From the NCBI RefSeq assembly GCF_014652535.1, contig NZ_BMYZ01000001.1:1736001-1800000 (forward strand): a stretch of 64,000 nt of DNA, written 5' to 3'. Below are positions 1 to 64,000 of the stretch, piece after piece. This DNA is from Cellvibrio zantedeschiae (GTDB taxonomy: Bacteria; Pseudomonadota; Gammaproteobacteria; Pseudomonadales; Cellvibrionaceae). The notes below the pieces were generated by a model, which ran no database searches, was not told the DNA's origin, and was given only the letters and a program-made list of their open reading frames with translations. Numbering within the stretch: the first letter of the stretch is position 1; each line of letters opens with the position of its first letter. A program made the position numbers and the translations under genes.

Positions 1-122
1 TAGTCGCAGCCTTCGCAAACTACCACCTGTCATGCGTCCAACGCGCCTTTTTCTATTTAGATTTTGTGGGAAAACACCGCATAACGAACAAACTTAACAA
101 ATCTTAAAGGTTTTTTAGCTCT

Positions 123-1142
123 TTAGGGATAGTTTCTGGGTTCTTGTTCCAAATCTACCCCGAATTCCTTCGTAACAGAGGTTTTTATAAGCTCCGCCAG
201 CACCAAAACGGCGGAGCCTTTTAGTCGCGACGGATTTGTCAAAACCAATGCCTGTTTTGCGTGTACCGCAGCCTCTAGCACATAGCCTTTCCAACCGGCG
301 CGATCAATCAACCATCCCGCCGCAAGCTTTGCTTGATGGGTATCAACAGGGTAATAAACAATTTCCGGATATTTTTGTTGTAGCTCCGCTAGCTTCTCAA
401 GACTGACAACTGGATTTTTAAAGAAGCTACCGACATTAGGTATCTGTTTGGGATCAGGTAATTTACTACGGCGAATATCACACACCACCTGACTTACCAA
501 CTCGGGGGTAATATCTTGCTCATTTTCATCAGCCAGCGCAGATTGCAGTGCAGGATAGTGAATTTTTAGATTTGGTTTTTTGGTGAGCTTGAATGTAACG
601 GAAGTAATAATGAATTGATCAAGCAAAGCATTTTTAAAAACGCTATCGCGATAACCAAACTGACAAGCTTCATGAGTAAACGTAATTGCAAGACCAGATT
701 TAACATCTAGTGCAGTTAATTCACTAAACACATCTTGCAACTCAACGCTGTAAGCGCCTATATTTTGAATGGGCGCAGCACCTACATTACCAGGAATTAA
801 GGATAGGTTTTCCAACCCATAAAAATGTTCATCAAGGCAGTAGTCAACAAAATCACTCCAATTTTCACCTGCAGCAGCTTTCACGTAATAAAAGTTTTCA
901 TCCTCACGTACCAGCTCTTTTCCCAAAAACTGTACATGAATCACCAAGCCGGCAAAATCGTCATGCAGAACAATATTACTGCCACCACCCAATACCAAGA
1001 GGGGCAAGTTTTTTTCTTTCGCAAACTTCAAAGCAGCCAATAATTCTGCTTCGTCTTTAACTGCCACAAAAAATTCAGCGCACACCGGCGACGCAAGCGT
1101 GTTGTAATTCTGTAAGTTAAAATGAGGTAAATAAAGCGGCAC
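123..1142 (-). CDS. murB: UDP-N-acetylenolpyruvoylglucosamine reductase MurB
   Basis: Cytoplasmic flavoenzyme that reduces UDP-GlcNAc-enolpyruvate to UDP-MurNAc with NADPH, the second committed step of peptidoglycan precursor synthesis. The FAD-binding motif LGGGSN is near residues 51-56, GLENLSLIPG and PIQNIGAY follow, FGYRDS carries the conserved Tyr region, and GSFFKNPV carries the catalytic serine. Length (about 339 aa) and the E. coli-like insertion fit type I MurB. No ATG is available near the N terminus; a GTG at 1142 aligns with relatives and has a GGAA 7 bases upstream, while a TTG at 1148 is the alternative. It is the last gene of the lpxK-kdsB-phosphatase-murB run; only the start is uncertain. 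Confidence 0.95.
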   Translation of the reverse strand: MPLYLPHFNLQNYNTLASPVCAEFFVAVKDEAELLAALKFAKEKNLPLLVLGGGSNIVLHDDFAGLVIHVQFLGKELVREDENFYYVKAAAGENWSDFVDYCLDEHFYGLENLSLIPGNVGAAPIQNIGAYSVELQDVFSELTALDVKSGLAITFTHEACQFGYRDSVFKNALLDQFIITSVTFKLTKKPNLKIHYPALQSALADENEQDITPELVSQVVCDIRRSKLPDPKQIPNVGSFFKNPVVSLEKLAELQQKYPEIVYYPVDTHQAKLAAGWLIDRAGWKGYVLEAAVHAKQALVLTNPSRLKGSAVLVLAELIKTSVTKEFGVDLEQEPRNYP

Positions 1143-1174
1143 TATCAATTCCAGGAAAAGTAATATAAAAACGC

Positions 1175-1654
1175 TTAAGAAAATTTATTTTTTTGAATAG
1201 CTTCAAGTAAACCAGCGGCAGCATCTTCTACCAAATCGAGCACTAACTCAAAGCCATCGCTTCCACCATGATAAGGATCTGGAACTTCAAGGTATTTAGT
1301 TTGCTTTCCGAAAGCTAAAAACAACCCCAAATGGCCAGCATAGTCGGCAGGTTTCAAATCTTCCAAATGTGCAAGATTATTTTTATCCATTGCCAATATA
1401 TAATCAAACTCGTCGAAATCTATAGCCTTAACCGCACGAGCGCGTAACACTGATAAATCTATGTTGCGGATTTTTGCTGCGGCGATTGTGCGCGAATCCG
1501 GCGCTCGCCCTTGATGCCAATTGGCGGTGCCCGCAGAATCTATCTGGATTCGCTTACCAAGCCCCGAATCATTCACCATTTTTTGGAAAATACCTTCTGC
1601 CGTGGGCGATCTACAAATATTACCCAGGCAGACAAATAATACTTTTACGGACAT
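1175..1654 (-). CDS. low molecular weight protein-tyrosine phosphatase
   Basis: Small cytoplasmic phosphatase of the LMW-PTP family. The P-loop CLGNICRS gives the nucleophile Cys9 and Arg15, and the general-acid loop DPYHGG starts at Asp126. At 159 aa it is the usual family length. The ATG lies one base after the kdsB stop, so the two are almost certainly cotranscribed. Pseudomonads carry a homologue at the same place between kdsB and murB. In some bacteria such enzymes dephosphorylate tyrosine kinases of exopolysaccharide export, but no such kinase is present here, so the substrate is unknown. Confidence 0.93.
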   Translation of the reverse strand: MSVKVLFVCLGNICRSPTAEGIFQKMVNDSGLGKRIQIDSAGTANWHQGRAPDSRTIAAAKIRNIDLSVLRARAVKAIDFDEFDYILAMDKNNLAHLEDLKPADYAGHLGLFLAFGKQTKYLEVPDPYHGGSDGFELVLDLVEDAAAGLLEAIQKNKFS

Positions 1655-1655
1655 T

Positions 1656-2417
1656 TTACTTCTCTAATAATTTCTTTATACGCTGCAAATCTTCTTCAGT
1701 ATCCACACCACCTGGTACTGCAACAACAGCCTCGGCAATATGGATAACCTGGCCATTCCACATAACGCGCAATTGCTCAAGGGACTCAATTTTTTCAAGT
1801 GGCGCCGGAGACCAGGTAACAAATTTATGCAACAAACCTACGCGATAGGCGTATATACCTATGTGGCGCTGCGCAGGAAAATTGTCGGGTAGTGTGTCCA
1901 CGTTTGCTTGAGCAAAATGGTCACGCGGCCATGGAATAGCTGCACGCGAGAAATACAAAGCACGCCCATTAACATCAGCAACTACTTTTACAATATTGGG
2001 GTTACGGAAATCTAGCAAACTATGTATGGGCTCACTTAACGTTGCCATACCGGCGTCTTTCATGCCGGCCAAGTTTTCTGCGACCTGGTTAATTACCTGT
2101 GCGGGAATTAAAGGTTCGTCGCCCTGCACATTTACAACAATTTCATCATCCGCCAAGCCCAAGCTTGCAACAACTTCCTGCAAGCGATCAGTTCCCGATG
2201 TGTGTTCTGCAGAAGTCATACAGACTTGCGCACCAAAAGATTTGGCCGCGCTTTCAATGCGCGCGTCATCTGTAGCGACAATTACTTGATGAGCCTTACT
2301 TTCACACGCACGTTCATAAACATGCTGGATCATTGGCTTACCTGCAATTTCTTTTAGAGGCTTTGCGGGTAAACGAGTAGACGCATAGCGCGCGGGAATT
2401 ACAACAGTAAATTTCAT
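1656..2417 (-). CDS. kdsB: 3-deoxy-manno-octulosonate cytidylyltransferase (CMP-KDO synthetase)
   Basis: Activates KDO with CTP to CMP-KDO for attachment to lipid A. The nucleotidyltransferase signature [15 protein letters not shown] is at residues 7-21, and NVQGDEPLI supplies the metal-binding Asp100. Length (253 aa) is typical. The ATG at 2417 lies 9 bases after the lpxK stop, and the 3' end nearly touches the phosphatase gene, which indicates a single transcript for lipid A and cell wall functions. Pseudomonads have a small Trm112-like gene between lpxK and kdsB; here there is no room for it. Confidence 0.97.
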
Positions 2418-2426
2418 AGATGCACC

Positions 2427-3425
2427 TTACAAGGAATCCAATTTATGCTGGAAGGCCTGCCAAAAATATTCATTCAATTGCGCGCCCACTACCAATGAAT
2501 ACCATTCCGATTTAGCAAATGCCTGGCATTTCACAGCATCTTTTTCAGTCATTACAATAGTATCCGCGCGGTAATCCGCAAAATCATCAGCAGAAAATTT
2601 GTGATGATCGGGAAAACAATGTGCGTAATAATTTAACGAAAGCCCATCAAGAGTTTTAAAAAATCGTTCTGGGTTACCTATACCGGCAACTGCATGAATG
2701 GGCGATTTAAAATCAATTTCGGTGAGAGAGCATTCTTGCCAAGACGCAACTTTGCGCCATGCAAGCGGTTGTACTTTCATACAATGAAGATGATGGTAAC
2801 CTGATAAAAACTCTTTGCTCACCGGATTATTAATCACAATAAAATCAACTGACTTTAGCCGCGATACCGGCTCCCGTAAGGGCCCCACAGGTAAAAGTTG
2901 TTGGTTTCCAAAAAGACGCTGACCATCAACAACTGCAACCTCTAGCGCTCTGCCCAAGGCATAATGTTGCATACCATCGTCACTGAGAATGATTGTGCAT
3001 CCCTGTTCTTCCAATTTTTTCGCCGCAGCAACCCTATCAGGTGCAACACAGACAAAACATTGGGTTGTGCGTTGAATAAGCAAGGGTTCATCACCAGCTT
3101 CGGACGCAAGGGATTTTTCATTTAACAAATAGGGATAGTTAGGAGCTGTGCCACCATAGCCACGACTGACCACACCAGGTTTGTGACCATGATTTTGTAA
3201 ATATTTGACCAGTTCAATAATGAGTGGGGTTTTTCCTGTACCACCTACGGAAATATTGCCCACAATGATGACAGGGATTGATATTTTTTTTTGCAGGAAA
3301 TGAACAAGAATAAATTTTCGCAGCGCACTAATTAACGCGAATAACCAACTTAAAGGCAGAAGCAAATAAATCCAGGCGGAATTACCGTACCATGCTTTTA
3401 ACCAGAAATTGTGAGATTTTTTCAC
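2427..3425 (-). CDS. lpxK: tetraacyldisaccharide 4'-kinase LpxK
   Basis: Inner-membrane kinase that phosphorylates the 4' position of the lipid A disaccharide. An N-terminal hydrophobic anchor at about residues 18-45 is followed by the P-loop GNISVGGTGKTP near residues 56-67 and by the LSDDGMQH motif typical of LpxK. The start is GTG (3425), because no ATG fits the conserved N-terminal region YGNSAWIYLLLPLSWL. It lies 121 bases downstream of exbD and 9 bases upstream of kdsB. Family assignment is secure; the exact start is less so. Confidence 0.96.
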   Translation of the reverse strand: MKKSHNFWLKAWYGNSAWIYLLLPLSWLFALISALRKFILVHFLQKKISIPVIIVGNISVGGTGKTPLIIELVKYLQNHGHKPGVVSRGYGGTAPNYPYLLNEKSLASEAGDEPLLIQRTTQCFVCVAPDRVAAAKKLEEQGCTIILSDDGMQHYALGRALEVAVVDGQRLFGNQQLLPVGPLREPVSRLKSVDFIVINNPVSKEFLSGYHHLHCMKVQPLAWRKVASWQECSLTEIDFKSPIHAVAGIGNPERFFKTLDGLSLNYYAHCFPDHHKFSADDFADYRADTIVMTEKDAVKCQAFAKSEWYSLVVGAQLNEYFWQAFQHKLDSL

Positions 3426-3546
3426 GCGATACTCAGCAATATTAAGGACTAAAGGTTATTGTTTACATTACTGGAATGTTATCAGCCAGCACGACAAAGC
3501 AATGAATGGCTTTCCACTCAAACGAATATGTCTCGCGATGAGTGAT

Positions 3547-3981
3547 TTACTTTTTCTTCACTTCAACCGCTTCAGGTTGACGAGAGGTAATACTTAGCCG
3601 AGTGAAACCTAACTGACCTGCAACATCCATTGCGGTAACTACAAATTGATGCGGAGTTTTTGCATCGGCTGTCAACAACAATGGTAAATCGGTTTTACCT
3701 TCAGACGTTTTTAAAATCGCCGCCCTGAGGGTATCCGCTTCGTTATTCACCAAACTTTGGCCATTGATGGAAAAACTACCTTGCTCGCCAATTACAATTT
3801 CAATTTGTTGCTTAGAATCAGTTGAGGGTTCGCCTTTTGCTTCAGGTAGCTCAACGCCTAAATGAGTTTCTTTGGTGAAAGTGCTCGACAACATAAAAAA
3901 TATTAATAGAAAAAACATCACATCAATCAGTGATATTAAATTCATAGGTTCCAGTTCGCGAGACTGACGACGGAATTTCAT
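3547..3981 (-). CDS. exbD: biopolymer transport protein ExbD
   Basis: Inner-membrane partner of ExbB in the proton-driven motor that energises TonB-dependent outer-membrane receptors. One transmembrane helix at about residues 14-34 carries the conserved proton-path aspartate (Asp20 in LIDVMFFLLIFFM); a periplasmic domain of about 100 residues follows. It starts 3 bases after exbB ends. No tonB gene lies in the window although three TonB receptors do. Because TolR is a homologue, some uncertainty remains over the pathway served, but the exbB-exbD-lpxK context favours ExbD. Confidence 0.92.
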   Translation of the reverse strand: MKFRRQSRELEPMNLISLIDVMFFLLIFFMLSSTFTKETHLGVELPEAKGEPSTDSKQQIEIVIGEQGSFSINGQSLVNNEADTLRAAILKTSEGKTDLPLLLTADAKTPHQFVVTAMDVAGQLGFTRLSITSRQPEAVEVKKK

Positions 3982-3984
3982 AAA

Positions 3985-4611
3985 TTACACCAGCTTCACA
4001 TCAACACTGCGGTCAGTATGTAGTGCATCCACCAACTTGATTGATTCTTCTTCCATTATCACGACGAGGCTATCAACGCGGCGCAAAAAATAACGGTGCA
4101 AAATAGTTGCAGGAATCGCCACAATTAAACCAGCTGCAGTTGCGATCAAGGCGACTGCAATGCCACCGGCTAACACACCAGCATTGCCAGAACCTTTCAA
4201 CATAATTGCGTTAAAGGTTTCAATCATACCAAAGACGCTGCCCAACAAACCCAACAGAGGCGCCACATTCGCAATGGTACCTAAAGCACCTATGTAGCGC
4301 TCGAGATCATGAATTACTTGATTAGCGGCTTCTTGAATAGAATCCTTCATTACATCGCGGCCGTGACGAGAATTACTTAAACCAGCAGCAAGAATTTTTC
4401 CCAAGGGAGAGGATTGTTTTAATTCACGTAATTTAGCCGCATCAACCTGATTACTTTTAATCCAGCTCCACACTTGTGCGAGCAATGTACGGGGGGCGAC
4501 TTTATTAGGATTGAGTGTCCAATAGCGCTCAATACTGATACCGATAACGGCTATCGAACAGAGGATGATTGGAATCATCATTACACCACCGGACAAGATG
4601 ATTTCGAACAC
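3985..4611 (-). CDS. exbB: MotA/TolQ/ExbB proton channel family protein ExbB
   Basis: Multi-spanning inner-membrane protein forming the proton channel with ExbD. Three hydrophobic segments are visible: about residues 6-25, then the pair ALGTIANVAPLLGLLGSVFG and the GGIAVALIATAAGLIVAIPA stretch, which holds the conserved Thr/Ala-rich pore helices. The start is GTG at 4611 with AGGAG six bases upstream. It leads the exbB-exbD pair and is separated from comEC by 156 bases that must hold its promoter. Confidence 0.93.
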   Translation of the reverse strand: MFEIILSGGVMMIPIILCSIAVIGISIERYWTLNPNKVAPRTLLAQVWSWIKSNQVDAAKLRELKQSSPLGKILAAGLSNSRHGRDVMKDSIQEAANQVIHDLERYIGALGTIANVAPLLGLLGSVFGMIETFNAIMLKGSGNAGVLAGGIAVALIATAAGLIVAIPATILHRYFLRRVDSLVVIMEEESIKLVDALHTDRSVDVKLV

Positions 4612-4767
4612 CGGAAACTCCTCACTATCAAACTTATTATTGGATACTTTTTGGCCACACTAAAAGCCATTTATGTTGCGGCGTACCTTACCACAAGACG
4701 TGTAGAAAACCATGCTAGACGTCAACTTTTCTAGACTTGGATACGAATACTTACAGGCAGAGTAGGC

Positions 4768-7110
4768 TTACTCGTTTACATCAAACCAGTAACGTCTTGC
4801 AGACTGGCGGTATTGAATTATCTTGAGAGAATCATCTTGCCATGTGAATTCCAGCGCACCACTAAGCGCAGTATTAAGCGGCATAGCTCCCACTGAATCA
4901 TAGCGGGCTTTTATATCTGCGTGGGGATGTCCATGTTGATTGTGAAAGCCAGCGCTGTAGACAACTGTTTGCGGACGAACCCGGGCTACAAATTCAGCGG
5001 TCGATGATGTATGGCTACCGTGATGGGGTGCCAATAAAATATCTACCGGGGCTAGACTTTCCTGAGCCACCAGGTTTCGTTCTACCTCCTTTTCAATGTC
5101 GCCCGCCAGCAAAATTCTGTGTCCATTAAATTCAACCATTAACACGCAAGAATGATTGTTGGCTTTAGCATTTGGCTGAATGGGCCATGACACAAACTGA
5201 AAATTAATTTGATCCCACTGCCACGGCTTTTGGATGTGACAATTTTCTGCACCCGGACCAAGCTCATTGCGCTGCAACTTTTCGGGCTCCCCCAACCATA
5301 ATTTTTTTACCTGAGTTGCAGCCAATACCCCATCCAAGCCACCTATATGATCTTGATCGTTATGGCTAACTACCAAAACATCTAAAGATTCGATTCCCTG
5401 GCTTTGTAAGTAAGGAACTATAATTCCGCTGCCTGCATCAAAATTTTCTGTATAGAGTGGTCCTGTGTCATACAGCAATTGATGATTGGGTGTGCGAACC
5501 AAGACAGCGGTTCCCTGCCCCACATCAAACACCAGCATTTGTAATTCGGGAAGAGATTTAAGCGGTACTAGCAATGACAAGATTAATCCTGCAGCACCAA
5601 TATATTTATTACCTATACCGCGCGGCAACAATATTAAAAAAACACTGAGTACGGCGACGCCAATCGCGCAGGGATTAAAATTAATTAAGGGATTTAACTT
5701 GCCTGTTCCCGCAATCAATAAATAATTAAGCCATTTATGTACAAGATGCATTCCCCACTCAGCACAATGTAGAAAAAAATCTTCCAGCCCTGGAAAAGAA
5801 AAATGGCAAAGCGCAGAGATAATTAAACAAGGCACCACAAAAAAAGTAACCAAGGGGATGGCCACGAAATTTGCCGGCGGTGCAAGTAACGATGATGTAT
5901 GAATTAGAATTGCCAAAGGAATAAGGAGGCCAATGAACATTACCCATTGCGATTTTACAAACACAATTAAGTAATTCCTGGTGCTATTCATAAGCCCCAG
6001 ACGCCGGGTAATTTGAATTCGTCCAGAGAAACAAAAAATTAACATGCCCACTGCGCAAAACGAAAGCCAAAATCCAATGTCGTAAGCCGCCAAGGGGTCG
6101 TATAGCAGGACTAAAACTAACGCAATTAACAGGCTATCACGCGCACGAAAGCTACGCCGCCACAAAAGCATCAGCTGCACCACAACCAGCATTATCAGGG
6201 TTCGAATTGTCGGGATATTGAAACCCGCAATAAGGCTATAGAAAAATGTAAACAATACGGAGAAAATATAACCACTCACTACCGAAGGATATTTATGCCA
6301 AAATATCTGTACGCAGCGCCCGATTAAATTTCCGATAAAAAAACCGACAATTGCAAAAAAGCCGAGATGCAAACCAGAAATAGCAATCAGGTGATTGGTT
6401 CCCGTTTTAATCATTTCGCCCCAGCGTTCCCTATCCACTAAAGACGTATCACCTACTAACAAGGCAACCAGAATTCCCTTTTCAGTACTTTGGCTTTTAT
6501 TGATAAGCCATTGTTGTAGCTCGAAACGAAGTACATCGATGGAAAATTTCGGCTGCGGCTTCAATAATAGATTTTCATCCTGGCGAATATAACCGGTCGC
6601 ACCCACGCCGCGGCGTAAAAGTGAAGCCTGATAATCAAAGCCACCGGGATTTACAAAACCGCGCGGTCGTTTTAACTTCACTGTTAATCGCCATTCTTCG
6701 CCGGTTTTAACTCTTAGATCTGAATAGCTGCTGATATTCAGCTTATCTGGAAAGTGTTCAAAGGACGCACTGTGATCATAAGCGGAGTAGGCTTGCTTTA
6801 CCGCGAATGAAAAAAGCTGTCGACGATTATTTTCTTGCGGTAAGCCAGTGACCCGGCCCTCTATAACCAAATCCCGTTCCACTAAATCAGGTAGGATCTG
6901 ATTTTCAAGTAAGCGGCTCCCCGCCCAAGTTCCGTAACAAAAACCCAGCAATAGGAATAGCAAGCAGAGGACAAAAGGAAATTTTTTATGTAGAAAGAAT
7001 GTGCAAAAAAACGCACCTGATAAAAGCGCAAGCAAAAAAGATAATGAAGGTAATTCCGGCAGGCATCCTACAAAAATAATACCGGAGCAAAAGAAGAGTA
7101 AAATTGCCAT
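4768..7110 (-). CDS. comEC: DNA internalization-related competence protein ComEC/Rec2
   Basis: Inner-membrane channel for uptake of single-stranded DNA during natural transformation. Order: N-terminal hydrophobic segments (1-70), a soluble DUF4131-like domain, the multi-spanning Competence domain starting around TNHLIAISGLHLG, and a C-terminal metallo-beta-lactamase-like domain with HNDQDH at residues 583-588 and APHHGSHTSS. Full length at 780 aa. It lies upstream of exbBD on the same strand, as in pseudomonads. Presence of comEC alone does not show that the organism is competent. Confidence 0.95.
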   Translation of the reverse strand: MAILLFFCSGIIFVGCLPELPSLSFLLALLSGAFFCTFFLHKKFPFVLCLLFLLLGFCYGTWAGSRLLENQILPDLVERDLVIEGRVTGLPQENNRRQLFSFAVKQAYSAYDHSASFEHFPDKLNISSYSDLRVKTGEEWRLTVKLKRPRGFVNPGGFDYQASLLRRGVGATGYIRQDENLLLKPQPKFSIDVLRFELQQWLINKSQSTEKGILVALLVGDTSLVDRERWGEMIKTGTNHLIAISGLHLGFFAIVGFFIGNLIGRCVQIFWHKYPSVVSGYIFSVLFTFFYSLIAGFNIPTIRTLIMLVVVQLMLLWRRSFRARDSLLIALVLVLLYDPLAAYDIGFWLSFCAVGMLIFCFSGRIQITRRLGLMNSTRNYLIVFVKSQWVMFIGLLIPLAILIHTSSLLAPPANFVAIPLVTFFVVPCLIISALCHFSFPGLEDFFLHCAEWGMHLVHKWLNYLLIAGTGKLNPLINFNPCAIGVAVLSVFLILLPRGIGNKYIGAAGLILSLLVPLKSLPELQMLVFDVGQGTAVLVRTPNHQLLYDTGPLYTENFDAGSGIIVPYLQSQGIESLDVLVVSHNDQDHIGGLDGVLAATQVKKLWLGEPEKLQRNELGPGAENCHIQKPWQWDQINFQFVSWPIQPNAKANNHSCVLMVEFNGHRILLAGDIEKEVERNLVAQESLAPVDILLAPHHGSHTSSTAEFVARVRPQTVVYSAGFHNQHGHPHADIKARYDSVGAMPLNTALSGALEFTWQDDSLKIIQYRQSARRYWFDVNE

Positions 7111-7133
7111 AACATCCTTGTCTGCAAACTAAT

Positions 7134-7766
7134 TTAATTCAAACAAACGCCCGTTCCGCCTAATCCACAGTATCCATTGGGATTTTTGGCGAGATATTGT
7201 TGATGATAGGGCTCCGCATAATAAAATTCTTTAAGCGGTAAAATTTCTGTAGTGATCTCACCCAACCCGGCACTTACCAGTGCTTTTTGAAATTCAACTT
7301 GCGTTGCTTTAGCAAGCTCAAGCTGTTGTTCGTCAAAAGTGTAAATGCCTGACCTATATTGGGTGCCGCGATCATTACCTTGACGCATTCCCTGTGTGGG
7401 ATTGTGGGATTCCCAAAACACTTTGAACAATTTGTTCAAGGATATTTTCGCTGGATCGAACACTACTAACACAACTTCATTGTGACCCGTTAAACCGGAA
7501 CATACTTCTTCATAAGTCGGATTTGGTGTGTAGCCAGCGGCATAACCTACAGCAGTTGTATACACGCCTTCTTGTTGCCAAAAACGACGCTCTGCACCCC
7601 AAAAGCAACCCAGGCCAAAAACAATTTTTTCGAGTCCACTTGGGAAAGGTTCTTGCAAAGAATTTCCCAACACCATATGAGCATGAGTTACAGGCATTTT
7701 TTCTGTACGCCCAGGTAAGGCCTGCTCAGGGGTCGGTAATGCTAACTTCTGCTGCGCGTAAAACAT
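7134..7766 (-). CDS. msrA: peptide-methionine (S)-S-oxide reductase MsrA
   Basis: Repairs methionine-S-sulfoxide in proteins. The catalytic motif GCFWGAER gives Cys54, and the C-terminal [13 protein letters not shown] supplies the two resolving cysteines, as in the 212-residue E. coli enzyme, which it matches in length and N-terminal extension. No signal peptide, so cytoplasmic. The ATG at 7766 is well placed. It ends 23 bases before comEC starts and could be read with it. Confidence 0.97.
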
Positions 7767-7807
7767 AACTTGTCTCCGGCTTTATTGAACAGGCTTAGCT
7801 AACAGAC

Positions 7808-8884
7808 TTAAAACCAACGGTTCAATTGAGCTTTTTCCCAAACACTGAACAATGCACGCTCTACCGCTGTTTGGGCAGCAAAACCAAACTTTTCCGTAAG
7901 GGATTTTTTCACGGTATATTCAACTTCAAAAATATCTGCCGTCTCAACTTGGTTCAGCAAGTATTCATCGCTGGTTTGCAGCAAATCGATCAAGTTGACG
8001 TCTTTAGCGCGGCGACCAAACCAAACTTCACCGGTAGCAACAGTTGCTATATCTACTTGAGGACGATGCTCACTCACGAAGTCTTTAAATAGCACGTGCG
8101 TATCTTCAATATCTTCTACAAATTTTTCGCGACCTTTTTCAGTATTCTCGCCAAACATAGTTACAGTTCGTTTGAATTCACCGGCAGTAAACATTTCGTA
8201 GTCAATATCATTTTTCTTGAGCAGGCGATGAAAATTCGGCAATTGTGCTACCACGCCGATGGAACCCAATATAGCGAATGGTGCGGCTACAATTTTGTTG
8301 GCGACACAAGCCATCATGTATCCACCCGATGCCGCTACTTTATCGACACATACAGTAAGCGGAATTTCTTTATTAGTGATACGTGCCAACTGGCTGGAAG
8401 CCAAGCCGTAACTGTGGACCATGCCACCACCACTTTCGACTTTAACCACCACCTCATCTTTCGGCGTTGCCAAAGTTAACACCGCACTTATGGCTTCGCG
8501 CAGGCTATCATTTGCTGATGCTTTAATGTCACCGTGAAAATCCAACACAAACACACGTTTTTTGTGTTCTGCATCTGCCTCTTGCGTAGGATTTTTTTTA
8601 CTTTTTTCCTTAGCCGCTTTTTTGTGCTCCGCCTTTTCGAGCTTCAAACGTTTCTTTTCGTCTTTTTCAAGCTGTTTAATTTGATCTTCATCCAACACCG
8701 CATGTTGCAAGGCTTCGCGCATAGCTTTGAATTTTTCATTCAATTTGCTGATTTGAATATGCCCTTTCTCGGATTTTTTCGCGCGCGAACTGGCTGACAC
8801 TATTAAACTAATAATCACAAATACCGCGACCACGAAGGTCAAGGTTTTAGCAAGAAACAAACCGTATTCTGTTAAAAATTCCAA
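7808..8884 (-). CDS. sohB: inner-membrane serine protease SohB (S49 family)
   Basis: Membrane-anchored protease of the signal-peptide-peptidase A family. An N-terminal transmembrane helix (about residues 5-27) is followed by a long lysine-rich charged linker and the S49 domain. The Ser-Lys dyad is Ser186 in AASGGYMMA and Lys238 in GEFKRT. I place the start at a TTG (8884) with GGAG seven bases upstream: it reproduces the E. coli N terminus (MDLLSEYGLFLAK), whereas an ATG at 8950 adds 22 unlike residues and overlaps the upstream gene. Confidence 0.93.
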   Translation of the reverse strand: MEFLTEYGLFLAKTLTFVVAVFVIISLIVSASSRAKKSEKGHIQISKLNEKFKAMREALQHAVLDEDQIKQLEKDEKKRLKLEKAEHKKAAKEKSKKNPTQEADAEHKKRVFVLDFHGDIKASANDSLREAISAVLTLATPKDEVVVKVESGGGMVHSYGLASSQLARITNKEIPLTVCVDKVAASGGYMMACVANKIVAAPFAILGSIGVVAQLPNFHRLLKKNDIDYEMFTAGEFKRTVTMFGENTEKGREKFVEDIEDTHVLFKDFVSEHRPQVDIATVATGEVWFGRRAKDVNLIDLLQTSDEYLLNQVETADIFEVEYTVKKSLTEKFGFAAQTAVERALFSVWEKAQLNRWF

Positions 8885-8912
8885 CGTACAACTCCAATCA
8901 AAAATTAAAAAA

Positions 8913-9566
8913 CTATTTCCACTCTGCCATAGCTTTGCTCGCCACATCATTCAAGGGACGAACATTTAAACCAGTAGTGGTTAAACTGATTTCATAAAGC
9001 GCGCCATTCTTCATAGGCAAATAACGCGCAGTGCCGTAATGTGCATCGATTACTGAAAACCATTGCGGATGCTCATTAATAAAGTGCCATAAATCTAACT
9101 GCAAAGGACTTTTCACCAAAGAAAAACTCGAACGTTTTTCTGTAGTTTCTTTATGAATATCGTAATAGCGGCCGCTCAGGCGATCCAGGCGGAATGCCGG
9201 CTTAATATCAAAGCCCGAAAAGTAACCTTGCCATTTAATGATACGTGCATCCAACTGCCATTGATCACCATACAAACTAAATCGTTGTTGGTTGCCATTG
9301 GCATCCACCACCAAGGCATCAAAAAATTGATCTTCAATGGTTTCAAAATTGATAGTTGCAACAGGTTGCCCCACCAAGATTTGCTTGTAGCTATAAATAT
9401 CGTAGGCAATCAAGGCGACAGCTACGCCAAGGGTAAGCAGGCTGAGACCAAACATACCTTTCAACCAGCCCACAAACCAGCTGCTGAGCCAAAGTATTTT
9501 TATCGCGCGAAAAGCGATATATGCAGCGACCAAAACAACGACTAGCGCAACCAAGGTATATAACAT
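8913..9566 (-). CDS. conserved membrane protein of unknown function
   Basis: A 217-residue protein with two N-terminal hydrophobic helices (about 2-20 and 35-57) and a soluble remainder of about 155 residues rich in aromatic and charged residues, probably periplasmic. It resembles pseudomonad proteins sometimes labelled cation/multidrug efflux pump, but nothing in the sequence supports a pump. It sits between nudC and sohB on the same strand, 12 bases after nudC, so it is probably cotranscribed. Function unknown. Confidence 0.8.
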   Translation of the reverse strand: MLYTLVALVVVLVAAYIAFRAIKILWLSSWFVGWLKGMFGLSLLTLGVAVALIAYDIYSYKQILVGQPVATINFETIEDQFFDALVVDANGNQQRFSLYGDQWQLDARIIKWQGYFSGFDIKPAFRLDRLSGRYYDIHKETTEKRSSFSLVKSPLQLDLWHFINEHPQWFSVIDAHYGTARYLPMKNGALYEISLTTTGLNVRPLNDVASKAMAEWK

Positions 9567-9578
9567 AGGAATCCTTAT

Positions 9579-10379
9579 CTAATCTTTTGAGTCATTATTT
9601 GTACGAATAGATTGTCTTTCTTTCACAAATGCATCGATCAAACGGCCAGAAATAGTTGAAGGGGGCGGAATTTTTGGCAGTTGATCATAGCGGTACCAAT
9701 AAGCAGCTACGATTTCTTGTTCATCTACGACTATGTCACCGCCCTCATAATCTGCGAAATATCCCAACATCAATTGCCCGGGAAATGGCCAGGGTTGGCT
9801 CGCCACATAACGAATATTGCTAACCCTAAGGCCCACTTCTTCCTTCACTTCTCGTTCAAGCGTTTGTTCGGGACTTTCTCCTACCTCGATAAAACCAGCA
9901 AGGCAGCTATATTTTTCTTCTTTGGAACGTACATGCCAAGCTAACAAGCATTCATCACCGCGCGTAACCAAGGTAATAATGCAAGGCGATAAACGGGGGT
10001 AAAAATCTATTTTGCAAGTTACACAGGTTTTTGCAAAATCTTGCGAATGTTGTTCTGTGGATTTACCGCACCTTCCGCAAAACTGGTGATCATAATGCCA
10101 CCGCAAAACCTGTAAAGCTCGACCGGCCGTTTGAAATTCGTCTTCAGATAAATACTCCAGTAAATTGCGCAAACTCAACCACTGAAATCCCGGTAGATCG
10201 ACCAGATTTATATCGATTACAAAAACGTTTTCGCCCAAGCTACTTTTTAAATCGTGTTTTACCAAGGGTTCCAAGTTTAAGCGAGCTATTTCAAACTGAC
10301 TTAAAAGCGCAATCGAACCACTGTCAGAACATAAAAATTTTTCGTCCGCAACGACATAATGCACACACTTTTCCTGCAC
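9579..10379 (-). CDS. nudC: NAD+ diphosphatase / NAD-RNA decapping hydrolase NudC
   Basis: Nudix hydrolase that cleaves NAD(H) and removes NAD caps from RNA. A zinc ribbon (Cys101, Cys104, Cys119, Cys122) precedes the Nudix box at residues 162-184 (GFIEVGESP... REVKEEVG), followed by SQPWPFP at 194-200, the motif that separates NADH pyrophosphatases from other Nudix enzymes. The start is GTG at 10379 with AAGGTG eight bases upstream, only a few bases after the stop of the ChpA-like gene, so the two are translationally close. Confidence 0.95.
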   Translation of the reverse strand: MQEKCVHYVVADEKFLCSDSGSIALLSQFEIARLNLEPLVKHDLKSSLGENVFVIDINLVDLPGFQWLSLRNLLEYLSEDEFQTAGRALQVLRWHYDHQFCGRCGKSTEQHSQDFAKTCVTCKIDFYPRLSPCIITLVTRGDECLLAWHVRSKEEKYSCLAGFIEVGESPEQTLEREVKEEVGLRVSNIRYVASQPWPFPGQLMLGYFADYEGGDIVVDEQEIVAAYWYRYDQLPKIPPPSTISGRLIDAFVKERQSIRTNNDSKD

Positions 10380-10384
10380 CGAAA

Positions 10385-12091
10385 TTACACCTTATAACCC
10401 AAAGCTTCCAAGCTTTCTTCAGCAATACGCAATACTTCGGTATCTGCTTTTTTGTCGACTTTTAAACTATCTAAATAATATTCGAGGCTAATAATGGCGT
10501 CTGCAAAGGTATCCATCATATGTTGGATAGCGGCTTGCTGTTCGTCTTCCATCAGGGATTCGTCAATAAATTTCATGCAACCCGCGATAACTTTAGCGGC
10601 GCGCGGTAGCCCCAATACAAACATACCACCGCGAACACTATCCAAAGTTGCTGAAATATTAGCGATATGGGCTTTATCGTAATTGGATTCAGAGAAAGCA
10701 CTTAATGCGCGCTTAACCATCGCCAAGCCAGATTCAACTTCGTCGATGACTAATTTTTCAGCTTCAGCAATTTGATTGTTCGCCATTACGTCATCGCGGG
10801 ACAGCGCATTAATTTGTGCGAGCTTTTCATCGGACAAATTAGTTTTACCTAAACCAGCGATAGTACTTTCCACATAAAGCAATGTATCTGCAACACCTAA
10901 TAAATCACTAGAGTTAACTGCTTCGCCTGTGGATTGCCAGCGTTGGATTTTTTCAATCTCTTGTTTAAGACTATTGCTCGGGGAAACCAATCCAACAATC
11001 GCTAAAATGTCAGCAATCTTTTTCAATGTATCTAATAATTCGGGAGACTCAGACAATAATTCCGCACCGCTTTGCGCCGCGCGCTCTAAAATATTTTTAG
11101 TGCTATGTAACTCATCAGTAAGTACAGCAGCCATGGAATTAATGGTGTTTACGCTAGGCCCTTTTAAGAATTCCATTTCGCGTGCAAGCTCTGCATCGCT
11201 ATAGGTTAAGGGTGGTAAGCCGTAAGCAGAGACAACAGCTTTAGTTTTTTCAGTTGTTGATTTTGATAAAGTCAACAAATACAGCAATTCTTTAATTAAA
11301 GCGGTATCGGGCTCGCGGTTAATAACTGCATTACCCTCGAATTGCAGACGTTTGATTTCACGATCCAAACTGCTTAATAACATTTTGCGACTTTTTGTAA
11401 TACGCAAATTCTCTTCGCAAACTGCGCTTAATGTCGCGTTAGCAAGCCACCATAAATTGCCCAAGGGGCTGATACCACAAACAGATTCCAAACGCTCAAG
11501 CGCGCGACACATAATTCCAAATGAGGGTTTAATTTGCGAGCCCTGCAAAACTTTTAACAAACCTGCTTGATACATATGACGCAAACGCCGCACTAATACC
11601 GGCAGATTTTCTTGCGTTGGTGCAGATTGACTTGTCGCTGTACGAGTAACTTTTAAGGGTTCAAACGCGAAATAATAACTTTCAGGCAGCAAGGGCGCAC
11701 GGCGTGCCTGGCGCAATTCGTTAATATGAGGAATTAGCAACAAAGCCATACTACGTGATGTTTGCAAACAAAATTCCAAGTAGCGCGGCAGCATGAAAAA
11801 CGCTGAGGTCAACAAATCCAAACGCTTGTCGGTTGTAGGATCGTCGCCGAGAGTAATGTCGTTAATATGCTCCAGTAGCTCGTCAGCTAAGAGATCCACA
11901 CCTTTTAGCTGAATCAAACTCAAGGTGCCGCGAATTTGCCTGACACCCTCAATGCAATTTTGAAGTAATTCGCCGTTGGTTCTATCACTTGCAAACTGCT
12001 CAAGACGCAGGGCTGACTGCTCAATCGTTGCCAGCAACTCATCATGTACCATTTTTAACGAGGCAATATTAAAAGCTTCATTGACACTCAT
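10385..12091 (-). CDS. orphan ChpA/PilL N-terminal-like protein with degenerate Hpt modules
   Basis: Alpha-helical cytoplasmic protein of 568 aa. Residues 10-140 resemble the N-terminal histidine-phosphotransfer region of pseudomonad ChpA (the pattern of RGTLSLIQLKG, MLPRYLEF and PHINELRQARR). A middle segment (LVRRLRHMYQAGLLKVLQG) and the end (DAIISLEYYLDSL) also match ChpA. The position of the phospho-histidine holds Arg51 (VRQIRG). There is no CheA kinase, CheW or receiver domain. It may act as a scaffold or phosphotransfer decoy for a Chp/Pil system elsewhere; that is inference. It is followed by nudC within 6 bases. Confidence 0.65.
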   Translation of the reverse strand: MSVNEAFNIASLKMVHDELLATIEQSALRLEQFASDRTNGELLQNCIEGVRQIRGTLSLIQLKGVDLLADELLEHINDITLGDDPTTDKRLDLLTSAFFMLPRYLEFCLQTSRSMALLLIPHINELRQARRAPLLPESYYFAFEPLKVTRTATSQSAPTQENLPVLVRRLRHMYQAGLLKVLQGSQIKPSFGIMCRALERLESVCGISPLGNLWWLANATLSAVCEENLRITKSRKMLLSSLDREIKRLQFEGNAVINREPDTALIKELLYLLTLSKSTTEKTKAVVSAYGLPPLTYSDAELAREMEFLKGPSVNTINSMAAVLTDELHSTKNILERAAQSGAELLSESPELLDTLKKIADILAIVGLVSPSNSLKQEIEKIQRWQSTGEAVNSSDLLGVADTLLYVESTIAGLGKTNLSDEKLAQINALSRDDVMANNQIAEAEKLVIDEVESGLAMVKRALSAFSESNYDKAHIANISATLDSVRGGMFVLGLPRAAKVIAGCMKFIDESLMEDEQQAAIQHMMDTFADAIISLEYYLDSLKVDKKADTEVLRIAEESLEALGYKV

Positions 12092-12219
12092 GCATTGAAT
12101 CCTAGTTTTAATGTTATTTTTGACTCTATCTCACTTGTGGAGATTTTGCCTGATATTTATGGGTTGTAATGGAAGAATGCTAATGGTTTCTCAAATACCC
12201 GTCTATACGTGGAGTGATC

Positions 12220-12957
12220 CTAGACTTGAGCCTCAGCAACAACCTCTTTCAACCAAATGCAGTTGCCCGCGCTACTTTTGTTGATGCTTGCCAGTTTATC
12301 TTGATGAGCATCCAATTCCGACTCCTTGGCTACAAGCACTGGTAGCGGCCTGCGAGTGGAAGGCAGGCGCCTGATTTCATTTCCGGAGCTGCTGGAATCT
12401 TTGTTGTTCGATTGATTACCGCCGAGCGATAAGGCGGTTTGGCCACCCGTCATTAGCAAATAAACATCAGCCAAAATCTCGGCGTCGAGCAAAGCGCCAT
12501 GGAGATCGCGCTGGGAGTTGTCTACGCCGTAGCGTTTACAGAGCGCATCCAGATTGTTCTTTTGGCCGGGGTGTTTAGCACGCGCAAGCAAAAGGCTGTC
12601 GATAACAGACCTATTGGTTTCAATAGTCGCTGGACGGGGAATCAGGCGCGCAAATTCGGCATTAATAAAGCCAATATCAAACGCCGCGTTGTGAATGATC
12701 AAATCGGCCTCGCCCACGAATGCCAGGAATTCATCGGCTATCTGCGCAAATTTTGGCTTATCGGCCAGCATTTCATTGCTAATGCCATGCACCTGGAACG
12801 CGCCTGCATCGACTTCGCGCTCAGGGTTGATGTATTGATGGTAGTGGCGACCAGTCAGGCGACGGTTAAAGAGTTCGACGCAACCTATTTCAATAATGCG
12901 GTGACCTTGTGATGTTTCAAGACCAGTGGTTTCGGTATCCAGAACGATTTGACGCAT
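12220..12957 (-). CDS. dnaQ: DNA polymerase III epsilon subunit (3'-5' proofreading exonuclease)
   Basis: Proofreading subunit of the replicative polymerase. DEDDh exonuclease: Asp7 and Glu9 in LDTETTGLE, Asp94 in HNAAFDIGF, His153 and Asp158 in HGALLDAE. After the nuclease domain, QTALSL at 173-178 aligns with the E. coli beta-clamp binding motif, and the C-terminal tail that binds the alpha subunit ends with NCIWLKEV. Same strand as rnhA and 25 bases after it, as in pseudomonads; in E. coli the two genes are divergent. Confidence 0.96.
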   Translation of the reverse strand: MRQIVLDTETTGLETSQGHRIIEIGCVELFNRRLTGRHYHQYINPEREVDAGAFQVHGISNEMLADKPKFAQIADEFLAFVGEADLIIHNAAFDIGFINAEFARLIPRPATIETNRSVIDSLLLARAKHPGQKNNLDALCKRYGVDNSQRDLHGALLDAEILADVYLLMTGGQTALSLGGNQSNNKDSSSSGNEIRRLPSTRRPLPVLVAKESELDAHQDKLASINKSSAGNCIWLKEVVAEAQV

Positions 12958-12982
12958 GTATTTCTCGTTTTTATAAAATGAT

Positions 12983-13417
12983 TTAGCTTAATTCTTCGAT
13001 GCCACGGTTGGCGAGGCTATCTGCAATTTCGTTTTCGCGATGCCCTGTGTGCCCCCGCACCCAACGCCACTCTACTTCATGCCGCTGGGTTTGTTCATCC
13101 AAACGCTGCCATAGATCGGCATTTTTAACCGGTTGTTTGGCAGCCGTTTTCCAACCGTTGCGCTTCCAACCGGCGATCCACTCAGTCACACCTTTCAAAA
13201 CGTATTGCGAATCGGTGGTTAACAATACCGCACATGGTTCTTTTAAGGCACTCAAGCCCTCAATAGCAGCCATCAGCTCCATGCGATTATTGGTTGTTTC
13301 TGCTTCGCCGCCGTAGAGGGACTTTTCAACTCCACCATAGCGCAGTAGCGCCCCCCAACCGCCTGGGCCGGGGTTACCTTTGCAGGCTCCATCTGTAAAT
13401 AATTCTATTTTTTTCAA
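12983..13417 (-). CDS. rnhA: ribonuclease HI
   Basis: Degrades RNA in RNA-DNA hybrids. All four catalytic acids are visible: Asp9 ([14 protein letters not shown]), Glu47 (NRMELMAA), Asp69 (TTDSQYV) and Asp133 (NEIADSLA). Length 144 aa is typical. The start is TTG at 13417: the codon immediately upstream in frame is TGA, and no downstream ATG would keep the first beta strand, so this rare start is essentially forced. It lies between a methyltransferase gene and dnaQ on one strand. Confidence 0.96.
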
Positions 13418-13440
13418 TCAGCTATCTCATTTATATACAG

Positions 13441-14280
13441 TTACTTCTTAACATTATATTGTGCTTGTGGTTGTTTTCCGCGGGTTGCTCTGCCGAGAAT
13501 CTTTGTCACACCCCAACCACGCAAACCGGCGTAACCCTGCCATTGGGGCTTAAGCGGGGTCACGGCCAAACTGTCTTTTCGGGCGACTATTAAATAGAAG
13601 CCACCACCAGGAAGACCCAGCCTTTTACCCCAGCGCTCCATCCATTGCAAATATTTGGTGATTCCAGGTTTATGACAAGGGGGGCAGTAAAAACTTTGCT
13701 TTACGACTATGGGCTCGAAATCCAGTATCGCCAGCCAATCTAAAACCCTGCCCAACCGTAAGGATTGATGACGCCACTGCGGCGCATGGCTAAAAAAACG
13801 TACCAACCAGCGCCACGCACCAAACAAACTCCATGGATTGAACCCGATTACGACCAGATGGCCCTGCGAAATTAATGCGCTGGCAGCTTCGCGCAAAACC
13901 TGATGGGGTTTCTGGCTGTAGTCCAACACATGGTGCAAAAGTACAAGATCAATCGAATTGGCAGGCAAAGGTAAATGCGTAAAATCCGCCACGCCAGTCA
14001 CAATTGGCTGTTCTGAGGCTTGCGGGTAAAGTGCAAAACGGTGAGATATACGGCTAGCCTGGGTTAAATCCAGATGCTGGGCGACGCTGAGCTGGAGCAA
14101 ATGATAGCCGAACAAATCACGCAACTCGTTATCGATACAAGCCTGTTCGTTATCGACGAGTAACTGCCCGAGCGGTGATGCAAACCATTCGCTCAAGGGC
14201 CGCAAGGCGCTGCGCAAGGGCAATACACCAAAGCGTTTGCGCCACTGGCGACGAACCCCTGTTATAAACCTGTTTGGCAT
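13441..14280 (-). CDS. class I SAM-dependent methyltransferase-like protein
   Basis: 279 aa protein with a Methyltransf_11-like core: LPLPANSIDLVLLHHVLDY followed by PHQVLREAASAL and LVVIGFNPWSLFG are the motif II/III regions. The glycine-rich motif I normally found before these is not obvious. Pseudomonads have a homologue at the same place, divergent from gloB and next to rnhA. The substrate is unknown. It starts at ATG 14280, divergent from gloB across about 130 bases. Confidence 0.8.
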   Translation of the reverse strand: MPNRFITGVRRQWRKRFGVLPLRSALRPLSEWFASPLGQLLVDNEQACIDNELRDLFGYHLLQLSVAQHLDLTQASRISHRFALYPQASEQPIVTGVADFTHLPLPANSIDLVLLHHVLDYSQKPHQVLREAASALISQGHLVVIGFNPWSLFGAWRWLVRFFSHAPQWRHQSLRLGRVLDWLAILDFEPIVVKQSFYCPPCHKPGITKYLQWMERWGKRLGLPGGGFYLIVARKDSLAVTPLKPQWQGYAGLRGWGVTKILGRATRGKQPQAQYNVKK

Positions 14281-14409
14281 ACAGCTACTCGCAAATCACA
14301 TCTAACAAAATTTATCCCAACTTATATCGGCTTTTATCCCGGTGTGGCAACCAAGGGCTGATATTATGGACTAATACAGCACATTCCATTTTTGCATCAT
14401 TGGGGCATT

Positions 14410-15192
14410 ATGCTTCACATTCACACAATTCCGGCTTTCACGGATAATTATTTTTGGTTACTCCAGCCTGACATAGGCTCGCCGGATACCTATATCGTCG
14501 ATCCGGGAGCTGCACAGCCAGTTTACGATTACCTGACCAAGCATAAATTGACCTTGCAAGGCATACTCTTAACGCATCATCATCACGACCATATCGACGG
14601 CGCTGCTGAGCTTGCCGAGAGCTTCAAAATACTCATTTATGGGCCTGATTCAAAACGCATTCCACAGGTTACACAGCATTTATACGAAGGCAACAGACTT
14701 CAACTGGGCAATATCTCGGCCGAGATAATGGAGATACCAGGCCACACTCTTGATCATATCGCCTACTTAATAAACACCCCAGACAGTTCACCTCTACTTT
14801 TCAGTGGCGATACTTTGTTTGCGGTGGGTTGCGGACGCTTGTTTGACGGAACAGCACCACTGCTTCACCAAGCGCTTCAGAGAATCGCTGCCCTGCCAGA
14901 CGATACGCTCGTATTCTGTGGCCACGAATACACACTTGCCAATATCCGTTTTGCACTGACTATTGAGCCAGACAACACTGACCTCAAGTCCAGACAAGAA
15001 ATTGAAATCCAAAAACGCGAACGTGGAGTCCCGACCCTGCCGACGCTATTGGACTTGGAACGACGAACCAATCCGTTTTTGCGTTGTCACTTAAATTCGG
15101 TTCGCACCTCCGTTGAACGGCTTAGCAACCAGACTTTGACGACAGATGCCGAAATTTTCGCCAGTTTGAGACTTCTTAAAGATCGCTTCTGA
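14410..15192 (+). CDS. gloB: hydroxyacylglutathione hydrolase (glyoxalase II)
   Basis: Hydrolyses S-lactoylglutathione to lactate and glutathione, the second step of methylglyoxal detoxification. The metallo-beta-lactamase fold has THHHHDH with ligands His56, His58, Asp60 and His61, then PGHTLDH, SGDTLF, GCGRLFDGT and FCGHEYT, all in glyoxalase II order. The ATG at 14410 matches the E. coli N terminus (SIPAFDDNY) and has GGGG a few bases upstream; an in-frame TTG at 14392 is less likely. Divergent from the methyltransferase gene. Confidence 0.96.
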   Translation: MLHIHTIPAFTDNYFWLLQPDIGSPDTYIVDPGAAQPVYDYLTKHKLTLQGILLTHHHHDHIDGAAELAESFKILIYGPDSKRIPQVTQHLYEGNRLQLGNISAEIMEIPGHTLDHIAYLINTPDSSPLLFSGDTLFAVGCGRLFDGTAPLLHQALQRIAALPDDTLVFCGHEYTLANIRFALTIEPDNTDLKSRQEIEIQKRERGVPTLPTLLDLERRTNPFLRCHLNSVRTSVERLSNQTLTTDAEIFASLRLLKDRF

Positions 15193-15325
15193 GAACTCGA
15201 ACAGCTAGTCGGGTTGACCCATTCTGGCGCAATCCCTAGACTTGGCGTTTCGCAATGCTTTGTCAGATCAACTTTCGCACAATCAAGGAGGGGCGCAAGT
15301 AATCACCAATAAGAAACGTGACTCT

Positions 15326-16879
15326 ATGAATTTCATAAATCGCCCGTTATTAACGATGGTATCTGTGACCGCCTTGATGGTTGGTTGTGACAGCTTGCAT
15401 TTGAAACCCACTCCCAAATCAACCGCAAATCCCACCGCCGAAGCAGCGCAACACCCAATTACCGTTACAACGACAACTCCTGAAGAGCGCACTTATGAAA
15501 CTGTTTGGGAGCGTATACGCGCCGGCTATAGCCTACCCCAAACATCTAATAATGCTGTTGATTCGCAAATTCGTTTTTACACCAGCAATAAAGCCTACTT
15601 CTACAAAATTACCCAACAAAGCGAACCATTCCTGCATTACGTTGCGAGTGAAATGCAAGCGAATGGAATGCCAATGGAGCTGGCGTTACTACCTTTTATT
15701 GAAAGCTCTTACAATCCAACGGCCATGTCACCCAACAATGCGGGCATGTGGCAATTTGGAGCAGCCACGGGGCGCAACTTTGGGCTCAAACAAAACAATT
15801 GGTACGATGGCCGCAAAGATGTTGTTGCCTCCACTGATGCAGCCATACGTTTACTAAAAAAACTTTACGCAAAATTTGATAACGACTGGCTGCTCGCTGT
15901 CGCTGCTTACAATGCAGGCGATGGTGCAATCCAGCAAGCCGTTGATAAAAATCGCCGCGCGGGTAAACCAACTGATTTTTGGTCGCTGCCGCTCAATAAA
16001 ACCACCCAAGGTTATATCCCACAATTATTGGCGCTCTCAAGAATTGTGGCTGATCCAAATGTTTACGACTTTAAACTCTACCCAATTGCCGATGTGCCCT
16101 ACTTCGTAAAAATAAATGTGGATTCGCAAATTAACCTTGCGGACGCTGCGCAAAATAGTTCACTCGACGTATCACTTTTAAAAAAATTAAATTCTGGCTA
16201 CAAGGGTTGGTTAACAGATCCCACAGAGCCTCGCCATGTATTAGTGCCAGTAGATGCTGCAGCAACATTTAAATTACAGCTGGATGCATTACCCAAAGTA
16301 GCAAGTACAAAATGGCAGGAACATGTGGTGAAGAAAGGCGATAATTTGGATAGCATCGCAAAAAGATACGGCGCTAATAGCGCTCAAATTAAATCAGTAA
16401 ATAATATTAAGGGTAATAATGTAGCTGTTGGCCAGCACTTACAAATTCCTTTATCCCCCACATCATCCTCTGCCGACAATAATTCCGCATTGGTAATTGC
16501 AGAACAAACGCCACCTAAGCAAATAGAAAGAACCGGTTACTATGTCGTAAAATCAGGCGAAAATTTATGGTCCATTGCAAAAGCACAAAATCTTTCGGTG
16601 GACAGGCTCGCCCAATTAAATAATTTAACCAGTAAAACTACTTTAAAACCTGGTCAAAAATTAGTTGTTATCGATCAATCTATTGCCAAAAATTCCGCCG
16701 ATTCATCCAGGGATTCACGCAAACTTAACTACACCATAAAATCCGGCGACACCCTCGGAAAGATTGCTGCAAAGTATGACGTTAGCGTCAAACAAATTAT
16801 GCAGTGGAATAAAATCAAAGACGAAACCAGTATTCGCCCAAATCAGGAATTGATTGTGCTGGTGGACGCAAAGAATTAA
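15326..16879 (+). CDS. mltD: membrane-bound lytic murein transglycosylase D, lipoprotein with three LysM domains
   Basis: Outer-membrane lipoprotein that cleaves peptidoglycan glycan strands to 1,6-anhydro products. A signal peptide ends in the lipobox LMVGC (residues 20-24). The SLT domain carries catalytic Glu126 in FIESSYNP, followed by AGMWQFGAATG and AVAAYNAG. Three LysM repeats follow (starting near HVVKKGDNLDSIA, YVVKSGENLWSIA and YTIKSGDTLGKIA). The ATG at 15326 is chosen for the signal peptide although its own ribosome site is weak; a strong AAGGAGG lies 34 bases farther upstream. Its 3' end converges with the ABC transporter block. Confidence 0.93.
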   Translation: MNFINRPLLTMVSVTALMVGCDSLHLKPTPKSTANPTAEAAQHPITVTTTTPEERTYETVWERIRAGYSLPQTSNNAVDSQIRFYTSNKAYFYKITQQSEPFLHYVASEMQANGMPMELALLPFIESSYNPTAMSPNNAGMWQFGAATGRNFGLKQNNWYDGRKDVVASTDAAIRLLKKLYAKFDNDWLLAVAAYNAGDGAIQQAVDKNRRAGKPTDFWSLPLNKTTQGYIPQLLALSRIVADPNVYDFKLYPIADVPYFVKINVDSQINLADAAQNSSLDVSLLKKLNSGYKGWLTDPTEPRHVLVPVDAAATFKLQLDALPKVASTKWQEHVVKKGDNLDSIAKRYGANSAQIKSVNNIKGNNVAVGQHLQIPLSPTSSSADNNSALVIAEQTPPKQIERTGYYVVKSGENLWSIAKAQNLSVDRLAQLNNLTSKTTLKPGQKLVVIDQSIAKNSADSSRDSRKLNYTIKSGDTLGKIAAKYDVSVKQIMQWNKIKDETSIRPNQELIVLVDAKN

Positions 16880-16894
16880 ATAAAGGGTTAATTT

Positions 16895-18493
16895 TTATAG
16901 CTTGGGTATAGCAGCCAATAATTGCTGCGTATAGGATTCTTTCGGCGCAGAAAACAGCGCCTCGGTTTCCCCTTCTTCAATCACTCTTCCGTTTTGCATC
17001 ACCAATACACGATCGCACAAATAACGCACAACCGACATATCGTGTGAAATAAATAACATGGTGAGTTGATGTTTTTGCGTAAGCTCTAACAGGAGCTTAA
17101 GAATTTGCGCACGAATAGTCACATCGAGAGCTGATACTGGCTCGTCAGCAATAATTAATTTTGGCTTCAACGCAATCGCACGGGCAATTGCAATGCGCTG
17201 GCGCTGCCCACCGGAAAACTCATGCGGATATTTGCGAATAAACCGCCGATCCAAACCCACATCATCCATTAATTGATTAACCAGCTCCAGAACCGTTTTT
17301 TTCGTAGCTAAACCATGCACTAATAAAGGTTCGGCCAAGGTATCAAACACAGTCATGCGCGGATTTAACGAAGCATAGGGATCCTGGAATATCATCTGAA
17401 AATGGCGGCGAGAATTTTTCAAATCCGATTCCGACAATCGCAACAGATCTTTTCCTTCCAGTAACACTTCTCCTGAATGCGCTTCCACCAAACGCATAAT
17501 AGTTCGGCCTAGAGTCGATTTACCCGAACCCGACTCACCTACAACACCCAGAATTTCACCGCGATAGATTGTTAAACTAATATCATCAACCGCTTTTTGG
17601 GTATTGATTAAATGCTTTATGAATAAGCCACCAAATTGCGGAAACCAGGTTTTTAATTGTTTGACTTCCAAAAATGGAGGCTTGGCTTTATCGGCCAAAC
17701 TAGGTGTAGGTTTTGCGGTTGTTAATACAGCACGCAACAATTTTTGTGTGTATGGCTGGGTAGGCCTGTTGAAAATATCTTCCGTTTTCCCCTGTTCTAC
17801 TAATTTTCCTTTTTCCATAACCAATATATGGTCGGCCATTTGTGCAGCCACACCCAGATCATGAGTAATAAAAATAACGGCCAGTTTACGATTAACCTGA
17901 AGTTGCTTTATCAACTTAAGTATTTGCGCTTGAACACTAACATCTAATGCAGTTGTTGGCTCATCAGCTATTAATAATTCTGGTTCAGCAATTAACGCCA
18001 TGGCAATCATGACACGTTGACGCATACCGCCGGAAAATTGATGCGGATATTGATCAATACGAGTTTCAGCATCTCGGATTCCAACTTCATTCAATGCATC
18101 AATTGCACGTTGACGTGCTGCTTTTTTGGAAATCTTATGATGTTGCAAAACCGATTCAACGAGTTGATCTGAAATTCGCATGTAAGGATTTAGCGAAGTC
18201 ATGGGATCTTGAAAGATCATGCTTATTTTATGGCCGCGGATTTTGCGCAATTCAGCTTCGCTCATGCGCAATAAATCTTGCCCCGAAAACATGGCCGAAC
18301 CACTTTCAATTTTGCCTGGCGGCATGGGAAGTAGGCCAAGCAAGCTATAACAAGCAACTGATTTTCCTGAACCAGACTCTCCTACAATTCCTAAAACTTC
18401 GCCAGCATTAAGCTTAAAACTTAAATTCTCAACTGCGACACTGGCGCCATCACGAGTATTAAAAACGATACGTAAATTTTCTACATGCAACAT
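16895..18493 (-). CDS. oligopeptide ABC transporter, fused double ATPase (OppD-OppF type)
   Basis: Energises the oppBC permease. Two complete ATPase halves in one 532 aa chain: first Walker A GESGSGKS at residues 38-45 with signature FSGGMRQR and LLIADEPTTALD; second GESGSGKS in the latter half with FSGGQRQR and LIIADEPVSALD. The C-terminal oligopeptide-type extension of each half is present, so this is a DppD-DppF/YejF-like fusion. The start ATG at 18493 has GGAG seven bases upstream. It ends 15 bases from the convergent mltD and is last in the oppA-B-C-DF order. Confidence 0.93.
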   Translation of the reverse strand: MLHVENLRIVFNTRDGASVAVENLSFKLNAGEVLGIVGESGSGKSVACYSLLGLLPMPPGKIESGSAMFSGQDLLRMSEAELRKIRGHKISMIFQDPMTSLNPYMRISDQLVESVLQHHKISKKAARQRAIDALNEVGIRDAETRIDQYPHQFSGGMRQRVMIAMALIAEPELLIADEPTTALDVSVQAQILKLIKQLQVNRKLAVIFITHDLGVAAQMADHILVMEKGKLVEQGKTEDIFNRPTQPYTQKLLRAVLTTAKPTPSLADKAKPPFLEVKQLKTWFPQFGGLFIKHLINTQKAVDDISLTIYRGEILGVVGESGSGKSTLGRTIMRLVEAHSGEVLLEGKDLLRLSESDLKNSRRHFQMIFQDPYASLNPRMTVFDTLAEPLLVHGLATKKTVLELVNQLMDDVGLDRRFIRKYPHEFSGGQRQRIAIARAIALKPKLIIADEPVSALDVTIRAQILKLLLELTQKHQLTMLFISHDMSVVRYLCDRVLVMQNGRVIEEGETEALFSAPKESYTQQLLAAIPKL

Positions 18494-18508
18494 GGGAGGT
18501 CTCCAGAT

Positions 18509-19381
18509 TTAGTCTTTCGACGTTCGTGGGTCCAAAGCATCTCGCAAACCATCACCTAAAAAATTTAGCGAAAATAAAGTAATGGATAACGCCAAACCAG
18601 GGAAAATTAATAACCATGGAAATTCTTCCATGACCTCCACACCACTGGAAATTAACGAACCCCAAGAGCTTTCCGGAGGCTGAATGCCCAAACCGAGAAA
18701 ACTTAAAAATGATTCCAACAAAATAACGCCGGGAATCGTAAGCGTTGTATAAACAATAATGGGACCCAGAACATTGGGAATTAAATGACGCGTAATAATT
18801 TGCCAAGGCGACAAACCCATTGTCACCGCCGCTTCAACAAACTCTTGTTGTTTGATGTTCAACACCTGGCCGCGCACAATACGCGCCATGGTCAGCCACT
18901 CTACAGCACCTATAGCTAAAAACAGCAAGAGCATGCTGCTACCAAATATAACCGTAAGCAAAATAATAAAAATCGTAAAAGGCAAAGCGAAAATGGTATC
19001 TACAATACGCATCATTATCGCATCAACACGTCCACCCAAAAATCCCGCTGTTGCGCCCCAGAACACGCCTATCAAAAGTGCAACGGCGGTCGCAACAAAT
19101 CCAACCATAAGTGAAACCCGGCTACCGTACATAATACGCGTTAGTTGATCGCGCCCCAATGTATCCGTACCTAGCCAGTGATAAGTAGATGGTGGTGTTG
19201 CCCCTAATTCCAAATTTTGTCCGTCATAGGTATAAGGCGCGATAAGGGGTGTTAACAAAGCCAAGGAAATAAAAAAAACTAACACGCACAAACCCATGAT
19301 CGCCATTTTGTTTTTACGTAAACGCAAATAAGCATCTCGACCAAGTGATGTACCGCGCTCTATGTTGATTGCATTATTCAT
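18509..19381 (-). CDS. oppC: oligopeptide ABC transporter permease OppC
   Basis: Inner-membrane permease subunit, 290 aa with six predicted helices. The N-terminal cytoplasmic stretch and the helix KMAIMGLCVLVFFISLALL are typical of OppC/DppC. The ATP-coupling EAA-type loop EAAVTMGLSPWQIITRHLIP is present. I use the ATG at 19381, one base after the oppB stop, with the G-rich end of oppB acting as ribosome site; an in-frame TTG at 19396 would overlap oppB. Peptide import with OppB. Confidence 0.93.
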   Translation of the reverse strand: MNNAINIERGTSLGRDAYLRLRKNKMAIMGLCVLVFFISLALLTPLIAPYTYDGQNLELGATPPSTYHWLGTDTLGRDQLTRIMYGSRVSLMVGFVATAVALLIGVFWGATAGFLGGRVDAIMMRIVDTIFALPFTIFIILLTVIFGSSMLLLFLAIGAVEWLTMARIVRGQVLNIKQQEFVEAAVTMGLSPWQIITRHLIPNVLGPIIVYTTLTIPGVILLESFLSFLGLGIQPPESSWGSLISSGVEVMEEFPWLLIFPGLALSITLFSLNFLGDGLRDALDPRTSKD

Positions 19382-19382
19382 G

Positions 19383-20318
19383 TTAGCGCCCCCCAATCAC
19401 TTCTTGTCGCAATTTGGGGTTAAGCAAAAGCAATATCACATCTGCAAGTAAATTAAAAATAACAATCAAGAAAGCAAAGAAAATTGTACACCCCATAATC
19501 ATGGTGTAATCACGGTTAAACGCGGCTTGTATATAGAAGCGACCTATACCGGGAATTTGAAAAACACTCTCAACAATAAACGAGCCCGCCAACAATCCCG
19601 CGATAGCTGGCCCTAAAAAAGAAACAGCTGGCGTAATGCCACCACGCAGCGCATGCACGAATAAAATTCGTGCAGTGGATAGCCCTTTAGCGCGCGCCGT
19701 ACGAATATAATCTTGCAACAAAACATCCAACATTCCGCCACGTGTAATTCGCGCGATATAAGCAGCATAAGATGCACCCAAGGTAATTGACGGTAAAATT
19801 TTATCGCCCGGTATTTTCCCCCAACCCGCAACAGGAAACCATTGCAACCAAATACCAAACACCAGCAGTAATAGTGGACCTAAAACAAATGATGGCAAAC
19901 AAATACCCAACATAGCGCTAGACATGGGAATGTAATCCAGGTATGTATTGGGTTTTAAAGACGCGATAATTCCAGCCGATAATCCAATCAGCAATGCAAA
20001 CAAAATCGCATAAAAAGCTAATTCAAATGTAACGGGGAAACCAGCCGCAATTAAATCATTAACTGTGTGGCTCGGATATTTAAAAGAAGGACCAAAATCA
20101 CCTTGCAATAAGTTTCCTACATAACGTCCAAACTGTTGCCACACTGGCTCGTCAAGGTGATACCGCGCATTTAAATGTTTTAAAACATCTGGCGAAACTT
20201 TGCGTTCTTGATCAAAGGGACCACCTGGGGCGGAATGAATCAAAATAAATGTAACTATGGTTACCAAAATTAAAACTGGTATGGTTTGAAATATGCGCCT
20301 GATAATGAAGAAGAACAT
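19383..20318 (-). CDS. oppB: oligopeptide ABC transporter permease OppB
   Basis: First permease of the peptide importer. 311 aa, starting with the conserved helix RRIFQTIPVLILVTIVTFIL and the HSAPGGPFD segment that is characteristic of OppB. The coupling loop RTARAKGLSTARILFVHALR is clear, and the C terminus ends LLLLNPKLR. It starts one base after the oppA stop and ends one base before the oppC start, an extremely tight operon. Confidence 0.95.
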   Translation of the reverse strand: MFFFIIRRIFQTIPVLILVTIVTFILIHSAPGGPFDQERKVSPDVLKHLNARYHLDEPVWQQFGRYVGNLLQGDFGPSFKYPSHTVNDLIAAGFPVTFELAFYAILFALLIGLSAGIIASLKPNTYLDYIPMSSAMLGICLPSFVLGPLLLLVFGIWLQWFPVAGWGKIPGDKILPSITLGASYAAYIARITRGGMLDVLLQDYIRTARAKGLSTARILFVHALRGGITPAVSFLGPAIAGLLAGSFIVESVFQIPGIGRFYIQAAFNRDYTMIMGCTIFFAFLIVIFNLLADVILLLLNPKLRQEVIGGR

Positions 20319-20319
20319 A

Positions 20320-21939
20320 CTATTGGCCCATGTATTCCAAATAGAGATATTTATAGGGATGATAATCCAAAACGTTGTTGTAATACCCCTTTACAGACGG
20401 TGAGACTAAATTATTGGTTGTATAAATATAAAGGGGAATTAAAGGCATTTCGTCAACCAAAATCTGTTCTGCCTCTTGAAAATATTCGAAGCGCTCTTGT
20501 TGGCTTTTTGCGCTCTTGGTGAGACCAATTAATTCATCGTAGCGTTTACTACCCCATTGCGACTCATTAAGCGGGTCGTCACTTGTCATAGTAAATAAAA
20601 ATGTTCCTGGATCAACAACCTCACCTACATTTCCGCGACGTAATATATGGAAGCTATGTGAATTTCGCGCATCCAAATATACTTTCCACTCCATATTTCG
20701 AAGCGTGATATTTATACCCAGATTTTGTTTCCACATTTCCTGAATCGCAACCGCAATTTTTAAATGATCCGCATGAGTGTTATAAACCAATTCTAATGTA
20801 GGGAAACCTTTACCATCTGGAAAACCAGCTTCAGCTAAAAGTTTTTTTGCTAATGGGATGTCGTAGTTAAACGAAGCGCGAGGTTTGTAACCATAAGGGT
20901 CATCTGGCGTTAGATGGTAAGCAGGCGTTTGACCAGCACGCAAAATATTCTTAACGATAGACTCTCGATCAATTGTGTAAGCCAGAGCTTTTCGCACTCT
21001 TACATCATCCAGAGGTTTCAACTTAGTGTTAAACACGTAGTAATAAGATGCATAAAAAGGATATTGACGGTACGCGGGTGAATTTCTGTACTTATCCACC
21101 TTGGCTGTTGGCAAAAACTCCGTCTTATGAATCTGCCCAGCAGCAAACATGCGTTCTTCTAACAAAACATTTTCATAAGGATAAAAATGCATTTCATTGA
21201 GCTTTACGTTGGTGCTATCCCAATAATAAGGGTTGCGCTTTACCGAAAAAATGACTTGAGGAATCCACTCTTTAATTATAAATGGACCGTTACCTACAAA
21301 ATTTTCCGGTTTTGTCCACCCAGTGCCCCGCTCTTTAAAAGCATTGAATTTTTCAATTGTTTTTTTCTGCACTGGGAACATTGGAAAATGGTCCATCTGC
21401 GCTAAAAAATAACTGGTTGGGTTATTTAATATAATTTGAAATGTCGATTCATTTATTGCTTTTATTCCAACTTGGGAGAAATCTCTTATCTTACCTTTAT
21501 AATAATCTTCTGCATTTTTAATCACAAAAAAATCAGTGACAAATTCGTTACCAATTTCCGGCTGCAACACCCGCTTCCAGGAATATTCAAAATCATAAGC
21601 AGTAACTTTATCGCCGTCAGACCATCGAGCAGCATCCCGGATATGGAACGTGTATTCTGTTCCATCCTCTGAAATAGTCCATGAATCAGCCACAGCAGGT
21701 TTAGGCTCCAGAGTTTTTGGATCTTTTAATACTAGACCTTCAAAAACAGCCATTTGTAAACGATACTCGGGAAGCCCGCTGGTGATATGAGGATCAATTT
21801 CGGAAGGCTCAGACATATTATTTATATGAATGATTTGTTGTTGGTCACCTATCTCTACTAATGTTTTATGCTTCCCGCATGCATTTAATACGAGAATCAA
21901 TACACATAATGTGCAAATGAAGGAAGCTGAAAATTTCAT
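20320..21939 (-). CDS. oppA: oligopeptide-binding lipoprotein OppA (SBP family 5)
   Basis: Substrate-binding component of the peptide importer. Signal peptide with lipobox LNAC (Cys21) suggests membrane anchoring, unlike the free periplasmic E. coli OppA. Family-5 features include EPSEIDPHITSGLPEYRLQM, FEGLVLKDPKTLEPKPAVAD, WTISEDGTEYTFHIRD and VRKALAYTIDRESIV. Length 539 aa is usual. First gene of oppA-B-C-DF; the upstream 100 bases to the M3 peptidase gene must hold the promoter. Ligand specificity cannot be read from sequence. Confidence 0.93.
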   Translation of the reverse strand: MKFSASFICTLCVLILVLNACGKHKTLVEIGDQQQIIHINNMSEPSEIDPHITSGLPEYRLQMAVFEGLVLKDPKTLEPKPAVADSWTISEDGTEYTFHIRDAARWSDGDKVTAYDFEYSWKRVLQPEIGNEFVTDFFVIKNAEDYYKGKIRDFSQVGIKAINESTFQIILNNPTSYFLAQMDHFPMFPVQKKTIEKFNAFKERGTGWTKPENFVGNGPFIIKEWIPQVIFSVKRNPYYWDSTNVKLNEMHFYPYENVLLEERMFAAGQIHKTEFLPTAKVDKYRNSPAYRQYPFYASYYYVFNTKLKPLDDVRVRKALAYTIDRESIVKNILRAGQTPAYHLTPDDPYGYKPRASFNYDIPLAKKLLAEAGFPDGKGFPTLELVYNTHADHLKIAVAIQEMWKQNLGINITLRNMEWKVYLDARNSHSFHILRRGNVGEVVDPGTFLFTMTSDDPLNESQWGSKRYDELIGLTKSAKSQQERFEYFQEAEQILVDEMPLIPLYIYTTNNLVSPSVKGYYNNVLDYHPYKYLYLEYMGQ

Positions 21940-22043
21940 AATTTAGTTAAATCAAAGTTTGTAATCGGCATAATAAACATCTATAAAACTCATCCGCATA
22001 ACCAGTATTGAAAACTCGTAATGTTTTAACTAAATATTAATTT

Positions 22044-24104
22044 TTAGTGTGTATTCTCTAATTTTTTAGCGAAAGCATTAAAGCTGAAAGGCCGCCCTAA
22101 AAAATCGTTAACTAGATCTGCTGCATCTTTAGAGCCACCAGGTGCCAATACAGCCTTTCGATAACGTTGGGCAACTACTGGGTTACGCAAACCATCCTTT
22201 TCAAATTCACTGAACATATCACTCGCTATCACAAGCGACCACATGTAGGTGTAATAAATTGCGGAATATCCGTTCAAGTGACCGAAGCTAGCGTAAAAAT
22301 GCGTACCGTCTACATAACCAAACGGAGAGTAAGTCGCCTGAATTTGAGCGGTAATTTTATCAAGGTCAACTGTAGCTGGATTAGTGTTATATAAATTCAA
22401 AGAAGTCGCAGCGTAAAACAATTGATGCTTTGTCCATAATCCGTGGCCGAAATCCCTACCTGCACGCATTTTAGCAACCAATGCTTTAGGAATTACTTCG
22501 CCTTTCGCGTTACGAGCGAAACTCGCAAGTGTGTCAGCATCCCACACCCACTCTTCCAACATTTGTGAGGGAGCTTCTACAAAATCCCACTCTGTTCTCG
22601 TACCTGAAAACGCTACACGCGTTTGGTGTCCACCAAACATTGTATGTAGCAAATGGCCAAATTCGTGCAGAAAAGTTTCAACATCACTATGTTCCAACAA
22701 TTCATTAGGATCTTCGCCACCCGGGAAATTGCATACTAAAGCAGCGATGGGAAGTTGTACGCCCTTTATGCCACTTTGAATACCGAACTGCGCGGCGTGT
22801 TTATATTTACCCTCTCGCGGATGCATATCTAAATAGAAACGACCAATTACCTGATTACCCTCAACAATTTCAAATGCCTGCACAGAGGGATGCCACACTT
22901 GCGTTTGCCAAGGCCTAATAGATACACCAAACATTGTTTGCGTTAAATCAAAGATACCTTGCTGCACTTTCGCAAATGGAAAATATTGGCGAATTTTTTG
23001 CGCATCAACCTGGTACTTTTCTTTTTTGATAAGTTCTTGCAAATACATTTTTTGCCAGTCATTTACTTTTTTGGCTTTAGGATCAATTTTCTGTAAACGC
23101 CGCAAAAGAACCTGATATTCTTCTAGAGCACGCGGTGTTGCTAGCGCTGAAACCTTATCGATGAAATCCTGCGCATTTTTTGGCGACTTTATCATTTTGT
23201 CTTCGGTAACGTAGGTTGCGTAATCGCTATAACCTAATAACTGCGCCAATTCATAACGTTTTGCCAGCAAATTTTCCAATACAGGTTTATTCTCCGGGTA
23301 GGCCATACTGCGATAAACTCTATAGGCGCGTTCTCGTAAAGCGTCGCTTTTTGCGTATTGCATCAATGGAATGTAATCTGGCGAATCTGTCGTAAGGATT
23401 ATTTTGCCTTCAGCATTAGGTTTATGGCGCTCAATATAATCTTGCGGCAAGCCTTGCAATTCTTTTAAGGAAGCTATTTCTATTTTTTTACCGCCTTCGC
23501 GATAATTTTTATCAAACTCTTGGCCAATTAAATTTATTTCTTCGCTTAGTTTTTTAATCTTATCGCGCGTCGCTTGATCTTTATCTACACCAGAACGCCG
23601 ATAATCGCGCAGCATATGCTCAACATAACGTCGATCATCCGAACCAAGTTTACTCGCATCAATTTTACTAACCTGGTCAAATATAGCGCGGGATAAACTA
23701 ATATCGGTATTAATCTCAACAAAGTGCTGCTCACAATTTTCAGCGGCTGATCGAACTTCTTTATTTGGATGAACCGAAGAATAAAGGCCAGCCTTACTTA
23801 ACTGCAGGTCCGACAACATATCCATCTTGTTGAGCTTATCCAGCAACGTCATATAGGCCAGCGGTTTAACCTCGGCAAAACCATCCAGCTCAGCAGCAAC
23901 CTTTTTAAAATCCATTTCACATTCCGCCAGGTAGGCTTTGGCTTCTGAATCCTCAGGCATCTCCCATGCAGGGCGCTGGTTGGCTAGTTCTGTAGACGGT
24001 GTTAGTTTGGCGACACGATGCTCACACGAAGCCAGAGCTATCAGAGCCGACCCCAACGTTACAAAAGCGATATGTGAACGACGTTTTAGCGAAAAACCGA
24101 TCAT
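22044..24104 (-). CDS. M3 family zinc oligopeptidase, predicted lipoprotein
   Basis: Oligopeptidase of the thimet/oligopeptidase A family. HEFGH supplies zinc ligands His480 and His484 and catalytic Glu481, with the family C-terminal region (FGYVDGTHFYASFGHLNGYSA) after it. Unlike cytoplasmic OpdA it has an N-terminal signal with lipobox ALASC, so it should sit in the envelope. It lies directly upstream of the oppABC-DF importer on the same strand (104-base gap), which suggests trimming peptides before uptake. Length 686 aa fits the Dcp/M3A group. Confidence 0.93.
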   Translation of the reverse strand: MIGFSLKRRSHIAFVTLGSALIALASCEHRVAKLTPSTELANQRPAWEMPEDSEAKAYLAECEMDFKKVAAELDGFAEVKPLAYMTLLDKLNKMDMLSDLQLSKAGLYSSVHPNKEVRSAAENCEQHFVEINTDISLSRAIFDQVSKIDASKLGSDDRRYVEHMLRDYRRSGVDKDQATRDKIKKLSEEINLIGQEFDKNYREGGKKIEIASLKELQGLPQDYIERHKPNAEGKIILTTDSPDYIPLMQYAKSDALRERAYRVYRSMAYPENKPVLENLLAKRYELAQLLGYSDYATYVTEDKMIKSPKNAQDFIDKVSALATPRALEEYQVLLRRLQKIDPKAKKVNDWQKMYLQELIKKEKYQVDAQKIRQYFPFAKVQQGIFDLTQTMFGVSIRPWQTQVWHPSVQAFEIVEGNQVIGRFYLDMHPREGKYKHAAQFGIQSGIKGVQLPIAALVCNFPGGEDPNELLEHSDVETFLHEFGHLLHTMFGGHQTRVAFSGTRTEWDFVEAPSQMLEEWVWDADTLASFARNAKGEVIPKALVAKMRAGRDFGHGLWTKHQLFYAATSLNLYNTNPATVDLDKITAQIQATYSPFGYVDGTHFYASFGHLNGYSAIYYTYMWSLVIASDMFSEFEKDGLRNPVVAQRYRKAVLAPGGSKDAADLVNDFLGRPFSFNAFAKKLENTH

Positions 24105-24377
24105 TTTTATTTTTCCTTACCGTTAAAGTCCAATACACAATTGTCGTTTTGCTGCCATCAAGCAAGCCTTAGCAAAGGACGAATTAGCCCCGATGAAGAT
24201 TGAATTTCTGCATGGTATTACACTTTAAGAGGCACTCAAAGCTTGATAAAAACCCCGGAAGCGAGGGATGAAACGCACTTTTTGCCAAAGAAATCAACAA
24301 AGTGACACAATTTTTAACAAGTCAATCGCATATTGCTACACAACTGCTAAGCTTGGAATAACTTAAACCTGATTAGC

Positions 24378-25004
24378 ATGATTATAACTATGCACGCACA
24401 CCTCCTTACGGAAGATCAACGCGACTGCCTGCAAGAAATCACCAACGTAGCCATGGGGCGCGCAGGTGATCGACTAGCAAGGTTACTGGATGTTTTTGTT
24501 GTGCTTTCCATACCCCATGTAAGCATTCTTAACCCCACCGATATCGCAATGGCGCTTCATTCATTAAACCGTGAAAGTAACGATGTAGTGCACGGGGTTT
24601 GCCAAGGGTTTATTGGGGGCGGGATCGCTGGCGAGGCGATGCTTATTTTTAATGGCACAGATTTCAACGATTTAGCCAAGCTACTCAAATATGACCGGGT
24701 TGCCGATGAGCAGGCCGAATACGAGCTATTGATGGATACCGCCAACGTACTCAATGGCGCTTGTTTAAAAGGTTTAGCAGAACAACTCGATACCCATTTC
24801 AGTTTTGGCCCCCCAATGTTGTTGGGGCAGCACTGTAACATTACGGATTTACTGCAGAACAACAATATGACCTGGAAGCAGGCATTAGTGGTTGAAATCA
24901 ACTACTCTATTGAAAACCATAAGATTAATTGCGATTTATTGATCGTGATTGCCGAGCATTCCATCTCAGGATTGGTGGAAAAACTTAATTACTTACTCGA
25001 CTAA
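24378..25004 (+). CDS. CheC-like phosphatase
   Basis: 208 aa protein with two CheC/FliY-type phosphatase motifs of the form D/S-x3-E-x2-N: DCLQEITN (Asp16, Glu20, Asn23), and a weaker ELLMDTAN (Glu116, Asp120, Asn123). The family dephosphorylates CheY-type receivers. No receiver or chemotaxis gene is nearby; instead a PAS-GGDEF cyclase follows 12 bases later, so it probably acts on a response regulator encoded elsewhere and tied to c-di-GMP output. An internal ATG at 24390 is an alternative start. Confidence 0.8.
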   Translation: MIITMHAHLLTEDQRDCLQEITNVAMGRAGDRLARLLDVFVVLSIPHVSILNPTDIAMALHSLNRESNDVVHGVCQGFIGGGIAGEAMLIFNGTDFNDLAKLLKYDRVADEQAEYELLMDTANVLNGACLKGLAEQLDTHFSFGPPMLLGQHCNITDLLQNNNMTWKQALVVEINYSIENHKINCDLLIVIAEHSISGLVEKLNYLLD

Positions 25005-25016
25005 TAGCTGCCTCGA

Positions 25017-25988
25017 ATGACCACGACCAATTCAGAAATTAGTAAGTTTTTTGAGGATGTTCATTGGCTAATGGACGTTCTGCAAAACATTGACGTTGGC
25101 CTGGTGGTCATGGATAAAAATTATCACGTCGTTATGTGGAATAGCTTTATGCAAAACCATAGCGGCAAAACCCCGGAAGACGTTTTACAACGCAGCATTT
25201 TCAGTGTTTTCCCAGAGCTTTCAGAAGGCTGGTTTAAACATAAAGCCCAATCCGTATTTGTTCTCCAAAACGCCACCTTTACCACGTGGGAACAGCGCCC
25301 TTACCTATTCCGCTTTCCGCATTACCGCCCTATTACCGGCACTGCGGAACACATGTACCAAAATAGCACTATCATTCCCTTAATGGATTCAAAAGGCCAC
25401 GTTGAACAGATTTGCCTGATCATTTATGACGTGACCGACACTGCCATTAATAAAATGGCGCAACAGCACGCTAACAACCAATTACAAAACCTTAGTCGCA
25501 CGGATCATCTTACCGGCCTCTTTAACCGCGGCTACTGGGAGTTGCGTCTTATCCAGGAATTCAAACGCTATGATCGTTATGATCAGGCGTCTACTTTGAT
25601 CATGATGGATATCGACCACTTTAAGAAAGTTAACGATAAATACGGCCATACTGTGGGCGACGATGTAATCCGACAAGTTAGCCGTGCGCTAAAAGAACAA
25701 GTTCGCGACTTGGATATCGCAGGGCGTTACGGTGGCGAAGAGTTTGGCGTAATACTCACAGGAACCGACGCACAAGGCGCAAGTGTTTTTGCCGAGAGAT
25801 TGCGCTCCAGTGTGGAGAAAATGGTTGTAGTTTCTGAAGGCCAACAAGTTAGATTTACTATCAGTATGGGACTTGCGCAACTGACTGATAAAATTGTGGA
25901 TCATCGCGCATGGATTGAAAAAGCAGATGCTGCTCTCTATCAATCAAAAGAAGGTGGCCGCAACCGTTTCACAATTGCTGACACCTAG
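25017..25988 (+). CDS. PAS domain diguanylate cyclase (GGDEF)
   Basis: Makes c-di-GMP from GTP. An N-terminal PAS domain (about residues 15-140, beginning VLQNIDVGLVVMDKNYHVVMWN) is joined to a GGDEF domain with active site GGEEF at 239-243. The RDLD motif at 230-233, five residues upstream, forms an intact product-inhibition I-site. No transmembrane segment, so a cytoplasmic sensor. It lies 12 bases after the CheC-like gene and is very likely cotranscribed with it. The PAS ligand is unknown. Confidence 0.93.
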   Translation: MTTTNSEISKFFEDVHWLMDVLQNIDVGLVVMDKNYHVVMWNSFMQNHSGKTPEDVLQRSIFSVFPELSEGWFKHKAQSVFVLQNATFTTWEQRPYLFRFPHYRPITGTAEHMYQNSTIIPLMDSKGHVEQICLIIYDVTDTAINKMAQQHANNQLQNLSRTDHLTGLFNRGYWELRLIQEFKRYDRYDQASTLIMMDIDHFKKVNDKYGHTVGDDVIRQVSRALKEQVRDLDIAGRYGGEEFGVILTGTDAQGASVFAERLRSSVEKMVVVSEGQQVRFTISMGLAQLTDKIVDHRAWIEKADAALYQSKEGGRNRFTIADT

Positions 25989-26008
25989 GATTTAATTTTT
26001 CTATCGTT

Positions 26009-26554
26009 TTACAATTTGAATAAATAAGGAAATAATTTTTTCTTTTGTTCTGCAGTTAAGGCTGCAACACAGACTTTATTACGCTCGGGAACTTCATCCA
26101 CATCGTCAAAATATTCCAAGGCTTTTTCCAAACTGGCTTCACGGATAATGTGAATAATTGGATAAGGCGAACGATTCGTAAGATTTTCAACATCATCAGG
26201 CTCAGCACCCGCAAAACAATAATCAGGATGAAAACTCGCCAACTGATAAACACCTAACCAACCTTGCCGCTTTAATTGCGCTTGCGCCCAGCCCAGGCAT
26301 TGGGTGTAGTCAAAAAAATCCTGCAGCGCATTGGGAATAATTACCAAGGTTGTTTCCAACTCAGCCACAGGTGTTTTATCCAACAACTCCATTTCTGAAA
26401 CAAGATCTTTCAAGACAGCTTCTTCAGTGGTCGCTTCGCTGACACTAAATCTAACCCGATTTTCACGAGTTGGCTTTCCAGCAAATGGACATAGATTTAA
26501 TCCAATCACCACGGAATTTAACCAAACTAGTACATCTTGTGTCACCGAGTTCAT
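26009..26554 (-). CDS. DUF1415 family protein
   Basis: 181 aa cytoplasmic protein matching the DUF1415 family by VIGLNLCPFAGKPTRENRVRF near the start, FHPDYCFAG, NRSPYPIIHIIREASLEKA and the C-terminal VPERNKVCVAALTAEQKKKL. The function of this family is unknown to me. The ATG at 26554 is preferred over an in-frame TTG at 26572. It lies downstream of ppiD on the same strand but behind a strong terminator, so probably has its own promoter. Confidence 0.88.
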   Translation of the reverse strand: MNSVTQDVLVWLNSVVIGLNLCPFAGKPTRENRVRFSVSEATTEEAVLKDLVSEMELLDKTPVAELETTLVIIPNALQDFFDYTQCLGWAQAQLKRQGWLGVYQLASFHPDYCFAGAEPDDVENLTNRSPYPIIHIIREASLEKALEYFDDVDEVPERNKVCVAALTAEQKKKLFPYLFKL

Positions 26555-26593
26555 TGTATAAATTTCCCGCAAACCTTAAGTGTGAAGCATAAA

Positions 26594-26618
26594 AAAAGAG
26601 CTGCAAGCAGCTCTTTTT
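26594..26618 (-). terminator. rho-independent terminator of ppiD
   Basis: AAAAGAGCTGC, a 2-base loop AA, then GCAGCTCTTTT. T runs on both sides mean it could work in either direction. It sits 17 bases past the ppiD stop. Confidence 0.88.
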
Positions 26619-26634
26619 ACCGAACCTATTTGCA

Positions 26635-28503
26635 TCACTGCTTGATTTTAGCAACTTCTTGCAAATGCGATTGGAAGCTCTTGAAATCATATCCACCATT
26701 GATATTAGCCAATTGTGAAGCAATTGCTGCACGCTGCTCAGCAGGAACTTTCTCTTCCCCAGCTAAATGTACTCCACTCAGAGCTACGACTGCATAGTCG
26801 CCCTTAGCAGTTCTTACACTGCCAGAAACTGGCTTATCGCTAGCCGGAGCTGCCAGGCTGAACGCATATTGCAATACGTCTCTATCAGTAGCGCTATCAT
26901 TACGCGTAATACCCGTTGCGGCCTTAAGCTCCAAACCAAGTGCCTTGGCTTGATCTGCAATTGAGGCCCCGGTATTGATTGCCGCAATAACGTCTTGCGC
27001 TTGCTTTGACAACAGCGCCTGAACTTTTTCAGCGCGAACAACAGTAGCAATTTGATCTTTTACTGAATCCAGCGGTTGCAATTGTGCAGGTTTGCGATCT
27101 GTTTTCTTCAACACAATAACGCGGCTTGGTTCCAACTCAATAATATCGCTGGCATTGCCCTCCTCCAAAACTTCTGGAGAAAAAGCAGCAGTTACAAACG
27201 CATTATTTGCTGTGAGATCTTTGCCACCTGTTTTACTAAACAAGCCTGTATTTTGCGCAGTTAAGCCTAACTCATTAGCAACCTCACCGAGATTGTCAGC
27301 GTTAAAGGCCCGGTCTTTTAGCTTTTCTAATTTAATACCAAATTGGCTTTCTGCTTCGCTGCGCTTCAATTGATCAATAATGCCTGCTTTAGCTTCTTCA
27401 AAAGTTGGAGCTTTAGACCCGCGCTCTGAAATCAACTTGATAATGTGAACACCAGCTTCGGTTTTAACCGGTGCAGAAACTTCGCCCACTTTTAATTTAG
27501 CCAAGGCTGATTCGAATTCTGTTGGGAATGCATCACCAGCTGAGAAACCGAGATCACCGCCTTGATTTTTTGAGCCCGCGTCAGTTGAAAATTCGCCCGC
27601 CAATTTCGCAAAATCTTCACCTGCGGCTAGCTTGGCTTTAACTTCTTCAGCTCGTTTTTGCGCATCTGCACCTTCAAATAAAATATGCGCAGCTTGACGT
27701 TCGGTTTTCGCAACAAATGCCTTGGTGTTTTGCTCATATTGTTTTTGAACCTGGTCATCAGTCACGGCAATATTTTTTGCGAGCTCGCCAGTGCTTAATT
27801 CAATATAATCAACCGCAACTTGTTCTGGAGTTGTGTAAGTTGCTGCATTCGCATCGTAATGCGCTTTAATATCTTTATCGTCAACAACAACGTTTTTTTC
27901 TACTGATTCGCTAGGGATTACAAAGTAATTGAAATCACGTGATTGAAAACTCAAGCCAATGATATTTTTAAGTTCTGCTGGAGTCACAAACGAAGTGTAA
28001 GCGATCGCAAATTGCAACTGATTAATCACAGTCTCCTCAGCAATCACATTTTGATAATTTGCGGGCGTTAACCCTTGGTAACGCAATATTTGCAAAAATC
28101 TTTCCTGATTAAAAACACCGTCTTGTTGGAACGCTGGTGTAGTTGCTATCTCATTGTTGATTGCAGCGGAGTTTGCAGCTAAACCACCTTTTTTCGCTAC
28201 CTGAGCTAACAATTCACGCTGAATTAAACTCTCGATAACAGGCTGGCGTAGCTTTTCGTCGGTAAGGTATTCAGCGGGAACTGATTCACCATAACGATTT
28301 AGAATTTGTTGTTTGCGATTTTGAATACCGCGCGCAATATCATCTTCGGTGATTTTTTCACCATTAACAGTGATCGCTTTGTCAGCTGCACCATAATTCT
28401 GAAAAAGAGCCTCAGTGCCGAACAATGCAAAAATTACAATAATGAAACCAATGATAATTTTTGCAATCATGCCCGTAGACTTGTCGCGCAATTCTTGTAG
28501 CAT
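26635..28503 (-). CDS. ppiD: periplasmic chaperone PpiD (parvulin-type)
   Basis: Inner-membrane anchored periplasmic folding factor near the Sec translocon. A short cytoplasmic start (LQELRDKSTGMIAKIIIG) leads into one helix at about 12-34, followed by a SurA-like chaperone region, a parvulin domain near residues 265-360 (AAHILFEG to GVHIIKL) and a C-terminal chaperone domain. 622 aa is the expected length. It precedes DUF1415 and follows hupB and lon on the same strand, as in pseudomonads, with terminators on both sides. Confidence 0.95.
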   Translation of the reverse strand: MLQELRDKSTGMIAKIIIGFIIVIFALFGTEALFQNYGAADKAITVNGEKITEDDIARGIQNRKQQILNRYGESVPAEYLTDEKLRQPVIESLIQRELLAQVAKKGGLAANSAAINNEIATTPAFQQDGVFNQERFLQILRYQGLTPANYQNVIAEETVINQLQFAIAYTSFVTPAELKNIIGLSFQSRDFNYFVIPSESVEKNVVVDDKDIKAHYDANAATYTTPEQVAVDYIELSTGELAKNIAVTDDQVQKQYEQNTKAFVAKTERQAAHILFEGADAQKRAEEVKAKLAAGEDFAKLAGEFSTDAGSKNQGGDLGFSAGDAFPTEFESALAKLKVGEVSAPVKTEAGVHIIKLISERGSKAPTFEEAKAGIIDQLKRSEAESQFGIKLEKLKDRAFNADNLGEVANELGLTAQNTGLFSKTGGKDLTANNAFVTAAFSPEVLEEGNASDIIELEPSRVIVLKKTDRKPAQLQPLDSVKDQIATVVRAEKVQALLSKQAQDVIAAINTGASIADQAKALGLELKAATGITRNDSATDRDVLQYAFSLAAPASDKPVSGSVRTAKGDYAVVALSGVHLAGEEKVPAEQRAAIASQLANINGGYDFKSFQSHLQEVAKIKQ

Positions 28504-28601
28504 TTTAAACTCCCAACAGACTCACTAACTTATTCACACAAAGCATTCAAAATCTCGTCTGCTTTGCATTGATAACAGATGTTTTATAAATACAATTAAT
28601 A

Positions 28602-28631
28602 AAAAAGGCGCACTTTACAATGCGCCTTTTT
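28602..28631 (-). terminator. rho-independent terminator of hupB
   Basis: AAAAAGGCGCA, an 8-base loop, then TGCGCCTTTTT: an 11-bp perfect stem. It lies about 50 bases past the hupB stop and before ppiD; T runs on both strands. Confidence 0.9.
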
Positions 28632-28680
28632 CCTACCCTACCACCAACGTGATGAACAGAAGTCGGCAGCAATAAAAAGA

Positions 28681-28953
28681 TTAATTCACAGCGTCTTTCA
28701 ATGCTTTACCGGCTTTAAAACCTGGTACTTTTGACGCAGCAATTTGAATTTCTTTACCAGTTTGTGGGTTGCGACCGGTACGTGCAGCACGCTCTTTAAC
28801 AGCGAAAGTACCAAATCCAACCAATACAACTGAATCACCACTCTTAAGGGCATTAGTGATATTTTCTACAACTGCATCCAAGGCGCGACCAGCGGCTGCT
28901 TTTGGAATATCTGCTGAGGCGGCAATCGCTTCGATAAGTTCAGTTTTGTTCAC
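28681..28953 (-). CDS. hupB: nucleoid protein HU-beta
   Basis: 90-residue DNA-bending protein. The body ([55 protein letters not shown]) is nearly the same as E. coli HupB. The start is GTG at 28953 with AAAGGGG six bases upstream; a longer in-frame reading to 29013 adds 20 residues that HU lacks. Located between lon and ppiD, the conserved place. Confidence 0.97.
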
Positions 28954-29169
28954 ACATGACCCCTTTCTGATTATTTGTTCAACTAATTTGCGCCCTTCCC
29001 CCTGCTGGAGCAAGCAATGCGCGGCCTATACATTAAATGAACTGCGATTTATACCAACTGAGGAGAGGAGGGTCAAGGAAACATCAAACTTTATATTCAG
29101 CAATTTGAATTTTGTTCATTTTATAATCGCCATCCTTGGCGACACTGTGTCGTTTTAACACATTAAAGA

Positions 29170-31584
29170 TTAATGAGTGCTAATGCGCGCTGCATCTGAT
29201 TTTTGTGCGGCCTGTTCCAACGCGCGATATTCCTCATCTGAAAGCGGCTTAGGCATATGTTGAAGTGCGATTTCTAACACCTCATCAATCCATTGAACCG
29301 GCTTGATTGAAAGATCTGCTTTGATGTTGGCAGGAATTTCTTTTAAGTCACGCTCATTACCGGCGGGGATAACGACAGTTTTAATACCGCCACGATGCGC
29401 GGCCAACAACTTCTCTTTCAAACCGCCAATGCGTAAGACTTCTCCACGCAAGGTAATTTCACCGGTCATTGCTACATCTGCACGAACTGGAATACCTGTC
29501 TGCACAGATACCAACGCCGTACACATAGCGATACCTGCACTAGGTCCATCTTTTGGCGTAGCCCCCTCTGGAACGTGAATATGAATATCCACTTTCTCGT
29601 GGTAATCGGGGGCGATCCCCAATACCTGTGCACGTGATCTCACCACAGTTAAAGCCGCTTGAATTGACTCTTGCATCACATCGCCCAAAGAACCGGTTTT
29701 GATGATGCGCCCTTTACCAGTAACTGCAGACGACTCAATGGTTAGCAATTCACCGCCAACTTGCGTCCACGCCAACCCTGTAACTTGACCGACCTGATTT
29801 TTAGTTTCAGCTTTGCCGAAATCAAATTTGTGAACACCCAACAAGTCTTCAAGCTCAGCGGAATCGATAACATCCACGGTTAGCTTTTTCAGCTTCACAT
29901 GACGAGTCACGATCTTACGGCAGAGCTTCGCAATTTCACGCTCCAAACCGCGTACACCAGCCTCACGCGTGTAGTAACGCACTATGTCGCGAATTACTTC
30001 GGGTTTGATTTCTACTTCATTCTCTTTCAAGCCATTGGCTTTCATTTGTTTTGGAATCAAATAACGCGTTGCAATACTGAGCTTTTCGTCTTCGGTGTAA
30101 CCCGGGATACGAATGACTTCCAAACGGTCCAGCAAAGGACCAGGAATATTCATCGAGTTAGACGTACAGACAAACATCACGTCTGACAAATCGTAATCAA
30201 CTTCGAGATAGTGATCGTTGAAATGATTATTTTGTTCTGGGTCTAAAACCTCCAACAATGCAGATGCCGGATCACCGCGATTGTCCATACCCATCTTGTC
30301 GATTTCATCGAGCAAAAACAGTGGATTTTTTACACCGACTTTCGCCATTTTCTGGATAAGTTTTCCCGGCAAAGAACCTATATATGTTCTTCTATGGCCG
30401 CGAATTTCAGCTTCGTCGCGCACTCCACCCAACGCCATGCGCACAAATTCACGATTAGTTGCACGCGCAATGGATTCACCAAGGGAGGTTTTCCCCACAC
30501 CTGGTGGGCCGACCAAACACAAAATCGGGCCTTTAATTTTTTTCACGCGCTGCTGCACTGCGAGATATTCAAGGATGCGTTCTTTAACTTCATCCAAACC
30601 AAAGTGATCTTTATTCAACACCTCTTCAGCGCGAATCAAATCATGACGCACCTTGCTGCGTTTTGACCAAGGCACTTTAACCATCCAGTCAATATAGGCG
30701 CGCAACACAGATGCTTCGGCCGACATGGGCGACATCATTTTTAATTTGTTGGCTTCAGCGCGAGCTTTATCTTCAGCATCTTTGGGCATACCCGCCGCGG
30801 CGATTTTTTTCTCAATCTCGTCGGCTTCGCTTACATCTTCGCCCATCTCGCCAAGTTCTTTTTGAATAGCTTTTATTTGCTCATTCAAATAGTACTCACG
30901 CTGGCTTTTTTCCATTTGCTTTTTGACGCGACCACGAATTTTTTTCTCGACCTGAAACACATCGACTTCGGTGTCCATCAAGCCCAGCAGGTGATCAAGG
31001 CGAGCGCGAACGTCGATAATTTCGAGAATGGCTTGCTTCTGCGCAAGCTCCAGCGACATATGCGCTGCAATGGTGTCAGTCAAACGGCCCGGATCATCAA
31101 TGCCCGAGAGCGAGGTAATCACTTCAGCAGGAACTTTCTTGCTTAAGTTAACGTATTGCTCAAATTGGCTTACAGCGGCGGAAACCATTGCATGAGCTTC
31201 CGAGCTGGATACTCCTACTTCTGCAAGCGGAGATATCTGGGCTTTGAAGTGTGTTTCCAGCTCTTCGACTTTTTCGATTTGAGCGCGCTCTTTGCCCTCA
31301 ATAAGAACTTTCACAGTGCCGTCAGGCAGCTTCAATAATTGCAGGATCGACGCAATCGTCCCCACGCTGTAAAGATCTTCAGCTTTGGGATCGTCAAGCG
31401 ATGGATTTTTTTGAGCAACTAATAAGACATGCTTATCGGCAGCCATGGCTTTTTCAAGCGCTTCTATCGACTTTTGGCGCCCCACAAACAATGGGGTAAC
31501 CATATGCGGATAAACCACTACGTCACGCAGCGGCAAAAGTGGCAATTCATTTAATACTTGCGGAGTAAAATCTTGTGTTTCCAT
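29170..31584 (-). CDS. lon: ATP-dependent protease Lon
   Basis: Cytoplasmic AAA+ protease that degrades misfolded and regulatory proteins. Substrate-binding N domain (LPLLPLRDVVVYPHMV), coiled coil, AAA+ module with Walker A GPPGVGKT near 355, and the protease domain with Ser682 in PKDGPSAGIAM and the partner lysine near 725 in GGLKEKLLAA. 804 aa. ATG at 31584 with GAGG seven bases upstream. A sigma-32-like promoter and a two-hairpin leader precede it (see those entries). It lies between clpX and hupB on the same strand. Confidence 0.98.
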   Translation of the reverse strand: METQDFTPQVLNELPLLPLRDVVVYPHMVTPLFVGRQKSIEALEKAMAADKHVLLVAQKNPSLDDPKAEDLYSVGTIASILQLLKLPDGTVKVLIEGKERAQIEKVEELETHFKAQISPLAEVGVSSSEAHAMVSAAVSQFEQYVNLSKKVPAEVITSLSGIDDPGRLTDTIAAHMSLELAQKQAILEIIDVRARLDHLLGLMDTEVDVFQVEKKIRGRVKKQMEKSQREYYLNEQIKAIQKELGEMGEDVSEADEIEKKIAAAGMPKDAEDKARAEANKLKMMSPMSAEASVLRAYIDWMVKVPWSKRSKVRHDLIRAEEVLNKDHFGLDEVKERILEYLAVQQRVKKIKGPILCLVGPPGVGKTSLGESIARATNREFVRMALGGVRDEAEIRGHRRTYIGSLPGKLIQKMAKVGVKNPLFLLDEIDKMGMDNRGDPASALLEVLDPEQNNHFNDHYLEVDYDLSDVMFVCTSNSMNIPGPLLDRLEVIRIPGYTEDEKLSIATRYLIPKQMKANGLKENEVEIKPEVIRDIVRYYTREAGVRGLEREIAKLCRKIVTRHVKLKKLTVDVIDSAELEDLLGVHKFDFGKAETKNQVGQVTGLAWTQVGGELLTIESSAVTGKGRIIKTGSLGDVMQESIQAALTVVRSRAQVLGIAPDYHEKVDIHIHVPEGATPKDGPSAGIAMCTALVSVQTGIPVRADVAMTGEITLRGEVLRIGGLKEKLLAAHRGGIKTVVIPAGNERDLKEIPANIKADLSIKPVQWIDEVLEIALQHMPKPLSDEEYRALEQAAQKSDAARISTH

Positions 31585-31591
31585 TAGGCAT

Positions 31592-31617
31592 CCTCACAGG
31601 TTGAGGTAAAGACCTCA
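31592..31617 (-). promoter_or_regulatory. lon leader with two mutually exclusive hairpins, one covering the ribosome binding site
   Basis: In the transcript, TGAGGT-CTTT-ACCTCA can form a 6-bp hairpin (31602-31617). Its right arm can instead pair with the ribosome site: CCTCA-ACCTG-TGAGG (31592-31606), which hides GAGG. The two structures share CCTCA and exclude each other. Regulatory use is inference. Confidence 0.4.
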
Positions 31618-31631
31618 TTTACCCTATTAAG

Positions 31632-31658
31632 AGTGGGGGAAGTTTCTTGAATTACAAG
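31632..31658 (-). promoter_or_regulatory. candidate sigma-32 (heat shock) promoter of lon
   Basis: On the minus strand CTTGTAA is followed 13 bases later by CCCCACT, close to the heat-shock consensus CTTGAAA ... CCCCATNT. It lies between the clpX terminator and lon. lon is a heat-shock gene in E. coli, which agrees. Confidence 0.55.
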
Positions 31659-31678
31659 TTTATTGGCGCTAAATAAGT

Positions 31679-31706
31679 AAAAAGGGCGCTAAATAGCGCC
31701 CTTTTT
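31679..31706 (-). terminator. rho-independent terminator of clpX
   Basis: AAAAAGGGCGCT, loop AAAT, AGCGCCCTTTTT: a 12-bp perfect stem with T runs on both strands, about 30 bases past the clpX stop. Confidence 0.92.
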
Positions 31707-31738
31707 ATGCATTTCGTTCAATAAATCAGCAGTACAGA

Positions 31739-33034
31739 TTATTCATCCGAAGCTGCTTTTGCAGGCATATCCATGTTTTCATAAACCAACAATGGTTCTG
31801 ATTCACCTTTGATTACAGACTCGTCAACAACTACTTTGACGACGTTTTCCTCAGAGGGGATTTTATACATGGTATCGAGCAGAACGTTTTCCATAATAGA
31901 ACGCAAACCACGGGCACCGGTTTTACGCTCCATCGCTCGCGCCGCAACAGCATCAAGCGCGTCAGGACGGAAATCTATAGCTACACCTTCCATCTCAAAC
32001 AAGCGTGCGTACTGTTTAGTCAGCGCGTTTTTAGGTTCAGTCAAAATTTGGATCAGTGCAGCTTTATCAAGCTCATCCAAAGTCGCGATTACAGGTAAAC
32101 GACCCACAAATTCTGGAATCAAACCGTATTTAACCAGATCTTCCGGTTCCAGATCGTGCAGGGTTTCGCCGAAATTACGCTTCTCATCTTTGCTCTTAAC
32201 TTCTGCGCTAAAACCTATACCGCCTTTTTCGGAACGGTCGCGAATGACCTTATCCAGACCGGCAAATGCACCGCCGCAAATGAACAGAATGTTAGACGTA
32301 TCAACTTGCAAAAATTCTTGCTGAGGATGCTTACGGCCACCCTGCGGCGGAACAGATGCCACAGTACCTTCAATCAATTTCAGCAGCGCTTGCTGAACGC
32401 CCTCTCCCGATACGTCGCGCGTAATCGAAGGGTTGTCCGACTTGCGGGAAATCTTGTCGATCTCATCGATATACACAATGCCCTGCTGGGCTTTATCCAC
32501 ATCGTAATCGCATTTTTGCAGTAATTTCTGGATGATATTTTCCACATCCTCACCCACGTAACCCGCTTCAGTCAGCGTAGTCGCATCGGCGATGGTGAAC
32601 GGAACGTCCAGTAAGCGTGCAAGGGTTTCAGCGAGCAAAGTTTTACCGCTACCAGTTGGGCCAACCAGCAAAATATTACTTTTGCCCAGTTCAACTGGCT
32701 CTTTTTCTTTGGTCTTGGAACCCAAGCGCAAACGCTTGTAGTGGTTGTACACAGCAACAGCCAGCACTTTTTTCGCGCGGCGCTGACCAATAACGTATTG
32801 GTCCAGAATCGCTGAAATCTCGTGCGGTTTGGGTAACTTGTCCGAAGAACCCTCGGTTGTGCTTTCTTGAATCTCTTCGCGAATAATATCGTTACAAAGA
32901 TCAACACACTCATCGCAAATAAATACGGACGGGCCAGCAATTAGCTTGCGAACCTCATGTTGGCTTTTACCGCAAAAAGAACAGTAAAGTAACTTTCCGT
33001 TTTTATCGCCAGTATCACCAGTGTGATCGGTCAT
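31739..33034 (-). CDS. clpX: ATP-dependent Clp protease ATP-binding subunit ClpX
   Basis: AAA+ unfoldase that feeds substrates to ClpP. Zinc-binding N domain with Cys18, Cys21, Cys40 and Cys43, then Walker [18 protein letters not shown] as Walker [10 protein letters not shown], and the sensor-2 region [10 protein letters not shown]. 431 aa, complete. Follows clpP by 104 bases and is closed by a strong terminator before lon. Confidence 0.98.
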
Positions 33035-33138
33035 TGGAACTACTCCATCTTAGTAAGCAAAACATCTGCTTGGGAAGAATCTAATCTGATACAAAATAAC
33101 TAAACATCAACTTGCTACGAATAGAGTTTAGCTTTGGA

Positions 33139-33768
33139 TTAGCGAACACGCTTGTCAATTACATCGTCAATCAAGCCATAAGCTTTAGCTTGTTCGGCAG
33201 ACATAAAATTGTCGCGCTCGGTATCTATTTCAATTTTTTCAATCGGTTGACCCGAGTGGAATGCCATGAGTTCATTCAGGCGCGAACGCATTTTCAAAAT
33301 TTCTTGCGCCTGGATGTGGATATCAGACGCCTGCCCCTGGGCACCGCCACTTGGCTGGTGAATCATTACGCGTGAGTTAGGCAGGCAGAAACGCTTACCC
33401 TTGGCTCCGGCATTCAACAGGAATGCACCCATGCTGCAGGCTTGGCCAATGCACATGGTGCTTACATCAGGCTTGATAAATTGCATAGTGTCGTAAATTG
33501 ACATACCGGCTGTTACAGATCCACCAGGTGAATTAATGTACAAATGTATGTCTTTATCTGGGTTCTCAGCTTCCAAAAACAAGAGCTGGGCAACAACTAA
33601 GTTCGCCATGTAATCCTCTACAGGGCCAACCAGAAAAATGACGCGCTCTTTCAACAAGCGGGAGTAGATATCAAATGAGCGTTCACCGCGCGCGGTTTGC
33701 TCAATAACCATGGGCACCAAGCCGCCGGCCATATCGATTGATGAATTTCTAGAGTAATCGTAAGACAT
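33139..33768 (-). CDS. clpP: ATP-dependent Clp protease proteolytic subunit ClpP
   Basis: Serine protease chamber subunit. The triad is Ser112 (GQACSMGAF), His137 (MIHQPSGG) and Asp186 (TERDNFMS), one residue off E. coli numbering. Length 209 aa includes a short propeptide. Located between tig and clpX on one strand, the standard tig-clpP-clpX order. Confidence 0.98.
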
Positions 33769-33906
33769 ATTGCCTTTTATCCTTAAACAAAGGTTACAGC
33801 AACTTTGGGACAGCCCTAAGTCGACAGAATGGACAATAAGGAGCTTAACCTGTGATTTGATTATATGCCAGTATCAAGCGTAAATTGGAGAGAAATTGCG
33901 AGGGGG

Positions 33907-33937
33907 AAAGGCCGCAAAACGTGCGCTTTGCGGCTTT
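33907..33937 (-). terminator. rho-independent terminator of tig
   Basis: GCCGCAAA and TTTGCGGC pair around a loop of about 8 bases, extended by A/T pairs on the outside and followed by a T run on both strands. It ends about 10 bases from the tig stop. Confidence 0.85.
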
Positions 33938-33946
33938 TTTGAACGA

Positions 33947-35260
33947 TTAGCGTTGAGCGTTAGCCTTGATGATTTCTTCGTAAGCTGATGCTTGGTCAGT
34001 CACTTTGGCGCCTGCCAAAACATAGTCTACAACCTGGTCTTCCAGAACAGCAGATTCTACGCCAGACAACAATTCAGGATTGCTGTTGTAGTATTCCACC
34101 ACTTCTTTTGGTTCTTGGTAAGTAGATGCAATATCTTCAATCATTGACTTAACGCGCTTGGCATCTGGCTTCAATTTGGCTGATTTCACAATCTCGCCCA
34201 CAATCAAACCCAAGGTTACGCGACGTTGCGCTTCTTCCTGGAACATAGTGTCTGGCAACAAGGACTTCACATCGAAGTTTTGTTGTTGGCCACCAAAGCG
34301 TTGCAACATTTGGTTGCGCAGCACTTCGATTTCGTTAGCAACCAAGGCTTTTGGCAAATCAGTGGTGTGAGTAGACAACAATGCATCCATCACCTGACCT
34401 TTAACTTTGGCCTTCAAAGCGTTGGACAACTCACGGTCCATATTCGCTTTTACCTCTTTGCGGAATTGCTTCTCGCCGCCTTTCTCAACACCAAACTTAA
34501 TAAAGAATTCTTTATTTAATTCAGGCAGTTGTGGAGCAGATACAGAATTTACTTTAATTGCGAATTGAGCTTCTGCACCTTTCAACTCTTCAGCTTGATA
34601 GTCAGCAGGGAAGGTAACAGTGATAGTTTTTTCTTCACCCGCTTGCAAACCTACGATACCAGCTTCAAAACCCGGGATCATTGAGTTGGAACCCAATACA
34701 AGGTTCTGGCCTTCTGCTTTACCACCAGCGAACTCAACACCGCCTTTAGTACCAACAAAGTCGATATTAACCTGGTCGCCATCTGCCGCAGCGCGATCAG
34801 CCGCAACCCAGGTAGTTTGGTGCTTGCGCAACACTTCAATCATGTTGTCTACGTCAGCTTCAGTAACTTCAGCTGTGTAACGCGTAATTTCGTAAGCGCT
34901 CAAGTCACTCAGGGTTACGCTTGGATAAACTTCGAAGGTCGCTACGTATTGAAGATCCTTTCCTGGCGCTAATTGCACAGCCTGGATAGCTGGTTGACCA
35001 GCTGGACGAACGTTTTCTTTTTGAACGGCAGCATAGAAAGAGCGGCTGATAACATCGCCAACCACTTCCTGACGTACACCAGCACCAAAGCGTTGTTGAA
35101 CAACAGACATTGGCACCTTGCCCTTACGGAAGCCTTTAATGGTCACAGTACGAGCCGCTTGCTTTAAGCGATTTTCGACTTCAGCGTCAACTTGCTCAGC
35201 GGGTACGCCAATGGTAAGACGACGTTCTAGACCAGAAGTTGTTTCGAGAGAAACTTGCAT
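33947..35260 (-). CDS. tig: trigger factor
   Basis: Ribosome-bound chaperone for nascent chains. Ribosome-docking signature GFRKGKVP at residues 43-50, an FKBP-type prolyl isomerase domain around 150-240 (DGDQVNIDFVGTKGGVEF) and a helical C-terminal chaperone domain. 437 aa. ATG at 35260. First gene of the tig-clpP-clpX-lon-hupB-ppiD series but separated from clpP by its own terminator. Confidence 0.97.
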   Translation of the reverse strand: MQVSLETTSGLERRLTIGVPAEQVDAEVENRLKQAARTVTIKGFRKGKVPMSVVQQRFGAGVRQEVVGDVISRSFYAAVQKENVRPAGQPAIQAVQLAPGKDLQYVATFEVYPSVTLSDLSAYEITRYTAEVTEADVDNMIEVLRKHQTTWVAADRAAADGDQVNIDFVGTKGGVEFAGGKAEGQNLVLGSNSMIPGFEAGIVGLQAGEEKTITVTFPADYQAEELKGAEAQFAIKVNSVSAPQLPELNKEFFIKFGVEKGGEKQFRKEVKANMDRELSNALKAKVKGQVMDALLSTHTTDLPKALVANEIEVLRNQMLQRFGGQQQNFDVKSLLPDTMFQEEAQRRVTLGLIVGEIVKSAKLKPDAKRVKSMIEDIASTYQEPKEVVEYYNSNPELLSGVESAVLEDQVVDYVLAGAKVTDQASAYEEIIKANAQR

Positions 35261-35293
35261 ATCTGCCTCGTAAGATAGATGTGGATCAATATT

Positions 35294-35316
35294 AAAAAAG
35301 CCGCAATGCGGCTCTT
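35294..35316 (-). terminator. terminator between tRNA-Leu and tig
   Basis: On the minus strand AGCCGC-ATT-GCGGCT is followed by a T run. It lies 12 bases past the tRNA 3' end and should stop the tRNA transcript before tig. Confidence 0.85.
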
Positions 35317-35327
35317 GGGAATTTGTA

Positions 35328-35412
35328 TGGTGCGGACGGAGAGACTCGAACTCTCACACCTTGCGGCGCCAGAACCTAAACCTGGTGTGTCTACCAATTT
35401 CACCACGTCCGC
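35328..35412 (-). tRNA. tRNA-Leu, anticodon UAG
   Basis: 85 nt with encoded CCA. The acceptor arm GCGGACG pairs with CGTCCGC; the D arm, a long class II variable arm (GGCGCCGCAAGGTGT) and the T arm (GAGAGTTCGAGTCTCTC) are present. The anticodon loop TTTAGGT gives UAG, and the body is close to E. coli leuW. A stand-alone tRNA between tig and the DUF6586-like gene. Confidence 0.96.
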
Positions 35413-35619
35413 TAAGCTTTAATGTTTAAAGCAGTTCTATTCTTGCTAACTGATTGATTTTTATACGAATATTAAAATAATCAACCGAGCCTATGCACGA
35501 AGGGTGCGAATTGTGCCATAGACATTAGCTGTGTTCAACCTTCTAAGCTGATTGCGGGTAAATTTAGCCGTGTACGGGCGTTAACAGGTGGAATTTCAGG
35601 TTATTTGCAGCAATTATGA

Positions 35620-36120
35620 TCAAAATTCAGCGCTGGTTTCGCGCTGGCGCAACACTAAAGCGGTGAAATCTGTTTGCCAAGCTCTAACCACACTTAAGCT
35701 TATCTCTGGTATAGCTATAGATTCTGTGTCAACGAGGCTTATCAAATTCTCGCTTTCCTGAGTGTCTGGTCGCACAGGGATTCGCCACAGCGAATCATAA
35801 TAGGCCTGCAATTGCGACAACCACGATGCGGGGTCTTTACGTAGATCTTCAAGCTCCTGTGCTTCAGCAGGGTATTTTCTAGCAGCGTTGAAGGCCGTAA
35901 TTAAATCGTGTTCGCTGCGCAGTGCGATAATATTTTTCAGTCCGTAGGTTTCGGCAATTTCCCGAAGATAATGCTGGTGGGCGCAGACGAGATGAAACGC
36001 AGCAGCCTCAAGCAGCGAGTTGCGGTGAACCGGCGATAGTGATTCTTCATCAACACCTTGCAGCAATATCTTGGCCTGTATGAGTTTTTGGTTTACACGT
36101 GTCAGGGAAAGATTGGACAT
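35620..36120 (-). CDS. DUF6586-like protein
   Basis: 166 aa, mostly helical cytoplasmic protein of unknown function (NLSLTRVNQKLIQAKILL, then ALRSEHDLITAFNAARKYP). I recall a pseudomonad homologue in the same place just after topA. The ATG at 36120 is chosen; the open frame extends upstream to 36342 but that part runs through the topA terminator and the topA 3' end. It is probably transcribed separately because the terminator stands between it and topA. Confidence 0.8.
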   Translation of the reverse strand: MSNLSLTRVNQKLIQAKILLQGVDEESLSPVHRNSLLEAAAFHLVCAHQHYLREIAETYGLKNIIALRSEHDLITAFNAARKYPAEAQELEDLRKDPASWLSQLQAYYDSLWRIPVRPDTQESENLISLVDTESIAIPEISLSVVRAWQTDFTALVLRQRETSAEF

Positions 36121-36155
36121 AAAAGAAACTCGGCTTGAGCAAGATTCAGAAAAAA

Positions 36156-36192
36156 CAAAAGACAGAAAAGCCTGGGACTTTTCTGTCTTTTG
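36156..36192 (-). terminator. rho-independent terminator of topA
   Basis: CAAAAGACAGAAAAG, a 7-base loop, and the exact complement: a 15-bp perfect stem with a T-rich tail on the minus strand, 20 bases past the topA stop. Confidence 0.92.
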
Positions 36193-36211
36193 GGAGGATG
36201 CAGAGCTTAAT

Positions 36212-38836
36212 TTATTTGGAGTGAACCTTCCACTTCCCGCCCTCATAGAAAGCTTTCCAGCCAGTCGCTTTTCCATCCACTTCTGTTTGTACGTATTGCT
36301 CTTTGGTTTTACGACTGAAGCGAATAATAGCTTTGTTACCATCGGGATCCGTTACTGGCGCAGACAACAGGAAATGATATTTAGGATCAATTTGTTTTTT
36401 GTACGGCAGTAATTCAGCCACCAAAGGCGCACGGGTTTCGCGGTTTTTGGGGAACTGGCTGGCGGCCAGGAACAAACCGGCGGCACCGTCACGCAGCACG
36501 TAGTGATCGTCAACTTTTTCACAGCGCAAATCTGCCATCACAATTGGATCGACTTTTGGCGGCGCAGCTTCACCACTCTTTAAGAGTTTGCGAGTGTTCT
36601 TACATTCGCTGTTGGTGCAGCCAAAATATTTACCGAAACGACCGGTTTTCAGCTGCATTTCACTACCGCACTTGTCACACTCAAGCGTTGGGCCTTCGTA
36701 GCCTTTGAGCTTATAACTGCCCTGCTCCACTTCGTAACCAGCGCAATCCGGATTATTGCCGCAAATATGAATTTTGCGCGATTCGTCGAGCAAATATGAA
36801 TCCATCGCTGAATTACAAATTTTACAGCGGTGTTTGGTGCGTAATTGTTTGGATTCAGCCTCTTCATCCGCATCCGCATCAACTGCTTCGTGGCCGGACA
36901 CCAAATTCATAGTGTTTTTGCAGCGCTCTTTAGGCGGCAAGGCATAACCAGAGCACCCCAGGAACACGCCCGTACCACCAGTGCGAATTTGCATGTGGCG
37001 ACCACAAAGGCTGCACGGAATATCGGTGTCCGTAGGATCGTTAGCGCGCATACCTTTGGTCGCGCTAGATGCAAGCTGCAGCTTTTTAGTGAAGCCTGCA
37101 TAGAAATCGTCGAGCACTTTGCGCCACTTTTTTCCGCCCTGGGCGATGTCATCAAGTGACTCCTCCATGTTGGCTGTGAAGCTGTAATCCATAAGGTCAT
37201 CAAAGCTTTCAACCAAGCGCTCTGTGACTATGTCACCCATCTTTTCGGCGTAGAAACGGCGATTTTCAACACGCACATAACCACGATCCTGAATGGTGGA
37301 AATAATTGCTGCGTAGGTCGACGGACGGCCAATTGCTCGCTTTTCCAACTCTTTTACCAAGCTCGCTTCAGTGTAACGTGCAGTCGGTTTGGTAAAATGT
37401 TGGTTTGGATTGAGTTTAATTAATGGCAAAACCTGACCAACTTTCATGTCTGGCAGCACCACGTCTTCATCTTTTTTAGCCGTTTGCGGCAACACTTTGG
37501 TGAAACCATCAAAACGCACTACACGACCACGTGTACGCAACTCAAATTCGCCCGCATTCACCACTACGCTCGTGCTGGTGTATTCGGCCGGGCTCATTTG
37601 ACAAGCAACGAATTGCTGCCAAATCAGCGTGTACAAACGTTCGGCATCACGCTCCATGCCGCTCAACTGATTGGGCTGCACAGTCACGCTGGATGGACGA
37701 ATCGCTTCATGCGCTTCTTGCGCGCCCTCTTTGCTGGAATACAACACAGGGCTTTCCGGCAGGTATTTTTTACCGTAAGACTCAAGAATAAAGTCGCGGC
37801 AAGCTTCAACGGCGTCTTTACTCAAATTGGTGGAGTCGGTACGCATGTAGGTGATGTAACCCGCTTCGTATAAGCGTTGGGCCATCATCATGGTTTTCTT
37901 TACGCCAAAACCTAAACGGGTGCTCGCCGCTTGCTGCAAGGTTGAGGTAATAAAAGGAGCAGAAGGCTTGGACTGGGTGGGCTTGTCTTCACGGCTAGCG
38001 ACTTTGTAGCTGGCTTGCTGCAAGACTTTAACCGCTGCCATGGCCTGGGTTTCGTTGAGCGGCTTGAAGGCTTCATCGCCTTGCTTTTTTACTTCAAATG
38101 CGACTTGCTCGGACTTGCCTGCTTGTAGATCAGCAAATACGGTCCAGTATTCTTCGGGAATAAAAGCGCGGATTTCTTGCTCGCGCTCGACCACTAAACG
38201 CACAGCAACTGACTGTACACGGCCAGCTGATAAGCCACGCGCTACTTTCTCCCACAGCAACGGCGACACCATGTAACCCACTACGCGGTCGAGGAAACGG
38301 CGCGCTTGTTGGGCATCTACACGATTCTGGTCAAGGCGACCGGGGCTTTTGAAAGCGTTTTGGATAGCGGTTTTAGTAATTTCGTTAAACACGACACGGC
38401 GATAGCGATCATGGTCGCCACCTATAGCTTCACGCAGGTGCCAGGCAATAGCTTCCCCTTCTCTATCCAAGTCGGTTGCGAGATAGATGGTGTCGGCTTT
38501 TTCGGCGAGTTTTTTTAGTTCATCAACTACTTTTTCTTTGCCGGGGAGGATTTCGTAATGCGCCTCCCACCCGTTTTCAGGGTCGATACCCATGCGGTTT
38601 ATGAGCTGGCTTTTACTTTTTTGCGCTTGATGAATGGCTTTCTGTTCAGCGGATAGCTTGCGGGTTGCGGCAGCTTGTTTGGCGCGCTCTTTGGCATCGA
38701 CCGGTTTGGCACCGCCACTGGTGGGTAAATCGCGAATATGTCCAATACTGGATTTCACTACGAAATCTGCACCAAGATACTTGTTAATCGTCTTGGCTTT
38801 AGCAGGCGATTCTACGATAACTAAGGATTTGCCCAT
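36212..38836 (-). CDS. topA: DNA topoisomerase I (type IA)
   Basis: Relaxes negative supercoils. Toprim domain at the N terminus ([18 protein letters not shown]), active-site Tyr330 in [10 protein letters not shown], and three C-terminal zinc ribbons (starting CSLCGRH, CKICNSA and CDKCGSE) followed by a basic tail. 874 aa, complete. ATG at 38836. It is preceded by a 380-base gap and ended by a strong terminator. Confidence 0.98.
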
Positions 38837-39216
38837 GTTTAAACTGTCTTTCCATTAATAGGTGGATAGATGAAATAAGTGAATTCTGGCGGCATTAGTG
38901 GCCAAGATGGTAGCAAAGCGGTATATCAAGATAGTTACAGGATAGTCACTTTGCAGCAAAGGTGCGCATATATAAGACTTGAAACTGCAGGGGTCAAGCA
39001 ATTGTTAATATCTTATAAATTGAAAAATGCGTCGTGGCGCTGAAAAATAGTCTTAGAAACGATGCTAATAATTGCTATATTTATCCTTAAATATCATCGA
39101 GTTAGTTTAACCGGCCTAAAGCGCGCTTAAACCGGATAAATTTCCCAATAAATTTTTTGTGGCGAAACCACATATTTCTCCGCTTTTGTTCCAATTCTGG
39201 CCAGGTGTTCGGTTTC
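38837..39216. other. intergenic region between topA and the divergent membrane protein gene
   Basis: 380 bases, AT-rich, holding the divergent promoters of topA and of the plus-strand gene at 39217. I see no RNA gene, repeat or open frame with support. Confidence 0.5.
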
Positions 39217-39921
39217 ATGGTGGTTTTAATCGTTTTAGTCGTGCTAGCGCTTCTTGCCCTGATTATCGTCAGCGCAATTAACCGCAGACAGGAGCAAGAA
39301 CAAGCCCGAAGGATGAAACAACGCAAACTTAAGCTTCAAGTAGATGCCATAGTCGACGTGGTTAATTGTCTTGAACAAACAATCCCCAACCACCTGCTCG
39401 TAAAGTATATAAATGATGAAACTATAGGTCTGTTACAACAGATCCTGGCTTTGGAAACGGGCTTAAAAACTCATATTGAAAATAGTATCCGCCACGCCAT
39501 GCTGCGCTCGGAAGACTTGGCTATGGGGAAAAACCACGCCAACGCCACCTATCAAAAAGACAGCGATGCGCAAATCACCCAAACCCAGGTGCAGTTGAGC
39601 GAAGCGGTTAAAGTGTTGCGGCATATTTGCGCCCAGGGAAAAATTAACGAGACAGAGCTGGAGGCCTTTACCAGCGAGCTTTCCTGGGCGTTTTTGATGG
39701 TGAGTGTCGCTTCATTTATAGCGCAGGGTTACAAGTTTGCAGCGCTGGAAGACCGTTTCTCAGCGCAGGGGTATTTCCAAAAAGCCCAAAGCTTGTTGAT
39801 GGAGTCCTTACATCCCAACCCACGCCGGGTAAGGATGATTAAAGAACTGAGTGAAATTATCGAAGGCTCGCGCAGAACCATGAGCCGTGACTTGCTGCCT
39901 GAACGACCTCTTCCAGACTAG
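39217..39921 (+). CDS. membrane-anchored coiled protein of unknown function
   Basis: 234 aa protein with a single N-terminal helix (residues 1-24, VVLIVLVVLALLALIIVSA) and a helical cytoplasmic body rich in Gln, Glu and Arg. The ATG at 39217 is chosen over an upstream TTG at 39157 because the hydrophobic helix then starts the protein. It ends LLPERPLPD; the stop overlaps that of the next gene, which is convergent. I do not recognise a domain. Confidence 0.75.
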   Translation: MVVLIVLVVLALLALIIVSAINRRQEQEQARRMKQRKLKLQVDAIVDVVNCLEQTIPNHLLVKYINDETIGLLQQILALETGLKTHIENSIRHAMLRSEDLAMGKNHANATYQKDSDAQITQTQVQLSEAVKVLRHICAQGKINETELEAFTSELSWAFLMVSVASFIAQGYKFAALEDRFSAQGYFQKAQSLLMESLHPNPRRVRMIKELSEIIEGSRRTMSRDLLPERPLPD

Positions 39922-40415
39922 GTTTTCTTCTCTGCAGCTTGCTTTAAAGACTCCAGAAGCTGTAAGACTTGCTCTAATACGGGCTCACCACCGCGTTCGT
40001 TCCAAAAAACATAAATCCCCTCACTCCCTGCACTTAGGGCGCGCACAGATTCTGGTAAAGCGGGTAGATACGTATGCAAAACCTTTAGCTCCGCATCAGA
40101 CGCTCGCGCAGCTCCCTGCCAAGCCCACCAACCCAAAAGATTGATCTCGTGTTGATAGTTTGCGCGCACAAGCATCCAGCCTTTTTCGGTTTGGGTTTCC
40201 GCCGGAGGCAAAAAGTACACTGGCATAGCGGCAGGCTTTTCCTGCTCATCGGCCTGTTGCGGAATATTGCGCATTGAGTAGTGCGCACCGCGGGCACGCG
40301 CCATGAGGCGCATTTTCTCCCTGGTTTTTTGCGCAGCGGTGGGTTGCATCATTCGGATTGGCCCCAGAATCACGGCTACTACTACGACTAAAATTATTAT
40401 TAATCCAATATTCAT
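39918..40415 (-). CDS. small membrane-anchored protein of unknown function
   Basis: 165 aa with one N-terminal helix (NIGLIIILVVVVAVILGPI) followed by a soluble domain of about 130 residues (YFLPPAETQTEKGWMLVRAN, LHTYLPALPESVRAL, GIYVFWNERGG). The ATG at 40415 has AGAGG eight bases upstream; a TTG at 40463 is rejected. Its last bases overlap the stop of the convergent gene at 39921. Pseudomonads have a similar unannotated small protein. Function unknown. Confidence 0.75.
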   Translation of the reverse strand: MNIGLIIILVVVVAVILGPIRMMQPTAAQKTREKMRLMARARGAHYSMRNIPQQADEQEKPAAMPVYFLPPAETQTEKGWMLVRANYQHEINLLGWWAWQGAARASDAELKVLHTYLPALPESVRALSAGSEGIYVFWNERGGEPVLEQVLQLLESLKQAAEKKT

Positions 40416-40504
40416 TGAAATCTGCCTCTTAGATGACAACAACTGGCTAGTTTGCTTGTCCAAGACTAGGCTTAATCTAACAGCCCAGTGAATAAGGAGT
40501 TTTT

Positions 40505-40966
40505 ATGAGTCAAACCAACTGCTTGTATAGCCACATTTTGGTCGGGTTAGATTTAACGGACGAAACTCCGCAAGTGCTTGCCAAAGCCGTTAATTTTGCG
40601 CGCAGTTGCAATGCTAAATTGAGCATTGCTCACGTGCTTGAACCCATCACCTTCGCCTATGGCGGCGATATGCCGCTCGATATCTCCGAAGTTCAAACAC
40701 AGCAAGTCCAGCGCGCGGAACAAGAGCTGCAAGAACTTACCAAACATATCGATTACCCCGTTGTACAGGAACATGTTTTGGTAGGACAACCCGCGAGCGA
40801 ATTGCACTATCTAGCTGAACAACAGGATGCAGATTTAATCATTGTTGGCAGCCACGGGCGTAAGGGTTTTGCGTTGTTGCTTGGCTCAACACCCAACAGT
40901 GTACTGCATGGCGCAACCTGCGATGTGCTAGCGGTATATGTAGCGCCCAACACTCGAGCCGAATAA
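40505..40966 (+). CDS. universal stress protein (UspA family)
   Basis: 153 aa single-domain Usp. It starts with HILVGLDLTDETPQVLAKAVNFA and carries the C-terminal nucleotide motif GSHGRKGFALLLGSTPNSV, the G-x2-G-x9-GS form of ATP-binding members. Such proteins are stress-induced in relatives. It ends 5 bases from the convergent uup stop. Physiological role cannot be read from sequence. Confidence 0.93.
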   Translation: MSQTNCLYSHILVGLDLTDETPQVLAKAVNFARSCNAKLSIAHVLEPITFAYGGDMPLDISEVQTQQVQRAEQELQELTKHIDYPVVQEHVLVGQPASELHYLAEQQDADLIIVGSHGRKGFALLLGSTPNSVLHGATCDVLAVYVAPNTRAE

Positions 40967-40971
40967 CAATA

Positions 40972-42912
40972 TCATTCGGCTTGCTGCATATCTTCCAATT
41001 CAGCCCAGCGTTCAAAACAAACTTCCAAATCCATTTCAACTTGCGCCAGGGCTTGCAATTTTTCTTCAACAATTTTTGGTGATTGGGAGTAAAAATCGGC
41101 GGCGCCAACTACGGCTTTCATAGCATCCAGTTGCTGCTCAAGTTGTTCGATTTTTTTCGGCAAATCGTCAAATTCTTTTTGTAATTTATAACTTAATTTT
41201 TTGGCGCGCGGCGCTGCAACCGGCGCACTGACTTTTGGTGTGCTAGCGACTTCATTCGTTTTATTTGACGCAGAGGGTTCGCTGATTGCTGGTGCTTCCT
41301 CGGGTAAATCTGCCTCAGTCCATTTACCGCCCTGACGAATCCAATCATCGTAACCACCCACGTATTCCAATACGTTTCCGCGGCCTTCGAATGCAATCAC
41401 GCTGCTGACTATATTATTTAAAAATGCGCGATCATGGCTGACCAACAAGACTGTACCAGCGTAATCAGTAAGGATTTCTTCCAGCAGTTCAAGTGTTTCA
41501 ACATCCAGATCATTAGTAGGCTCATCGAGCACTAGCAAGTTTGCCGACTTGCTGAATAATTTTGCCAAGAGCACGCGGTTGCGCTCTCCACCTGATAATG
41601 CACGCAGTGGTGTACGAGCGCGCTCGCCGCTGAATAAAAAATCACTCAAGTAGGAAAAAATGTGTTTGGCTTTACCGTCGATTTCAATAAAGTCACGGCC
41701 TTCTGATACGTTATCAACCGCACTTTTATCTAAATCCAGTTGATCGCGTAATTGATCAAAATAAGCCACTTTTAAATTAGTACCCAAGCGAACTGAACCT
41801 GATTGTGGCTGTAATTCACCGAGAATTAATTTAAGCAAGGTACTTTTGCCAGCGCCATTCGCACCCACCAAACCAATGCGGTCACCTCGAATAATCGCCG
41901 ATGAAAAATTTCTTACGATTGGCTTGTTGCCCCACGAATAGGAAACATCTTTTAACTCTGCAACTAATTTTCCAGAGGCTTCGCCGGTAGCTAAAGAAAA
42001 ATTCGCTTTGCCAATGACTTCGCGGCGCTCCGCACGCACATTGCGCAATTCTTTTAATGCGCGCACGCGGCCTTCATTGCGAGTACGGCGCGCTTTAATC
42101 CCTTGGCGAATCCACACTTCTTCTTCAGCCAGTTTTTTATCGAACAATTCGTTATGACGCGCCTCTTCGGCAAGCGCTTGTTCGCGATACACCAGATAAC
42201 TCGCGTAGTCACCTGACCAATAACGCAGGTGTCCACGGTCCAGCTCCACAATATGAGTTGCAAGTGTTTGCAACAGCGAACGGTCGTGGGTAATAAATAC
42301 CAGGGCGCCATTAAAATTTAATAATTGTTTTTCCAACCAATCAATTGCCGCAATATCCAGATGGTTGGTAGGCTCGTCGAGTAATAGCACATCAGGCTCA
42401 AGCACAAGTGCACGCGCAAGCGCGACGCGGCGACGCCAACCTCCCGAAAGTTCACGCATGTATTTGTCGGCAGGCAAATCGAGGCGCGTTAAAATCGACT
42501 CCACTTTTTGCTGCATCGCCCAGCCATCTTGCGCTTCAATATCGTGCTGCAGCTTTTCCATGCGCGCCAGGGTTGCGTCATTAAATTCAGTACCGTGTGC
42601 AAGGTGATGATATTCACTCAACAAATCACCCAAACCCGGAAAAGCGCAGGCAACCGAGTCAAATACCAATCGGTCGTCTGCATCGGGCAAATCTTGCTCC
42701 AGGCGCGCTATGCGCACGCCGCTTTGCAAAATAACCTCGCCTTTATCTAAATCAACTTCGCCAGCAATAACTTTAAGCAAGCTGGATTTACCTGCGCCAT
42801 TGCGGCCAATCAAACACAGACGGTGGCCTTTTTCGACCACCAAATCCACTTCATCTAACAGGACTTGCAGGCCGTAACTTAAATAGGCTTTTTCAATTTT
42901 AATTAATGACAT
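40972..42912 (-). CDS. uup: ABC-F family ATPase Uup
   Basis: Soluble ABC-F ATPase with two nucleotide-binding domains: Walker A GRNGAGKS at 36-43 with LSGGWRRR and LLLDEPTNHLD, and a second GANGAGKS with LSGGERNR and LVLDEPTNDLD. Between them is the ABC-F linker. A C-terminal coiled coil (from about 575: LSYKLQKEFDDLPKKIEQLEQQ) is typical of Uup and binds DNA in E. coli. 646 aa. Linked in relatives to ribosome function and transposon precise excision. Confidence 0.93.
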   Translation of the reverse strand: MSLIKIEKAYLSYGLQVLLDEVDLVVEKGHRLCLIGRNGAGKSSLLKVIAGEVDLDKGEVILQSGVRIARLEQDLPDADDRLVFDSVACAFPGLGDLLSEYHHLAHGTEFNDATLARMEKLQHDIEAQDGWAMQQKVESILTRLDLPADKYMRELSGGWRRRVALARALVLEPDVLLLDEPTNHLDIAAIDWLEKQLLNFNGALVFITHDRSLLQTLATHIVELDRGHLRYWSGDYASYLVYREQALAEEARHNELFDKKLAEEEVWIRQGIKARRTRNEGRVRALKELRNVRAERREVIGKANFSLATGEASGKLVAELKDVSYSWGNKPIVRNFSSAIIRGDRIGLVGANGAGKSTLLKLILGELQPQSGSVRLGTNLKVAYFDQLRDQLDLDKSAVDNVSEGRDFIEIDGKAKHIFSYLSDFLFSGERARTPLRALSGGERNRVLLAKLFSKSANLLVLDEPTNDLDVETLELLEEILTDYAGTVLLVSHDRAFLNNIVSSVIAFEGRGNVLEYVGGYDDWIRQGGKWTEADLPEEAPAISEPSASNKTNEVASTPKVSAPVAAPRAKKLSYKLQKEFDDLPKKIEQLEQQLDAMKAVVGAADFYSQSPKIVEEKLQALAQVEMDLEVCFERWAELEDMQQAE

Positions 42913-43084
42913 AAGACAGCGTTCTACTGTGTTGATTGGGCAAATGGACGCATGGAATTTCCATGCGCCAAAAACAAATTAATTGCCAGGCATGATACCT
43001 TTTTTTATCTGTTTAGCCTAAATTAACGCAGCATTAACTCGCTAACTGCCGACTTTTTAACCAAAGCCAACACAGGAACATAGC

Positions 43085-44074
43085 ATGAGCAATCGAAAAA
43101 TCATTCGCTGGGGAATTATTGGCGTTGGTGATGTATGCGAAGTAAAAAGCGGCCCGGCACTTTACAAGAGCAAAGACTCCCAACTTTTAGCGGTGATGCG
43201 ACGCAACATCGACAAAGCCCGCGATTTCGCCCAGCGCCATCAAGTGGCGTTTTATTACGATGACGCCACTGCCCTGCTCGCAAATCCGGATATAGATGCG
43301 GTTTACATAGCAACGCCACCAGCATTCCATAAAGATTTTGCGTTAGCCGCAATAGCGGCAGGCAAGCAGGTTTACATTGAAAAACCTGTGACCTTAAATG
43401 CAGCCGAATGCGATCCTATTATTGCTGCTGCACAGCGAACAAATGCAAAAGTATGTGCTGCGCATTATCGTCGCTATGTGCCCTGCTTTATTAAATTTGC
43501 GGACTTATTGAAGAGCGGAGCCATAGGCATACCCCTACTGGCCAGAATTGATATGTTGCAACCTGCGGCATCTAATATCATTGCCAAAAGTGACGAAAAC
43601 TGGCGAGTGAATCCCGCAGTTTCTGGTGGCGGTTTATTTCACGATTTAGCACCTCACCAACTGGATTTATTGTTGCAATGGTTTGGTTCTTTAGTAGATG
43701 CGCAAGGCATGGCACTTAACCAACGTAAATCAAATGATGCAGATGATTGCGTAATAGGTAATGCAACATTTTCCTCTGGAGCCATATTCCAGGGCTGCTG
43801 GCATTTTGCAGTCAACCCACTACATACCAGCGACACTTGCGAGATTCTAGGAACAGAAGGAAAAATTAGTATTAACTTTTTTGGCCAGCAAGTTATTCAC
43901 TTACACAATGCGGATGGCGAACAAGAGTTTATTATTCCCAACCCTGAACATATTCAGCTGCCTATGATTGAGCAAGTGAACGCCTATTTTCGCGGCGAAA
44001 GGGATAATCCCTGCAGCATTCAAGAGGCTAAAGCGGTAATGGAATTGATCGATATATTTAGCAACAATGAATAA
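43085..44074 (+). CDS. Gfo/Idh/MocA family oxidoreductase
   Basis: 329 aa NAD(P)-dependent sugar or polyol oxidoreductase. The Rossmann motif is GIIGVGDV near residue 12, followed by AVMRRNIDKARDFA, IATPPAFHKDFALAAIAAGK and the catalytic-lysine motif YIEKPVTLN. The C-terminal domain holds GGGLFHDLAPHQLDLLLQWF. The substrate is not identifiable. Monocistronic in appearance, convergent with the RDD gene. Confidence 0.9.
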   Translation: MSNRKIIRWGIIGVGDVCEVKSGPALYKSKDSQLLAVMRRNIDKARDFAQRHQVAFYYDDATALLANPDIDAVYIATPPAFHKDFALAAIAAGKQVYIEKPVTLNAAECDPIIAAAQRTNAKVCAAHYRRYVPCFIKFADLLKSGAIGIPLLARIDMLQPAASNIIAKSDENWRVNPAVSGGGLFHDLAPHQLDLLLQWFGSLVDAQGMALNQRKSNDADDCVIGNATFSSGAIFQGCWHFAVNPLHTSDTCEILGTEGKISINFFGQQVIHLHNADGEQEFIIPNPEHIQLPMIEQVNAYFRGERDNPCSIQEAKAVMELIDIFSNNE

Positions 44075-44099
44075 AAGCAATGATTTTTCTGAAGGTTTT

Positions 44100-44579
44100 T
44101 TATTTTTTCTTCAACAGGATAAGCTTGGTACCACTGAGCAAATCATGCAGCAACCGGCCTTGCGGATGAACCAAACTTAGCCAATAACCCATCCCCAAAA
44201 GCAACAATGACAACCAGGCGAAAGCGCTACGTTTTAGTGCTTGTGAATAGCTCACAATTTGATTGGTATTAGCGTCAACCAATTGCATACGCCAGGTTTT
44301 CATACCCAGGGTTTGACCAAATTTTTGCCAAAAATAAACATAAAAAAAAGTAATGACTAACAACCAACCTAGCGTAATAAAAACTTTCGCAAACAAACTC
44401 CAATGAATGCGTTGGCCAGCTTCAGGTTGGCCGAAGATTGCAACATCAATACCTACAACAAGCGCACCATAGGCAATGCTAATTGCCGCCAATAAAAGGC
44501 TGTCGTAAACCATAGCGGCAAAAATTCGGGGAAGTCCGGGTGCTGCGAACTCGGTGACAGGCGTTACATTTTTTTTCAT
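44100..44579 (-). CDS. RDD family membrane protein
   Basis: 159 aa inner-membrane protein. PGLPRIFAAMVYDSLLLAAI is the RDD family opening (Arg and Asp present), then LITFFYVYFWQKFGQTLGMKTWRMQL, ending with HDLLSGTKLILLKKK. Three hydrophobic segments. It starts 8 bases after the cyclase-FHA gene stop and so is likely in one transcript with it. RDD proteins are proposed transporters or membrane-modifying proteins; the role here is unknown. Confidence 0.88.
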   Translation of the reverse strand: MKKNVTPVTEFAAPGLPRIFAAMVYDSLLLAAISIAYGALVVGIDVAIFGQPEAGQRIHWSLFAKVFITLGWLLVITFFYVYFWQKFGQTLGMKTWRMQLVDANTNQIVSYSQALKRSAFAWLSLLLLGMGYWLSLVHPQGRLLHDLLSGTKLILLKKK

Positions 44580-44586
44580 GAATGTC

Positions 44587-45483
44587 TTAATGTTGGTAGT
44601 GAATTAACCAAGGATTTTTGGAATCAACTTGCTGACCGATACTGATCACGCCGGTACCTTGTAATGGGGCTTCTTCACGGCGTAAATAGATGGGAGTTTT
44701 ATTTTCTTCGTGCACGTAAGTGCCATTAGTGGAATGATCAACCAGCACATATTTTCCGCGACGGAATTCTATGTGGCAATGCTCGCGCGAGCACACCGAA
44801 TTATCCAGATACAAATGTACTTTATTGAGATCGCGTCCAATGGAATACGGAGTTTGGTCAGGCAAAATACTGACAATTTTGTCGCCCATTTTTAAGGTTA
44901 ACTGGAAGGTGGAAACGAAGCGAGTTACATCGTGAATCGGCATAACGCGAGTCGACAAATCGTTTTGCTGGGAGGTCTCCCAAGCAAGGCGATAGATAAT
45001 GGTTTTTTGACTGTCGCCCTTAATATTTACGCGATCAAACAATTGGCACTGATGCATGAGCGTCGCATCAAGTTCATCAATCACGCCCTGGGTAAGTACT
45101 ATTTGATTGGCTCGCGCAATGTGCGCAACAAATGCAGCGTCGTTTACGGTATCGCCAAATGCGTCGGTCGGCGTAACGACCGTATCGCCAAACGCAATGC
45201 CAATGCGTATTCCCAAACCTATGTCGGCAAATTCACGGCTTGAGCGCTGTTGAATCGCAATAGCAACTCTACAGGCTGTAGCTGCACTGTCAAAACGTGC
45301 CATGACTTCATCGCCGATAGTCTTAACTACGGTTCCTTCATGAACAATCGTCGTTGCAGCCATATGGCTTACGGCGTCATCCACGATTGCCTTGGCATCC
45401 TGATTCCCCAGCTGCTTATAAAGCGCCGAGCTGCCGGAAACGTCGGCAAACATGATGGCTTGAGGGGTGTTTTGATTAAACAT
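44587..45483 (-). CDS. class III adenylate/guanylate cyclase domain fused to FHA domain
   Basis: 298 aa, cytoplasmic. The N-terminal class III cyclase domain has metal aspartates Asp14 (FADVSGSS) and Asp58 (KTIGDEV), a candidate base-binding Lys54, and the region AFGDTVNDAAFVAHIARA with the transition-state Asn/Arg pair. The C-terminal FHA domain (about 220-290) has SIGRD, SREHCHIEF and STNGTYV, which binds phosphothreonine. The catalytic set looks complete. It likely joins a Ser/Thr kinase signal to cyclic nucleotide output. It precedes an RDD gene. Confidence 0.85.
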   Translation of the reverse strand: MFNQNTPQAIMFADVSGSSALYKQLGNQDAKAIVDDAVSHMAATTIVHEGTVVKTIGDEVMARFDSAATACRVAIAIQQRSSREFADIGLGIRIGIAFGDTVVTPTDAFGDTVNDAAFVAHIARANQIVLTQGVIDELDATLMHQCQLFDRVNIKGDSQKTIIYRLAWETSQQNDLSTRVMPIHDVTRFVSTFQLTLKMGDKIVSILPDQTPYSIGRDLNKVHLYLDNSVCSREHCHIEFRRGKYVLVDHSTNGTYVHEENKTPIYLRREEAPLQGTGVISIGQQVDSKNPWLIHYQH

Positions 45484-45764
45484 GTCTGCACTTATGTTTG
45501 ATTTTTATGAATTCTAACAGGCTAAACGCCGCAAAACTTATTACTCCGCCGATTATGCATAAAAAAGACCAGAATTTGTCTTATGCTCAGGAAAACCGCA
45601 CCCCTTATAGTCACTTTAAATATAAATGACATCGCAATCATCATTTTAAGCCAAAATTTTACAAAATTCCTTATACCTTCATTATTTAAAATTAAATCTT
45701 ATTAATCATAGCCTTATCAAAACTTAACTTTAGGGCGTTGCAAAAAAAAGACGTTCATGCGAAA

Positions 45765-45780
45765 TTGACAGCGCTATCAA
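45765..45780. promoter_or_regulatory. LacI-type operator palindrome upstream of the TonB receptor
   Basis: TTGACAGCGCTATCAA, a palindrome centred on CG with one mismatched pair; extended to 45763-45782 it has nine of ten pairs. The centre AGCGCT is typical of LacI-family operators ahead of TonB receptors in Xanthomonas and Caulobacter. TTGACA could also act as a -35 element. Confidence 0.6.
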
Positions 45781-45800
45781 TTCGCGTTTTTCAATTATTA

Positions 45801-45820
45801 AAATGATAGCGTAACCATTT
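45801..45820. promoter_or_regulatory. second, weaker LacI-type operator
   Basis: AAATGATAGCGTAACCATTT, seven of ten pairs around a central CG, its centre 38 bases from that of the first palindrome. The TGATAGCGTAACCA form resembles operators of LacI regulators of sugar loci. Confidence 0.45.
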
Positions 45821-46014
45821 ATATTATATTTATTATTTATTTCGAGCCTCTGCTTTTTGTATTGAAAACCTTCATTTGTTTTTCCAAAAACCAATTGCTT
45901 TTAAGGACGCTAAGCATCGTTGAGGGCTTAAAAAGCCTCGATGAAGTAAGGATTTACATCAAGAGTGGATAGTCGACATAAAAATATAATTTTTAATGAT
46001 CACAGGAGAACTCC

Positions 46015-49000
46015 ATGTACAAAACAGTTAGCTTTAAAAAGAAGCTTCTGGCTACTTTAGTGGCATCGTCGAGCTTGGGCTTAAGCGGTTTTGCTTTTGC
46101 CCAGGACGACGCGGAAGAAATCGTTGTTACCGGGATTAAAGCCAGTATGGCGCGCGCCATGGACATCAAGCAGGATTCGGTAGGTGTGGTAGATGCCATT
46201 ACCGCTGAAGATATGGGTAAATTCCCAGACACCAACCTTGCTGAATCTTTGCAACGTATTACCGGTGTTTCTATCAGCCGCTCAAACGGTGAAGGTTCGC
46301 AGGTAACCATCCGTGGCTTCGGCGCGGACTATAACCTCATTACGTTGAATGGCCGCGCTATGCCGGGTGCAACTGCCAACCGTACCGGTGGCGGCACTCC
46401 ATCCAGCCGCTCATTTGATTTTGCGAATATTGCCTCTGAAAGTATTGCTGCGGTAGAGGTTTACAAAACTGGCCGTGCAGACATTAGCAGCGGCGGTATC
46501 GGCGGTACTATCAACATCAAGACCCCTCACCCACTCGACAATAACGGCTTTAAAGCTAGTGTTGGCGGCAAGTTGGTAAGCGATTCAACCAACATCAACG
46601 GCGACGATGTTACCCCTGAACTTTCAGGCATTGTGAGCTGGTCCGATGAAACCTTTGGCGTTGCCTTGACTGCAAGCCACCAAAAACGCGACAGCGCGAA
46701 CATTGGTGCTTTCGTAAGCAACTGGAACGACACTGCAATTTGGCACACAGCGGATACAACCCACGCTTATTTGCCGAACACTCCAGCTAGCGCCATCAAA
46801 AACGCTCCGTCAGAAGGCCAAAGCTACTCAGTTCCAACTGACATCCGCTACCAAATTACCGACGTTACCCAAACCCGCGATAACGCCCAGTTAACCTTGC
46901 AGTACAGCCCAGTAGAAAATGTTGTAGGTACTTTGGATTACACCTACGCGCGCAGAACTGACCACACTCAACGTGGCGAACAATCAATTTGGTTTCAGGG
47001 CGGTTCTTACGACGCAGTTACCTTTGATAGCGGCGCAGTGAAAACGGCTACTTTTGTCGCCCAAAATGGCGCCGGCGGTGGCGGCGGTCATGGTTTGGCA
47101 GTACAAGATGGCCAAATGAAGGATGAGCTCAAGTCTACCGGTGCGAATATTAAGTGGGATGTTAACGATGCTTTGACCCTGTCAGTGGATGGTCACCACT
47201 CAGAAGCTGTTAGCGGACCGGATACTCCGGAAGGTTACAACTGGGTTAACGTTGGCATCACCGCTCCAGTTATGGGCGGCTACCAGGCAACGTTCAACGA
47301 TAGCCTGCCAATCCAATCTTTCACTTTTAAAGAGAGAGCAACTGGCCCTAACGTAAACGGCAAGTATGACGCTGACGACATCAGTAGCCAGATCATGCAA
47401 ATGTTTAGCGCCCAACAAAAAGTAACCATCAACCAATTCAAAGTTGATGGTGATTTGTCGCTGGATAAAAACACCATTAACTTTGGTCTTGAGTCACGCA
47501 ACACTGAACAAAACGCCAGCAACGGTTTTACCCAAACCACTATGGGCGACTGGGGTATTACCAATCCAGGCGATGTTCCTAACGAACTGGTACGCGCGAT
47601 TAACTTCCCATCAGCGTTTGAGGATTACAACACCAAAGGTGCTACCACTACCGCATTTACCGGTAATGGCCGTGCAATTGGCCAGTGGGCAATCAAGCAA
47701 TACGCCAATCAACCTGGCGGTGGCAAAGCTCACTTCACTGCAGATCCAGTTAACAACGAAACCATTGAAGAGAACATTCGTTCTATCTACGTTCAATGGA
47801 ACCGTGAAGGCGAAGTTGCGGGCATGAAGACTCACGCAGCCCTTGGTTTGCGTTATGAAGCTACAGATGTAATGTCGTCAGCCTTAACCAGATTGCCATT
47901 GTCTTTGACGTGGGAAAGTAACAACGACTTCCACTACAACCGTCAGGCTAGCCAGACTTCCTTCTCACAAAAGGCAACCTACTCCCACACCCTGCCCAAC
48001 CTGGATTTCGACATTCAGTTAACCGAAGGTGTTAAGGGTCGTGTGTCCTTCAACGAAACTATTGGTCGCCCGACTTACAACAACCTGAGCTCTGCCGTTA
48101 CCCTGAACAACCCTTCAGGTGCAACTATTCCATCCATTCCAGGCCAACGCGTAACCGCGAGCGCTGGTGATCCATCAATCCTCCCATTGAAGTCACAAAA
48201 CTTTGATGCATCCATTGAATGGTATTACGCAGACGCAAGCTACGTGTCTATCGGTGTGTTTGAGAAGCACGTAGAGAACTTTGTAGGCACCCAGCAAATC
48301 AACAAAAACTGGTTCGGCCTGCAAGATCCAACCCAAGGCGCAAGCGTAACTGCGGCCAGAGCGGCCTTGGCTGCAATGGGCCTGGACGGTAGCGATGACA
48401 CCCGTTTGTTCACTATGACGGCGTTGATTGAAGCAGGTAAACAAGGGACTTATCAGGACAACCAAGCCTTCTGGGATGCGGCTGAGCCTTTGTACGACGT
48501 GAACTCGAAAGCCGACAGCCCGCTGTTGATCTATCGCACTACGGTTCCATTCAACGATAAGTCAGCCAAAATCCACGGTGCTGAATTCGCTGTTCAGCAC
48601 TTCTTTGGTGAGACTGGTTTCGGTGTATCTGCAAACTACACCAAAGTTAGCGGTGACATAGGCTACGACGTATTGTTGGATCCAACCCAAAACCAATTTG
48701 CGTTAACCGGCTTGAGCGATACTGCAAACGCCTCCTTGATTTATGAAAACTACGGTTTCACTTCTCGTATTTCATACAACTGGCGTGATGAGTTCCTTGC
48801 AGCGGCTGGCCAAACCCCAACCTTCGTTGAAGCCTTTAGTCAAATCGACTTCAACATCAGCTACGCAGTACCACAATTTGAAGGTCTGTCTGTGTCGCTA
48901 GAAGGGATTAACGTAACGGGTGAGAACTTCCGTTCACACGCTCGTACCAAAAACCAGTTAGTGGGCCTGCAAGATTTGGGTGCCCGTTACAACCTGGGTG

Positions 49001-49017
49001 TTCGCTATAACTTCTAA
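46015..49017 (+). CDS. TonB-dependent receptor (Xanthomonas/Caulobacter type)
   Basis: 1000 aa outer-membrane receptor. Signal peptide ends GFAFAQ. TonB box EIVVTGI near residues 36-42, plug domain with TAEDMGKFPDTNLAESLQRI and GVSISRSNGEGSQVTIRGFG, typical of the TIGR01782-like group, and beta-barrel ending RYNLGVRYNF. The last residue is Phe, the barrel assembly signal. Followed by a terminator and then sapC and a halogenase, a set often seen in carbohydrate-utilisation loci. Substrate unknown; the operators suggest sugar control. Confidence 0.92.
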   Translation: MYKTVSFKKKLLATLVASSSLGLSGFAFAQDDAEEIVVTGIKASMARAMDIKQDSVGVVDAITAEDMGKFPDTNLAESLQRITGVSISRSNGEGSQVTIRGFGADYNLITLNGRAMPGATANRTGGGTPSSRSFDFANIASESIAAVEVYKTGRADISSGGIGGTINIKTPHPLDNNGFKASVGGKLVSDSTNINGDDVTPELSGIVSWSDETFGVALTASHQKRDSANIGAFVSNWNDTAIWHTADTTHAYLPNTPASAIKNAPSEGQSYSVPTDIRYQITDVTQTRDNAQLTLQYSPVENVVGTLDYTYARRTDHTQRGEQSIWFQGGSYDAVTFDSGAVKTATFVAQNGAGGGGGHGLAVQDGQMKDELKSTGANIKWDVNDALTLSVDGHHSEAVSGPDTPEGYNWVNVGITAPVMGGYQATFNDSLPIQSFTFKERATGPNVNGKYDADDISSQIMQMFSAQQKVTINQFKVDGDLSLDKNTINFGLESRNTEQNASNGFTQTTMGDWGITNPGDVPNELVRAINFPSAFEDYNTKGATTTAFTGNGRAIGQWAIKQYANQPGGGKAHFTADPVNNETIEENIRSIYVQWNREGEVAGMKTHAALGLRYEATDVMSSALTRLPLSLTWESNNDFHYNRQASQTSFSQKATYSHTLPNLDFDIQLTEGVKGRVSFNETIGRPTYNNLSSAVTLNNPSGATIPSIPGQRVTASAGDPSILPLKSQNFDASIEWYYADASYVSIGVFEKHVENFVGTQQINKNWFGLQDPTQGASVTAARAALAAMGLDGSDDTRLFTMTALIEAGKQGTYQDNQAFWDAAEPLYDVNSKADSPLLIYRTTVPFNDKSAKIHGAEFAVQHFFGETGFGVSANYTKVSGDIGYDVLLDPTQNQFALTGLSDTANASLIYENYGFTSRISYNWRDEFLAAAGQTPTFVEAFSQIDFNISYAVPQFEGLSVSLEGINVTGENFRSHARTKNQLVGLQDLGARYNLGVRYNF

Positions 49018-49062
49018 GTCACGGCTTATAGTCACAGCTTAGAGTTAAGTGATTTATCCTAC

Positions 49063-49093
49063 AAAAAAAGCCGCTGGAAACAGCGGCTTTTTT
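49063..49093 (+). terminator. rho-independent terminator after the TonB receptor
   Basis: AAAAGCCGCTG-GAAA-CAGCGGCTTTT with a T run, 50 bases past the stop. It stands between the receptor and sapC, so part of the transcription may stop here. Confidence 0.88.
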
Positions 49094-49242
49094 GTCTTTG
49101 GCTTATTTTGTCCAGCATTGGTTTACCCAGGATTTATTTAGCTTTAAGGGTGATATAATTTCGCCAAATTATTAGACCCTGACCAAAGAACCACAACAAT
49201 TATAAACAATTGCAGCTCTCCATCGAATACCAAGGATCCACA

Positions 49243-49983
49243 ATGACTAACCATGTTTTGCTCGACAATATCACCCACAAAGATTTAAAAATTATTACTA
49301 AAAAATCTGCCGAGTTCGGCGATAACCAACGCGGCGTAATTACCTTCCCTACCGAATTTCGCGCGATACAAAATGAGTACCCTATTTTTTTTCAACGCAA
49401 TCCTGATACCGATGAATTCCAGGCGGTTGCCATGCTCGGCTTCGAGGAAGGAGAAAATTTATTTCTGGATGAAAAAGGTTGGAACGCCAACTATATTCCC
49501 GCCGCTATTAATCGCGATCCATTTTTGATCGGCTACAAAAATGATACCCAGGACGGCGCACCTATTAAACGTGTCGCTGTTCATGTCGATATGGATAGCC
49601 CGCGCATCAGCAAAAACGACCAAGGCGCAGCCGTGTTTTTACCCTATGGTGGTAACAGCGAATATTTAGAACGCATTCAACGTATGCTACTTGTTATTCA
49701 AGACGGCGTACCCACCAGCAAAGCCATGTTTGATGCCTTTAAAAAATGGGATTTGCTTGAGCCCTTCACACTCAACATTGAATTTATTGATGGCAAAAAA
49801 TACAGCCTGATAAATAATTTCACCGTTAATGAAGAGAAACTTTACCAACTGGATGGCGCAGCCCTTCAAGAACTCAACAGCACCGGCTTTTTATTCTCCG
49901 CCTATATGGTTATTGCCTCCATGGCAAACATCCAAACATTAATAGAAAAACGTAATTCATTACTCGCTAAAACATCTGCCTGA
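49243..49983 (+). CDS. SapC family protein
   Basis: 246 aa protein matching the SapC family (PF07277-like; S-layer-associated SapC of Campylobacter): HVLLDNITHKDLKII near the start, then FPTEFRAIQNEYPIFF and MDSPRISKNDQGAAVFLPYGG. No signal peptide visible, so cytoplasmic as read. The ATG at 49243 has AAGGA seven bases upstream; the earlier TTG at 49210 is rejected. Lies between a TonB receptor and a halogenase, the usual arrangement in Xanthomonas and Caulobacter relatives. Its biochemical role is not established. Confidence 0.85.
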   Translation: MTNHVLLDNITHKDLKIITKKSAEFGDNQRGVITFPTEFRAIQNEYPIFFQRNPDTDEFQAVAMLGFEEGENLFLDEKGWNANYIPAAINRDPFLIGYKNDTQDGAPIKRVAVHVDMDSPRISKNDQGAAVFLPYGGNSEYLERIQRMLLVIQDGVPTSKAMFDAFKKWDLLEPFTLNIEFIDGKKYSLINNFTVNEEKLYQLDGAALQELNSTGFLFSAYMVIASMANIQTLIEKRNSLLAKTSA

Positions 49984-50040
49984 TAAATTCGGCACACGTA
50001 TTAGCTATAACTGATTACACATAAAAATATTGGAGTCTCC

Positions 50041-51519
50041 ATGAATAGCCCGGTAAAAAAAGTTGTTATTGCAGGCGGCGGAACCGCCGGCTGGATGGCT
50101 GCTGCCACACTCTCCTGTCAGCTCGGCCAAGTTATTGAAATCACCCTGATTGAATCTGATGAAATTGGCACTGTAGGCGTGGGTGAAGCAACCATTCCAC
50201 CTATGCAAGCCTTTCACAAATTAATTGGTATTGATGAGCAAGAATTTCTACGTGCCACCCAAGGCACATTCAAACTCGGCATCAGTTTTGAAAACTGGGG
50301 CGAAATTGGCGATCAATATATCCACTCTTTCGGTCAAACCGGCAAAGAGTTTTGGGCCGCCGATTTCCAACACTTTTGGTTAAAACTGCGCGAGCTTGGT
50401 TCAACTGCTGAATTCGGCGATTTTTGTTTAGAACTACAAGCAGCCAAGGAAAACAAATTTGCGATTACCGAAAATCCGCGCATCAATTTCGCCTACCATT
50501 TCAACGCAACCTTATACGCGCAATTTTTACGCAAATTCAGCGAAAAACGCGGCGTAAAACGCGTTGAAGGAAAAATTGCAGAAGTTGCCACCAATAGCGA
50601 TAACGGATTTATCCAAAGCTTAAAATTAACATCTGGTCAGGTCATTGACGGTGATTTATTTATCGATTGCACCGGTTTCCGCGGCTTGTTAATTGAGCAG
50701 ACATTACACACTGGCTACGAGGATTGGTCACACTGGTTAGTTAACGATAGCGCCATTGCTGTACAAACCGAGAGTGTGGGCCCAGCAATCCCTTATACGC
50801 GCGCTATTGCACATCCAAGCGGCTGGCAGTGGCAAATCCCCTTACAAAGCCGTGTAGGCAACGGAATGGTTTATTCCTCGCGTTTTATTTCTGATGAAGA
50901 TGCAAAGAAAACCTTTTTATCCAATTTAGATGGGCCCGCCATTACCGAACCTCGAGTGATTAAATTTAAAACTGGCCGCCGCATGAAGGGCTGGAATAAA
51001 AACTGTATTGCATTAGGTTTGGCGAGCGGATTTATCGAGCCACTGGAATCTACCAGCATTCATTTGATTATGTCTGGCATATTGCGCTTGATTAAACTTT
51101 TCCCAAACCATGGCATTAACGATGTCAATGTTGCGGAATACAACAAGCAATCGGCATTTGAAATTGAAAGCATTCGCGATTTTGTCATCCTGCATTACAA
51201 AGCGACTGAGCGTAGTGATTCTGAATACTGGCGCTATTGCCGCGATATGGAAGTGCCGGAAACTTTGGCGCACCGGATAAAATTATTTGCAGATAGCGGT
51301 TTAGCATTTAAAGGTGATGGCGAAATCTTCCGCATAGATTCCTGGACACAAGTCATGTTAGGCCAACGAATTTATCCGAAGTCTTACCATCCCATTGTTA
51401 ACGTAATGAATCAGGATGATCTAAAAAGATCAATTGAAGAGTTCGCTGTAGGTATTAAAAAACGTGTGGCGCAACTCCCAAGCCATGCTGATTTTGTGAA
51501 AGGCTATTGCGGAATTTAG
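50041..51519 (+). CDS. flavin-dependent tryptophan-halogenase family protein
   Basis: 492 aa FADH2-dependent enzyme. FAD motif GGGTAG at residues 12-17, catalytic lysine Lys78 in TFKLGISFENW, and the diagnostic WxWxIP at 262-267 (WQWQIP). These three features agree with a working halogenase rather than a monooxygenase. The closest type, from context with TonB receptor and SapC, is the BrvH/Xcc4156 group, which brominates free indole in vitro. The real substrate is unknown. It needs a flavin reductase that is not in the window. Confidence 0.88.
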   Translation: MNSPVKKVVIAGGGTAGWMAAATLSCQLGQVIEITLIESDEIGTVGVGEATIPPMQAFHKLIGIDEQEFLRATQGTFKLGISFENWGEIGDQYIHSFGQTGKEFWAADFQHFWLKLRELGSTAEFGDFCLELQAAKENKFAITENPRINFAYHFNATLYAQFLRKFSEKRGVKRVEGKIAEVATNSDNGFIQSLKLTSGQVIDGDLFIDCTGFRGLLIEQTLHTGYEDWSHWLVNDSAIAVQTESVGPAIPYTRAIAHPSGWQWQIPLQSRVGNGMVYSSRFISDEDAKKTFLSNLDGPAITEPRVIKFKTGRRMKGWNKNCIALGLASGFIEPLESTSIHLIMSGILRLIKLFPNHGINDVNVAEYNKQSAFEIESIRDFVILHYKATERSDSEYWRYCRDMEVPETLAHRIKLFADSGLAFKGDGEIFRIDSWTQVMLGQRIYPKSYHPIVNVMNQDDLKRSIEEFAVGIKKRVAQLPSHADFVKGYCGI

Positions 51520-51533
51520 TTGAATTATCGCTA

Positions 51534-51574
51534 TAAAAAAACCTCAGGCATCGTTGATACCTGAGGTTTTTTTC
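51534..51574 (+). terminator. rho-independent terminator after the halogenase gene
   Basis: ACCTCAGG and CCTGAGGT pair, with an inner ATC-GTT-GAT extension, flanked by A and T runs. It ends the sapC-halogenase unit and can also serve the convergent sigma-54 regulator gene. Confidence 0.9.
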
Positions 51575-51614
51575 TTTAATTTTTACTGCTCAATTTGTAA
51601 ATATTTAGCGTAAA

Positions 51615-52823
51615 TCACCCGGCTTGCAACTCAGCTAGCTGCACTTCCGTAGGGTCTTCATAATCTCCCGCTCTTCCATAGCTATTGTCAGTTAACAAAC
51701 CATGGCGCTTCAACAGAGTGCGCATTACATTACGGGAAATTCCCAACAAGGCAGCACCATGAACTTGATTGGAACGTACATAAGCAAACGCCTGATGCAC
51801 AATTAAACTTTCCAAACGCTCAAAGTGCGGTCCATCGCCCTGCTCGGTAAATAACCTACGCAACTGTTGCGCAATAATTGCCAAGGGGTCATCTTGCGGA
51901 ACATTGGAAGACGAATGAATACTTTGTGGCACACCCGCTATGTGAGGCTTAGGGCGCGACTCTGGATAAGCTTGGGAACTGCGTGGCGCACCGGTTTCCC
52001 AACCACCGGTAACCTTCAAATGAGATGCATCAATCGTATCCGCACCGGCCACCAAAAGCGCAAAATGAACTACGTTTTCCAGCTCGCGAATATTGCCCGG
52101 CCAGGAATAATGCAACAATAAATCTACCGCCTCTGCCGAAAATTGCGGGCGTTGTTTATAGCCCATGCGTTGGCTATAGGTTTTCAAAAAATGTTCTGCG
52201 AGTGGCAATACATCACCCGGTCTGTCACGCAGTGGTGGAAGTTTAACGTGTGCAATATTAATTCTGTATAACAAATCACGGCGGAAATGCCCGGCAGAAA
52301 CCGCGTAATCCAAATCCACGTTGGTTGCTGCAACCAAACGCACGTCAACGGCAATAGATTTACGCGATCCGATACGTACTACTTCTTTTTCTTGCAGCAC
52401 GCGCAATAGTTTTACTTGCAACGGAAGAGGCAAATCGCCAATTTCATCTAAAAATAATGTGCCGCCATTAGCCGCTTCAAACCAACCTTCACGCTTGCCC
52501 GCAGCACCGGTGAATGATCCTGCCTCATGGCCAAAGAGTTCGCTTTCTGCCAGGTGATCGCTAATCGCTCCACAGTTCACTGCAAGGAAAGGCCCCTTTC
52601 TACCGCTCAACAAATGGATATGGCGAGCAACCAATTCTTTACCCGTGCCTGTTTCACCGCCGATTAATACAGGCGCTTCACTGGGTGAAATTCGTTCAAT
52701 ATATTCTAACAACTCTGCTGAAATTGGATCAGAGAAAACCAACGCCTTAGCGCGTACAGATAAGGGTTGGGCATTACCACCTTCCAGAGAAAGCACAACG
52801 GGTTCTTTAGATGAGTCGCTCAC
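51615..52823 (-). CDS. sigma-54 enhancer-binding protein without sensor domain (SfnR-like)
   Basis: 402 aa activator of sigma-54 RNA polymerase. Walker A GETGTGKE at 56-63, a GAFTGA loop in the GSFTGA form at 102-107, Walker B GGTLFLDEIGD near 120-130, LLYRIN and WPGNIRELENV, and a C-terminal Fis-type helix-turn-helix (GAALLGISRNVMRTLLKRHGL). Only about 30 residues precede the AAA+ domain, so there is no receiver or GAF sensor, as in SfnR. The GTG start (52823) has GAGG seven bases upstream. Downstream of sbp on the same strand; sulfur control is inference from that neighbour. Confidence 0.9.
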   Translation of the reverse strand: MSDSSKEPVVLSLEGGNAQPLSVRAKALVFSDPISAELLEYIERISPSEAPVLIGGETGTGKELVARHIHLLSGRKGPFLAVNCGAISDHLAESELFGHEAGSFTGAAGKREGWFEAANGGTLFLDEIGDLPLPLQVKLLRVLQEKEVVRIGSRKSIAVDVRLVAATNVDLDYAVSAGHFRRDLLYRINIAHVKLPPLRDRPGDVLPLAEHFLKTYSQRMGYKQRPQFSAEAVDLLLHYSWPGNIRELENVVHFALLVAGADTIDASHLKVTGGWETGAPRSSQAYPESRPKPHIAGVPQSIHSSSNVPQDDPLAIIAQQLRRLFTEQGDGPHFERLESLIVHQAFAYVRSNQVHGAALLGISRNVMRTLLKRHGLLTDNSYGRAGDYEDPTEVQLAELQAG

Positions 52824-53020
52824 GATGTGACCTCAGATTTATTTTGCAGTGAATACAAATTGCCATAAGGCTCAATATGTGACGCATTGTAAAAGTTAAA
52901 TTCGAAAATCATAAGGAATTTATAAATCTAAAGTTATAACTAAAAAATAAATATTCAGACGACAAACGAGTTAATGAAAACCAACAAAATTCGCGAATAG
53001 AAAATTGCCTTTTCCATAAA

Positions 53021-53047
53021 ACAACACCTGCACATGGCAGGTGTTGT
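53021..53047 (-). terminator. terminator after sbp
   Basis: ACAACACCTGC, 5-base loop, GCAGGTGTTGT: an 11-bp perfect stem with a moderate T tract on the minus strand. It separates sbp from the sigma-54 regulator gene. Confidence 0.75.
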
Positions 53048-53074
53048 CCGGGTTTTATCGACTTAGCGTAAAAA

Positions 53075-54073
53075 TTACTTAACGTAAATTTTATCGAAAA
53101 TGCCACCATCGCCGAAGTGTTCTGGCTGCGCCTTACCCCAACCACCAAAATCATCGATAGTAACGAATGCGAGTTTCGGGAAGTTTTTGGCATAAGTCGC
53201 TGCAACTTGTGCATCACGTGGACGGTAGTAGTTCTTGGCAGCAATTTCCTGGCCTTCTTTGCTGTAGAGGTAGCTCAAGTATGCTTGAGCTACAGCAGTG
53301 TTGCCTTTTGCTTCAGCATTTTTATCCACTACTGCAACAGACGGCTCAGCAAGAACGGAGATTGATGGAACAACGATATCAAATTTGTCTGCACCGAATT
53401 CTTTCAATGCCAAATGAGCTTCGTTTTCCCATGCCAAAAGCACATCACCTACACCGCGCTGTGCGAAGGTAGTGGTTGAGCCACGAGCACCGGAATCCAG
53501 CACAGGAACGTTTTTATACAACTTCGCAACGAAATCTTGTGCTGCTTGATCAGAACCTAATTTCTTTCTCGCGTAGCCCCAAGCTGCCAAATAATTCCAG
53601 CGTGCGCCGCCAGAAGTTTTTGGGTTTGGAGTAATGACTTCAACACCAGGCTTAATTAAATCATCCCAGTCTTTGATTTTTTTCGGGTTGCCTTTTTTCA
53701 CCAGGAACACAATAGTAGAGGTGTATGGAGCACTGTTGTTAGGTAAGCGGGTAATCCAGTTATCTGCTAATAACTTCCCTTTTTTTGCCAAGGCATCTAC
53801 GTCTGCAGCCAAAGCCAAAGTGGCTACGTCAGCTTGCAGACCATCAATTACTGCACGTGATTGACTGCCAGAGCCACCATGAGATTGCTCAACCTTAACA
53901 ACATCACCCGTTTTTTCTTTCCAGTATTTAGCGAAAGCGGTGTTGTACTCTACATAGAGTTCACGGGTTGGATCGTAAGATGCATTTAACAAGGTAATAT
54001 CTTTTGCAAAAGCAGTAGATGAAATTAATAGGGTTGCCGCAAAGAGCGCAGCGTGTTTGGTAAACAGCTTCAT
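53075..54073 (-). CDS. sbp: sulfate-binding periplasmic protein
   Basis: 332 aa periplasmic receptor for the CysTWA sulfate/thiosulfate importer. Signal peptide cleaved after [48 protein letters not shown] and [16 protein letters not shown]-type motifs match Sbp/CysP. The ATG at 54073 has GAGGAA upstream. No cysT, cysW or cysA lies beside it, so it works with a transporter encoded elsewhere. A sigma-54-like promoter lies about 64 bases upstream of the start. Confidence 0.95.
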
Positions 54074-54146
54074 AAATTTTCCTCAGACAAAACAGATAAG
54101 GGTTAAAGCGAACAAAAAATTTAACCTTGTTGCTTGATGATACTTA

Positions 54147-54162
54147 TGCCATATCTATGCCA
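54147..54162 (-). promoter_or_regulatory. candidate sigma-54 promoter of sbp
   Basis: On the minus strand TGGCATAGATATGGCA: GG and GC at the exact -24/-12 spacing and 10 of 12 informative consensus positions (TGGCACR-N4-TTGCW). Predicted start about 54137, giving a 64-base leader before sbp. Confidence 0.55.
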
Positions 54163-54416
54163 GCGAAGATGTTTTTTTAGATGAGTTAAGTGAAACAAAA
54201 TTAAAATAGTTATAAGGAAGAAAATTTAATCGGAATGAAAAATTAGTGTAATAAAGATTTAATATTGGCTAAGGTTTCTCTTGGATATCTAGAAGAAATG
54301 ATAAAAAATATGGCGCCCGATTTTAATAAGCTTTCATAAACATAGATTGCGCCAGTACAAAAAAGTATCTGCAGAAGTAACAAGCCGCTAAAAAATCCTG
54401 TTTATATTTGCACACG

Positions 54417-54432
54417 TGTTGAATTTCAAACA
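54417..54432. repeat. TGTTGAATT inverted repeat, sbp upstream copy 1
   Basis: TGTTGAATTTCAAACA contains TTGAA-T-TTCAA, a perfect inverted repeat. It lies about 270 bases upstream of the sbp -24 element. Proposed enhancer site for the adjacent sigma-54 activator. Confidence 0.45.
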
Positions 54433-54450
54433 AACACCACCAATCAGCCC

Positions 54451-54466
54451 TGTTGAATTCTGTACA
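54451..54466. repeat. TGTTGAATT repeat, sbp upstream copy 2
   Basis: TGTTGAATTCTGTACA shares the first nine bases with copy 1 but is less symmetrical. Its centre is 34 bases from that of copy 1, roughly three helical turns. Confidence 0.35.
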
Positions 54467-54485
54467 CCTGAAACCAAAACAGAAA

Positions 54486-54528
54486 AAAGCCTCTCAATCT
54501 TAATCCCTGGACAAAAATGAGAGGCTTT
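54486..54528 (-). terminator. terminator after the minus-strand TonB receptor
   Basis: AAAGCCTCTCA and TGAGAGGCTTT pair across a 21-base loop, with a T run on the minus strand. It ends the 54563-56662 gene. Confidence 0.8.
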
Positions 54529-54562
54529 AGCAACGAAGGAAAATATGAAAGGGAAAATAAAG

Positions 54563-56662
54563 CTAGAAATTATATTTTAACCCTACGCGTACTGAACGGG
54601 GTTCTTCAGCGCGGCTTACACGACCACCCTCTAGATCAAAAGCATTTTCATAGTAGTAAACAATGTCCTTGCCATCGTGATCGAGCAGGTTTAATACCTC
54701 ACCGTAAACAGTGATTTTTTCAAACTCATAGGCAAGGCGAACGTTCAACATGGTTTCACCGTCTGCACGCTTCGAGTTATCTGGCAATAAAGGATAAGAA
54801 CCCAGGTAACGTAAACGTGCACTAAGCTCCCAGCCATTACGTGTTGCAGCAACGCCAATTTCACCCGCATTTTCTACGGCACCTTCAACGTATTCACCGC
54901 CCGATTCTTCCGGGTCGATGTTGCGCGCCTTGCTGCCGGTATAAACTGCATCAATCCCAAGCCACTCTACAGGTTTCCAAAAAGCGACCAATTCGTAACC
55001 CTGGCGTTTAGCACCACCCTTAGGTTCTACGGAGTTGGAGTCTCCCACAAAAATTAATTCGCTCGATAAATTTAACCACCAATAAGCCGCGCTAATTTTA
55101 AAATTGCCTTGCTCAAAACGCAGGCCACTTTCATAACCGCTACCGCGGACTAACGCAGGAACAGATACTTCTTTATTGACTACACCACGCGCGTCATTCG
55201 AGTGAAAGCCCTGCCCCCAGTTTCCGTACAACTCAATTTGATCGGTCAACGTGTAAGCGATTCCCAATTTAGGCGAGCTAATATTATCTGTGCTATCACC
55301 AACATTTATGGTATCGCCAGAGCCAGAATTAGCCGCTACGCTGGAGTCATAAACGTCTGCGCGAAAACCGGCAGTAAGACGCAATTTTTCTAGAGGACGC
55401 CAATTGGATTCGACATAAACACCCAAAGAGTTTTCATCAACTTTATTGTCACTAATGTTGGCGATAAAATAGCCCAATCGAGTTGCATTCAAACCCACTT
55501 TCGAAATTTTATCGTAACGCCATTCAGCGCCGACCAACACATCAAATTCATCGCCCTTATAAAAGATGCGTTCAAAACGCCCACCGAAGGTATTGCGGCG
55601 ATCAAACTGATCAATTTGGCCATCTTCTGTGTAGGTGGGATTAGACAGCATGTGCCAATCGTAGAATTGACCATAGAGCGTTGCACGCCAATCATCGCCC
55701 AACCAATTGCTGGTTAAAATCCAGCGATTGGTTTTTCCATAGGCTGATGGATCAAGCGAGCAAAATTCGTCTTTGCAATTCTCACTGCCAAATGCACTTT
55801 CCGGTGTTTGCTCTGTAGGATGCCAGGTCGCTATGTAACCAGACAAAGAAAGATCCCAGGTTCCGTAATCCGTCTTCTCGGAATATTTACCCCACACAGA
55901 TTTATGCTGGAGATCTTCTGGCAATTCCCAAGGGCCATCATAAGTTTTGTACTGGCCAATAAAAGTTAACTTGCCATCACCCACTTCGGTTGTACCGCCT
56001 CCAGCGACCCTACCCCATCCATAGCTTCCACCTTCAACTGCAAGAAATGGAGCACCGAGACTATCGATACTTTTAAAGTGCCCACTTCCCGCCATAGAAA
56101 AATCACCGGCAGCAGCACGGTAAGTTCCTTTACGATAATCAACGCGCTCCACCGTTTCAGGAATTAAACCATTCACATCCAAATAGCCCTGACCGTGGCC
56201 GTGAGTTCGAAGATTCCAGGGCACATCATCTATATAAGTGGTGAAGTCGGTACCGTGGTCCAAATTAAAACCGCGCAAAAAATATTGGTTGGCTTTGCCA
56301 CTGCCCGAGTGTTGCGCAGCAATCATTCCCGGCACTGCTTCCAATAAATCTGCAACACGTAGCATTGGGCGCACGAGCAAATCATCGCCACCCACAGAAC
56401 CTTCGCTGGCCGCGCCAGCCACACCGATAAGTTTTTCACCGCGACCGAAAATAATGACTTCATCTATAGCGTCAGCTACAGCAAGGCTGGCATCAGCCGA
56501 TGCAATTAAAGCAGTTGAAGATTTAACTAAAGCGGTTTGCGCAGATAAATTAGCGGAATACAACAATGGTGCAGCAATGGAACTATAAAGCGCTAGCTGT
56601 TTAAATTTTGAAAATCGCGGTCGATAATTGAAAGACAACGGGGGCGTATTAAGCAAGAGCAT
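54563..56662 (-). CDS. TonB-dependent receptor
   Basis: 699 aa outer-membrane receptor. Long signal region (to about residue 42), TonB box DEVIIFG, plug domain with PMLRVADLLEAVPGMIAAQHSG, YFLRGFNLDHGTDFTTYID and RVDYRKGTYRAAAGDFSMAG, and a beta-barrel ending RVGLKYNF. The gene is divergent from a second TonB receptor, sharing a 427-base intergenic region. I saw no -24/-12 element for this direction. The ligand is unknown; the GDFSxAG plug type is not diagnostic. Confidence 0.9.
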   Translation of the reverse strand: MLLLNTPPLSFNYRPRFSKFKQLALYSSIAAPLLYSANLSAQTALVKSSTALIASADASLAVADAIDEVIIFGRGEKLIGVAGAASEGSVGGDDLLVRPMLRVADLLEAVPGMIAAQHSGSGKANQYFLRGFNLDHGTDFTTYIDDVPWNLRTHGHGQGYLDVNGLIPETVERVDYRKGTYRAAAGDFSMAGSGHFKSIDSLGAPFLAVEGGSYGWGRVAGGGTTEVGDGKLTFIGQYKTYDGPWELPEDLQHKSVWGKYSEKTDYGTWDLSLSGYIATWHPTEQTPESAFGSENCKDEFCSLDPSAYGKTNRWILTSNWLGDDWRATLYGQFYDWHMLSNPTYTEDGQIDQFDRRNTFGGRFERIFYKGDEFDVLVGAEWRYDKISKVGLNATRLGYFIANISDNKVDENSLGVYVESNWRPLEKLRLTAGFRADVYDSSVAANSGSGDTINVGDSTDNISSPKLGIAYTLTDQIELYGNWGQGFHSNDARGVVNKEVSVPALVRGSGYESGLRFEQGNFKISAAYWWLNLSSELIFVGDSNSVEPKGGAKRQGYELVAFWKPVEWLGIDAVYTGSKARNIDPEESGGEYVEGAVENAGEIGVAATRNGWELSARLRYLGSYPLLPDNSKRADGETMLNVRLAYEFEKITVYGEVLNLLDHDGKDIVYYYENAFDLEGGRVSRAEEPRSVRVGLKYNF

Positions 56663-56821
56663 TTAAAAATTCCTAATAATAAATAGTGATTGATCCTTTC
56701 GTTAGCAACAACAATATATTAACGAAAACTTTAAGATGACGATTGAACCGCCGATACTAGAGAAATACTTTTTTAATAAAAAAGACTATTTATTTATTAG
56801 CTTATAACGACAAAAATTTAA

Positions 56822-56837
56822 TGTTGAATAATTAACA
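56822..56837. repeat. TGTTGAAT inverted repeat, TonB receptor copy 1
   Basis: TGTTGAATAATTAACA; arms TGTT and AACA pair with further partial pairs inside. It matches the copies upstream of sbp over TGTTGAAT and ends in ACA. Confidence 0.4.
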
Positions 56838-56875
56838 GCAGCAAAAAACATGCTGCAATCTAATCATCATGGGCC

Positions 56876-56891
56876 TGTTGAATTTCCAACA
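56876..56891. repeat. TGTTGAAT inverted repeat, TonB receptor copy 2
   Basis: TGTTGAATTTCCAACA, arms TGTTG and CAACA. Differs from sbp copy 1 at a single base. Its centre is 54 bases from that of copy 1 and about 140 bases upstream of the -24 element at 57024. Confidence 0.45.
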
Positions 56892-57023
56892 CCCATCAAA
56901 CTTTAAGATGTTTTTTACAAACAAGATTCCAGCTTCTAAAAAAACTTGGCGATAGCCGCAACCTCAAGCCAGACAAGGTTTTCCGAAAAAATACAAAACT
57001 TGGACGGTGCGATTTCCAGCACT

Positions 57024-57039
57024 TGGCACACTTATTGAG
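57024..57039 (+). promoter_or_regulatory. candidate sigma-54 promoter of the plus-strand TonB receptor
   Basis: TGGCACACTTATTGAG: a perfect -24 box and TTG at the right spacing, but the -12 GC reads GA. 10 of 12 informative positions agree. Predicted start about 57049, a 40-base leader. Confidence 0.45.
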
Positions 57040-57089
57040 TTAGCCAAGCTCGTAAACCATTCAAAGATTTTTATAGCTGGAGTTATTTA

Positions 57090-59738
57090 ATGAGTATTTC
57101 GCGTTATCCCCGTTTGCTGAATGTGCAGCAAGCATCCACCAACGCAGCGAGAACCACGCAGCCGTTTACACGCAAGTTTATTGCTACCGCAATAAGTTTT
57201 GTTATTGGTGCCTCTTTAACATCGTTCAATGTTTATGCCGCAGATGAAGCAACAGATAAGGACAAGCAACAGCAAAAAAGTAAAGCTGTTAAATTGGAAA
57301 CTGTAGTAGTAACTTCGCGTAACCGTGCTGAAGCGGCGCAAGAAGTTCCTCTGCCCGTTCGTGTAATTGGTGGTGAACGCCTTGACCGCGATGACATTAA
57401 ATCTGTGTGGGATTTACCATCAGTTGCACCAAACTTGCAGCTCAACAACCCTGGCGAAAACGCACGTAAAGTGAGCCCCGGCATCCGTGGCTTGGGTCGT
57501 GGTGGCGCTAACGATTCTATGGAGCAAAGCGTAGGAACAATCGTTGACGGCGTAACTCTTTATTACTCAGGCCAAGCCTGGGCAGATTATGTTGACCTCG
57601 ATCGCATTGAAGTTTTGTACGGCCCGCAAGGCACATTAGTGGGTAAAAATACTTCTTTGGGTGCAATTAAAATTGCAACCAAAGCACCTAGCTTTAAACC
57701 CTCATCAAAATTTGAAGTGACCACTGGTGAACTCAATACTTTGCAAGGCAAATTTTCTACTACCGGCCCTTTAATTGATGATTTGCTGGCGTACCGCGGC
57801 ACCTTTCTGGTAACTCGCAAAGATGGTCTTTACGACAATACTTATTTAAATTTTGGAAAGTCGCGCGAAACCTGGCGTGAAGAGAACAAAGTTGCAGGCC
57901 GTATACAATTTTTATTGACGCCTAACGAAGATTTCACCGGGCGTTTTATTTTCGACAAATTACGTTCAGATGAGCGTGTAAATACCGGTAACGTACTGGC
58001 TTCCAATGGCCCGGACATTTTTGCTGATGGAACTGCACGCCCTCTTACTACACCGATTACTGCCAACACGGGTTATACACCTTCAGGCCAATACTCTAGC
58101 GTAGGTTACCTGGGTAAATTTGCTGAGCGCTCAGCCTGGTTCCATAACGCAGACGGTACTGTTTATCAACCGCCAGTTGGCACTACCGATATTGAAAACT
58201 CACAAGCACGTCCGCAATTAACTAATCAACACGGTGCTTCAGCACAGTTTGACTGGCATGTGGCAAACCATACCTTTACATCAATTACTGCATATCGCTA
58301 TCAAGATTTTGATATTAAAAACGGCGGTCAATTCGGTAAGTTTTATGTGAGCAACAGCGGCCAGCAATTGTGGAACGATCAGTTCTCGCAAGAGTTGCGT
58401 GTAGCCTCAGATACTGCTGAGAAAAAAGCATTCGATTATCAAGCGGGTATTTATTATTTGGATGCTGAAGTTTACAGCGATGACCCAAGTTTCTATGGGC
58501 CAGATGCTGGTGCATGGAATGCGAGAGCAGCTCAGTACACGACTTTAGTTGCGAACACGACTCCATCATTGCGTGCAGCTGGTCGTGAATTGTTGCGCGC
58601 ATCTTTAGACGGTGTTTATCAATCTTCAGCAACTGATGCAACCGTACAAAGTTTGGCGGCTTATGCACAAGCTGACTGGCACATTTCTGACAAAGCAACC
58701 TTGTCGTTTGGTGTTCGTGATACCGAAGAAAGTAAACAAAATAAAATTGCTACACAAATTGATCGCCCCGGTGAAGACCTTGATGCACTCGGCGCTTTAT
58801 ATGGAGCAACTGCGGCACAAATTAAAGCAGCAAAAGATATTCGTTTAGCCTCTGTACCCATTCCAAACGGATTTGATTTTGTGAAAGCTAATGATATTGA
58901 TGCAAATCTCGTCGCGTGGAATATCAGCCCAAGCTACAAATTAAGTGAAGACGTGAATTTATACGCTTCTGTTGGTAGAGGTGTTAAATCGGGTTTCATT
59001 TATTTCCAACAATATGTTGCGCCCACTGATGCAGGTTTCGTGTCTTACATCAAGCCAGAAAAAGTGTTGGACTATGAGTTGGGAATTAAAAGTTTATTGC
59101 TAGGCCGCACTTTGCAATTGAACGTTAATTTGTACAACACGGAAGTAACTGACTACCAGGCTTCATGGCGTCGTGACGATCCAAATTCAACCGTAACTGG
59201 CCAAACCATTAGTGGCTGGGGTAACGCGCCTAAAGTGGTCGCGCGTGGTATTGAGTTGGAATCTAATTACCGTTTCAATCAAGAGCTTGATTTCAATTTG
59301 GCCGCTGCTTACAACAAAGCAACTTATGAAGCTGAGTGGTTGGTGCAAACACCTGAACTGTTAGCAACCAATAAATATTTTGATGCTAAAGGTCAACAGA
59401 TTGCCAACGTTCCTAAAGTTGTCATCAACTACGGTTTAAATTACCAAACTCCAGTTGCTGGTTATCTTGGTCGTATCACTTTGCAAAACACTTATCGTTC
59501 AAGCTCTTACTTCAACGATAACCATGCAGATTTTACGCGTCAGGATGCATACAACGTAACAAACTTAAGTTTGGCGATTGGCTCCTTAAACAAAAAATGG
59601 GAAGCACAGTTGAATATCCGCAACTTGTTGGATACCGACTACGCCACATCCAAGAGTACTTATTCGGCAACTGCTGGACAAACTCTCAACATAGGTGCAC
59701 CGCGTTACACCAGCGTAACACTTAAATACAACTTGTAA
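57090..59738 (+). CDS. TonB-dependent receptor
   Basis: 882 aa outer-membrane receptor. An extended signal region (cleavage near FNVYAA) is followed by the TonB box LETVVVTSRN, a plug (GGERLDRDDIKSVWDLPSVAPNLQL, GIRGLGRGGANDSMEQ, DRIEVLYGPQGTLVGKN) and a beta-barrel ending RYTSVTLKYNL. The ATG at 57090 has GGAG nine bases upstream. It leads the block with the GlcG-like protein, DsbD-like transporter and redoxin, all plus strand. Its ligand is unknown. Confidence 0.9.
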   Translation: MSISRYPRLLNVQQASTNAARTTQPFTRKFIATAISFVIGASLTSFNVYAADEATDKDKQQQKSKAVKLETVVVTSRNRAEAAQEVPLPVRVIGGERLDRDDIKSVWDLPSVAPNLQLNNPGENARKVSPGIRGLGRGGANDSMEQSVGTIVDGVTLYYSGQAWADYVDLDRIEVLYGPQGTLVGKNTSLGAIKIATKAPSFKPSSKFEVTTGELNTLQGKFSTTGPLIDDLLAYRGTFLVTRKDGLYDNTYLNFGKSRETWREENKVAGRIQFLLTPNEDFTGRFIFDKLRSDERVNTGNVLASNGPDIFADGTARPLTTPITANTGYTPSGQYSSVGYLGKFAERSAWFHNADGTVYQPPVGTTDIENSQARPQLTNQHGASAQFDWHVANHTFTSITAYRYQDFDIKNGGQFGKFYVSNSGQQLWNDQFSQELRVASDTAEKKAFDYQAGIYYLDAEVYSDDPSFYGPDAGAWNARAAQYTTLVANTTPSLRAAGRELLRASLDGVYQSSATDATVQSLAAYAQADWHISDKATLSFGVRDTEESKQNKIATQIDRPGEDLDALGALYGATAAQIKAAKDIRLASVPIPNGFDFVKANDIDANLVAWNISPSYKLSEDVNLYASVGRGVKSGFIYFQQYVAPTDAGFVSYIKPEKVLDYELGIKSLLLGRTLQLNVNLYNTEVTDYQASWRRDDPNSTVTGQTISGWGNAPKVVARGIELESNYRFNQELDFNLAAAYNKATYEAEWLVQTPELLATNKYFDAKGQQIANVPKVVINYGLNYQTPVAGYLGRITLQNTYRSSSYFNDNHADFTRQDAYNVTNLSLAIGSLNKKWEAQLNIRNLLDTDYATSKSTYSATAGQTLNIGAPRYTSVTLKYNL

Positions 59739-59774
59739 TTTTTTAAAAAATTGGATTGCAAGACCCAAGTACGG

Positions 59775-59806
59775 GTAGAGCTGTTTATTCAGCTCTACTT
59801 TTTTTA
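59775..59806 (+). terminator. hairpin terminator/attenuator after the TonB receptor
   Basis: GTAGAGCTG-TTTATT-CAGCTCTAC followed by eight T. It lies between the receptor and the GlcG-like gene, so the downstream genes would get reduced transcription or use another promoter. Confidence 0.8.
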
Positions 59807-59824
59807 TTTATAAGAGAGTGATTT

Positions 59825-60388
59825 ATGAAAACCTTTAAACCTAGTTTATTAGCCAGCCTTTGCGCACTTACCCTTAGTATTACTGCACTTAATGTGACTG
59901 CGGCAGATGCACCTAAAGAAGCTGCAAAACCTGCTGAAGCTGCTCCCGCTGGTCAACAGCGCCAACAAGTGCCAGCTGCACGTGGCCCAGCGCTTGAATT
60001 GGCAATTGAAGCAGCACGTATTGCAAATGAAACTTGCGCTGCCGATGGCGGTCAGAAAATTGCAACCAGCGTGGTAGATTCTGCTGGTGTATTGAAAGTG
60101 TTATTAGCATCTGACGGTGCCTCACCACGCGGTGTTGCATCAAGTACCAACAAAGCGGTTACTGCGCTTAACTTTAAAGCTTCGACAAGCCAACTTGCCG
60201 AACAAGCCAAAACCGATAAAGCCCTGGCTGATAAAGTTGCAGCAGATACAACCATTAATGTTCGTCCCGGCGGTATCTTAATTAAAGTTGGCGATGAAAT
60301 TATTGGTGCGATTGGTGTTGGCGGTGGCAGAACCGATGAACCCTGCGCATTGGCAGGATTGCAAAAAATTCAAGCGCGTTTGAAATAA
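59825..60388 (+). CDS. secreted GlcG/HbpS family protein
   Basis: 187 aa protein with an N-terminal signal peptide (cleavage near VTAA, residues 24-27), a Pro/Ala-rich linker and a GlcG/HbpS (PF03928-like, DUF336) domain: LELAIEAARIANETCAADG, ATSVVDSAGVLKVLLASDGA, DTTINVRPGGILIKVGDEIIGAIGVGGG. HbpS of Streptomyces binds haem; heme binding here is not shown. Two cysteines (in ETCAADG and EPCALAG) sit in the mature domain. It ends 9 bases before the DsbD-like start. Confidence 0.85.
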   Translation: MKTFKPSLLASLCALTLSITALNVTAADAPKEAAKPAEAAPAGQQRQQVPAARGPALELAIEAARIANETCAADGGQKIATSVVDSAGVLKVLLASDGASPRGVASSTNKAVTALNFKASTSQLAEQAKTDKALADKVAADTTINVRPGGILIKVGDEIIGAIGVGGGRTDEPCALAGLQKIQARLK

Positions 60389-60397
60389 GGATTGCCC

Positions 60398-62497
60398 ATG
60401 GGTTTCTGGCGTTTTCTATGCTGTCTGTTATTAGTATTAACGACAGAAGCATCACATGCAATCAGCGACCGTGCTGCAACTGAACAAGTTGCAGCACAAC
60501 TCCTTGCCTCTGTAGATTCAGTTTCTCCGGGCAGCGAAATTTATCTTGGTGTAAACCAAAAAATTATTCCGCACTGGCACACCTATTGGTCGAACCCCGG
60601 CGATTCAGGTTTAGCGACAACCATCAGCTGGAAATTACCAGAGGGTGCGAGCGCGAGTGATATTCTCTGGCCAATTCCCGGCCGAATTAGCTTGGGCACT
60701 ATTACTAATTATGGATACTCAAATGAAGTAACCTTGCTCAGCAAAATTACCGTTCCAACAACCGTGCTAGTTGGCAGTCAATTTACAGTAGAAGCCACAG
60801 TCGATTGGCTCGTGTGCAATGAAGAATGTATTCCCCAACAAGTAGAGCTGAGTTTAAGCTTACCCGTGGTAACAAGTGCTCGCCCCGCAAGTAGTGGCAG
60901 TCCACTTATCCAGCAAGCTTTAGCGCAGCTACCTGTCACAAGCCCGTGGCCAGCAAGTGTTGATGCTGCAACGGGCGAATTAAATTTGCATATAGGCATA
61001 TCCGAAGCACAAGCAAAAAACATTAAAGATATTTGGTTTTATCCCGCGGACTGGGGTGTGATTGCACAAAATGCCGATCAACCAAAACAAATAACCGCGT
61101 CTGCTATTTCACTCAAACTTAAAACAGGTGAAGTGCCGCTAAAACCTAATCAACCCTTGAAAGGCGTTTTGGTTGTTACCGAGCAAACACCGGAAGGTGT
61201 AATAGCAACCGGGTTTAATCTTGAATTAACTCCCACAACTCCCGCCACTGAGAAAGCGCCAGAAATCGGGTTTGTATCTGCTCTCTTATTAGCATTAGTC
61301 GGCGGGCTGATTCTGAACCTTATGCCCTGCGTTTTCCCCGTGCTTTCGCTCAAAGCACTTTCGTTAGTACGCCATGCAGACCACGCACCCGAAGAAGTTC
61401 GTTTGCAGGGTTGGGTGTATACCGCAGGCGTGCTGGTAAGCTTTAGTCTGCTAGCGGCGATACTGGTAATTTTAAAAGCCGGCGGTGCACAAATCGGTTG
61501 GGGATTTCAATTCCAATCGCCACTATTTGTAATTCTCGTTGCCTATTTAATGTTTGTTGTTGGACTTAATCTGTCCAGCGTATTCGTTATTGGCGGAAGC
61601 ATTGCAGGTGTAGGCTCATCACTTGCAGATCGCAAAGGTTATAGCGGAAGCTTTTTTACCGGTGTACTCGCCACTATAGCTGCAACACCTTGCACGGCGC
61701 CCTTCATGGCCGCGGCCTTGGGTTACGCACTTTCTCAACCTTCCGCAAAATTATTTGCAATTTTCTTAAGCCTTGGTTTCGGTTTGGCCTTGCCTTATTT
61801 GTTATTAGCTAACTGGCCACGCTTACAAAGCTGGCTGCCCCGCCCTGGCGCCTGGATGGAAGTAACTAAGCAAGCCTTTGCATTTCCTATGTACGCCACT
61901 GCTGCATGGTTAGTGTGGGTACTTGCGCAGCAAGCGGGTCCAAACGCAGTAATTATTGCACTAGTTGGAATGGTGGCATTAAGTTTTGCTGCATGGCTTT
62001 ACAACACAACCCGCAATGCATCTCCACGCACTGAGCGTGTCGGCACAATTGCTGCGCTTGCTATCGTTGTGGCAATAATCTTTACCAGCTATCGCGGACT
62101 GGAAACTTACGCAACTGCAAACCTGGCAAACGAATCTTCCAGCGAACAAAAAAATTGGGAAGCTTACACACCTGCGCGTCTTGAAAGTTTATTAGCAGAA
62201 GGTAAACCAGTTTTTTTAAATTTCACCGCATCATGGTGCATCAGCTGTTTAGTCAATGAAAGAGTCGCATTGAGTAATAGCACAGTCGTAAATGCATTCT
62301 CTGCCAACAAGATTACTTATCTCAAAGGCGATTGGACAAAACGCGATGCAGAAATCACTGCAATCCTGACTAAATTCGGTCGTAGCGGTGTTCCACTTTA
62401 TGTATTTTATCCTGCAGGAAAAAACTCAAAGCCGATTAAGTTACCGCAACTACTAACACCCGATATCGTACTTTCCACCATCACAACCCAACAATGA
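60398..62497 (+). CDS. DsbD/ScsB-like membrane thiol-disulfide electron transporter
   Basis: 699 aa inner-membrane protein that carries reducing power from the cytoplasm to the periplasm. A signal peptide precedes an N-terminal periplasmic domain with Cys140 and Cys144 (DWLVCNEECIPQ), then a DsbD membrane domain with Cys311 (NLMPCVFPVL) and Cys432 (AATPCTAPFM), then a C-terminal thioredoxin domain with Cys614-Ile-Ser-Cys617 (SWCISC). All expected redox cysteine pairs are present. The N domain (PHWHTYWSNPGDSGL) is the ScsB-like long type, not E. coli DsbD. ATG at 60398 has AAGG seven bases upstream. Redoxin follows in 51 bases. Confidence 0.9.
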   Translation: MGFWRFLCCLLLVLTTEASHAISDRAATEQVAAQLLASVDSVSPGSEIYLGVNQKIIPHWHTYWSNPGDSGLATTISWKLPEGASASDILWPIPGRISLGTITNYGYSNEVTLLSKITVPTTVLVGSQFTVEATVDWLVCNEECIPQQVELSLSLPVVTSARPASSGSPLIQQALAQLPVTSPWPASVDAATGELNLHIGISEAQAKNIKDIWFYPADWGVIAQNADQPKQITASAISLKLKTGEVPLKPNQPLKGVLVVTEQTPEGVIATGFNLELTPTTPATEKAPEIGFVSALLLALVGGLILNLMPCVFPVLSLKALSLVRHADHAPEEVRLQGWVYTAGVLVSFSLLAAILVILKAGGAQIGWGFQFQSPLFVILVAYLMFVVGLNLSSVFVIGGSIAGVGSSLADRKGYSGSFFTGVLATIAATPCTAPFMAAALGYALSQPSAKLFAIFLSLGFGLALPYLLLANWPRLQSWLPRPGAWMEVTKQAFAFPMYATAAWLVWVLAQQAGPNAVIIALVGMVALSFAAWLYNTTRNASPRTERVGTIAALAIVVAIIFTSYRGLETYATANLANESSSEQKNWEAYTPARLESLLAEGKPVFLNFTASWCISCLVNERVALSNSTVVNAFSANKITYLKGDWTKRDAEITAILTKFGRSGVPLYVFYPAGKNSKPIKLPQLLTPDIVLSTITTQQ

Positions 62498-62548
62498 TTT
62501 ATTTTTATTTACCTAAACTTTATCCACCCACAATCAGGAGTTAATACC

Positions 62549-63163
62549 ATGTTACGCAAACTCACTACCCTTGTTGCATTAACTTGCGCTCTCGTTTCTT
62601 CGCAGGTTTTTGCAGAGCCAACTGTAGATCAAGCAGCTCCAACTTTTACCGCTAAAACAGCCGATGGTAAAACCATTGATCTCGCATCGCTCAAAGGCAA
62701 AACTGTTGTCCTGGAATGGACCAATCACGAATGCCCTTTCGTGAAAAAACATTACGATAAAAGCGGCAATATTCCTGGATTACAAAAAGAATTTACTGCT
62801 AAAGGTATAACCTGGTTGCAAGTGGTTTCATCGGCACCGGGTAAACAAGGTTATGTAGATGGTGCTGCTGCAATTAAAGCCAATAAAGACCGCAATGCTG
62901 TCCCAACTAATACTATTCTTGATCCAGAAGGTACTTTGGCAAAACTTTACGGCGCACAAACCAGCCCACACTTTTTTATCATCAACGATAAAGGCGTATT
63001 GGTTTATAAAGGCGGTGTAGATAACGTGGCCTCAAACAAACCAGAAGATATTGCCGGTGCAACCAATTATGTTCGCGAAGCATTGACTGCTATCGCCAGC
63101 GGCAAAAAAGTACCTAATCCAAGTACCAAGCCTTACGGTTGCTCAATTAAATTCGCTAGCTAA
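62549..63163 (+). CDS. exported redoxin (thioredoxin-fold, peroxiredoxin-like)
   Basis: 204 aa periplasmic protein. Signal peptide ends SSQVFA. AhpC/TSA-like redoxin fold: DQAAPTFTAKTADGKTIDL, ECPFVKKHYD with a single active cysteine Cys62 (not CXXC), and a C-terminal Cys198 in KPYGCSIKF that could be resolving. The ATG at 62549 has AGGAG eight bases upstream. It lies 51 bases after the DsbD-like gene and closes with a terminator. It is a likely substrate of that transporter, as in the Caulobacter ScsB-peroxiredoxin pathway. Confidence 0.88.
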   Translation: MLRKLTTLVALTCALVSSQVFAEPTVDQAAPTFTAKTADGKTIDLASLKGKTVVLEWTNHECPFVKKHYDKSGNIPGLQKEFTAKGITWLQVVSSAPGKQGYVDGAAAIKANKDRNAVPTNTILDPEGTLAKLYGAQTSPHFFIINDKGVLVYKGGVDNVASNKPEDIAGATNYVREALTAIASGKKVPNPSTKPYGCSIKFAS

Positions 63164-63208
63164 ACCTTTTAGAAAAGGATTTCTTCGCGTTAAAAACAAT
63201 CAAGTATT

Positions 63209-63235
63209 GGGGAGCATTATGCTCCCCTTTTTTTT
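63209..63235 (+). terminator. rho-independent terminator after the redoxin gene
   Basis: GGGGAGCA-TTA-TGCTCCCC followed by eight T, 46 bases past the stop. It closes the DsbD-redoxin unit. Confidence 0.93.
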
Positions 63236-63445
63236 GCATCCCGAAAATCCCTGTTGCCTCTGAGCTGTACAGAAAGAATAGCCAGCTGCTTTTTTTTCAA
63301 CACCACTACAAAGCCCTGCTGCTCTTGCAGCAGAATTCTTGTCCACAAAAAAGTAACCCTAACTTATAGATTTAAATTTTCGTTAAAAATCAAACAATTA
63401 AAAAACCCGAATAAATTTGCTGACTACCGAGCTAAAACGGAACAT

Positions 63446-63461
63446 TGGCGCGATACCTGCA
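63446..63461 (+). promoter_or_regulatory. candidate sigma-54 promoter of the SMP-30-like gene
   Basis: TGGCGCGATACCTGCA: GG and GC at exact -24/-12 spacing, 10 of 12 informative positions. Predicted start about 63472, a 71-base leader before the ATG at 63543. Confidence 0.5.
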
Positions 63462-63542
63462 AATCACCCTCGCCTGTTCCAGATGGCTAAAGCAAAAACT
63501 AACTACTAACACATCTATCTTTTTCCAATCCAGAGGAATCCC

Positions 63543-64000
63543 ATGCGTTCTATTTTTTCCCAACATCCGGCCCGCACTTTGATTACCGCAAGCCTGTTGT
63601 TAATAACTGCTGGCACACATGCAGAAAACACTACAACAACAGCGATAGATGGCGTAGTTGCGCAAGGCACGCAAATTGAATTTATTAGAGACAAATTTGA
63701 AGGCACGGAAGGTCCGATCAGCTTGCCCGATGGCAGCTTAATTTTCACCGAGACACGAGCAAATCGCGTAACACGCATTGCCGAAGACAATAGCATTAGC
63801 ACTTACTTTGACAATAGTAACGGCACCAACGGCCTTGCTTTTACCAAAAAAGGTGAACTTGTTTCTGTGCAAAACCTCAAACCGCAAGTGGGCATTGTCT
63901 ACCCGAAAGCGAGCGAAAAAGTATGGGTAGATAACTACCAGGGCAAACCCTTCCAACGTCCGAATGATTTAGTGATTGATAAAAGCGGTGGCGTTTATTT
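63543..64000 (+). CDS. SMP-30/gluconolactonase family protein, partial (3' end outside window)
   Basis: The first 152 complete codons are open to the window edge with no stop. A signal peptide (to about TAGTHA) precedes an SGL/SMP-30 beta-propeller start: FEGTEGPISLPDGSLIFTE, NRVTRIA, NGLAFTKKGELVS and RPNDLVIDKSGGVYF. The Glu and Asn in these motifs correspond to metal ligands of gluconolactonases. GAGGAA lies upstream of the ATG at 63543. Likely a periplasmic lactonase; the C-terminal half is missing from the window. Confidence 0.82.
   Translation, partial: MRSIFSQHPARTLITASLLLITAGTHAENTTTTAIDGVVAQGTQIEFIRDKFEGTEGPISLPDGSLIFTETRANRVTRIAEDNSISTYFDNSNGTNGLAFTKKGELVSVQNLKPQVGIVYPKASEKVWVDNYQGKPFQRPNDLVIDKSGGVY

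Follow-up and report, generated by a model that had tools for sequence, protein, structure and literature searches.

A flavin-dependent halogenase gene of Cellvibrio zantedeschiae lies in what is best explained as a cut-down version of a conserved receptor operon under sugar control, whose accessory enzymes most likely adjust the receptor rather than make an antibiotic-like compound. The locus occupies positions 46015–51519 of the window (the whole stretch of 64,000 nucleotides analyzed), and profile scores confirmed the three-gene set that an earlier note had proposed. The first gene (46015–49017, plus strand) encodes a TonB-dependent receptor of the TIGR01782 (TonB-Xanth-Caul) subfamily, which covered positions 2–868 of the 868-position profile with 609.5 bits (cut-off 310) in the profile search. 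The second (49243–49983, plus strand) encodes SapC (PF07277; 220.9 bits, gathering cut-off 28.9), and the third (50041–51519, plus strand) a BrvH/Xcc4156-like flavin-dependent halogenase (HalA; PF04820 Trp_halogenase, 644.4 bits). Signal peptides were judged by eye throughout: the receptor N-terminus resembles one, and none was seen on SapC, the halogenase, or the other accessory proteins of the operon. The start of SapC is most likely ATG 49243, not TTG 49210, because the other four SapC copies align there and AAGGA lies upstream.

A LacI-family-type operator, TGACAGCGCTATCA (45766–45779, no strand assigned), sits upstream of the receptor inside a near-palindrome at 45765–45780. In the receptor–sapC gap, a script together with the sequence gave an intrinsic terminator, AAAAAGCCGCTG-GAAA-CAGCGGCTTTTT (49065–49092, plus strand), for which the consensus scan gives a hairpin on the minus strand only. 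An extended −10-like promoter element with a weak −35, TGATATAAT (49151–49159, plus strand), was recognized by eye 5' of sapC and is absent from the consensus-scan output; a further terminator, also found by eye, 3' of the halogenase (51540–51573, plus strand; CCTCAGG...CCTGAGG, then a T run) has a loop of 11, beyond the limits of that scan. The terminators that the scan did call in the region (9 vs 7.5 in shuffles) were not above shuffles.

The operon was found in alpha-, beta- and gammaproteobacteria, usually in the order receptor–(second halogenase)–SapC–Cupin_8–halogenase–(DUF6445). Its composition was counted, among the matches listed, in the 60 named loci with full flanks: the receptor was present in 57, Cupin_8 in 51, SapC in 50, a second halogenase in 32 and DUF6445 in 7. 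The whole sample of 80 named loci was made up of the best-scoring matches listed and therefore leans toward the window's halogenase type. The window locus has no Cupin_8, and this cupin-free receptor–SapC–halogenase form was shared with one other locus (G033:1146016-1151273, so called from the roughly 100 bases between its SapC and halogenase profile matches) and with 0 of the 60 full-flank named loci among the matches listed. The earlier note had the same three-gene set recurring in sugar loci of Xanthomonas and Caulobacter. Recurrence held for Xanthomonas (L086) and Caulobacteraceae (L078, Asticcacaulis), but with a cupin there, not as three genes; Caulobacter vibrioides, a control genome, was positive for all four families searched. 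As for the sugar loci, no sugar gene adjoins the window locus among the neighbor genes examined, but the sugar link survives through the LacI-type operator and the relatives (for L086, the operator check only). We found no description of the operon in the literature covered, which leaves out preprints and most subscription papers.

Cupin_8 and DUF6445 keep Fe(II) triads: HxD...H was present in 70, 70 and 69 of 70 Cupin_8 proteins at the three positions, and in 14/14 DUF6445 proteins at all three. At E 0.001 the DUF6445 model had 9 matches to 2OG/Fe(II) oxygenases, OGFOD1 and P3H1 among them; small-molecule dioxygenases were also matched, and TM-scores were modest (OGFOD1, 0.30–0.52). OGFOD1, P3H1 and FIH are protein hydroxylases. 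The operon oxygenases are comparable to FIH/JmjC and OGFOD1-type protein hydroxylases, through the shared HxD...H of Cupin_8 and the model matches of DUF6445, whereas the window locus itself has neither family.

The halogenase is tied to the receptor rather than to a biosynthetic cluster, in line with the earlier note: of the 89 PF04820 genes in six Cellvibrionaceae genomes, 78 have a TIGR01782 receptor no more than 5 kb away, and 74 of the 78 share its strand. In the five of these genomes other than the host, random placement gave 5.7 of 75 (largest 12). The host genome has 14 PF04820 genes, 12 of them near TIGR01782 receptors; one of the genomes examined (G033) has up to 27 halogenase genes. 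In the six genomes, 72 of 134 receptors lacked a nearby halogenase and 11 of 89 halogenases lacked a nearby receptor; these counts leave out a receptor below the cut-off (G029:2839968) and merge split matches for two receptors (G033:1646023-1649394 and G051:1260063-1263077) and one halogenase (G033:1649552-1650921). Linkage to a halogenase follows descent on the receptor tree, where it changes 21 times; shuffling gave a mean of 44.9 changes and never fewer than 38. Furthermore, the halogenase co-diverges with the receptor (r = 0.86 between their distances at 53 loci), with a partial correlation of 0.59 given SapC and Cupin_8 (53 loci; permutation maximum 0.13). Protein length was considered as a source of co-divergence: cutting all proteins to 200 columns lowered the halogenase–receptor partial correlation from 0.59 to 0.45, with receptor–SapC at 0.36, SapC–Cupin_8 at 0.45 and Cupin_8–halogenase at 0.05.

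LacI-type operators lie upstream of 43 of 74 linked receptors, compared with 2.7% in the background, which for operators and terminators consisted of random, mostly coding windows. A twin of the window operator, differing at one position, lies between glucokinase and GH3 genes at G000:C1:923133, and the receptor ligand is therefore probably a gluco-oligosaccharide. Two-mismatch copies genome-wide showed no callable excess over the control, which had 0 on the forward and 3 on the reverse strand, and the argument therefore uses the one-mismatch twin alone; the bare LacI consensus, which we took to be TGnnAnCGnTnnCA, occurred in the window at chance level (2 found, 1.2 expected). CUT loci hold a receptor, transporter, enzymes and regulator together. 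The window locus resembles those of Xanthomonas in its sugar-regulated TonB receptor with a LacI-type operator upstream, but its receptor is partnered by SapC and a halogenase, with catabolic genes elsewhere: no sugar transporter, degradative enzyme or regulator adjoins it. A text search counted no "halogenase" in the CUT-locus paper (PMC1790865).

Many operon copies are flanked by sugar transporters, GH3/GH1/GH16/GH94 genes and LacI regulators. Such neighbors would suit enzymes that act in the cytoplasm, after inner-membrane transport, on an aromatic compound entering with the ligand (an aryl glycoside or aglycone); an enzyme acting on the ligand would predict the observed co-divergence too, and BrvH halogenates indole in vitro with low activity, according to PMC5945002. 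However, halogenase–receptor pairs occur at loci for different sugars, namely GH13 maltodextrin (L024), GH95 (L029), GH5 (L034), GlcNAc (L025/L026, by eye) and beta-glucan relatives, where a common aromatic group is not expected, and no aromatic-catabolism family stood out among the best 25 of 84 families from 102 of the 262 flanking ORFs, hand-chosen for scanning. We consider this explanation unlikely. The earlier note had suggested action on the receptor's ligand or on an envelope component. The ligand half is disfavored because the enzymes show no signal peptide, while the ligand brought in by the receptor arrives in the periplasm, and because the halogenases adjoin TIGR01782 receptors at loci for differing sugars. 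The envelope half fits better, and the most parsimonious target among envelope components is the receptor polypeptide.

That the cytoplasmic enzymes modify the receptor polypeptide is the explanation we favor, at somewhat short of an even chance. A LacI-family regulator would sense a gluco-oligosaccharide and the outer-membrane TIGR01782 receptor would be induced, with the downstream genes probably expressed at a lower dose because of the terminator between the receptor and sapC. Their products would be cytoplasmic: SapC, the flavin halogenase and, in the majority of relatives, also one or two oxygenases of the Fe(II)/2OG type. The halogenase may use halide, O2 and FADH2 to form HOX, which would pass via Lys78 to an aromatic residue of a substrate held at an open surface site. 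This substrate would most likely be the receptor polypeptide, either ahead of its export or in the course of it; SapC may help to present or hold the polypeptide, and the modification could tune the receptor's ligand binding, stability or recognition. To our knowledge, no halogenated outer-membrane receptor is known. More broadly, and more tentatively, proteobacteria might possess a dedicated cytoplasmic system in which halogenases, Fe(II) oxygenases of the JmjC and DUF6445 types, and SapC act on TonB receptors ahead of export, halogenating and hydroxylating them, with sugar regulators as the switch. This would amount to a novel class of outer-membrane protein modification; we rather doubt it than expect it. 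Should the receptor prove to be the substrate, many genes now annotated as "tryptophan halogenase" of secondary metabolism would belong to nutrient uptake, the numbers of halogenated natural products estimated by genome mining would have to be revised, and SapC would acquire a function. With the receptor, regulator type and usual partners named and the inducing sugar predicted, the operon opens the question of the halogenase substrate to testing.

The motifs of the halogenase are intact, as noted earlier: the FAD motif GGGTAGW at residues 12–18 (GxGxxG), Lys78, and WxWxIP (W262, W264, I266 and P267). Among solved relatives it scored 623.5 bits with 6y1w, which we take to be Xcc4156, 546.8 with 9luq, 450.4 with 6frl (BrvH) and 298.4 with RebH, placing it, by sequence, closest to BrvH and Xcc4156. 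Alignment with both is near end-to-end, with the FAD motif, Lys and WxWxIP in common; in the phmmer alignment to 6y1w (residues 5–490) there is a single one-residue gap, and loop lengths agree at that level. The halide site is non-Gly in all three: the window enzyme (E336-S337-T338-S339) and BrvH have Ser, and the 6y1w sequence carries Asn, as the paper describes for Xcc4156. BrvH and Xcc4156 are indole halogenases; for the window enzyme, halogenating activity is predicted. For these relatives, the genome context described in the passages covered extends to a second halogenase gene. PMC7336383 describes the native substrates of BrvH and of three Xcc enzymes as unknown.

Gly at the halide site is the rule for most halogenases, according to PMC7336383, and its replacement by Ser (ESTS in 71/80 focal halogenases) or, in most of 42 others, by Ala (EASA in 37) may be read as a sign that halogenation was abandoned and that the PF04820 protein is a flavin monooxygenase, or a flavin-based sensor setting receptor expression or activity. 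The others also have WxWxIG in 35/42 (WWIP is kept in 77/80 focal enzymes), and a tandem paralogue (L031:11193-12749) has lost GxGxxG and Lys with its reading frame kept. Nevertheless, the catalytic Lys is present in 80/80 focal (Lys78) and 42/42 other halogenases, and PMC7336383 describes BrvH and two Xcc enzymes with Ser at this site as active halogenases. A monooxygenase or sensor is, in our judgment, improbable, and modification of the receptor by halogenation is preferred.

If the enzyme halogenated free tryptophan, or the precursor of some metabolite, to feed a natural-product pathway encoded elsewhere in the genome, this would accord with the family name and with the similarity to RebH and PrnA, tryptophan halogenases of the same family (PF04820) with the same catalytic motifs. 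The window enzyme departs from these in its Ser for the halide-site Gly, its far lower score and the absence of a biosynthetic cluster, and the 14 copies in the genome, 12 of them near TIGR01782 receptors, do not suit such a role. The NRPS part of the earlier statement that no NRPS/PKS cluster is present also stands: the NRPS condensation domain PF00668 is absent from the whole genome, and the locus neighbors are not a natural-product cluster. In addition, the nearest solved relatives, Xcc4156 (6y1w) and BrvH (6frl), are reported not to halogenate free tryptophan (PMC5945002 and PMC7336383), in line with the earlier note. Given the relatives' scores, the receptor association and the missing PF00668, free-tryptophan secondary metabolism is very improbable, and this reading is close to refuted.

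We searched the receptors for a target residue. No Trp or Tyr was universal in the 134 receptors of six genomes, and no residue decisively marks linkage. Out of 791 column–residue tests, the 40 strongest were compared in pairs across the tree, with all values uncorrected for the number of tests; among linked receptors, W923 (0.73 linked vs 0.25 unlinked; pairs 3.6 same, 2.0 opposite), W326 (0.50 vs 0.08; pairs 3.3, 0.1), Tyr at the position of window F941 (0.55 vs 0.11; pairs 5.6, 0.5) and Leu293 (0.52 vs 0.12; pairs 8.2, 0.6) were enriched; none is universal, and the window receptor has Phe at 941. W326 and W923 had stood out in a first comparison of 76 linked and 9 unlinked receptors, and the contrast was weaker at 134. 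Trp and Tyr contents were nearly equal in linked and unlinked receptors.

SapC reaches beyond the operon. It occurred in 45 of 120 genomes of the phylum set, including 10 of the 12 TIGR01782-positive ones, and 35 of the 45 showed no TIGR01782 at the strict limit, an absence that is soft (at most seven candidates were checked per genome); a role as strict TIGR01782 partner was ruled out on this basis. A known enzyme fold was likewise rejected for SapC: its confident model (pLDDT 97.2) matched nothing in the PDB at E 0.001, and not one of 996 chains matched at Z 2. We examined 57 lone-SapC loci, with no TIGR01782 receptor within 5 kb, from 60 hand-picked regions (two dropped as lacking SapC and one as having a TIGR01782 receptor). 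Their immediate neighbors (91 of 111 scanned as a set) included TolC-type OEP (6) and PPIC rotamase (5); an RTX giant, a TpsA/TpsB pair, a DUF4214 protein and two other TonB receptors were scanned apart. As a control, 91 of 194 genes lying farther away were scanned; here OEP and rotamase fell outside the top 25 families (at most about one each) and HlyD was present (4). Many neighbors have no export role, but those named suggest export of surface proteins. They would also suit another envelope or secreted polypeptide as the target, such as a small peptide, periplasmic partner or surface lattice protein, which we regard as quite unlikely, as no further exported protein recurs between receptor and halogenase among ORFs of at least 90 aa; the receptor polypeptide remains our preferred target. 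PF07277 takes its name from SapC of the Campylobacter fetus S-layer locus, which likewise stands beside surface-protein export, whereas the window SapC stands beside a TonB receptor.

We confirmed by profile matches the three genes that an earlier note had read from the sequence alone in this part of the 4.27 Mb genome (G000:C1:1736001-1800000): a TIGR01782 TonB receptor (46015-49017), SapC (49243-49983), and a flavin-dependent halogenase (50041-51519). A LacI-type operator, TGACAGCGCTATCA, lies 5′ of the receptor gene (45766-45779), an intrinsic terminator separates the receptor gene from sapC, an extended −10-like element precedes the sapC start codon (ATG at 49243), and a further intrinsic terminator lies 3′ of the halogenase gene. 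Judging from these DNA signals, the receptor is probably transcribed strongly, and sapC and the halogenase gene probably form a weaker or separate two-gene unit. A gene divergent from the receptor operon (44587-45483) encodes a fusion of guanylate/adenylate cyclase and FHA domains. Downstream, the 51615-60388 region holds a sigma-54 activator, a gene that by eye resembles those for solute-binding proteins, and two more TonB receptors (54563-56662 and 57090-59738), whose NCBIfam matches did not include TIGR01782.

The three-gene set is not an isolated case. The source genome contains 14 PF04820 (halogenase) genes, 17 TIGR01782 receptors that score above the cut-off, 5 SapC genes, and 3 Cupin_8 genes, all 3 of the last in halogenase–receptor loci (L030, L031, and L032). 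Across six Cellvibrionaceae genomes (the source genome and five selected by hand), 78 of 89 halogenase genes had a TIGR01782 receptor within 5 kb, on the same strand in 74 of the 78. In the five non-source genomes alone, the count was 66 of 75, against a mean of 5.7 and a maximum of 12 under random placement. Across all six genomes, SapC was near such a receptor in 20 of 28 cases and away from one in 8. One of the five, G033, carried 27 halogenase genes (one split match merged), and one of its copies appears to share the three-gene form of the window (receptor identity, 48%).

The operon is real and conserved in a scan of named genomes, which retained at least 80 loci; the two nearest named halogenase relatives among the matches listed were Cellvibrio and Cellvibrionaceae records. 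Among the matches listed, 60 loci had full flanks (7 kb on the upstream side, 5 kb on the downstream side), and these contained the receptor (57), Cupin_8 (51), SapC (50), a second halogenase (32), DUF6445 (7), or none of the operon partners (3). The usual order was receptor, second halogenase (variable), SapC, Cupin_8, focal-type halogenase, and DUF6445 (variable); the window copy is without Cupin_8. Hosts among the matches listed included Alteromonas, Colwellia, Shewanella, Xanthomonas, Stenotrophomonas, Sphingomonas, Asticcacaulis, Massilia, and Duganella.

The LacI consensus TGnnAnCGnTnnCA occurred within 450 bp 5′ of 43 of 74 receptors with an accessory gene downstream (vs. 2.7% of 1600 random windows), and an intrinsic terminator separated receptor and first accessory gene in 38 of the 74 (vs. 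21 of 2000 random windows). Within the window, the bare consensus was not above chance (2 found vs. 1.2 expected). The 16-base near-palindrome that holds the window operator differs by a single mismatch from a twin site at G000:C1:923133, which is perfectly palindromic and is flanked by glucokinase and GH3 genes, with a LacI-like fragment beyond the former (by eye). With two mismatches, copies occur just upstream of the gene for a 3-keto-disaccharide hydrolase (G000:C5:50338) and downstream of a GH97 gene; these may be due to chance, because a control pattern also gave 3 matches. The former copy, together with a Gfo/Idh/MocA oxidoreductase gene in the window (43085-44074), weakly hints at glycoside 3-oxidation. 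Families adjoining the named operons (102 flanking ORFs scanned) included LacI (11), GH3 (10), MFS_1 (9), GH16 (6), GH1 (5), and MFS_2 (5). Receptors of three loci, L059 (beside a GH94–MFS_2–LacI set) and L066 and L067 (GH1), were among the nearest to the window receptor (46–47% identity). Our best guess for its ligand is a gluco-oligosaccharide, probably beta-linked. Other source-genome copies lie in loci for maltodextrin (L024, GH13) and GlcNAc (L025/L026, by eye), or with GH95 (L029) and GH5 (L034).

The nearest solved relatives of the window halogenase were 6y1w (623.5 bits), 9luq (546.8), and 6frl (BrvH, 450.4), followed by RebH (298.4). Passages of two reports (PMC7336383, PMC5945002) describe BrvH and Xcc4156 as having open sites that accept indoles and not free tryptophan, mention a peptide as a possible substrate, and state that the native substrates are unknown. 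In named loci, among the matches listed, Lys78 was conserved in all focal-type (80/80) and other (42/42) halogenases; the halide-site Ser (ESTS) was found in 71 of 80 focal halogenases, and WxWxIG and EASA in 35 and 37, respectively, of the 42 other halogenases. The middle of three tandem halogenases 3′ of one source-genome receptor (L031:11193-12749; G000:C2, about 138192-139748) no longer has the catalytic Lys or GxGxxG, yet its reading frame is still open; it is likely a pseudoenzyme. In G033, a low-scoring middle copy (469657-471051, 260.7 bits) is flanked by two normal ones.

Among 62 SapC sequences, ten residues were invariant (H12, E38, G66, W80, P86, F94, F132, G136, L171, and S226); the predicted structure was confident, and structure searches found no solved relative. 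The HxD...H triad was present in 14 of 14 DUF6445 rows and, by position, in 70, 70, and 69 of 70 Cupin_8 sequences. The DUF6445 model (pLDDT 90.4, from 11 sequences) matched 2OG/Fe(II) oxygenases, including OGFOD1 and P3H1; its matches extended to small-molecule dioxygenases as well. By eye, the receptor carries an N-terminal signal peptide, and SapC, the halogenase, Cupin_8, and DUF6445 carry none. One group of lone SapC genes stood beside export or outer-membrane genes (compared with a control set), and many others did not. A lone SapC in L028 (8355-9098), without a TIGR01782 receptor, has genes resembling ihfA and pheT (by eye) close by. In loci from other families' genomes (L240, L250, L241, L245, and L259), the neighbours of SapC are an RTX giant protein, a TpsA/TpsB pair, secretion genes of the TolC/HlyD type, and a DUF4214 protein.

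It is very unlikely that the operon serves secondary metabolism. We tentatively propose, at somewhat less than even likelihood, that the receptor itself is the substrate of the operon enzymes, because the sugar differs between loci while the receptor and enzyme families stay the same, the enzymes appear cytoplasmic, where their constant partner would be the receptor before export, two partners show protein-hydroxylase-like features, and some lone SapC genes, though many do not, stand beside export or outer-membrane genes. The proposal also draws on the inheritance of halogenase linkage along the receptor tree (21 changes vs. a shuffled mean of 44.9) and on halogenase divergence, which tracks receptor divergence beyond that of other genes. 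All of these arguments are indirect. In what could have been the most powerful test, no receptor residue universally tracked the halogenase; those leaning towards linkage, uncorrected for the number of tests, were a Tyr where the window receptor has F941, as well as W326, W923, and Leu293. Co-divergence was strongest in receptor alignment columns 330-530 (partial correlation, 0.59).

Follow-up and report, generated by a model that had tools for sequence, protein, structure and literature searches.

The window, a 64,000-nucleotide stretch of the Cellvibrio zantedeschiae genome, carries on its minus strand a gene for a sulfate ABC transporter substrate-binding protein, here called sbp1 (53075..54073; 332 aa), which scores 524 bits against NF008022 (PRK10752; cut-off 288) and 343 bits against the CysP model, and so belongs to the same receptor family (PRK10752/Sbp) as the CysB-controlled sbp/cysTWA systems of enterobacteria and Pseudomonas. 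The next gene on that strand (51615..52823) encodes a 402-aa SfnR-type protein that the initial annotation had described, correctly, as a sensorless sigma-54 activator: its AAA+ domain (PF00158) begins at residue 31 and is followed by a C-terminal helix-turn-helix, and a domain search found no sensor domain. Between the two genes lies a stable hairpin followed by TTTT (53012..53052, minus strand; fold -21.0 kcal/mol), a likely terminator that is missing from the output of the automatic scan, and which suggests that the activator gene is not simply co-transcribed with sbp1.

Upstream of sbp1 lies a predicted sigma-54 -24/-12 promoter (54147..54162, minus strand). The plus strand here reads TGCCATATCTATGCCA and the minus strand, from 54162 to 54147, reads TGGCATAGATATGGCA, with GG-N10-GC exact as initially reported; the site agrees with the consensus TGGCAYRNNNNYTGCW at 15 of 16 positions, the sole departure being a G where the consensus has T at -14. 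The site is separated from the sbp1 start codon by 73 nt. The ATG lies at 54073 and, with the W of the consensus counted as -11, transcription would start at about 54136, giving a predicted leader of about 63 nt (54074..54136, minus strand) that carries the ribosome-binding sequence GAGGAAAATTT before the ATG; the length by this count is about 63 rather than the 64 bases initially given.

On consensus alone, TGGCATAGATATGGCA is unremarkable. Allowing up to one mismatch, no other match to TGGCAYRNNNNYTGCW lies near sbp1, but the whole window holds five such matches against 6.6 expected, and the genome holds 259 against 135 for a reversed-pattern control, so that about half of the one-mismatch matches are due to chance and the genome-wide scan, which had been put forward as a check, cannot single out this site. 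Sites with a base other than T at -14 number 23 in the genome, compared with 11 in the control, again a chance share of about one half. The consensus scan was accordingly dropped as sole proof. The pattern itself is nonetheless meaningful in this genome, since perfect sites (14, versus two in the reversed-pattern control) precede genes among which, by eye, are ones resembling those for nitrate assimilation, flagella and amino-acid transport, and 11 of the 14 fall in no long reading frame and have an ORF beginning 29-150 nt further on. An rpoN gene is present (PF04552, 234 bits, C1:510277-510750).

What carries the case beyond chance is conservation within the genus, for which we sampled 21 genomes containing ten sbp1 orthologues. 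Each of the ten sbp1 leaders has a 15/16 site at a corresponding position and in the same orientation, and none of the 20 leaders of paralogous or other sbp-family genes has one, the chance rate of such a site being about 0.01 per 330-nt leader. Both the GG-N10-GC spacing and the G at -14 are constant across the ten; the latter, a point against the promoter reading, may weaken or tighten the promoter. In the leader alignment the site forms the one clearly conserved block between otherwise diverged flanks, and in the six more distant leaders the site and the 16-mers overlapping it are the best conserved of the 16-mers of the window leader (13-14 identities, median 10.2). Substitutions within it are limited to positions 6 (C/T), 7 (A/G), 8 (A/G), 11 (A/C) and 16 (A/T), every one of which is degenerate in the consensus (6 Y, 7 R, 8 and 11 N, 16 W), and all the letters found are allowed. 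That the 16-mer arose by chance, or is the non-functional remnant of a decayed site, is a reading which the high background of one-mismatch matches would favour, but retention in ten of ten orthologous leaders despite diverged flanks, together with the pairing of the site with enhancer-like sites (below), leaves it scarcely credible.

The same 16-mer could alternatively be the operator of a dimeric regulator, with sbp1 transcribed from a sigma-70 promoter and controlled by CysB, the arrangement known from enterobacteria and Pseudomonas. The window copy is indeed a near-perfect dyad, TGGCATA-GA-TATGGCA (or a direct repeat of TGGCA), the near-palindrome is found across the window clade, and CysB controls cysAWT and related genes in P. 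aeruginosa (PMC12581299). However, six sister genomes with TGGCACAGATCTGGCT-like sites keep GG-N10-GC while losing the outer dyad, and five of the six have also lost the TGGCA repeat, a pattern that argues against a dimeric operator. Nor is there a sigma-70-like hexamer pair between the site and sbp1; the nearest lies well upstream (54326-54298), in a region whose matches are below chance. Moreover, the leaders of the paralogous sbp2-cysTWA operon, which would be the natural candidates for CysB control, lack the sigma-54 site. The dimeric-operator reading was rejected on the substitution patterns in the sister leaders, and we consider this alternative as a whole highly improbable.

A second line of evidence is the palindrome TGTT-N8-AACA, which emerged from a count of dyads in the 330 bp preceding each of 33 sulfur-linked sigma-54 sites. 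It is present in 19 of these 33 promoters, which include related ones and so are not 33 independent cases, whereas shuffled sets contain it 0.56 times on average and three times at most; the most frequent dyad in the shuffled sets, whatever its sequence, reaches 7-11. The palindromes are often tandem, about 31-34 bp apart, and tandem copies lie 252-304 bp upstream of the sbp1 site in the window, all on the minus strand: an exact copy, TGTTTGAAATTCAACA (54417..54432), has its start 270 bp before the sigma-54 site, a second, TGTACAGAATTCAACA (54451..54466), has one mismatch and lies 34 bp further upstream, and a possible third, TGTGCAAATATAAACA (54399..54414), also has one mismatch. In the close relative G012 there is only a near-match enhancer before sbp1. 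Genome-wide, the AT-centred exact palindrome shows no excess (16 versus 16 in the control), but five of these 16 copies cluster around the activator gene in a stretch of 19.4 kb (p about 1.5e-5). Apart from the perfect sigma-54 site of tonB-exbBD, the perfect sites, 13 in number, have no exact palindrome within 330 bp, and neither have the 22 other sites of the -14 class. The published SfnR target sfnG provides a comparison: in four of four related genomes a sigma-54 site stands before it (two with 16/16 and two with 15/16 matches), and in all four an exact TGTT-N8-AACA lies 88-170 bp upstream of that site, so that the exact palindrome is common to the upstream regions of sfnG and of sbp1 in the window. 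On the strength of this co-distribution, TGTT-N8-AACA looks like the enhancer of the activator; it may already be described, the SfnR literature having been covered in part. In possessing a conserved sigma-54 promoter and enhancer-like sites, sbp1 differs from the CysB-controlled sbp/cysTWA systems, and also from its own paralogue in the sbp2-cysTWA operon, which has neither.

In a phylogenetic tree, the window activator and its orthologues group with the SfnR proteins linked to msuEDC or sfnG (clade support 100/100), and 11 other activators fall outside this clade. The window activator is about 52% identical to msuEDC-linked SfnR, and their recognition helices are near-identical (NQVHtAnLLGlSRNVtRT in the window activator, NQVHgAaLLGiSRNVmRT in SfnR); the Pseudomonas relative at 52% identity closes an operon that, by eye, resembles msuE-msuD-msuC. 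Going by the titles of published work, SfnR itself is regulated by CysB and activates sfnFG and sfnA in a sigma-54-dependent manner (Endoh 2003, 2005; Habe 2007, as cited in PMC8234197). The window activator is not encoded with msuEDC or sfnEC, the neighbours in this group of orthologues being sbp, cysTWA or an ssu-like cluster, and SfnG was not found in the window genome at the cut-off used; we therefore call it SfnR-like, not SfnR itself. Its loop reads GSFTGA, a variant of GAFTGA; most of the genus shares GSFTGA, and four genomes (G003, G010, G015 and G017) have GAFTGA. An order-wide search with an E-value limit of 1e-110 recovered the activator, at this score cut, in its own genus and one other. 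G012 also encodes a diverged activator paralogue (53%) that lacks the GAFTGA loop and is preceded by TGGCACAGATATGGCA (L124:7528-7543), with the same -14 G variant as the sbp1 site. In Undibacterium pigrum an activator of the SfnR clade adjoins dienelactone hydrolase, peroxiredoxin-like and cytochrome-like genes, neighbours that resemble the genes after the TonB-receptor cluster of the window; this likeness hints at an older shared module.

Gene neighbourhoods link the activator to sulfur uptake. Within the genus, sbp1 occurs in 10 of 14 activator-bearing genomes and in none of the seven without the activator. In the window clade it lies directly before the activator gene, whereas in five sister genomes the order on one strand is sbp1 - porin - porin - sbp2 - cysT - cysW - cysA - activator. 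The initial description of sbp1 as an orphan is accordingly apt for its immediate surroundings, but the window genome has a second sbp gene with cysTWA (sbp2-cysTWA) on another contig, C3, and beyond the window the term fails, since sister genomes have the permease cluster bordered by sbp1 on one side and the activator gene on the other. In three other genomes the activator gene lies inside a sulfonate cluster dense in perfect sigma-54 sites, which encodes (family assignments having been made on one of the three, L117) SsuA-family binding proteins, an SsuC-type permease, alkanesulfonate monooxygenase-type enzymes, TonB-ExbB-ExbD and a TonB receptor.

These associations bear on whether the neighbouring protein is the one that acts at TGGCATAGATATGGCA. 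The promoter could be a true sigma-54 promoter activated by another enhancer-binding protein, the SfnR-like neighbour acting elsewhere: a first look at the genome gives about 14 candidate sigma-54 activators, and the hairpin after sbp1 suggests that the activator gene is a separate unit. The orthologue is nevertheless kept beside or within the sulfate cluster, sbp1 is found only in genomes having the activator, the palindrome is shared with sfnG, whose activator is SfnR, and the recognition helix matches; we think it unlikely that another protein serves this promoter.

Further candidate members of the regulon lie nearby. Between two divergent TonB-receptor genes are two exact enhancer-like sites on the plus strand, TGTTGAATAATTAACA (56822..56837) and TGTTGAATTTCCAACA (56876..56891), followed by an atypical sigma-54-like site, TGGCACACTTATTGAG (57024..57039, plus strand), before the TonB receptor at 57090, in which the -12 GC reads GA; this departure, at a position otherwise essential, is conserved as ...ATATTGAG in two sister genomes. 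The TonB-dependent receptor gene downstream of these sites (57090..59738, plus strand) is a probable regulon member. Close to the end of the window, a 15/16 sigma-54-like site, TGGCGCGATACCTGCA (63446..63461, plus strand), precedes an SMP-30/gluconolactonase-type gene; near-match enhancers lie upstream of it, and similar sites occupy the same place in two sister genomes. The stretch that begins at position 63446 and runs some 10 kb beyond the window (G000:C1:1799446-1809907) holds four further sigma-54-like sites, each with at least two exact or near-match palindromes upstream; they precede an SMP-30-type gene, a gene that looks rhodanese-like by eye but has no Pfam hit, a TonB-receptor gene and a DUF6152 operon, and the stretch is a probable sigma-54 island. 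Elsewhere in the window genome a tonB-exbBD operon has a perfect sigma-54 site, TGGCATAGATGCTGCA (G000:C1:1236043-1236058), and an exact palindrome. The predicted regulon thus comprises sbp1, this tonB-exbBD operon, the TonB receptors at window position 57090 and at C1:1804367, and the operon following C1:1809892. A tonB-exbB copy is found in 13 of the 14 activator-bearing genomes and in one of the seven without the activator; G019, which lacks the activator, retains a tonB-exbB promoter with sigma-54 site and palindrome, and this counts against the tie between enhancer and activator. None of the enhancers, the relationship to SfnR or the wider regulon had been noticed in the initial annotation.

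Taken together, three independent lines—conservation of the 16-mer, the upstream palindrome, and an adjacent activator that groups with SfnR and is linked to sulfur genes—support the sigma-54 promoter first proposed for sbp1, and we hypothesize, from comparative sequence evidence, that TGGCATAGATATGGCA is very probably a genuine promoter and part of a regulon for sulfur starvation under the control of the SfnR-type activator encoded next to sbp1. Under low sulfate or cysteine the sensorless activator would accumulate, its amount presumably being set through CysB as for SfnR in Pseudomonas; it would then bind the TGTT-N8-AACA sites that lie in tandem 250-300 bp ahead of sbp1, and DNA looping with ATP hydrolysis would open sigma-54 RNA polymerase at TGGCATAGATATGGCA, giving a transcript with the leader of about 63 nt. 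Sbp1 would in turn hand sulfate to the CysTWA permease, whose genes lie at another place in the genome.

Such a system resembles the Pseudomonas SfnR regulon (sfnFG, sfnAB) in its sensorless activator of the SfnR clade, its sigma-54 promoters, its sulfur-scavenging setting, and the presence of TGTT-N8-AACA upstream of sfnG as well. Unlike that regulon, it would extend to genes for a sulfate-binding protein, for TonB-ExbBD and for TonB receptors, the activator is found beside sbp or sulfate-permease genes instead of with msuEDC or sfnEC, and sfnG did not appear in the window genome at the cut-off applied. An association between sigma-54 and an sbp gene has some precedent: in nodules formed by Paraburkholderia phymatum, the sbp-type gene Bphy_1629 and cysW were lower in an rpoN mutant (-1.7), alongside lowered sulfonate-uptake and alkanesulfonate monooxygenase genes (PMC5979394). 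That result lowers the surprise of a sigma-54-linked sbp; it is a transcriptome comparison made in symbiosis, and in the passages covered here the genes to which an RpoN site is assigned do not include sbp. In the part of the SfnR literature that we covered, no sbp gene is described as a direct target of SfnR.

More broadly, it seems somewhat likely that SfnR-type activators, via TGTT-N8-AACA, govern sulfur scavenging across the genus, including a dedicated sulfate receptor, a TonB-ExbBD energiser likewise dedicated to it, TonB receptors and periplasmic enzymes, with sulfate uptake split between a sigma-54-dependent sbp1 and a differently controlled sbp2-cysTWA. Sigma-54 and SfnR are known for the use of organosulfur compounds; if the proposed regulon is real, direct control would extend to the sulfate receptor, TonB energy coupling and TonB receptors, and one switch would also serve inorganic sulfate and outer-membrane uptake in sulfur starvation. 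The enhancer motif would then make the regulon predictable from sequence, and would offer a concrete DNA target for proteins of the SfnR family.
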